Of a stretch of 19,618 nucleotides of DNA, positions 1 through 19,618 are shown one piece after another; within the stretch, counting starts at the first letter, position 1; each line of letters starts with the position of its first letter. Position numbers and translations under genes: made by a program. Source of the stretch: Gammaproteobacteria bacterium (GTDB lineage: Bacteria > Pseudomonadota > Gammaproteobacteria > Pseudomonadales > Halomonadaceae); assembly GCA_023485185.1 (NCBI GenBank), contig JAMCZP010000156.1:1-19618 (forward strand), written 5' to 3'. The notes under the pieces were generated by a model. The model searched no databases. It was not told the origin of the DNA and worked only from the letters and a program-made list of their open reading frames with translations.

Positions 1-166
1 CACCAGTAATGATGCTCAGGTTGTCACGCTGGGGGCGAGGGTGATTGGACCTGAGTTGGCTAAATCAATAGTGGCAACCTTTTTGGACAGCCAATTTTCG
101 GGTGGTAATTCCGAATTAAAAATCGCAAAAATTGACGAATATGAGTCTCGGCTTAATACTCGGTGA
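1..166 (+). CDS. RpiB/LacAB-family sugar-phosphate isomerase, C-terminal fragment
   Basis: Only the last 54 codons are in the window (frame starting at base 2, TGA at 164-166); the gene begins upstream. The segment NDAQVVTLGARVIGPELA, followed by a short helix and FSGG, is the typical C-terminal signature of the RpiB/LacA/LacB isomerases. These cytoplasmic enzymes interconvert aldose and ketose phosphates. The active-site residues lie upstream and cannot be checked. In tetritol catabolic clusters an RpiB homologue converts erythrulose 4-phosphate to erythrose 4-phosphate, and the DhaK-type kinase 108 bp downstream makes that role attractive here, but it is inferred from context. Ordinary ribose-5-phosphate isomerase is the alternative. 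The family call is firm and the substrate is not. Confidence 0.85.
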   Translation, partial: TSNDAQVVTLGARVIGPELAKSIVATFLDSQFSGGNSELKIAKIDEYESRLNTR

Positions 167-274
167 CGCTAATATTCGTTAACTCTGATTAATAAGATCA
201 CATTAAAAAAGCATTTATAACAACTCCATGCAAGCTGTAATACGCAGTTTGGCCTCACTCCAGAGGGTATAACA

Positions 275-2005
275 ATGACACGCCTATTTAATGACCCGAA
301 TGATTTCCCTGAGGAAGCCCGGTTAGGCTTAGTCGCTGCACATCGCGATAAACTGATGGCCGTGCCAGGAGGCGTTGTGCGTAGCACGCGCAGTCAGCCA
401 GGTACGGTTGCGGTCGTAATTGGCGGTGGTAGTGGCCATTACCCCACCTTCGCGGGATTGGTTGGACAGGGGTTAGCCCATGGGGCGGTCATGGGTAATC
501 TGTTTTGTTCGCCTTCTTCACAGCAAGTTTATTCCGTCGCCAAAGCCGCTAACAACGGTGGTGGTGTGCTGCTCTCTTTTGGAAATTATGCGGGGGATGT
601 GCTGCATTTTGGTGAAGCGCGCGAGCGTTTGATCGCGGACGGCATTCCTTGCGAAATCGTGTTAGTTACTGATGATGTCGCCAGTGCTCCCTTGGCGGAG
701 ATTGATAAGCGCCGGGGTATCGCCGGTGATCTAACTGTTTTCAAGGCTGCTGCCGCTGCCGCAGAAAAGGGATTATCCCTGGAAGAGGTGGTGCAAGTGG
801 CTAAGGAAGCTAATCGCTGCACGCGCTCTTTTGGGGTGGCGTTTGAGGGGTGTACGTTACCAGGGGCAGCCGATTCTCTCTTTCATGTGCCCGAAGGCCG
901 AATGGCTATCGGGCTGGGCATTCATGGTGAGCCGGGTATTAGCGAGACGGATATCCCTTCCGCAGATGGCTTGGCAGGCATCCTCGTTACCCGATTATTG
1001 GAAGAAGTGCCAGAAGGTATCAGTATCAACGGGGCCCGGGTGGCGCCGATACTCAATGGCTTGGGTACCGTTAAGTACGAAGAGCTGTTCGTTATTTATC
1101 GTAAGGTTGACGAGCTGCTGCAGGAAGCTGGGCTCATCATCGTCGAGCCGGATGTGGGCGAGCTGGTGACCAGTCTTGATATGGCCGGGGTTTCGCTGAC
1201 GCTGTTCTGGCTTGATAAGGACATGGAGCCGTTGTGGGTCGCTGCGGCGGATGCGCCGGGCTATCGGAAAGGTAACGTGACGCCAGCGCAGGCGCTGGAT
1301 CCGGCCGAAGTCGAGGTGGTTGCTCAAGATGAGGTTCCCGAGGCGAGCGCTGCCTCGCGGGCATTAGCGAGTGGCGTCGTTGAGGCGCTCGAAGTGCTCG
1401 CCAATACAGTCAATGAAAACTGCGAGATGCTTGGCCAAATTGACGCGGTGGCTGGCGATGGTGATCACGGCATTGGTATGCAGCGGGGTAGCAAGGCTGC
1501 GCTTGAGGCGGCCAAAGAGGCTTTCGATAGAGGAGCGGGTGCGGAGACAGTGCTGCAGTGGGCTGGGCAGCGCTGGTCTGATAAAGCAGGCGGCACCTCT
1601 GGCGCTATCTGGCGGGTTATCTTAAAAGCGATGGGTGAGTCGCTTGGCAATGAGCAGCCGCTCTCAGAGCAGCATCTTGCTGCGGGTGTGGTCAATGCCC
1701 GCCAGCAAGTCATGGCATTCGGTAAGGCTGAGTTGGGTGATAAAACGCTTGTCGATGTGCTAGTGCCTTTTGCTGACGCCTTATCCTGTCAGGCTGAGAA
1801 AGGTCTGGGAGTTTTGGCTTGCTGGGAGTCCGCTGCACGCATAGCGAGTGAGGCAGCTGAGGCTACCAGACAGTTAATTCCCCGAGTGGGCCGCGCACGT
1901 CCATTGGCTGAGAAAAGCCTGGGGACACCGGATGCTGGGTCAGTTTCATTGGCGCTGATTGTTCAGGCCCTGATTCCTGTGTTGAAAAAGTGTCAAGCAA
2001 ACTGA
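275..2005 (+). CDS. Two-domain dihydroxyacetone/erythrulose-type ketose kinase (DhaK-DhaL fusion)
   Basis: A 576-residue ATP-dependent kinase with fused DAK1 (about 1-330) and DAK2 (about 365-575) domains. In DAK1, H55 of GGGSGHYPTF, D108 of GNYAGD and H217 of GIHGEPG match the substrate-binding residues of E. coli DhaK; the last His forms a covalent hemiaminal with the ketose carbonyl. DAK2 carries the Mg-ATP site GDGDHG (394-399), then WSDKAGGTSGA and LGDKTLVDVLVP, and ends with RARPLAEKSLGTPDAG. The start is ATG with AGAGGG at 262-267, seven bases upstream. No phosphotransferase (DhaM) partner is expected for this fused class. It lies between an RpiB-type isomerase and a SorC regulator, as in erythritol/threitol loci where D- or L-erythrulose kinases (DerK, LerK) belong to this family. 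Erythrulose is therefore the inferred substrate; plain dihydroxyacetone is the alternative. Confidence 0.9.
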   Translation: MTRLFNDPNDFPEEARLGLVAAHRDKLMAVPGGVVRSTRSQPGTVAVVIGGGSGHYPTFAGLVGQGLAHGAVMGNLFCSPSSQQVYSVAKAANNGGGVLLSFGNYAGDVLHFGEARERLIADGIPCEIVLVTDDVASAPLAEIDKRRGIAGDLTVFKAAAAAAEKGLSLEEVVQVAKEANRCTRSFGVAFEGCTLPGAADSLFHVPEGRMAIGLGIHGEPGISETDIPSADGLAGILVTRLLEEVPEGISINGARVAPILNGLGTVKYEELFVIYRKVDELLQEAGLIIVEPDVGELVTSLDMAGVSLTLFWLDKDMEPLWVAAADAPGYRKGNVTPAQALDPAEVEVVAQDEVPEASAASRALASGVVEALEVLANTVNENCEMLGQIDAVAGDGDHGIGMQRGSKAALEAAKEAFDRGAGAETVLQWAGQRWSDKAGGTSGAIWRVILKAMGESLGNEQPLSEQHLAAGVVNARQQVMAFGKAELGDKTLVDVLVPFADALSCQAEKGLGVLACWESAARIASEAAEATRQLIPRVGRARPLAEKSLGTPDAGSVSLALIVQALIPVLKKCQAN

Positions 2006-2013
2006 CATGATAC

Positions 2014-3024
2014 ATGCCCTCCAACAACCCCTGGATGCCGAGGATGAATGGTCAAGACGCTGCAGATATAGACTTAATGACAGAGATTTCAACGCTCTAT
2101 TATGTGCAGGGAGAGACGCAGGAAGCGATCGCTAATAGGCTCGGCCATTCGCGTGTGCGAATAGGGCGGCTGCTCAAGCGTGCCCAGGCAGAAGGAATAG
2201 TGGATGTTCGCGTGCGTCTGCACCCCGCCGTTAGTGTTGAGATTGAGCAAGAGCTGAAGCGGCGCTTTGGCCTGAAGCGAGCATTGATTGCTTTGGATAA
2301 TGCTGACCCGGATGTGCAGCGCTCGTCGGTTGCGAGTTTAGTGGCCGACCATCTGTCGCGTAGCTTGATCGATGGCCAGATCGTGGCCGTTGGCATGGGG
2401 CGCAACGTGGCCGCGGTAGCGGATAACGTTTTCCTGGCGGAGTCGTTAAAAGTTTCATTTGTGTGCGCCATTGGTGGCTCGCTGCGCGCAGGCGAGCATA
2501 TGAATCCTGACCATATTTGTCGACGCTTGGCGAGTCGGTTTGGCGGTGACAGTGAGACCCTTTATGCCCCCGCGCTGGTACAGAACGGCGAGCTTAGAGA
2601 TGCGCTTTATGAAAATTCTACCGTTCGCCAGACGCTGGATCGTGCTCGACGCGCGGATACCGCTTTGATTGGTGTAGGCGATGTCAGTGAAGACAGTAAT
2701 ATGGTGCGTATGGGGTGGTTTTCCGCCCAGGAAATTGCTGAAGCGCGGCTCTCTGGGACAGTGGGAGATATGATGGGCTATGACTTTATCGATATCCATG
2801 GGAAGCCTTCGGCTACGCAGATGCAGGGGCGTGTGGTTGGGCTCAATATCCAGGATCTCACGCGTATTCCAGACGTTATTGCTATCGCCAGTGAGAATAC
2901 TAAAGCGGTTGGCATACTAGGTGCGCTACGTACCGGGGTTATCGACACGCTGGCCACAAGCGTCACAAACGCCCACACCATTCTGCGTCTTGATGAAGCG
3001 ACTCAAGGAGAGGTGCGCGCTTAA
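2014..3024 (+). CDS. SorC/DeoR-family sugar-binding transcriptional regulator (EryD-like)
   Basis: A 336-residue protein with an N-terminal helix-turn-helix (about 34-56, GETQEAIANRLGHSRVRIGR) and a C-terminal SorC sugar-phosphate-binding domain (about 75-330). The domain shows the GMGRNVAAVAD loop, IGVGDVSEDSNMVRMGWF and the SENTKAVGILGALRTGVIDTL end. Such proteins bind operators and release or activate on binding a phosphorylated sugar. It starts 8 bp after the kinase stop, so the two are probably co-transcribed. The start is uncertain: ATGs at 2014, 2035, 2044 and 2077 are all in frame and none has a good Shine-Dalgarno sequence, but all lie before the HTH. EryD, the regulator of rhizobial and Brucella erythritol operons, belongs to this family, which fits the neighbourhood. 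Likely targets are its own operon and the dehydrogenase/ABC operon downstream. Confidence 0.9.
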   Translation: MPSNNPWMPRMNGQDAADIDLMTEISTLYYVQGETQEAIANRLGHSRVRIGRLLKRAQAEGIVDVRVRLHPAVSVEIEQELKRRFGLKRALIALDNADPDVQRSSVASLVADHLSRSLIDGQIVAVGMGRNVAAVADNVFLAESLKVSFVCAIGGSLRAGEHMNPDHICRRLASRFGGDSETLYAPALVQNGELRDALYENSTVRQTLDRARRADTALIGVGDVSEDSNMVRMGWFSAQEIAEARLSGTVGDMMGYDFIDIHGKPSATQMQGRVVGLNIQDLTRIPDVIAIASENTKAVGILGALRTGVIDTLATSVTNAHTILRLDEATQGEVRA

Positions 3025-3342
3025 GGAGTATTTAAAACCTGAGGGGATTCCGATCTTCTATGCCTAGTCCAGCCTAGCTCCATCTCTTTTGTTTGTTGGA
3101 TGTGTTGAGGCATGTGCATTTTTTGGCATGTCTCGTTCGCCGCCCCGCCTCTCGCTACAAGCTTAATAAAACCTGATCGGCAAGCGTACATTTGATCGAT
3201 GATTAAACATATAGCATGGCCGAATTTTTTTGTTTTTATAAGGCAGTAATAACAAACTGTTTCCATTTATTGAATTTAAACATAAAAATCAATAAATTAA
3301 CGTGTGGGTCTAAAGTATAAGATCAGAAAATTCCATTATGGA

Positions 3343-3371
3343 TTGACTCGGCTACGCTTAAGGCAGTTAAT
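3343..3371 (+). promoter_or_regulatory. Candidate sigma-70 promoter for the dehydrogenase/ABC operon
   Basis: TTGACT (3343-3348, five of six consensus bases) is followed after 17 bp by GTTAAT (3366-3371, four of six). Transcription would start near 3378, about 70 bp before the dehydrogenase ATG, and would place the 3395-3428 inverted repeat just downstream of the start. This was read by eye only. Confidence 0.4.
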
Positions 3372-3394
3372 TCATATGTACACTATAAGATCTT

Positions 3395-3428
3395 TTGTAA
3401 TGCGGGCGTCGCTAGTCAGACATTACAA
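3395..3428 (+). promoter_or_regulatory. Inverted repeat TTGTAATG-N18-CATTACAA, candidate operator or leader hairpin
   Basis: Two perfect 8-bp arms (3395-3402 and 3421-3428) are separated by 18 bp, giving a 26-bp centre-to-centre spacing of the half-sites. The element sits between the candidate promoter and the ribosome binding site of the dehydrogenase (AGGAG around 3437-3441). It could be an operator of the SorC regulator or an RNA hairpin in the 5' leader. No T-run follows, so it is not a simple terminator. Confidence 0.4.
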
Positions 3429-3447
3429 GATACATTAGGAGTGAGTA

Positions 3448-4554
3448 ATGCATAACACTGATAACAACAACCACGCCAAACTACCAACGTCCATGCAAGC
3501 CGTCGTAGCCTACGCGCCTGGTGATTATCGCCTTGAAGAGGTAGACGTGCCGAAGGCGGGCGTGGGTGAAGTGCTGATTAAGGTCGAAGCATGCGGGATC
3601 TGCGCAGGTGATCTCAAAGCGTATGAAGGCGCACCAAGCTTCTGGGGAGACGAAGCTCAGCCCGCTTATATCAAAGCACCGATGATTCCAGGCCATGAGT
3701 TTATTGGTCACGTAATGGCTTTGGGTGAGGGCGTTAAAAACCTGGAGATCGGTGACCGCGTTATTTCTGAGCAAATTGTGCCTTGCTGGGAGTGTCGTTT
3801 CTGTAATCGCGGGCAGTACTGGATGTGCGAAAAGCACGATGTCTATGGGTTTCAGCATAATGTGAATGGTGGTATGGCGGAATATATGGTCTTTCCCAAA
3901 GAGGCCATTAATCACAAGCTGCCCGATGAAATTCCGATGGAAAAAGCGGTTCTTATTGAACCCTACGCCTGTTCATTGCATGCCGTTAAGCGTGCACAGA
4001 TTGAACTGGGTGATGTGGTTGTACTCTCCGGTGCGGGAACCTTAGGGCTAGGGATGATCGGCGCGATCAAAAAGTCCGGCCCCGCCAAACTGGTCGTGCT
4101 GGATCTGAATAATAAGCGCTTAGAGCTTGCCAAGCAGTTTGGTGCCGACATTGTCCTTAATCCAGCTGACGTCGATGTTGTTGACTACGTGAAAGGTATA
4201 ACTGAAGGCTATGGCTGCGATATCTATATTGAGGCCACCGGTGCAGTCAAGTCAGTAGAGCAAGGCCTTTATATGATTCGTAAGCTTGGCCGTTTCGTCG
4301 AGTTTAGCGTATTCAAAGAGCCTGTTACGGTTGATTGGAGCATTATCAGCGATCGTAAAGAGCTCGATATACTGGGTGCGCATCTAGGTCCTTACTGCTA
4401 TCCACTTGTCATCGAAGGCATTGGTAATGGTGATTTCCCAACGGATCACGTAGTGACCCATAAGCTGCCGTTAACAAAATTCCACGAAGGGCTAGATTTA
4501 ATGCGCACCCAGTATATCGCGTTAAAGGTTGTGCTTATACCTGACGGGAAGTAG
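3448..4554 (+). CDS. Zinc-dependent medium-chain alcohol dehydrogenase (probable tetritol/polyol dehydrogenase)
   Basis: A 368-residue cytoplasmic MDR dehydrogenase. Catalytic-zinc ligands are C49 (EACGICAGD) and H83-E84 (PGHEFIGH). The structural zinc site is C113, C116, C119 and C127. The Rossmann loop GAGTLG (195-200) is followed by acidic D219 at the end of strand two, which favours NAD over NADP. The start has AGGAGTG (3437-3443) just upstream of the ATG. It is the first gene of a unit that continues into DUF2291 and a ribose-type ABC importer. Erythritol/L-threitol dehydrogenase of Mycobacterium smegmatis tetritol catabolism belongs to this broad family, so oxidation of an imported tetritol to erythrulose is the inferred role. 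Sorbitol-, xylitol- or threonine-dehydrogenase-like activity cannot be excluded from sequence alone. Confidence 0.88.
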   Translation: MHNTDNNNHAKLPTSMQAVVAYAPGDYRLEEVDVPKAGVGEVLIKVEACGICAGDLKAYEGAPSFWGDEAQPAYIKAPMIPGHEFIGHVMALGEGVKNLEIGDRVISEQIVPCWECRFCNRGQYWMCEKHDVYGFQHNVNGGMAEYMVFPKEAINHKLPDEIPMEKAVLIEPYACSLHAVKRAQIELGDVVVLSGAGTLGLGMIGAIKKSGPAKLVVLDLNNKRLELAKQFGADIVLNPADVDVVDYVKGITEGYGCDIYIEATGAVKSVEQGLYMIRKLGRFVEFSVFKEPVTVDWSIISDRKELDILGAHLGPYCYPLVIEGIGNGDFPTDHVVTHKLPLTKFHEGLDLMRTQYIALKVVLIPDGK

Positions 4555-4601
4555 ATAACGTAAGTTTCTTATTTATAAATACAATGATAACCGGAGTGAT
4601 T

Positions 4602-5246
4602 ATGTCGGCGACATTAAATTCGGTGCCCGGTGATAAGCGTACAAAAGTTTATGTAGCAACGGCTTTTGCTTTAGTGCTGGTTGCACTCATGGCGTTTGAT
4701 ACCAAAGTCATTACTCTTACTGAGCTTGAGAGCGAAGTCGGTTTTTCACCCCAGCAATTTGCTCAGGAAACATTTCCAGAGATTCAGTCATATGTCGAGA
4801 ATAACGCCGTAGATGCATCGGTATTGGCGCCAGAAGTGCTTCAAGATGTTGGTGCGGCAGGTGAGAAGTACGGTGTCGCTGCTAACATTGGTCATATCGT
4901 TCCAGTCTCTTTATCCGGTGTTGTTGTAGAAGGGCGAGGGGGTGTTTACACCCTTAATGGTGCCGATGTGCCTTCAGATATTGTCATTCGTGTGCAAACG
5001 GGCCCAGCCATTAATGGCACGACGCTGAGAGATACAACCGGCAGTATTCAGTTTGGTGACTTCACCAATCAGATTGAATACCAAGACGTTGGCGCAGCTC
5101 TTAATGACGAAATGAAACGTCAAGTGCTTACCGATATTTCCGGCCAAGATTTAGCCGGAAAAACGTTAGAAGTAGTCGGCTCCTTTACCATGATAAATCC
5201 CAAAAACTGGCTAATTACTCCTGTGAGTATAGCGATCATTGAGTGA
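4602..5246 (+). CDS. DUF2291-family membrane-anchored protein of a sugar ABC operon
   Basis: A 214-residue protein matching DUF2291 in its C-terminal half: GPAINGTTLRDTTGSI, FTNQIEYQDVGAALND and a closing NWLITPVSIAIIE. An in-frame ATG exists at 4584, but GGAG at 4593-4596 is correctly spaced for the ATG at 4602, so I choose that. A single hydrophobic segment (about residues 15-31) follows a basic start, so the bulk should be periplasmic and tethered to the inner membrane. The family is often described as a predicted periplasmic lipoprotein, but this copy has no cysteine at all and hence no lipobox. The gene sits 47 bp after the dehydrogenase and 9 bp before the ABC ATPase. The biochemical function is unknown; an accessory role for the binding protein or permease is only a guess from synteny. 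Confidence 0.85.
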   Translation: MSATLNSVPGDKRTKVYVATAFALVLVALMAFDTKVITLTELESEVGFSPQQFAQETFPEIQSYVENNAVDASVLAPEVLQDVGAAGEKYGVAANIGHIVPVSLSGVVVEGRGGVYTLNGADVPSDIVIRVQTGPAINGTTLRDTTGSIQFGDFTNQIEYQDVGAALNDEMKRQVLTDISGQDLAGKTLEVVGSFTMINPKNWLITPVSIAIIE

Positions 5247-5255
5247 GGGGCGGCT

Positions 5256-6803
5256 ATGAGTATCGATAGATCAACGGTGGAAGTGGCTCCGCCCGAGGTG
5301 ATTCTTTCTGCACACAATATCGAAAAACGTTTCGGTGCTGTGCAAGCCCTCAAAGAGGTGAACTTCGATATTTATCGAGGACAAGTGACAACGCTGTTTG
5401 GCGAAAATGGAGCGGGTAAATCCACGCTGATGAAAATTTTGTCTGGCGTCATTGCTCAGACGGCGGGTGAGATTGTACTGGAAGGCGAGAGTGTTAGCTT
5501 TTCGTCGCCGTCGGATGCTGAAGCGCTGGGGATTACCATTATTCATCAGGAGTTGAGCTTGGCCCCTAATCTGAATGTGCGTGACAACATTTTTATGGGC
5601 CGTGAGCTGACTAAAGGAAGAGGCAGCGTCGACTATAAAGAAGAGGCACGTCAGGCTGAATTGTTAATGGAGGAGCTGGATGAACCGATCCACCCTCTTA
5701 CCCTGGTCGAAGATCTACGGGTTGGGCAGCAACAAATCGTTGAAATCGCGAGAGCGCTGTCCAAGAACTCTCGCATTTTGATTATGGATGAACCGACTTC
5801 CGCATTGAGTGCCACGGAAGTCGAGACGTTATTTAAAGTCGTCCAGGATCTAAAAAACAAGGGTGTCTCGATTGTTTATATTTCTCACCATTTGGAAGAG
5901 GCGCTACAGATTACCGATCATGCCGTTGTTCTCCGCGATGGTGCTATGACAGCTTATGCTCCGCGTTGTGATATCGACCTGCAGTGGATTGTTAGGAATA
6001 TGGTGGGAGAGAGTTTCGATCTTGGTTCACCGCCCACAGGGTATGAGCAAGGCGCTACCGCGCTCTCCATCCAGAACCTGTACGTCAGCGACGATAAAGT
6101 GGCAGATCGTTATGTTGTTGAGGACTTTTCGCTTGATGTGCACGCAGGCGAGATTGTCTGCATTTATGGGTTAATGGGTGCAGGGAGAACTGAGTTATTG
6201 GAGTGTGTGGCCGGACGAACCCGGCAATCCAAGGGCGATGTTTTGCTTAACTCAAATGATGTCTCGCATTACAACATTGCGCAGCGAATCGAGAGAGGGT
6301 TGGTGTTAGTGCCTGAGGATCGTCAGCGTGATGGATTAGTGCCCACCCTGTCCGTCGGTAGAAATCTGTCGCTAGCCAGTATCCATGCGTTTACTCGCAA
6401 GGGGCTTACTTCATCCCGCTTGGAGGCAGAAATGATTAAATCCGCTATCGATAAGGTACACATCAAAACAGACGGTGGAGAGGCTGCCATTGGTTCATTG
6501 TCTGGCGGCAACCAGCAGAAAGTGGTCATCGGGAAAATGTTGGCGACTCATCCAGACGTCATCATGCTTGATGAACCAAGCCGTGGCATTGATGTGGGTG
6601 CCAAGGCCGAAGTATTCAAGTTATTGAGCCAAGGGGCCCGGCGAGGGTTGGCGGTCGTCTTTACAACGTCTGAAGTAAGTGAGTGCTTGAGTATCCCACA
6701 CAGAGTGCTGGTGATGAGCAAAGGGCGGATCTCTGCTGAGTTCAAACCGGGGGTAACGAAAGATGAAATTATGGCGGCCTCCGGCGAATCAGTTGCTGCG
6801 TGA
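5256..6803 (+). CDS. Ribose-type sugar ABC transporter, duplicated ATP-binding subunit (RbsA-like)
   Basis: A 515-residue tandem ATPase of the CUT2 class. The N-terminal half has Walker A GENGAGKST, the signature-like VGQQQIVEIARAL and Walker B ILIMDEPTSAL. The C-terminal half has a degenerate Walker A (GLMGAGRTELLE), the signature LSGGNQQKVVIGK and Walker B IMLDEPSRGIDVG. A degenerate second P-loop is normal for RbsA/MglA/XylG-type subunits. It energises import at the inner-membrane cytoplasmic face together with the next two genes. The start ATG has GAGGGG at 5245-5250, five bases upstream. The ligand cannot be read from an ATPase; the tetritol assignment comes from the neighbouring enzymes. 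Confidence 0.95.
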   Translation: MSIDRSTVEVAPPEVILSAHNIEKRFGAVQALKEVNFDIYRGQVTTLFGENGAGKSTLMKILSGVIAQTAGEIVLEGESVSFSSPSDAEALGITIIHQELSLAPNLNVRDNIFMGRELTKGRGSVDYKEEARQAELLMEELDEPIHPLTLVEDLRVGQQQIVEIARALSKNSRILIMDEPTSALSATEVETLFKVVQDLKNKGVSIVYISHHLEEALQITDHAVVLRDGAMTAYAPRCDIDLQWIVRNMVGESFDLGSPPTGYEQGATALSIQNLYVSDDKVADRYVVEDFSLDVHAGEIVCIYGLMGAGRTELLECVAGRTRQSKGDVLLNSNDVSHYNIAQRIERGLVLVPEDRQRDGLVPTLSVGRNLSLASIHAFTRKGLTSSRLEAEMIKSAIDKVHIKTDGGEAAIGSLSGGNQQKVVIGKMLATHPDVIMLDEPSRGIDVGAKAEVFKLLSQGARRGLAVVFTTSEVSECLSIPHRVLVMSKGRISAEFKPGVTKDEIMAASGESVAA

Positions 6804-6828
6804 TTATTCAATCGGATAGGTAATGACT

Positions 6829-7944
6829 ATGTCTTATCACAACATGTCTCATGACAATAATAATGCGTTACAGGTTGAAAAAGGCAGTATCGATATCGTC
6901 AAGATTTTGCTGGAAGGTCGGGCTTTTTTCGCATTAATCGTGATCATTATTGTCTTTTCCATGCTCTCGCCTGTTTATTTTTCAACAGGTAATTTTTTAA
7001 CCATGTCTTCGCATGTGGCCGTTTTTGGCTTGTTAGGCATCGGTATGCTGTTTGTCATTCTGACCGGTGGTATCGATCTGTCGGTTGGCTCTACGCTAGC
7101 ACTTTGCGGGGTGTTCGCAGGTATGTTGCTAGAAGGGGTAGAGATTGAGGCGCTTGATTTGGCCTTCTTCCCTTCAGTATGGGTGGTCGTGGTACTTACC
7201 TGCTTACTGGGCGGGCTAGTGGGGGCTATCAATGGTGTGTTAGTTGCCTATTTTAAAGTACCTGCATTTGTGGCCACCCTAGGTATGTTGTATGTCGCGC
7301 GCGGAGCTGCCCTGTTACTAACGGATGGCTTAACGTTTAATCGTTTAAGCGGTGACCCGGCGTTAGGTAATACAGGCTTTGAATGGCTTGGATTTAATAA
7401 GCTATTAGGCATTCCGGTAGGCGTTTTGATTCTGTTTAGTGTCGCCATTGTGTGCATGTTGGCCCTGAGTCGTACTCCTTTTGGAAGATGGGTCTACTCA
7501 ACAGGAGGTAATGCGCGTGCTGCAGAGCTTTCTGGGGTGCCCGTCAATCGCGTTAAGCTCTCTGTCTATATTATTTCGGGGGTGTGCGCCGCGATGGCGG
7601 GAATAGTGCTTGCCTCTCAGTTGACATCTGCAGGCCCCACGGCAGGCACTACCTATGAGCTGACAGCGATTGCTGCAGTCGTGATTGGTGGTGCTTCACT
7701 AATGGGAGGGCGTGGCACGGTTCGCAATACATTATTGGGTGCTTTTGTGATTGGTTTTTTAGCCGATGGGCTTGTCATTATCGGTGTGTCTGCTTACTGG
7801 CAGATGGTATTCACAGGCAGCGTGATTGTCTTTGCTGTGATGCTAAATAATGTCCAATACAGCACTAAAAATAAGTCCCCGAAAAAAGCTGAGATAAAAA
7901 CAACAGCAAGTAAGCACGAAGGTTCTAGGGCAAGCGCTACTTAA
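6829..7944 (+). CDS. Ribose-type sugar ABC transporter permease (RbsC-like)
   Basis: A 371-residue polytopic membrane protein of the BPD_transp_2 permease family. It has many hydrophobic segments, the hallmark LTGGIDLSVGS, and the cytoplasmic-loop region GGASLMGGRGTVRNTLLG. The C-terminus is a hydrophilic Lys/Ser-rich tail. There are two nearby starts: an ATG at 6823 lies only two bases after GGATAGG (6814-6820), while the ATG at 6829 is eight bases away, so 6829 is preferred. It forms the membrane channel for the upstream ATPase and the downstream binding protein. A 5-bp stem (GCTAC/GTAGC, 7936-7950) overlaps the stop codon and may stabilise the intercistronic mRNA, but it is too weak to call a terminator. 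Confidence 0.95.
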   Translation: MSYHNMSHDNNNALQVEKGSIDIVKILLEGRAFFALIVIIIVFSMLSPVYFSTGNFLTMSSHVAVFGLLGIGMLFVILTGGIDLSVGSTLALCGVFAGMLLEGVEIEALDLAFFPSVWVVVVLTCLLGGLVGAINGVLVAYFKVPAFVATLGMLYVARGAALLLTDGLTFNRLSGDPALGNTGFEWLGFNKLLGIPVGVLILFSVAIVCMLALSRTPFGRWVYSTGGNARAAELSGVPVNRVKLSVYIISGVCAAMAGIVLASQLTSAGPTAGTTYELTAIAAVVIGGASLMGGRGTVRNTLLGAFVIGFLADGLVIIGVSAYWQMVFTGSVIVFAVMLNNVQYSTKNKSPKKAEIKTTASKHEGSRASAT

Positions 7945-8022
7945 TGTAGCACTGCTTAGAAGTATGGCCTGTTAGGGGCTACTTATTAAGAGACTAATAA
8001 TCATAACGATGAGGTAATGAAC

Positions 8023-8979
8023 ATGTTTCCAAAAAGCAAAAAGATGCTTTTTACAGCACTCGCCAGTGTCTCAATGCTCTTTAGTGGCTCCCTGGTTGCT
8101 CAGGACAAGGGGCTGATTTCAATTATTGTTAATGATATGTCAAACCCCTATTGGCAAACGGAAGGAACAATAGCCGGGCGGACAGCAGAAGAGTTGGGCT
8201 ATACAGCAAATGTAAGCTCCCATGTGGGTGATACCAACACTGAAAGCAACCAGGTCGATACCGCGATTACCAATGGGGCTAAAGCGATCATTTTGGATCC
8301 TGCTAATGCGGACGGTTCCATTGGCGCTGTGCGAAGAGCTGTTGAGGCGGGAATTCCAGTCTTTATTATTAATGCTGAGATTAACCAGCAGGGGTTAGCC
8401 AAGGCGCAGCTGGTTTCCAATAATGCCCAGGGAGCCGCGTTAGGCGCACAAGAGTGGGCAATGCAATTGGATGGCGAGGGATCCTATATAGAGTTAAAAG
8501 GCCCACCTTCTGATAATAATGCGGCGACACGATCCAATGGCTATGAAACGGTGCTTAGCCAGTACCCCGACCTTACTCTGGCGGCGTCTGATATCGCGAA
8601 TTGGGATCGGACGGAAGGGCGTAATAAAATGCAGAGCATGCTGCGTTCTCATCCTGATATCAGAGGCGTTATTAGCGGTAACGACGAAATGGCGTTAGGC
8701 GCTATTGTTGCCTTGAAACAGGAGGGGCGGCTAGACGATGTATTGGTCGGTGGGTTTGACGGTTCACCCGATGCGGTTGATGCGGTTCGCTCGGGTGAGT
8801 TGGCCTATACCGTTCTACAGCCAGTGGCCGTATTTGCAGAAGATGCAGTAAAAATTGCTGATCATTACATCAATACGGGAGAAACGGGGTTGGATAGTGA
8901 AAAGCAGCTTTATGACTGTATCCTAATTACGTCGGATAATGTTGATAACTATACCTCTCCTTTTGTTTTAGAAGAGTAA
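8023..8979 (+). CDS. Periplasmic sugar-binding protein of ribose-type ABC transporter (RbsB-like)
   Basis: A 318-residue type I periplasmic binding protein (Peripla_BP_4). It starts with a cleavable signal peptide: basic FPKSKK, a hydrophobic core, and probable cleavage after VA before QDKG. Family landmarks are the first strand IIVNDMSNPYW, AIILDPANADG, VISGNDEMALGA (where RbsB has NDEMALGA) and GGFDGSPDAVDAV. As with the permease, two ATGs lie close together: GAGG (8011-8014) is two bases from the ATG at 8017 and eight from that at 8023, so the latter is preferred. It should capture the substrate in the periplasm for the two upstream subunits. Ligand specificity is unproven; a tetritol is inferred from the dehydrogenase and kinase. 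The gene is followed by a strong terminator. Confidence 0.94.
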   Translation: MFPKSKKMLFTALASVSMLFSGSLVAQDKGLISIIVNDMSNPYWQTEGTIAGRTAEELGYTANVSSHVGDTNTESNQVDTAITNGAKAIILDPANADGSIGAVRRAVEAGIPVFIINAEINQQGLAKAQLVSNNAQGAALGAQEWAMQLDGEGSYIELKGPPSDNNAATRSNGYETVLSQYPDLTLAASDIANWDRTEGRNKMQSMLRSHPDIRGVISGNDEMALGAIVALKQEGRLDDVLVGGFDGSPDAVDAVRSGELAYTVLQPVAVFAEDAVKIADHYINTGETGLDSEKQLYDCILITSDNVDNYTSPFVLEE

Positions 8980-9030
8980 GTGTTAGAAAAATAGGTTTTA
9001 GACGAATAAGGATTGGGAAATCTTGCTTAG

Positions 9031-9063
9031 AAGCCAGCCAGCGTTAACGCTGGCTGGCTTTTT
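9031..9063 (+). terminator. Strong rho-independent terminator after the ABC operon
   Basis: A perfect 30-bp palindrome (9031-9060), with GCCAGCCAGCG arms around a central TTAA, is followed by TTT, giving a run of five T. It lies 52 bp after the binding-protein stop and 18 bp before the kinase start. The near-symmetric A/T flanks mean it may also stop transcription from the other strand. Confidence 0.88.
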
Positions 9064-9081
9064 GAATTAGAGGGCGTTTCA

Positions 9082-9987
9082 GTGATATTTAATTTTGGTT
9101 CCATCAATATTGATCATACTTATCACGTTCCCTATTTTGTTCGCCCTGGCGAAACGCTGGAAAGCAATCAATACAGTGTTGGCTTGGGTGGGAAAGGGGT
9201 CAATCAATCGCTGGCGATAGCGCGTGCCAAAGGGGCTGTGAGTCACTGGGGGCGAGTGTCATCGATAGATGCTTGGGTGGCCCATGAGCTTGAGTCTGCG
9301 GGTGTTGGTGTGAAAGATATCGAATTGACCCCAGAGCCAAGTGGGCATGCGATTATTCAAATTGATTCATGTGGTGAAAACGCTATTCTTTTGTTCTCTG
9401 GTGCCAATCATGGTTTTACGCAGGAGAAAATGACGGCTCTTATCGCGCAAACTGCTCCTGGCGACACAATGCTTATTCAGAACGAATGTAACGGGCTTGA
9501 TCAGCTTATTCCATTAGCTGTGAGCCACGGCTGCAAGGTGATATTTAACCCTGCACCAATGACCTCGAAGGTATCATCACTCCCGCTAGCTCAATGTGAA
9601 CTGCTTTTTTTTAACCGTACAGAGGCCGCTGCTTTATTAGAGATGCCAGTAGCGTCGAGCGCTGCAGATTTGCTAAGGCGTTGTAAAGAAACGCTTGGCG
9701 ATGTCGAGGTGGTTCTTACTCTAGGTAGCGAGGGGGCTTGGTATCAGCGCAGCAGTGAGACTCTTTTTCAAGCGGCTTTAAAGGTAAATGCCATCGATAC
9801 AACGGCCGCAGGTGATACCTTTGTGGGTTACTTCCTTGCCGCTAGGCAAGCTGGCCTAGCGCCCTCACAGTGCTTGCAGCGAGCAACAGCGGCGGCTGCC
9901 CTGGCGGTACAAAAGCTCGGTGCTGCCAGTAGCATTCCGATGGTGGAAGAAGTTGATAGGTTGATGTGTCAACAAGACGGGCTATAG
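9082..9987 (+). CDS. PfkB-family carbohydrate kinase (ribokinase-like)
   Basis: A 301-residue cytoplasmic sugar kinase with a GTG start and AGAGGG at 9069-9074, seven bases upstream. It shows the N-terminal FGSINIDHTYHVPYFVRPGET, the GLGGKGVNQ sugar-binding motif (35-42), NPAPMTS, NRTEAAALL, VLTLGSEGAW and the catalytic/anion-hole segment DTTAAGDTF with D239 and D245. The usual GAGD reads AAGD, a tolerated variant. Length fits ribokinase. The gene is separated from the ABC operon by a strong terminator only 18 bp upstream, so it depends on read-through or on a promoter I cannot place. It might phosphorylate a pentose or tetrose handled by the same importer. The substrate is unknown; ribose is only the family default. 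Confidence 0.88.
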   Translation: MIFNFGSINIDHTYHVPYFVRPGETLESNQYSVGLGGKGVNQSLAIARAKGAVSHWGRVSSIDAWVAHELESAGVGVKDIELTPEPSGHAIIQIDSCGENAILLFSGANHGFTQEKMTALIAQTAPGDTMLIQNECNGLDQLIPLAVSHGCKVIFNPAPMTSKVSSLPLAQCELLFFNRTEAAALLEMPVASSAADLLRRCKETLGDVEVVLTLGSEGAWYQRSSETLFQAALKVNAIDTTAAGDTFVGYFLAARQAGLAPSQCLQRATAAAALAVQKLGAASSIPMVEEVDRLMCQQDGL

Positions 9988-10516
9988 ATATGGAAATGTC
10001 CTTGGACATAATTGATATATCCGCGGTACGTATGTTCAGCCATCCGCTAAATTGATCTAGGTTCCTTCGATCCGCCCAAGCTACTACTCGCCCCCGTGGG
10101 CGGGCCCTCCTTAAGACTTTCATGGTATCGGCTCATCTTGTTGAGCCAATGATCATGTTTTCATTATCCATCATTAATCCTGTTCGGTAATCCTCCTAAA
10201 ATAGCGCTGCTCCTACCTTTAGCTGGCATTCTCATATTCCGCAAGCTTCTTAAATTGGTTGACCATTTTTGCGTAAGGTCTTTCTTTGGCGGATTTTTTC
10301 TACGTAAATCTAGGTGGGTTCATGTTTTAATTTAAATACCAGCCTACTAGATGCCAAAAGAATATTTTCTTAAGTGTTTGTTTTATTTGTGATAATCAGG
10401 CTGTTTTTTATGAAGCCTAGTGATTTTAAGGCGTGTTAACTAATAATGATTAATATATTATTGATTTTTTAGACTAAAGTTCCGTTTCAATATATTGGAA
10501 TTATCTTTATCTTCAA
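9988..10516. other. 529-bp AT-rich intergenic region with several inverted repeats, no gene
   Basis: This gap separates the polyol region from the transketolase/TRAP operon. I find no convincing gene; a minus-strand frame (9842-10123) is partly a shadow of the kinase and resembles no family I know. Visible elements are a 14-bp inverted repeat ATGTCC-TT-GGACAT (9996-10009), a GC-rich hairpin CGCCC-N4-GGGCG (10089-10102), a hairpin GGCTCA-N6-TGAGCC (10130-10147) without a T-run, an operator-like site (10253-10268), and a very AT-rich tract (10310-10510) likely to hold the operon promoter. No rho-independent terminator was recognised after the kinase. Confidence 0.6.
10253..10268 (-). promoter_or_regulatory. 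Upstream GntR/FadR-type operator-like site
   Basis: AATTGGTTGACCATTT; read on the minus strand its core is TGGTCAACCA, identical to the site at 10515-10530 apart from one flanking base (15 of 16 match). TGGT-N2/3-ACCA with A/T flanks is typical of FCD-class GntR operators. The centre lies 262 bp from that of the second site. Confidence 0.55.
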
Positions 10517-10530
10517 ATGGTCAACCATTT
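10515..10530 (+). promoter_or_regulatory. Proximal GntR/FadR-type operator-like site before the transketolase genes
   Basis: AAATGGTCAACCATTT has perfect 7-bp arms around CA and abuts the ribosome binding site GGAGG (10531-10535) of the first transketolase gene. A repressor bound here would block initiation or elongation. The adjacent operon encodes an FCD-type GntR protein (17880-18611), the natural candidate to bind it. Confidence 0.6.
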
Positions 10531-10543
10531 GGAGGTGGCTAGA

Positions 10544-11404
10544 ATGAGTCAAACAGCTATCGCATCGAGCGCTGGTGTTATCGAGGAGCTTCGGCAGCGG
10601 GCTTACAAAATTCGCCGCCACGCTCTGCGAATGGGTGAAGTGCAAGGGCAGGGGTACGTTGGCCAGGCGCTCGGGATTGCCGATGTTTTGGCGGTGTCTT
10701 ACTTCCATGCCCTGAAGCTGGATCCCAAGAACCCTGATTGGGAAGGACGAGATCGTTTCTTGCTCTCTATCGGGCATTACGCCATCGCCTTATACGCCGC
10801 TTTGATCGAGGCTGGTGTTATTAGCGAGGAAGAGATTGAGGATTACGGCAGCGACGACAGCATTCTGCCCATGTCAGGTATGGCCGATTACACGCCGGGC
10901 ATGGAAATCACCGGTGGTTCGCTAGGGCATGGTTTGGGTATCGGTGTGGGGATGGCGCTGGGCCTTAAGCGCAAGAAGAGTGCCTCACGTATTTTTAATC
11001 TGCTTTCAGATGGCGAGCTGAATGAAGGTTCGACCTGGGAAGCTGTCGCCTCTGCAGCCCATTGGAAGCTGGATAACCTGATTGCCATTGTCGATGTCAA
11101 CGATCAGCAGGCTGACGACAAGTCTTCCACCGTACTCAACTACGAGCCGATCGCTGATAAGTGGATTGCGTTTGGGTGGGAAACCTACCGTGTTGATGGC
11201 AATGATCTTGAAGCGTTAGTCAAAGCTTTCGACAGTGCTCTAGCCAGTGACTCTCACAAACCCCGGGTGATTGTCTGCGACACCCTAATGGGCCGCGGCG
11301 TGTCCTTCCTCGAAGAACGTGACAAGAACCACTTTATTCGCGTTGATGAGAATGAGTGGAGTGTGGCGCTCAAGCAGCTCGATGACGTTTACGGTGTCCA
11401 GTAA
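10544..11404 (+). CDS. Transketolase-like subunit A (N-terminal, thiamine-diphosphate/Mg-binding half)
   Basis: A 286-residue N-terminal half of a split transketolase. The Mg/ThDP motif starts at SDGELNEG (155-162). D156 and N186 (AIVDVND) are 30 residues apart, the spacing of the Mg ligands in classical transketolases. Other landmarks are SIGHYAIALYA, YTPGMEITGGSLGHGLG and CDTLMGRGVSFLE. An in-frame ATG at 10517 lies inside the operator-like repeat, but GGAGG (10531-10535) points to the ATG at 10544. The gene is 12 bp from subunit B, so the two should form a heteromeric cytoplasmic enzyme transferring a two-carbon ketol unit. Named split relatives include apulose-4-phosphate transketolase (AptAB) and sulfofructose transketolase (SqwGH). 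The substrate here is unknown; genomic context argues for a specialised catabolic donor rather than the housekeeping pentose-phosphate role. Confidence 0.9.
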   Translation: MSQTAIASSAGVIEELRQRAYKIRRHALRMGEVQGQGYVGQALGIADVLAVSYFHALKLDPKNPDWEGRDRFLLSIGHYAIALYAALIEAGVISEEEIEDYGSDDSILPMSGMADYTPGMEITGGSLGHGLGIGVGMALGLKRKKSASRIFNLLSDGELNEGSTWEAVASAAHWKLDNLIAIVDVNDQQADDKSSTVLNYEPIADKWIAFGWETYRVDGNDLEALVKAFDSALASDSHKPRVIVCDTLMGRGVSFLEERDKNHFIRVDENEWSVALKQLDDVYGVQ

Positions 11405-11416
11405 GGAGGATATGAA

Positions 11417-12412
11417 ATGAGCGCCAAGAAGAAGCTAAAGACCTCGGCAATGATTGCGTCCATCGCAGGTGATGACCAGCCAACGACCTCCGCGCCCTTT
11501 GGGCATGCATTAGTAGAGGCTGCTGCGAAAAATCCCAAGATTGTCGGTATGACGGCAGATCTGGGCAAATATACCGATCTGCATATCTTCGCTCAGGCTT
11601 ACCCTGATCGCTATTACCAGATGGGCATGGCTGAGCAGCTACTCATTATGGCAGGTGCGGGTATGGCTCGCGAAGGCTTTATCCCTTTCGTGACGACCTA
11701 TAGCGTTTTCGCCTCACGCCGTGCTTACGACTTTATTTGTTTAGCCATTGCCGAAGAAAAGCTGAACGTCAAAATTGTCTGCGCACTTCCCGGGCTGACC
11801 ACGGGCTATGGCCCGAGCCATCAGGCTACCGAAGATATCGCTATCTTCCGCGGTATGCCGAACCTAACCATCATTGACCCCTGTGATGCGGTCGATATTG
11901 AGCAGTCAGTTCAAGCGATGGTCGATTTTGATGGCCCCGTCTACTTACGCCTACTGCGTGGCAAGGTGCCCCGTGTTTTAGATCGCTTTGAAGGTTACCA
12001 GTTCGAGATCGGCAAGGCTAAAAGGCTGCTAGATGGAGAAGATGCCCTAATCATCTCTTCTGGGCTGATGACGATGCGTGCGATTGAGGCTGCCGATGAG
12101 CTGAAAGAGAAAGGCACTAACGTGGCGGTTTTACACTGCGCCACAATCAAGCCGCTAGATACCGATACCATTCTGGCGGAGGTTCGTCGCTATCCTGAAC
12201 GTCCTGTCTTCGTGGCCGAAAACCACTCAATCATTGGTGGTCTGGGCGAAAGCATCGCATCGCTGCTGATGAAAGAGGGTGTATCCGTCAAATTTAATCA
12301 GATCGGCCTTCCCGATGAATTTCTGGATGCCGGTGCTTTACCCACTCTGCATGATCGTTACGGTATTTCCACCAAGGAGGTGATCAAATCGCTAAAGCAG
12401 CACGTTGCCTGA
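11417..12412 (+). CDS. Transketolase-like subunit B (pyrimidine-binding and C-terminal half)
   Basis: A 331-residue partner subunit. The pyrimidine domain holds YYQMGMAEQ with the conserved cofactor-activating Glu (E73), PFVTTYSVFASRRAYD, and GLTTGYGPSHQATEDIA with H135. The C-terminal transketolase domain follows (about 195-325), including VAVLHCATIKPLD and VFVAENHSIIGGLGE. The first 25 residues are a Lys/Ser/Thr-rich extension. Its ribosome binding site AAGGAGGA (11403-11410) is near-ideal at six bases; a closer ATG at 11412 reads into a stop after one codon. The stretch before the Pyr-loop His (GLTTGYGPSHQ) is the form seen in split transketolase and DXS-like proteins rather than the longer loop of classical transketolase. 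It needs subunit A for a complete ThDP site. Confidence 0.9.
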   Translation: MSAKKKLKTSAMIASIAGDDQPTTSAPFGHALVEAAAKNPKIVGMTADLGKYTDLHIFAQAYPDRYYQMGMAEQLLIMAGAGMAREGFIPFVTTYSVFASRRAYDFICLAIAEEKLNVKIVCALPGLTTGYGPSHQATEDIAIFRGMPNLTIIDPCDAVDIEQSVQAMVDFDGPVYLRLLRGKVPRVLDRFEGYQFEIGKAKRLLDGEDALIISSGLMTMRAIEAADELKEKGTNVAVLHCATIKPLDTDTILAEVRRYPERPVFVAENHSIIGGLGESIASLLMKEGVSVKFNQIGLPDEFLDAGALPTLHDRYGISTKEVIKSLKQHVA

Positions 12413-12500
12413 AGATACTCACTAAATCAAAAAACTAAGACTCCAGTTACGTTTGATAACCGCTATTTCTAACAACAAATATTTAATAGAGAGAAACGTC

Positions 12501-13481
12501 ATGAAAAAAATACTCCTTGCTTCTGCAATTGCCAGCGCCTTTTTCATTAGTGGTAATGCCGCCGCTCAGCAAACCCTACAACTCGCCCACAATGCGGCGG
12601 AAGGTAACCCCAAGTGGGATGCTTCAGAACTCTTCGCAGAACTTATAGAAGAAGGGACTAACGGGGAGTTAAGAGTAGATGTTGGCGGTAACGCACAGTA
12701 TGGCGACGATATGGAAGCCATTACTCAGATGAGAATGGGCACCTTGGCTTTTAGCACCAATAGCCAGGGCGCGACCTCCAGCGTTGTGCCGCAGTTCTCG
12801 GTACTGGGGTTGCCGTTTCTGTTCAATTCTCTGCCCAGTGCTTGGGAGGTCATGGACGGCGAAGTCGGTGATGAACTGAAAAATCTTTCGGAAGAAAAGG
12901 GACTTGTGCTGCTGGCGCTGTGGGATAACGGCATCCGCCACGTTAGCAACAATGTTCATCCTGTCGAAACCCCTGAAGATCTAAACGGCCTCAAAATCCG
13001 TACTCCACCGGATGAAATGACGGTCAACATCTTTGATGCATTAGGCGCCAACCCAACGCCAATGAATTTCTCTGAGCTCTATATTGCTCTCGAGCAAGGA
13101 GTCGTTGACGGTCAGGAAAATCCGTTAATGAATATTTACTCATCCAAGCTTCACGAGGTGCAAGACTATATCTCGTTGACTAGCCACAAGTATGAGTCAA
13201 CCCCGCTGCTGATGAGCAAAATGGTCTGGGATTCACTTTCACCAGAGCATCAGGATGTGGTTCAGCAAGCGGCCATTGAGGCTGGAGAATTTAATCGTCA
13301 GGCCTCTTTAGAAGCCGACGCTGCGCTGAGAAGTGCGATGGAAGAGGCTGGTGTCGTGTTCAATGAAGTGGATCCTGAGTCTTTTATCGGTGCCACCGCA
13401 TCCGTTTACGATCAGTGGGCAGCAGAGTACCCAGAGCTGGTTGAGATGGTCGTCAATGCGGCTCAGCGCGAGTCGCAATAA
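12501..13481 (+). CDS. TRAP transporter periplasmic solute-binding protein (DctP family)
   Basis: A 326-residue exported binding protein. The start is the ATG at 12501, with AGAGAG upstream; an in-frame TTG at 12453 would add 16 residues before the signal peptide and is unlikely. The signal peptide is MKK plus a hydrophobic core, with probable cleavage after AAA before QQTLQ. DctP landmarks are GLPFLF, GLKIRTPP with the conserved ligand arginine R167, NFSELYIALEQGVVDGQENP (including N207) and a KYESTPLL strand. In characterised DctP proteins this arginine forms a salt bridge with the ligand carboxylate, so an organic or sugar acid is expected. It hands its ligand to the DctQ/DctM pair encoded directly downstream. 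The exact ligand is not readable. Confidence 0.94.
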   Translation: MKKILLASAIASAFFISGNAAAQQTLQLAHNAAEGNPKWDASELFAELIEEGTNGELRVDVGGNAQYGDDMEAITQMRMGTLAFSTNSQGATSSVVPQFSVLGLPFLFNSLPSAWEVMDGEVGDELKNLSEEKGLVLLALWDNGIRHVSNNVHPVETPEDLNGLKIRTPPDEMTVNIFDALGANPTPMNFSELYIALEQGVVDGQENPLMNIYSSKLHEVQDYISLTSHKYESTPLLMSKMVWDSLSPEHQDVVQQAAIEAGEFNRQASLEADAALRSAMEEAGVVFNEVDPESFIGATASVYDQWAAEYPELVEMVVNAAQRESQ

Positions 13482-13496
13482 CGGAAGGGGCTTATC

Positions 13497-14060
13497 ATGA
13501 CGCTCTCAAAAGAGGGCCGCGGCAGTGAAGTGGGCAGGCCCGCTTCACTGTTAGTGAGCTCAAAAAGTTTGATTTATCACACCTTTAAATGGGTATCTAT
13601 CGTCGCTGTCGTGGCGATCTTCTTGTCGCTATTACTGGGTGTAGCGGTTCGCTATGTGTTCTCTACCAATTTGGGCTGGGTAGCGGAAGTGCCCAACTTG
13701 GTTTTTCCCTGGTTAACGATGTGCGCCATCGTCGCCGCTGCCGCAAGAAACGAGCACATTGGGGTCGAGTTGGTCGTCGAAAAGTTGCCAAGGCTACCCA
13801 AGAAGCTAGTGGTATTGGCCGTCAACCTAATCGCTACTATCGCTTTTGGCGTGATGGCCGTTCACGGACTAGATGTTGTCGAAATTGCAGGCACTCAACG
13901 ACTGCCAATCACCCGTATCGGTATGTCCTGGGCTTACTGGTCGGTTGTAGTCGGCTTTATAGGGCTAGCAGTGGTTTCACTCATTAACATCGCGATGGTA
14001 CTGACCGGTGGAGATTGCTTCTCCAAGCCACAAGTCTCGCATGGGGAGGATAGGATATGA
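13497..14060 (+). CDS. TRAP transporter small membrane subunit (DctQ family)
   Basis: A 187-residue inner-membrane protein with four predicted helices (about 30-52, 62-82, 102-124, 147-170). It has the DctQ features NLGWVAEVPNLVFPWLT in helix two and ARNEHIGVELVVEKLP in the loop after it. The N-terminal 25 residues are hydrophilic. The ATG follows AAGGGG (13484-13489) at a slightly long seven-base spacing. The stop overlaps the DctM start by four bases (ATGA), so the two are translationally coupled. DctQ pairs with DctM to form the sodium-driven importer served by the upstream binding protein. Confidence 0.93.
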   Translation: MTLSKEGRGSEVGRPASLLVSSKSLIYHTFKWVSIVAVVAIFLSLLLGVAVRYVFSTNLGWVAEVPNLVFPWLTMCAIVAAAARNEHIGVELVVEKLPRLPKKLVVLAVNLIATIAFGVMAVHGLDVVEIAGTQRLPITRIGMSWAYWSVVVGFIGLAVVSLINIAMVLTGGDCFSKPQVSHGEDRI

Positions 14061-15316
14061 CGGCCCAGATGCTTATTGGCTTTACCCTGTTCTTATTAAT
14101 GGCGATGCCGGTGGGTTACTCGCTAGTGATAAGTGGTTGGGCGGCGCTATCCGTTTTTGGCCCAATGCCGTCGAGTATGGCGGTTATGAAGATATTTCAA
14201 CCAACGCAAAGCTTCCCGCTGCTGGCGATACCCTTCTTTATTCTATCCGGTGGCTTGATGATGTCAGGCAAGTTGGGGCAGAAGTTGGTGAGTTTAGCCT
14301 CTATGCTGGTGGGTAAATATCACGGTGGTCTTGGTCAGGTGACGGTCGTCGGTTCCACTGTGTTTGGTGGTGTTTCCGGATCCGCCGTCGCAGAGGCTTC
14401 GGCGCTCGGCTCGATACTCATACCCTGGCAAAAAAGGGAAGGGTACCCTGGCGCTTTTGGGGCGGCAGTGACCTCGGCGTCATCGGTGATTGCTGGCTTG
14501 ATGCCGCCTTCTATCCCGCTCATTTTGTTTGCTACCGTCTCGAATACCTCCATTGCGTCACTGTTTGTTGCGGCCGTGATTCCGGCATTGATGCTCGCAG
14601 CTGGCATGATGATGGTTTGCTATTTCGTTGGTAAACGACGTGGGTTCCCACGCTTAACGCTAAAGCACACCCGTGCCGAAGTAAGAAACACCTTGTTTAC
14701 TGCTCTGCCAGCACTGCTGATGCCGGTATTTATTGTTGTGTTGCTGCGCGCTGGTATTGCTACACCCACTGAAGTCAGTGTTATCGCTGTTGCCTATGCC
14801 CTGGTGGTTAGCAGTGTTATTTACCGTGACCTGACGGCTGAACGAGTCATGAGCGCATTGGTAAATACTGTGATTACCACAGGCATTGTGATGTTGATTA
14901 TTGCGGCGGCCAACATCATTGCCTATATCCTAACCTCGGGTGGTGTCCCGCAGGCCGTCGCCCAATGGGCCGTGGAGTATCTAAAACACCCTATCTTAAT
15001 CATTTTGGCGATCAACGTACTGATGCTCGTTATCGGTATGTTCCTTGATCTGCCAGCGGCCATCCTACTGCTGGGACCAACACTGGTCTCTATTGCCAAC
15101 GCGATCGGGCTGGATCTTGTGCAGCTCGGGATCATTATGTGTGTGAATCTCAGCATTGGGCTCTTTTCTCCTCCCATTGGCACGACGCTGTTTGTTTCCT
15201 CAGCCATTGCGCGCGAGCGAATTGGTGCTGTGGTTAAAGAGTTGGGGCCCTTCTATCTAGTGGCCATTATCGTGCTACTGCTGGTGTCTTTCGTGCCAGC
15301 TCTGATTATTTACTGA
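14057..15316 (+). CDS. TRAP transporter large permease subunit (DctM family)
   Basis: A 419-residue polytopic transporter with about twelve hydrophobic segments. It has the family-defining stretch VFGGVSGSAVAEASALGSI (about 98-116), the repeat-like GLMPPSIPLILFA, FLDLPAAILLLGPTLVSIA and LSIGLFSPPIGTTLF in the second half. It is the ion-coupled translocation subunit. The start codon overlaps the DctQ stop (ATGA) and GAGG (14044-14047) lies about nine bases upstream. Length and composition are normal for the family. Together with DctP and DctQ it makes a complete TRAP system dedicated to this operon. Confidence 0.95.
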   Translation: MTAQMLIGFTLFLLMAMPVGYSLVISGWAALSVFGPMPSSMAVMKIFQPTQSFPLLAIPFFILSGGLMMSGKLGQKLVSLASMLVGKYHGGLGQVTVVGSTVFGGVSGSAVAEASALGSILIPWQKREGYPGAFGAAVTSASSVIAGLMPPSIPLILFATVSNTSIASLFVAAVIPALMLAAGMMMVCYFVGKRRGFPRLTLKHTRAEVRNTLFTALPALLMPVFIVVLLRAGIATPTEVSVIAVAYALVVSSVIYRDLTAERVMSALVNTVITTGIVMLIIAAANIIAYILTSGGVPQAVAQWAVEYLKHPILIILAINVLMLVIGMFLDLPAAILLLGPTLVSIANAIGLDLVQLGIIMCVNLSIGLFSPPIGTTLFVSSAIARERIGAVVKELGPFYLVAIIVLLLVSFVPALIIY

Positions 15317-15323
15317 GGTGGTT

Positions 15324-16205
15324 ATGCAAACTGTTGCATTTGCAGGGCTGGGCGCCATGGGGTGGCCTATGGCAACCCAACTGAAAGAAGGTGGTTTTCA
15401 GGTGTTGGGCATGGATGCGGTTGAACAAACGGAAACGGCTTTCAACGGACAGGTGACGTTATCCGAGCAAAAGCATCTCGGGCTGGCCCAGTGCGAAGTG
15501 CTTTTTATCATGGTGGTGAATGCCAGTCAGGTGCGTTCCGTCTTGTTCGATAGCAAAAGCATCGAGCAGCTCGGCCATGGTGCCTGCATTGTGCAGATGT
15601 CCACCATTGCCCCCGACGATGCGGCAGCCATCGCAAAAGATGTCGCGGCGGTTAGGCCCGATCTGCACTTCATCGATGCCCCTGTCTCAGGTGGTGTAGT
15701 GGGTGCCCAGTTGGGTGAACTCACTATTATGGCGGCGGGCACTCAAGAGGCTTTATCGAAATGCCGTCAAGCGTTTGACGTGTTGAGCAAAGTTGTCTTT
15801 GAAGCTGGGGAGCAGCCGGGGCAGGGCGCGGCGATGAAGGTGGTCAATCAGTTGCTGTGCGGCGTACACATTGCGGCGGCTGCAGAAGCGCTGGCGCTGG
15901 CCGAGAAGAGCGGTATTGATGCCTCAACCATGCTGTCGCTGTTACAGGGCTCGTCAGCTTCCAGTTGGATGCTGAAGGATCGTGGCCCTCGGATGATCGC
16001 TGAGCCCAATGATATTACCAGTGCGATCGATATCTTCTGCAAAGACATGGGCATTGTCTGCGACTCAGCCAAGACCTCTAAGGCATTTACGCCACTGGCA
16101 GAAACCGCGCGTCAGCTATTTGTTTCCAGCGCTGAGCGAGGAGAGGGCAAGTTAGATGATAGCCAGCTGATTCGTACTTACCGTCTGCTTAATGGAACGG
16201 CCTAA
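15324..16205 (+). CDS. Beta-hydroxyacid dehydrogenase, resembling L-threonate dehydrogenase (LtnD)
   Basis: A 293-residue NAD-dependent dehydrogenase of the 6-phosphogluconate/3-hydroxyisobutyrate family. It has the Rossmann motif GLGAMG (8-13) with D31 at the end of strand two favouring NAD, the substrate loop DAPVSGGVVGA (118-128), the catalytic lysine K172 in MKVVNQ with N175, and IFCKDMGIV (K240) in the helical domain. The stretch MKVVNQLLCGVHIAAAAEAL and the following SSASSWMLKDR resemble the L-threonate 2-dehydrogenase subgroup as I remember it. A GTG at 15318 is possible, but GAGG (15315-15318) is spaced for the ATG at 15324. Expected chemistry is oxidation of a 2- or 3-hydroxy acid imported by the TRAP system. 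Glycerate- or sulfolactaldehyde-type reductases are alternatives within the family. Confidence 0.85.
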   Translation: MQTVAFAGLGAMGWPMATQLKEGGFQVLGMDAVEQTETAFNGQVTLSEQKHLGLAQCEVLFIMVVNASQVRSVLFDSKSIEQLGHGACIVQMSTIAPDDAAAIAKDVAAVRPDLHFIDAPVSGGVVGAQLGELTIMAAGTQEALSKCRQAFDVLSKVVFEAGEQPGQGAAMKVVNQLLCGVHIAAAAEALALAEKSGIDASTMLSLLQGSSASSWMLKDRGPRMIAEPNDITSAIDIFCKDMGIVCDSAKTSKAFTPLAETARQLFVSSAERGEGKLDDSQLIRTYRLLNGTA

Positions 16206-16214
16206 GGGGACACA

Positions 16215-17066
16215 ATGCCCAGCTTTATATCTGTCAGTACCGCGGCTTACGACGGCTATAATTTCGATGTAATTCTGCCATCGCTAGCGCGGTGTGGCAT
16301 AAGGAATGTGGAGTTTGCCTTTATTGATGGCTATGTAGAGGCCTTCACCGACAGCGATTTTACTGATGCTTTCGCAGCTGAGCTTAAAAGTGAAATGCAG
16401 CGCCATGGCCAGCAGTGCCGGTATTTTTCTGGTCATATTGATTTGGGCATTGAGAACGCAGCTGCCAGGCTTGAAGCACGCTGTCGTTTTGCTGCGTCTT
16501 TAGGGGCCTCCTATTTAATTACTAACGCCGCCACGCGTGCGCGCGCAGAGGTCTTCTTTGCACAGGCCGATACCCTGGCTGCGACTGCTCACCACTATGG
16601 TGTGCGCATTCTGCTGGAGAATCCCGGCAACGGCGTTTCCAACTTACTCGACCATGCCAGTGACGCGCCGGGCTTGCTTAAACAGCTGGACGCTCAGGCC
16701 TTCGGTATTAATTACGATATCGGCAATCTGTTAGCTCACTGCCCTGCTCGGGAACCGCTTGAAGATGCACGTGCGGCAATGAATATTGCCGACCATTTTC
16801 ATCTTAAACCCTGTGTGCGCCGCGAGGATGGTATCGATTTTGTTCCATTGGGAGCAGGGGATGTGAATGACACTGCGCTAGCTGCGGAGCTCCTTCGCAA
16901 GAATAAGCCGTTTTCACTTGAGCTTCCATTCCGCCTTCATCGTGATGCCAATGCTCAACCTTGGCGCGATGAGCAACCACTGCCACTCGATGTCATCGAG
17001 TGGCGCATTTCCTGCTCTCTTATGGAGCTGGAGCGTCTTGACAAACAATTTACTACAAATCAATAA
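16215..17066 (+). CDS. TIM-barrel sugar isomerase/epimerase (AP-endonuclease-2-like fold)
   Basis: A 283-residue cytoplasmic protein with the xylose-isomerase-like TIM-barrel pattern. Putative divalent-metal ligands are E135 (LLENPGNG), D168 (NYDIGN), H196 (DHFHLK) and E236 (SLELPF), the Glu-Asp-His-Glu set of hydroxypyruvate isomerases, inosose dehydratases and ketose 3-epimerases. AAGGGG precedes the ATG at six bases, nine bases after the dehydrogenase stop. In tetronate pathways a member of this fold (OtnI) moves the keto group made by an LtnD-type dehydrogenase, so the gene order suggests the same here. This protein does not obviously carry the OtnI or hydroxypyruvate-isomerase N-terminal pattern, however, so only the fold-level function is safe. 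Confidence 0.78.
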   Translation: MPSFISVSTAAYDGYNFDVILPSLARCGIRNVEFAFIDGYVEAFTDSDFTDAFAAELKSEMQRHGQQCRYFSGHIDLGIENAAARLEARCRFAASLGASYLITNAATRARAEVFFAQADTLAATAHHYGVRILLENPGNGVSNLLDHASDAPGLLKQLDAQAFGINYDIGNLLAHCPAREPLEDARAAMNIADHFHLKPCVRREDGIDFVPLGAGDVNDTALAAELLRKNKPFSLELPFRLHRDANAQPWRDEQPLPLDVIEWRISCSLMELERLDKQFTTNQ

Positions 17067-17078
17067 AAGGAGAACGTT

Positions 17079-17831
17079 ATGCTACTTAAAGACAAGGTTT
17101 GTATCGTCACAGGAGCCGCAGGTGAGAAAGGCATTGGCTTGAGAACAGCGAAGCTCTTCTATGAGCACGGAGCTTCAATCGTCATTTCCGATATCAATCA
17201 GCAGGCTTGCGATCAGGTGCGCAGCGAGTTTGACCCTGAGCGCTCGCTAGTAGTGGTTGGAAACGTAGCGAACCGTGATGATTGCTTCAATTTAGCGAAG
17301 GCAGTCACAGATAAATTTGGCCACATTGATGTGCTTATCAATAACGCAGGTATTACCCAGCCGGTGAAATTCGAAGAGATTTTACCTGAAGATTATGATC
17401 GTATTCTGGATGTGAACCTGCGGGGCATGCTCTATATGTCGCAGGCTGTTGTACCTCATATGAAAGCGGCTAAGTCGGGCTCAATTATCAACACTTCTTC
17501 GGTGTCTGCGCAGCGGGGCGGCGGTATCTTCGGCGGCCCGCACTATAGTGCCGCCAAGGCGGGCATGTTAGGGCTGAGCAAGGCCATGGCACGTGAGCTT
17601 GGTGCTTTTGGTATTCGCATCAACTCCGTTACGCCGGGATTAATCGCTACTGATATTACCGCTGGCAAGCTGGACGACCAGATGAAAGCCAAAATTTTAG
17701 AGGACATCCCGCTGGCACGAATGGGCACTCCTGAAGATGTCGCCAAGTCCTTCCTGTTCTTGGCAAGCGACCTTTCCAGTTACATTACAGGGGCCACCCT
17801 GGATGTTAACGGCGGTATGCACATTCACTGA
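17079..17831 (+). CDS. Short-chain dehydrogenase/reductase (SDR), classical type
   Basis: A 250-residue classical SDR. The cofactor loop reads TGAAGEKGIG, two residues longer than the commonest TGxxxGIG form. D38 (VISDIN) predicts NAD preference. Then come NNAG (88-91), N113, S140/S141, Y156 and K160 of YSAAK, and the PGLIATDI loop; it ends GATLDVNGGMHIH. AAGGAGA (17067-17073) gives a strong ribosome binding site. It is the last enzyme of the operon, 12 bp after the isomerase. D-threitol dehydrogenase and many polyol and sugar-acid dehydrogenases are of this type. It could oxidise a second stereoisomer or reduce a pathway intermediate; the substrate is not determinable. Confidence 0.88.
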   Translation: MLLKDKVCIVTGAAGEKGIGLRTAKLFYEHGASIVISDINQQACDQVRSEFDPERSLVVVGNVANRDDCFNLAKAVTDKFGHIDVLINNAGITQPVKFEEILPEDYDRILDVNLRGMLYMSQAVVPHMKAAKSGSIINTSSVSAQRGGGIFGGPHYSAAKAGMLGLSKAMARELGAFGIRINSVTPGLIATDITAGKLDDQMKAKILEDIPLARMGTPEDVAKSFLFLASDLSSYITGATLDVNGGMHIH

Positions 17832-17879
17832 TTATGCTAAGCTGCCTCTGTACTAACCATGGGGGTATAGGGGTGGCGC

Positions 17880-18611
17880 TTGGATGATGTTATGAGTCAG
17901 ATCGATCCGAACCTTTTGGATAGACTTAAGGAGTTTGTGTCGGTCTCCGAACTATCTAAAGATGGCCGATTAAAGCTTCCGGCAGAAAGAGCACTGTGTG
18001 AGCATTTTGATATGCATCGCTCGTCAGTGAGAAATGTGCTTTCCCTATTGCAAAGCCTTGGGTTCATTGAACGCAAGCAGGGCAGCGGCACCTTTCTTAA
18101 AATGCCGGAGCCTATTTTTATCCAGCTCTATTTTGAGCTGGCGCTTAAGCTCAACTACATCTCAGTCGATCATCTTGAAACGGCGAGAGAGATGTTTGAA
18201 AAAGAGATTGTACAGGCGGCGGCAGTGAACCATCAGTCTCATGAACTGAAAAAGCTTGAGCTGCTGTGTGAAAAGATCGTTACGTCATCAGATGTTCTTG
18301 AGGGCATTCAAGCAGACTATGAGTTTCATGAACTGTTGGCCATTATGGCCAAAAACCCTGCCGTATTGATTATTTTCCAAGGGTTATCATCGGTACTGAA
18401 AAAGGTGCTTCACCAGCGCAGGATTTTGGCGCGACAGTCTAGAGAAGCCCAAAAGAAAACTAACGAGACGCATATTGCGATTGTCGCTGCTGTCAAAACC
18501 CGTGACCGAGAACTGGCACGCCAAGCAATGCATGACCACTTCGAGACATGGAATCAGCAGACGATGCGTAGCTTCCCGAAAGTAGAGGGTTCGGGCATTT
18601 TTGCCGAATAA
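17880..18611 (+). CDS. GntR-family transcriptional regulator, FCD/FadR subfamily
   Basis: A 243-residue regulator with an N-terminal winged helix (about 12-75: LPAERALCEHFDMHRSSVRN, then GFIERKQGSGTF) and an all-helical FCD effector domain (about 95-220). The FCD metal site is intact: D146, H150, H198 and H220, the Asp-His-His-His set that in this family holds a metal that binds carboxylate effectors. The start could be TTG at 17880 (AGGGG at 17869-17873) or ATG at 17892; the difference is four residues before the HTH. It lies 48 bp after the SDR with no terminator between, so it is probably part of the operon. Its most plausible targets are the twin TGGTCAACCA sites upstream of the transketolase genes, giving local control relieved by a pathway acid. 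Confidence 0.9.
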   Translation: MDDVMSQIDPNLLDRLKEFVSVSELSKDGRLKLPAERALCEHFDMHRSSVRNVLSLLQSLGFIERKQGSGTFLKMPEPIFIQLYFELALKLNYISVDHLETAREMFEKEIVQAAAVNHQSHELKKLELLCEKIVTSSDVLEGIQADYEFHELLAIMAKNPAVLIIFQGLSSVLKKVLHQRRILARQSREAQKKTNETHIAIVAAVKTRDRELARQAMHDHFETWNQQTMRSFPKVEGSGIFAE

Positions 18612-18975
18612 GAGCTGTGTTTAGGCGTTAAAAGCCTATGAATAAGGCTCCGGGAAAACCAAAGGCTGCCCACAGTTTAAGTGTGCTCAAAGGTTCGGTA
18701 GTTATCTATATTAGCCTTCGAATCCTTGTATGGTTTTTCAGTAGGTCAGTGTTAATTTCGACATACTCCAGGAAACCTTCTCTTTTCCGGACTATTCCCG
18801 ATGGCTCCGGCCTCTCATCGATAGGAACGGCAGAGACCAAGTCAGTAGTGGTACTTATTGAGCGTCTGATTGAAGGCCTGAACATCAACAGCCTCTAATA
18901 GTGATAAACTGACCATGACGCTTAGCAGGATAAGTACCCCGGCGCTTAGCCAGAGGCTGATTATTGGAGGACCGT
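18612..18975. other. 364-bp region with no recognised gene
   Basis: Short frames exist on both strands (an 86-codon + frame at 18638-18898 and a 60-codon - frame at 18706-18888). Neither has a good ribosome binding site or resembles a family I know. A weak 5-bp hairpin TAGGC/GCCTA lies shortly after the regulator stop but lacks a T-run. Two direct copies of CGCTTAGC (18919-18926 and 18943-18950) precede the last gene and may be part of its control region. Confidence 0.5.
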
Positions 18976-19618
18976 TTGAAGGGCTACCGTTTCAGTGCAG
19001 AGAATGCAAAGTCGCTCGCGATTTCGCTTAGTGTAGGCGCCGTGGGCGGCATGCTTTTTCAACTCTCTGGATTACCCCTTGCCTGGATGCTAGGCCCACT
19101 GATTGCCAATCTATTGGCCTCTGCAAAGGGCGTTAATGTTAGTGTGCCTGAACCGTTACGGAATGTTTTTTTAGCAGTAATGGGCATCGTATTAGGCAGC
19201 CAAGTGACCCCGCAATTGGCGCAACGCGTGCTAGATTGGCCTGTTTCAGCCGCGCTACTATTGCTAGGTGTGGCAGCCTCCACGGCTGTCGCCGCCGCCT
19301 GGTATCGGCGCTGCGGGTTTGACCCGGTGAGCGCGTGGTTTGGCGCCTCCCCTGGTGCCATGACCGCAATGATCCTACTAGGTGAAAAGTGCGGTGGCGA
19401 CCCTCAACGGATTGCCGTCGCGCAGTCGCTGCGTATCATTTTAGTGATTCTTTTTCTGCCACCGCTATTTTGGGCCTATGAAGGCGGAGGTGGAAGTGTC
19501 GGCCCCCCGCAAAGCGCGCTTGAGCATGGCTGGATGCTACTGACAATCCCGCTGTTGTTGCCGCTAGGCCGTTGGCTGCGAATCCCCAGCTCTGCTCTGC
19601 TGGCGCCTCTGCTGATGG
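18976..19618 (+). CDS. AbrB-family integral membrane protein, N-terminal part (runs off the window)
   Basis: An open frame from TTG at 18976 to the window end (214 complete codons, no stop). GGAGG at 18966-18970 sits five bases before the TTG, a strong site that supports this rare start; the first in-frame ATG is only at codon 26. The product begins LKGYRFSAENAKSL after the initiator and then alternates hydrophobic segments. It has GLPLAWMLGPLIANLLA, NVFLAVMGIVLGSQVTP, FGASPGAMTAMILLGEKCGGD, and QRIAVAQSLRIILVILFLPP. These match the AbrB duplication family of membrane proteins (COG3180-like, often misnamed ammonia monooxygenase). Function is poorly defined; a transport role is usually presumed. 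It looks unrelated to the catabolic operon. Confidence 0.82.
   Translation, partial: MKGYRFSAENAKSLAISLSVGAVGGMLFQLSGLPLAWMLGPLIANLLASAKGVNVSVPEPLRNVFLAVMGIVLGSQVTPQLAQRVLDWPVSAALLLLGVAASTAVAAAWYRRCGFDPVSAWFGASPGAMTAMILLGEKCGGDPQRIAVAQSLRIILVILFLPPLFWAYEGGGGSVGPPQSALEHGWMLLTIPLLLPLGRWLRIPSSALLAPLLM

Follow-up and report, generated by a model that had tools for sequence, protein, structure and literature searches.

A split-transketolase operon with a TRAP transporter in a Halomonas/Vreelandella-type genome and a possible route for sugar acid catabolism

L-Threonate and erythronate are degraded by pathways that use LtnD or equivalents, OtnI, OtnK and OtnC. Cleavage by transketolase only already has precedents, in the sulfo-TK and apiose pathways. 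In sulfo-TK, the substrate is an acidic ketose that carries no phosphate; a split transketolase cleaves it and transfers the two-carbon unit onto glyceraldehyde 3-phosphate (available portion of PMC9594981), and the pathway thus provides a precedent for a split transketolase acting on such a substrate. The phosphate head-group motif of canonical transketolase is RSFHR, and the corresponding motif of sulfofructose transketolase is RAFDR (available portion of PMC11659671). We present here an operon that combines a split transketolase (TktAB) with a TRAP transporter. A literature search that took in few subscription journals found no paper describing this operon, and the literature on split transketolases mostly concerned human TKTL1.

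Operon content and upstream neighbors

The window analyzed is a 19,618-nucleotide stretch of contig JAMCZP010000156.1, from a Halomonas/Vreelandella-type genome. The operon (10544 to 18611) contains nine genes, all intact and none missing, rather than the eight counted in the first-pass annotation (Table 1). The intergenic gaps are, in order, 12, 88, 15, -4, 7, 9, 12, and 60 bases. Consensus promoters and terminators scored no better than shuffles. Profile searches of the nine operon proteins returned no match to kinase, aldolase, or dehydratase families; the earlier statement that such enzymes are lacking holds for these nine proteins, with the qualification that DhaKL and PfkB kinases (the latter at 9082 to 9987) are encoded just upstream. 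We read the DhaKL as an erythrulose kinase. Another upstream gene, probably a DUF2291 gene, had no NCBIfam match.

Table 1. Features of the operon and its upstream region in the window
Feature	Coordinates	Strand	Assignment
DhaKL-type kinase	275..2005	+	Dihydroxyacetone kinase family; NF011049 724 bits (cutoff 492)
SorC-type regulator, Zn-alcohol dehydrogenase, DUF2291, ribose-type ABC transporter, PfkB kinase	2014..9987	+	Separate polyol/ketose cluster
Distal palindrome copy TGGTTGACCA	10256..10265		Candidate GntR operator
Proximal palindrome copy TGGTCAACCA, extended CAAATGGTCAACCATTTG	10518..10527		26 bases 5' of tktA ATG
tktA	10544..11404	+	Split transketolase, ThDP-pyrophosphate-binding subunit; PF00456 134 bits
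tktB	11417..12412	+	Split transketolase, pyrimidine-binding and C-terminal domains; PF02779/PF02780
dctP	12501..13481	+	TRAP solute-binding protein; TIGR00787 293 bits (cutoff 175)
dctQ	13497..14060	+	TRAP small permease; PF04290 83 bits
dctM	14057..15316	+	TRAP large permease; TIGR00786 398 bits (cutoff 268)
ltnD-like	15324..16205	+	Beta-hydroxyacid dehydrogenase; NF043037 273.6 bits, under cutoff 350
TIM barrel	16215..17066	+	PF01261; proposed OiaC-like 3-oxo sugar acid decarboxylase/isomerase
SDR dehydrogenase	17079..17831	+	PF13561 229 bits; YSAAK at 156, NNAG at 88
gntR	17892..18611	+	GntR/FCD regulator; PF07729 and PF00392

The transporter is of the DctP type, with DctP, DctQ, DctM, and the conserved carboxylate-binding Arg all present; this residue is the Arg167 first reported and, with numbering that starts at the 12501 ATG, belongs to the KIRT motif. 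The regulator also contains the pattern D142/H146/H194/H216, presumably the FCD metal ligands, in agreement with the metal site claimed for it. Its GntR and FCD domains and a candidate operator of the FadR-type consensus, TNGTN(0-3)ACNA, place it among FadR-type regulators. The palindrome TGGTYRACCA is present in one or two copies upstream of tktA in 22/22 Halomonadaceae-group loci and, within the window, only ahead of tktA. The GntR-FCD protein would govern the operon through these predicted operators. In relatives, a few genes contain the palindrome internally, among them dctQ of L001, L002, and L008.

The LtnD-like protein scores highest with the L-threonate dehydrogenase model NF043037, whose curated cutoff it fails; a match to tartronate semialdehyde reductase (TIGR01505, 182 bits; cutoff 341) was obtained as well. 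The TIM barrel matched no NCBIfam model at E 0.001, and a fold search gave no close relative of solved structure; the 50 matches listed there were mainly ketose epimerases and isomerases at 12 to 18% identity. An ApnO-like gene lies inside the locus in 26/29 alphaproteobacterial loci that encode its relatives. Since these relatives stand beside D-apionate catabolic genes of the ApnO, OiaX, and ApnL types, the TIM protein may be a decarboxylase, and from this neighborhood and general pathway knowledge it may be OiaC-like. It had been taken for a plain isomerase, with transketolase as the only C-C bond-cleaving enzyme; neither claim is supported, as the TIM protein may also break a C-C bond. ApnO-like PF16896 is found in 9/29 TIM-bearing genomes and, by coordinates, never inside the operon.

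Active site of TktAB

TktAB contains the PF00456, PF02779, and PF02780 domains and the catalytic Glu of the ThDP transketolase superfamily. In Escherichia coli numbering, His26 is replaced by Tyr, His100 by Ser or Met (by alignment), and Asp469 by Tyr, the conserved Arg358, Ser385, and His461 are missing, and His66, His261, Glu411, His473, and Arg520 are retained. Positions 26, 66, 100, and 261 are Tyr, His, Ser (or Met), and His in the window and every aligned family member. Among the best-listed 120 TktB homologs, 118 have Tyr469, 114 have Ala461, and 119 have GMAEQ. Only the last Arg of RSFHR is retained. With two active-site His and most phosphate-site residues gone, a canonical pentose phosphate transketolase was ruled out. 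Asp469 touches the C4 hydroxyl of ordinary transketolase donors, and the absence of this residue is consistent with a donor that bears a carboxylate at C3.

The loss of most phosphate-holding residues weakens the case for glyceraldehyde 3-phosphate (GAP) as the acceptor; of the GAP pocket of DXP synthase (DXS; Y392, R420, and R478), TktAB has counterparts for Y392 and R478 only. TktAB might itself act like DXS, decarboxylating a 2-oxo acid supplied by the dehydrogenases and coupling the remainder to an aldehyde. TktB is also recognized by the DXS model (198 bits; cutoff 466), and DXS Tyr392, Arg398, His431, and Arg478 have counterparts. L-Threonate dehydrogenase oxidizes C2, not C3, so the activity of the LtnD-like protein's best-named relative would suit a DXS-like reaction and weighs against the C3 oxidation proposed below. 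TktAB is, however, only 25% identical to E. coli DXS, with Arg420, Asp427, and His49 altered, and we consider a DXS-like reaction improbable.

Distribution and kinase dependence

In the Halomonadaceae/Zobellella loci with TktB, which were gathered through the TIM gene and so contain it by construction, tktA, tktB, TRAP, TIM, SDR, and gntR occur together in 24/24 and ltnD in 20/24. Such co-occurrence far exceeds what chance would produce. Gene order differs, with gntR first in Zobellella and tktAB-gntR reversed in L022. A neighborhood comparison of the kind proposed in the first-pass annotation covered loci with TktB of at least 60% identity: SDR, TktA, and TktB co-occur within 6.5 kb in 54/55 loci, many of them rhizobial plasmid loci that are close kin and not independent events, and in 30/31 loci outside Halomonadaceae/Zobellella. 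This count omits 6/30 Halomonadaceae/Zobellella loci lacking TktB in the locus (L011 and L019, with TktB on another contig, and L021, L023, L024, and L025, from genomes without TktB at E 1e-80) and, of the other 34 loci, 3 under 60% identity (L108 to L110); its search panel included no DUF1537 or aldolase probe, and the PLSDB gene tables consulted were incomplete. Most TktB-family loci also hold TRAP or MFS transporters. The TIM gene was not found in any of 9 TktAB genomes from class samples, in a search run without a positive control; the first such sample held 8 genomes at 62% or more, one with two copies. TktB-family genes occur on plasmids (189 records at 60 to 80% identity), including symbiosis plasmid pNGR234a, and a relative is present on at least one Arthrobacter plasmid.

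In the sole exception to the trio, L087, an LtnD-like dehydrogenase takes the place of the SDR, which suggests that either enzyme may supply TktAB with its substrate. The L087 MFS transporter falls in a different subfamily (metabolite/H+ symporter), a point against the proposed mechanism. Minimal clusters consist of SDR, MFS, and TktAB (L060, L081, and L088); the MFS proteins of L060 and L081 best match the D-galactonate transporter subfamily (345 and 336 bits, under cutoff 395), which suggests an acid substrate. Other clusters include a D-2-hydroxyacid dehydrogenase (L061, L063, L082, L099, and L100), a full-length transketolase (L061, L082, L103, and L105), or an amidohydrolase distantly related to L-fuconolactonase (L059; 108.7 bits, cutoff 400). 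The PDB relative of the D-2-hydroxyacid dehydrogenase is one entry of unstated function.

In an alternative, linear pentonate route, the SDR would oxidize C4 of a pentonate, TktAB would remove C4-C5 to leave tartronate semialdehyde, and the LtnD-like protein would yield glycerate, with a variant in which the TIM protein first converts tartronate semialdehyde to hydroxypyruvate for that reduction. Consistent with this are the TIGR01505 match, the 2-hydroxyacid dehydrogenases of some clusters (with glyoxylate reductase among their lower matches), and glycerate kinase (PF02595 or MOFRL) in 29/30 genomes, although the last carries little weight, as 9/14 control genomes have either family. The higher L-threonate dehydrogenase score (273.6 bits), the position of the LtnD-like protein before rather than after TktAB implied by L087, the lack of an NCBIfam match for the TIM protein at E 0.001, and the ApnO-like genes accompanying its alphaproteobacterial relatives make the route unlikely.

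DhaKL is dispensable for the operon. Among Halomonadaceae/Zobellella genomes with TIM and TktAB, DhaK is wholly absent in 7/25, one of which also lacks the DUF1537 kinase. Among all 29 such genomes with TIM, the 7 without DhaK all have TktB (7/7) and the 4 without TktB all have DhaK (4/4), a complementary presence by which TktAB and DhaK look interchangeable; genomes without both number 0/29, near chance (about one expected). DUF1537 kinase (PF07005) is missing from G005, G488, and G024 and found in the other 27/30 genomes, where it would be available to an OtnK-type tetronate pathway; G005 and G488 carry the SDR-TktAB-TRAP module, which in these two is independent of DUF1537. The first-pass reading was to fall if homologous clusters routinely included a kinase and an aldolase; DhaK(L) and PfkB kinases, RpiB-type isomerase, transaldolase, and transketolase do often adjoin the operon in relatives, but the 7/25 genomes without DhaK, and a palindrome that in the window precedes tktA only, leave this refutation partial.

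The operon could instead be a mere extension of the erythritol/erythrulose cluster that lies upstream, and TktAB an ordinary pentose phosphate transketolase, since operon and cluster lie side by side in the window and Kushneria-type loci have TRAP-TIM-SDR embedded within such a cluster. We regard this as quite unlikely given the missing canonical substrate residues of TktAB and the full-length transketolases near DhaKL in relatives. Dependence on the upstream DhaKL was ruled out by the 7 DhaK-free genomes and the palindrome placed only before tktA.

Proposed pathway and comparison with known systems

The gene set, its conservation, the conserved palindromes, the altered active site, and the independence from DhaK were computed directly. 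The operon looks like a carboxylate-importing catabolic unit with a split transketolase in committed C-C chemistry, as first suggested. We propose the following route, with a probability of about 0.42. The TRAP system would import a polyhydroxy acid, which the SDR would oxidize to a 3-oxo sugar acid, HOCH2-CO-C(OH)(R)-COO- (3-oxotetronate where R = H; 3-oxo-isoapionate where R = CH2OH); the LtnD-like dehydrogenase probably oxidizes another stereoisomer to the same kind of product. TktAB would load the HOCH2-CO unit on thiamine diphosphate and hand it to an aldehyde, most likely GAP, giving xylulose 5-phosphate. The residue would be glyoxylate (R = H) or hydroxypyruvate (R = CH2OH), which general metabolism, or a D-2-hydroxyacid dehydrogenase where the cluster includes one, could reduce. 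The TIM protein may be a second consumer of the 3-oxo acid, decarboxylating it to a free ketose, dihydroxyacetone or erythrulose, that DhaK(L), where present, would phosphorylate; the TIM step, plus DhaK, would form an alternative tail. Against this route, a TIM-made ketose would lack an evident outlet in the 7 DhaK-free genomes unless TktAB accepts the ketose too, and the TIM protein has neither an NCBIfam match nor a close relative of solved structure.

TktAB may, tentatively, represent a previously undescribed family of split thiamine enzymes whose cleavage substrates are non-phosphorylated 3-oxo sugar acids. With one dehydrogenase and one transporter, it would form a complete kinase-, aldolase-, and dehydratase-free route for sugar acids across Pseudomonadota, interchangeable with a TIM-decarboxylase and DhaK tail. 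Despite wide plasmid spread, the annotation of TktB-family products goes no further than transketolase. If this reading is correct, catabolism by transketolase would extend beyond apulose phosphate and sulfosugars to a third kind of substrate, carboxylates. It would also give orphan TRAP transporters of this set a role, provide a testable substrate list, and call for caution in assigning tktAB-type genes to the pentose phosphate pathway.

The operon shares with the oxidative D-apionate pathway (ApnO, OiaC, OiaK/OiaX, and LerK) a TIM family common to ApnO-like, OiaX-like, and ApnL clusters; unlike that pathway, it lacks ApnO, and PF16896 is missing in 20/29 TIM-bearing genomes. Like the L-threonate and erythronate pathways, it has an LtnD-like dehydrogenase, a PF01261 barrel, and TRAP uptake, but it has no DUF1537 kinase or decarboxylase-type aldolase, and its LtnD-like protein falls under the NCBIfam cutoff. 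As with AptAB in D-apiose catabolism, a split transketolase would provide the C-C cleaving step. It is very improbable that TktAB itself acts on apulose 4-phosphate or sulfofructose, in an operon for the degradation of apiose or a sulfonate, even though the transketolases for these two substrates are also split and the upstream ABC and DUF2291 genes resemble the E. coli apiose cluster. E. coli SE15 AptAB, at 31% identity, retains the His26 and His100 lost from TktAB and has an adjoining FGGY kinase, whereas in none of 55 loci did an FGGY kinase reach the panel threshold inside the 6.5 kb around TktAB; AptAB orthology was ruled out on these grounds. SqwGH is set apart by its RAFDR head-group motif (available portion of PMC11659671), which is lost or changed in TktAB. 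TktAB nevertheless resembles SqwGH of sulfo-TK, which acts in sulfoquinovose catabolism, in being a split transketolase whose proposed substrate is likewise non-phosphorylated and acidic, and would differ in the acid group, a carboxylate here and a sulfonate in SqwGH.

Operon organization and neighboring clusters

Nine genes with intergenic gaps of −4 to 88 bases make up the operon. This confirms the gene set of the first-pass annotation, which had counted eight, and its architecture of importer, split transketolase (TktAB), redox or isomerase enzymes, and regulator was right. Each transketolase subunit shares 99% identity with its Halomonas campaniensis SK03 counterpart (locus L001), and the source genome is of the Halomonas/Vreelandella type. 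The operon is real and conserved and is apparently regulated as one unit. A GGAGG precedes the tktA start; a longer tktA frame, which crosses the proximal palindrome, is probably not used. 3′ of the operon lies a membrane protein with the AbrB duplication (TIGR03082; 103.5 bits, cutoff 94.7), truncated by the window end; L001 to L004 and L008 have relatives of it in the same place.

Coordinates of features in the window and in loci of relatives
Feature	Location	Position	Remark
Distal palindrome	window	10256	TGGTTGACCA
Longer tktA frame	window	10517	start
Proximal palindrome	window	10518	TGGTCAACCA
GGAGG	window	10531–10535	
tktA start	window	10544	
Nine-gene operon	window	10544–18611	tktA, tktB, dctP, dctQ, dctM, ltnD-like, TIM, SDR, gntR
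AbrB-duplication protein	window	18964–19617	truncated
Regulator-DhaK fusion	L083	332–2434	Shinella plasmid
SDR, ABC transporter, L-threonate dehydrogenase	L016	12114–20236	
DUF1537 protein	G016:C14	20245	
Apiose cluster	L097	12042–22989	Escherichia coli SE15
SDR-TktA-TktB-TRAP-ABC-amidohydrolase	L059	7322–17336	pNGR234a
Aldehyde dehydrogenase	L026	1552–3030	Zobellella
Aldehyde dehydrogenase	L027	1566–3044	Zobellella

The palindrome TGGTYRACCA, which conforms to the FadR-type operator consensus, has only two matches in the whole window. All 22 Halomonadaceae-group loci examined carry it once or twice in the 450 bases 5′ of tktA, and it was not found there in 2 Zobellella and 21 other loci; the density across loci examined was 0.049 per kb. 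Some relatives have intragenic matches (e.g., dctQ of L001, L002, and L008). The DhaKL-cluster stretches of relatives contain none in L112, L113, L114, L117, and L118, two in L115, and two in L116, one of them 5′ of tktA. The palindrome sets the tktA-led operon apart, as its own unit, from the SorC/DhaKL/ABC cluster.

That cluster, upstream of the operon, comprises DhaKL, a SorC-type regulator, a Zn-alcohol dehydrogenase, DUF2291, a ribose-type ABC transporter, and PfkB. Because DhaKL is accompanied in relatives by an RpiB-type isomerase (172.8 for the L023 copy with the D-erythrulose-4-phosphate isomerase model, whose cutoff is 240) and, in most stretches fetched, by a transaldolase or transketolase, the neighborhood is read as a putative erythrulose/polyol cluster. 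The E. coli SE15 apiose cluster has the arrangement of DUF2291, ribose-type ABC transporter, and sugar-binding regulator in common with it, so ABC transporters of this type may be indicative of C4/C5 branched sugars or polyols.

DhaK (PF02733) was found in 22 of 30 genomes and not in isolates G005, G006, G007, G009, and G029, metagenome-assembled G010, fragmented G011, or G488; a second search agrees for the first seven, and TktB is present in all eight. The DUF1537 kinase (PF07005) was found in 27 of the 30 and not in G005, G024, or G488. Halomonas salicampi BH103 (G005) thus has the operon, minus the LtnD-like gene, yet neither kinase family was found in it.

Distribution of the TktAB family

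Plasmid matches to TktB fell into two groups: 189 of the 681 records with E <1e-5 have 60 to 80% identity, and these are all the records with E <1e-80. Across 55 loci with TktB at ≥60% identity, the partners within 6.5 kb of TktB were TktA (55/55), SDR (54/55), TRAP genes (49/55), and a panel-type MFS transporter (4/55); neither transporter type was found within this distance in L101 and L107. Minimal clusters consist of LysR, SDR, MFS, TktA, and TktB (L060 and L081) or of SDR, MFS, TktA, and TktB (L088). The Pantoea piersonii locus (L087), without SDR, carries an MFS transporter and an LtnD-like dehydrogenase 38% identical to that of the window, with sugar kinases of a separate cluster nearby.

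Rhizobial clusters have an additional sugar ABC transporter and amidohydrolase, the latter in L059 distantly related to L-fuconolactonase; this cluster, on the Sinorhizobium fredii symbiosis plasmid pNGR234a, is close to nodS/nodU. In the Azospirillaceae and Azoarcus clusters, the additional genes encode LtnD-like and D-2-hydroxyacid dehydrogenases, and mandelate-racemase-type genes occur near TktAB in L061, L084, and L105. No DUF1537-type, FGGY, or aldolase genes were seen beside TktAB in the annotated gene tables, which are incomplete. Both Zobellella loci have an aldehyde dehydrogenase directly 5′ of gntR-tktAB (betaine-aldehyde dehydrogenase-like but below cutoff in L026), which would suit a pathway with an aldehyde product to be oxidized. 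The family is sparse in class samples: TktB occurred in 11 of 385 genomes at E 1e-90 in the first (8 genomes, with 9 copies, at ≥62% identity) and in 2 of 369, one being the center, in the second.

The TIM barrel protein and two candidate tails

The TIM (PF01261) structure was predicted as a confident TIM barrel (pLDDT 94.8), with ketose-epimerase-like fold relatives at 12 to 18% identity. An alignment of 26 sequences, reaching relatives at 32 to 39% identity (one named Mesorhizobium), has 41 invariant residues, including E135, D168, H194, H196, K198, E236, R240, and R243. The 29 alphaproteobacterial TIM loci contain an ApnO-like gene (PF16896, equated here with ApnO, with a KARI-like N terminus) in 26 cases, an OiaX-like RuBisCO-like gene in 17, and an ApnL-like gene in 5; ApnL of L042 passed its NCBIfam cutoff (781 versus 750), and the L029 OiaX-like protein scored below its own (398 versus 700). 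TIM-family members are followed by DhaK and DhaL in L083 and L094, and one in L064 adjoins a set of DhaKL, triose-phosphate-isomerase-like, RpiB, transaldolase, and transketolase genes. These neighborhoods suggest that TIM makes a small ketose that would be a substrate of DhaK-type kinases, in the way that OiaC is said to provide L-erythrulose. On the Shinella plasmid (L083), a gene annotated as a sugar-binding transcriptional regulator-DhaK fusion adjoins both TIM-DhaK-DhaL and an SDR-TktAB-TRAP operon.

A 3-oxo acid could enter either of two tails, C2 transfer by TktAB or decarboxylation by TIM followed by DhaK. Among 29 Halomonadaceae/Zobellella genomes with TIM, TktAB is present in 25 (13 from their loci and 12 of 16 searched separately) and DhaK in 22; 18 have both, 7 TktAB only, 4 DhaK only (G021, G023, G024, and G025), and 0 neither, a pattern that is suggestive only, since about 1 genome with neither is expected by chance. 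TIM was not found in 9/9 TktAB genomes of the class samples at E 1e-15, in a search without a positive control. The LtnD-like clade (56 to 78% identity) accompanies TktAB in Skermanella, Azospirillum, Azoarcus, and Photobacterium, in the last also with TIM, and its R. tropici member stands with TIM-DhaK-DhaL and without TktAB in the stretch fetched. In the simplest reading, alternative dehydrogenases yield a single 3-oxo acid, on which either tail can act. TktAB would need HOCH2-CO-C(OH) and the TIM tail a beta-keto acid; 3-oxotetronate and 3-oxo-isoapionate would meet both requirements.

In L016, an authentic L-threonate dehydrogenase (452.6 bits against a cutoff of 350) is encoded together with a DUF1537 protein roughly 7 kb downstream of the operon. 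L-Threonate itself thus probably has a separate route in this genome, with the operon there serving another acid. A GolD/DthD-family SDR (378 bits, cutoff 286) and a ribose-type ABC transporter precede the dehydrogenase, making the region downstream of this operon rich in genes for C4 sugars and sugar acids.

The TktAB active site and known transketolases

TktAB of the window and its family were aligned with E. coli TktA, whose numbering is used, and DXS. His26 is replaced by Tyr, His461 by Ala or a gap, and Asp469 by Tyr; position 100 has no His (Ser in two alignments, Met in the pairwise alignment), and Arg358 and Ser385 have no conserved counterpart. His66, His261, Glu411, His473, and Arg520 are retained. 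Asp469 contacts the C4 hydroxyl of ordinary transketolase donors, and its loss would fit a carboxylate at that place in the donor. Among the best 120 listed TktB homologs, of at least 8,000 scored, Tyr469 occurs in 118, Ala461 in 114, GMAEQ in 119, and both the RRAYD motif and Arg520 in all 120. The characterized split transketolase of Carboxydothermus, included in these alignments, retains the usual residues.

The head-group motif is RSFHR in phosphate transketolases and RAFDR in the sulfofructose transketolase, as given in PMC11659671; TktAB keeps only the last Arg. The glyceraldehyde 3-phosphate pocket of DXS comprises R420, R478, and Y392 (PMC11019550), and TktAB matches R478 and Y392 but not R420. 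With this pocket matched in part and the head-group motif down to its last Arg, a phosphorylated acceptor is possible but not secured. AptAB of E. coli SE15, whose loci are named in PMC13001218, is 31% identical to TktAB and has the His26 and His100 that TktAB lacks. Since AptAB and DXS form long branches in the transketolase tree, their separation is usable but their exact placement is not.

The first-pass annotation could match the operon to no described pathway and missed the neighboring kinases, the wide spread of the core, the changed active site, and the link of TIM to apionate catabolism. Its view of the operon as strange was roughly right, and no description of an SDR-split transketolase-TRAP pathway was found in the titles and abstract openings searched, but transketolase-only cleavage already has two known precedents, the sulfo-TK and apiose pathways.
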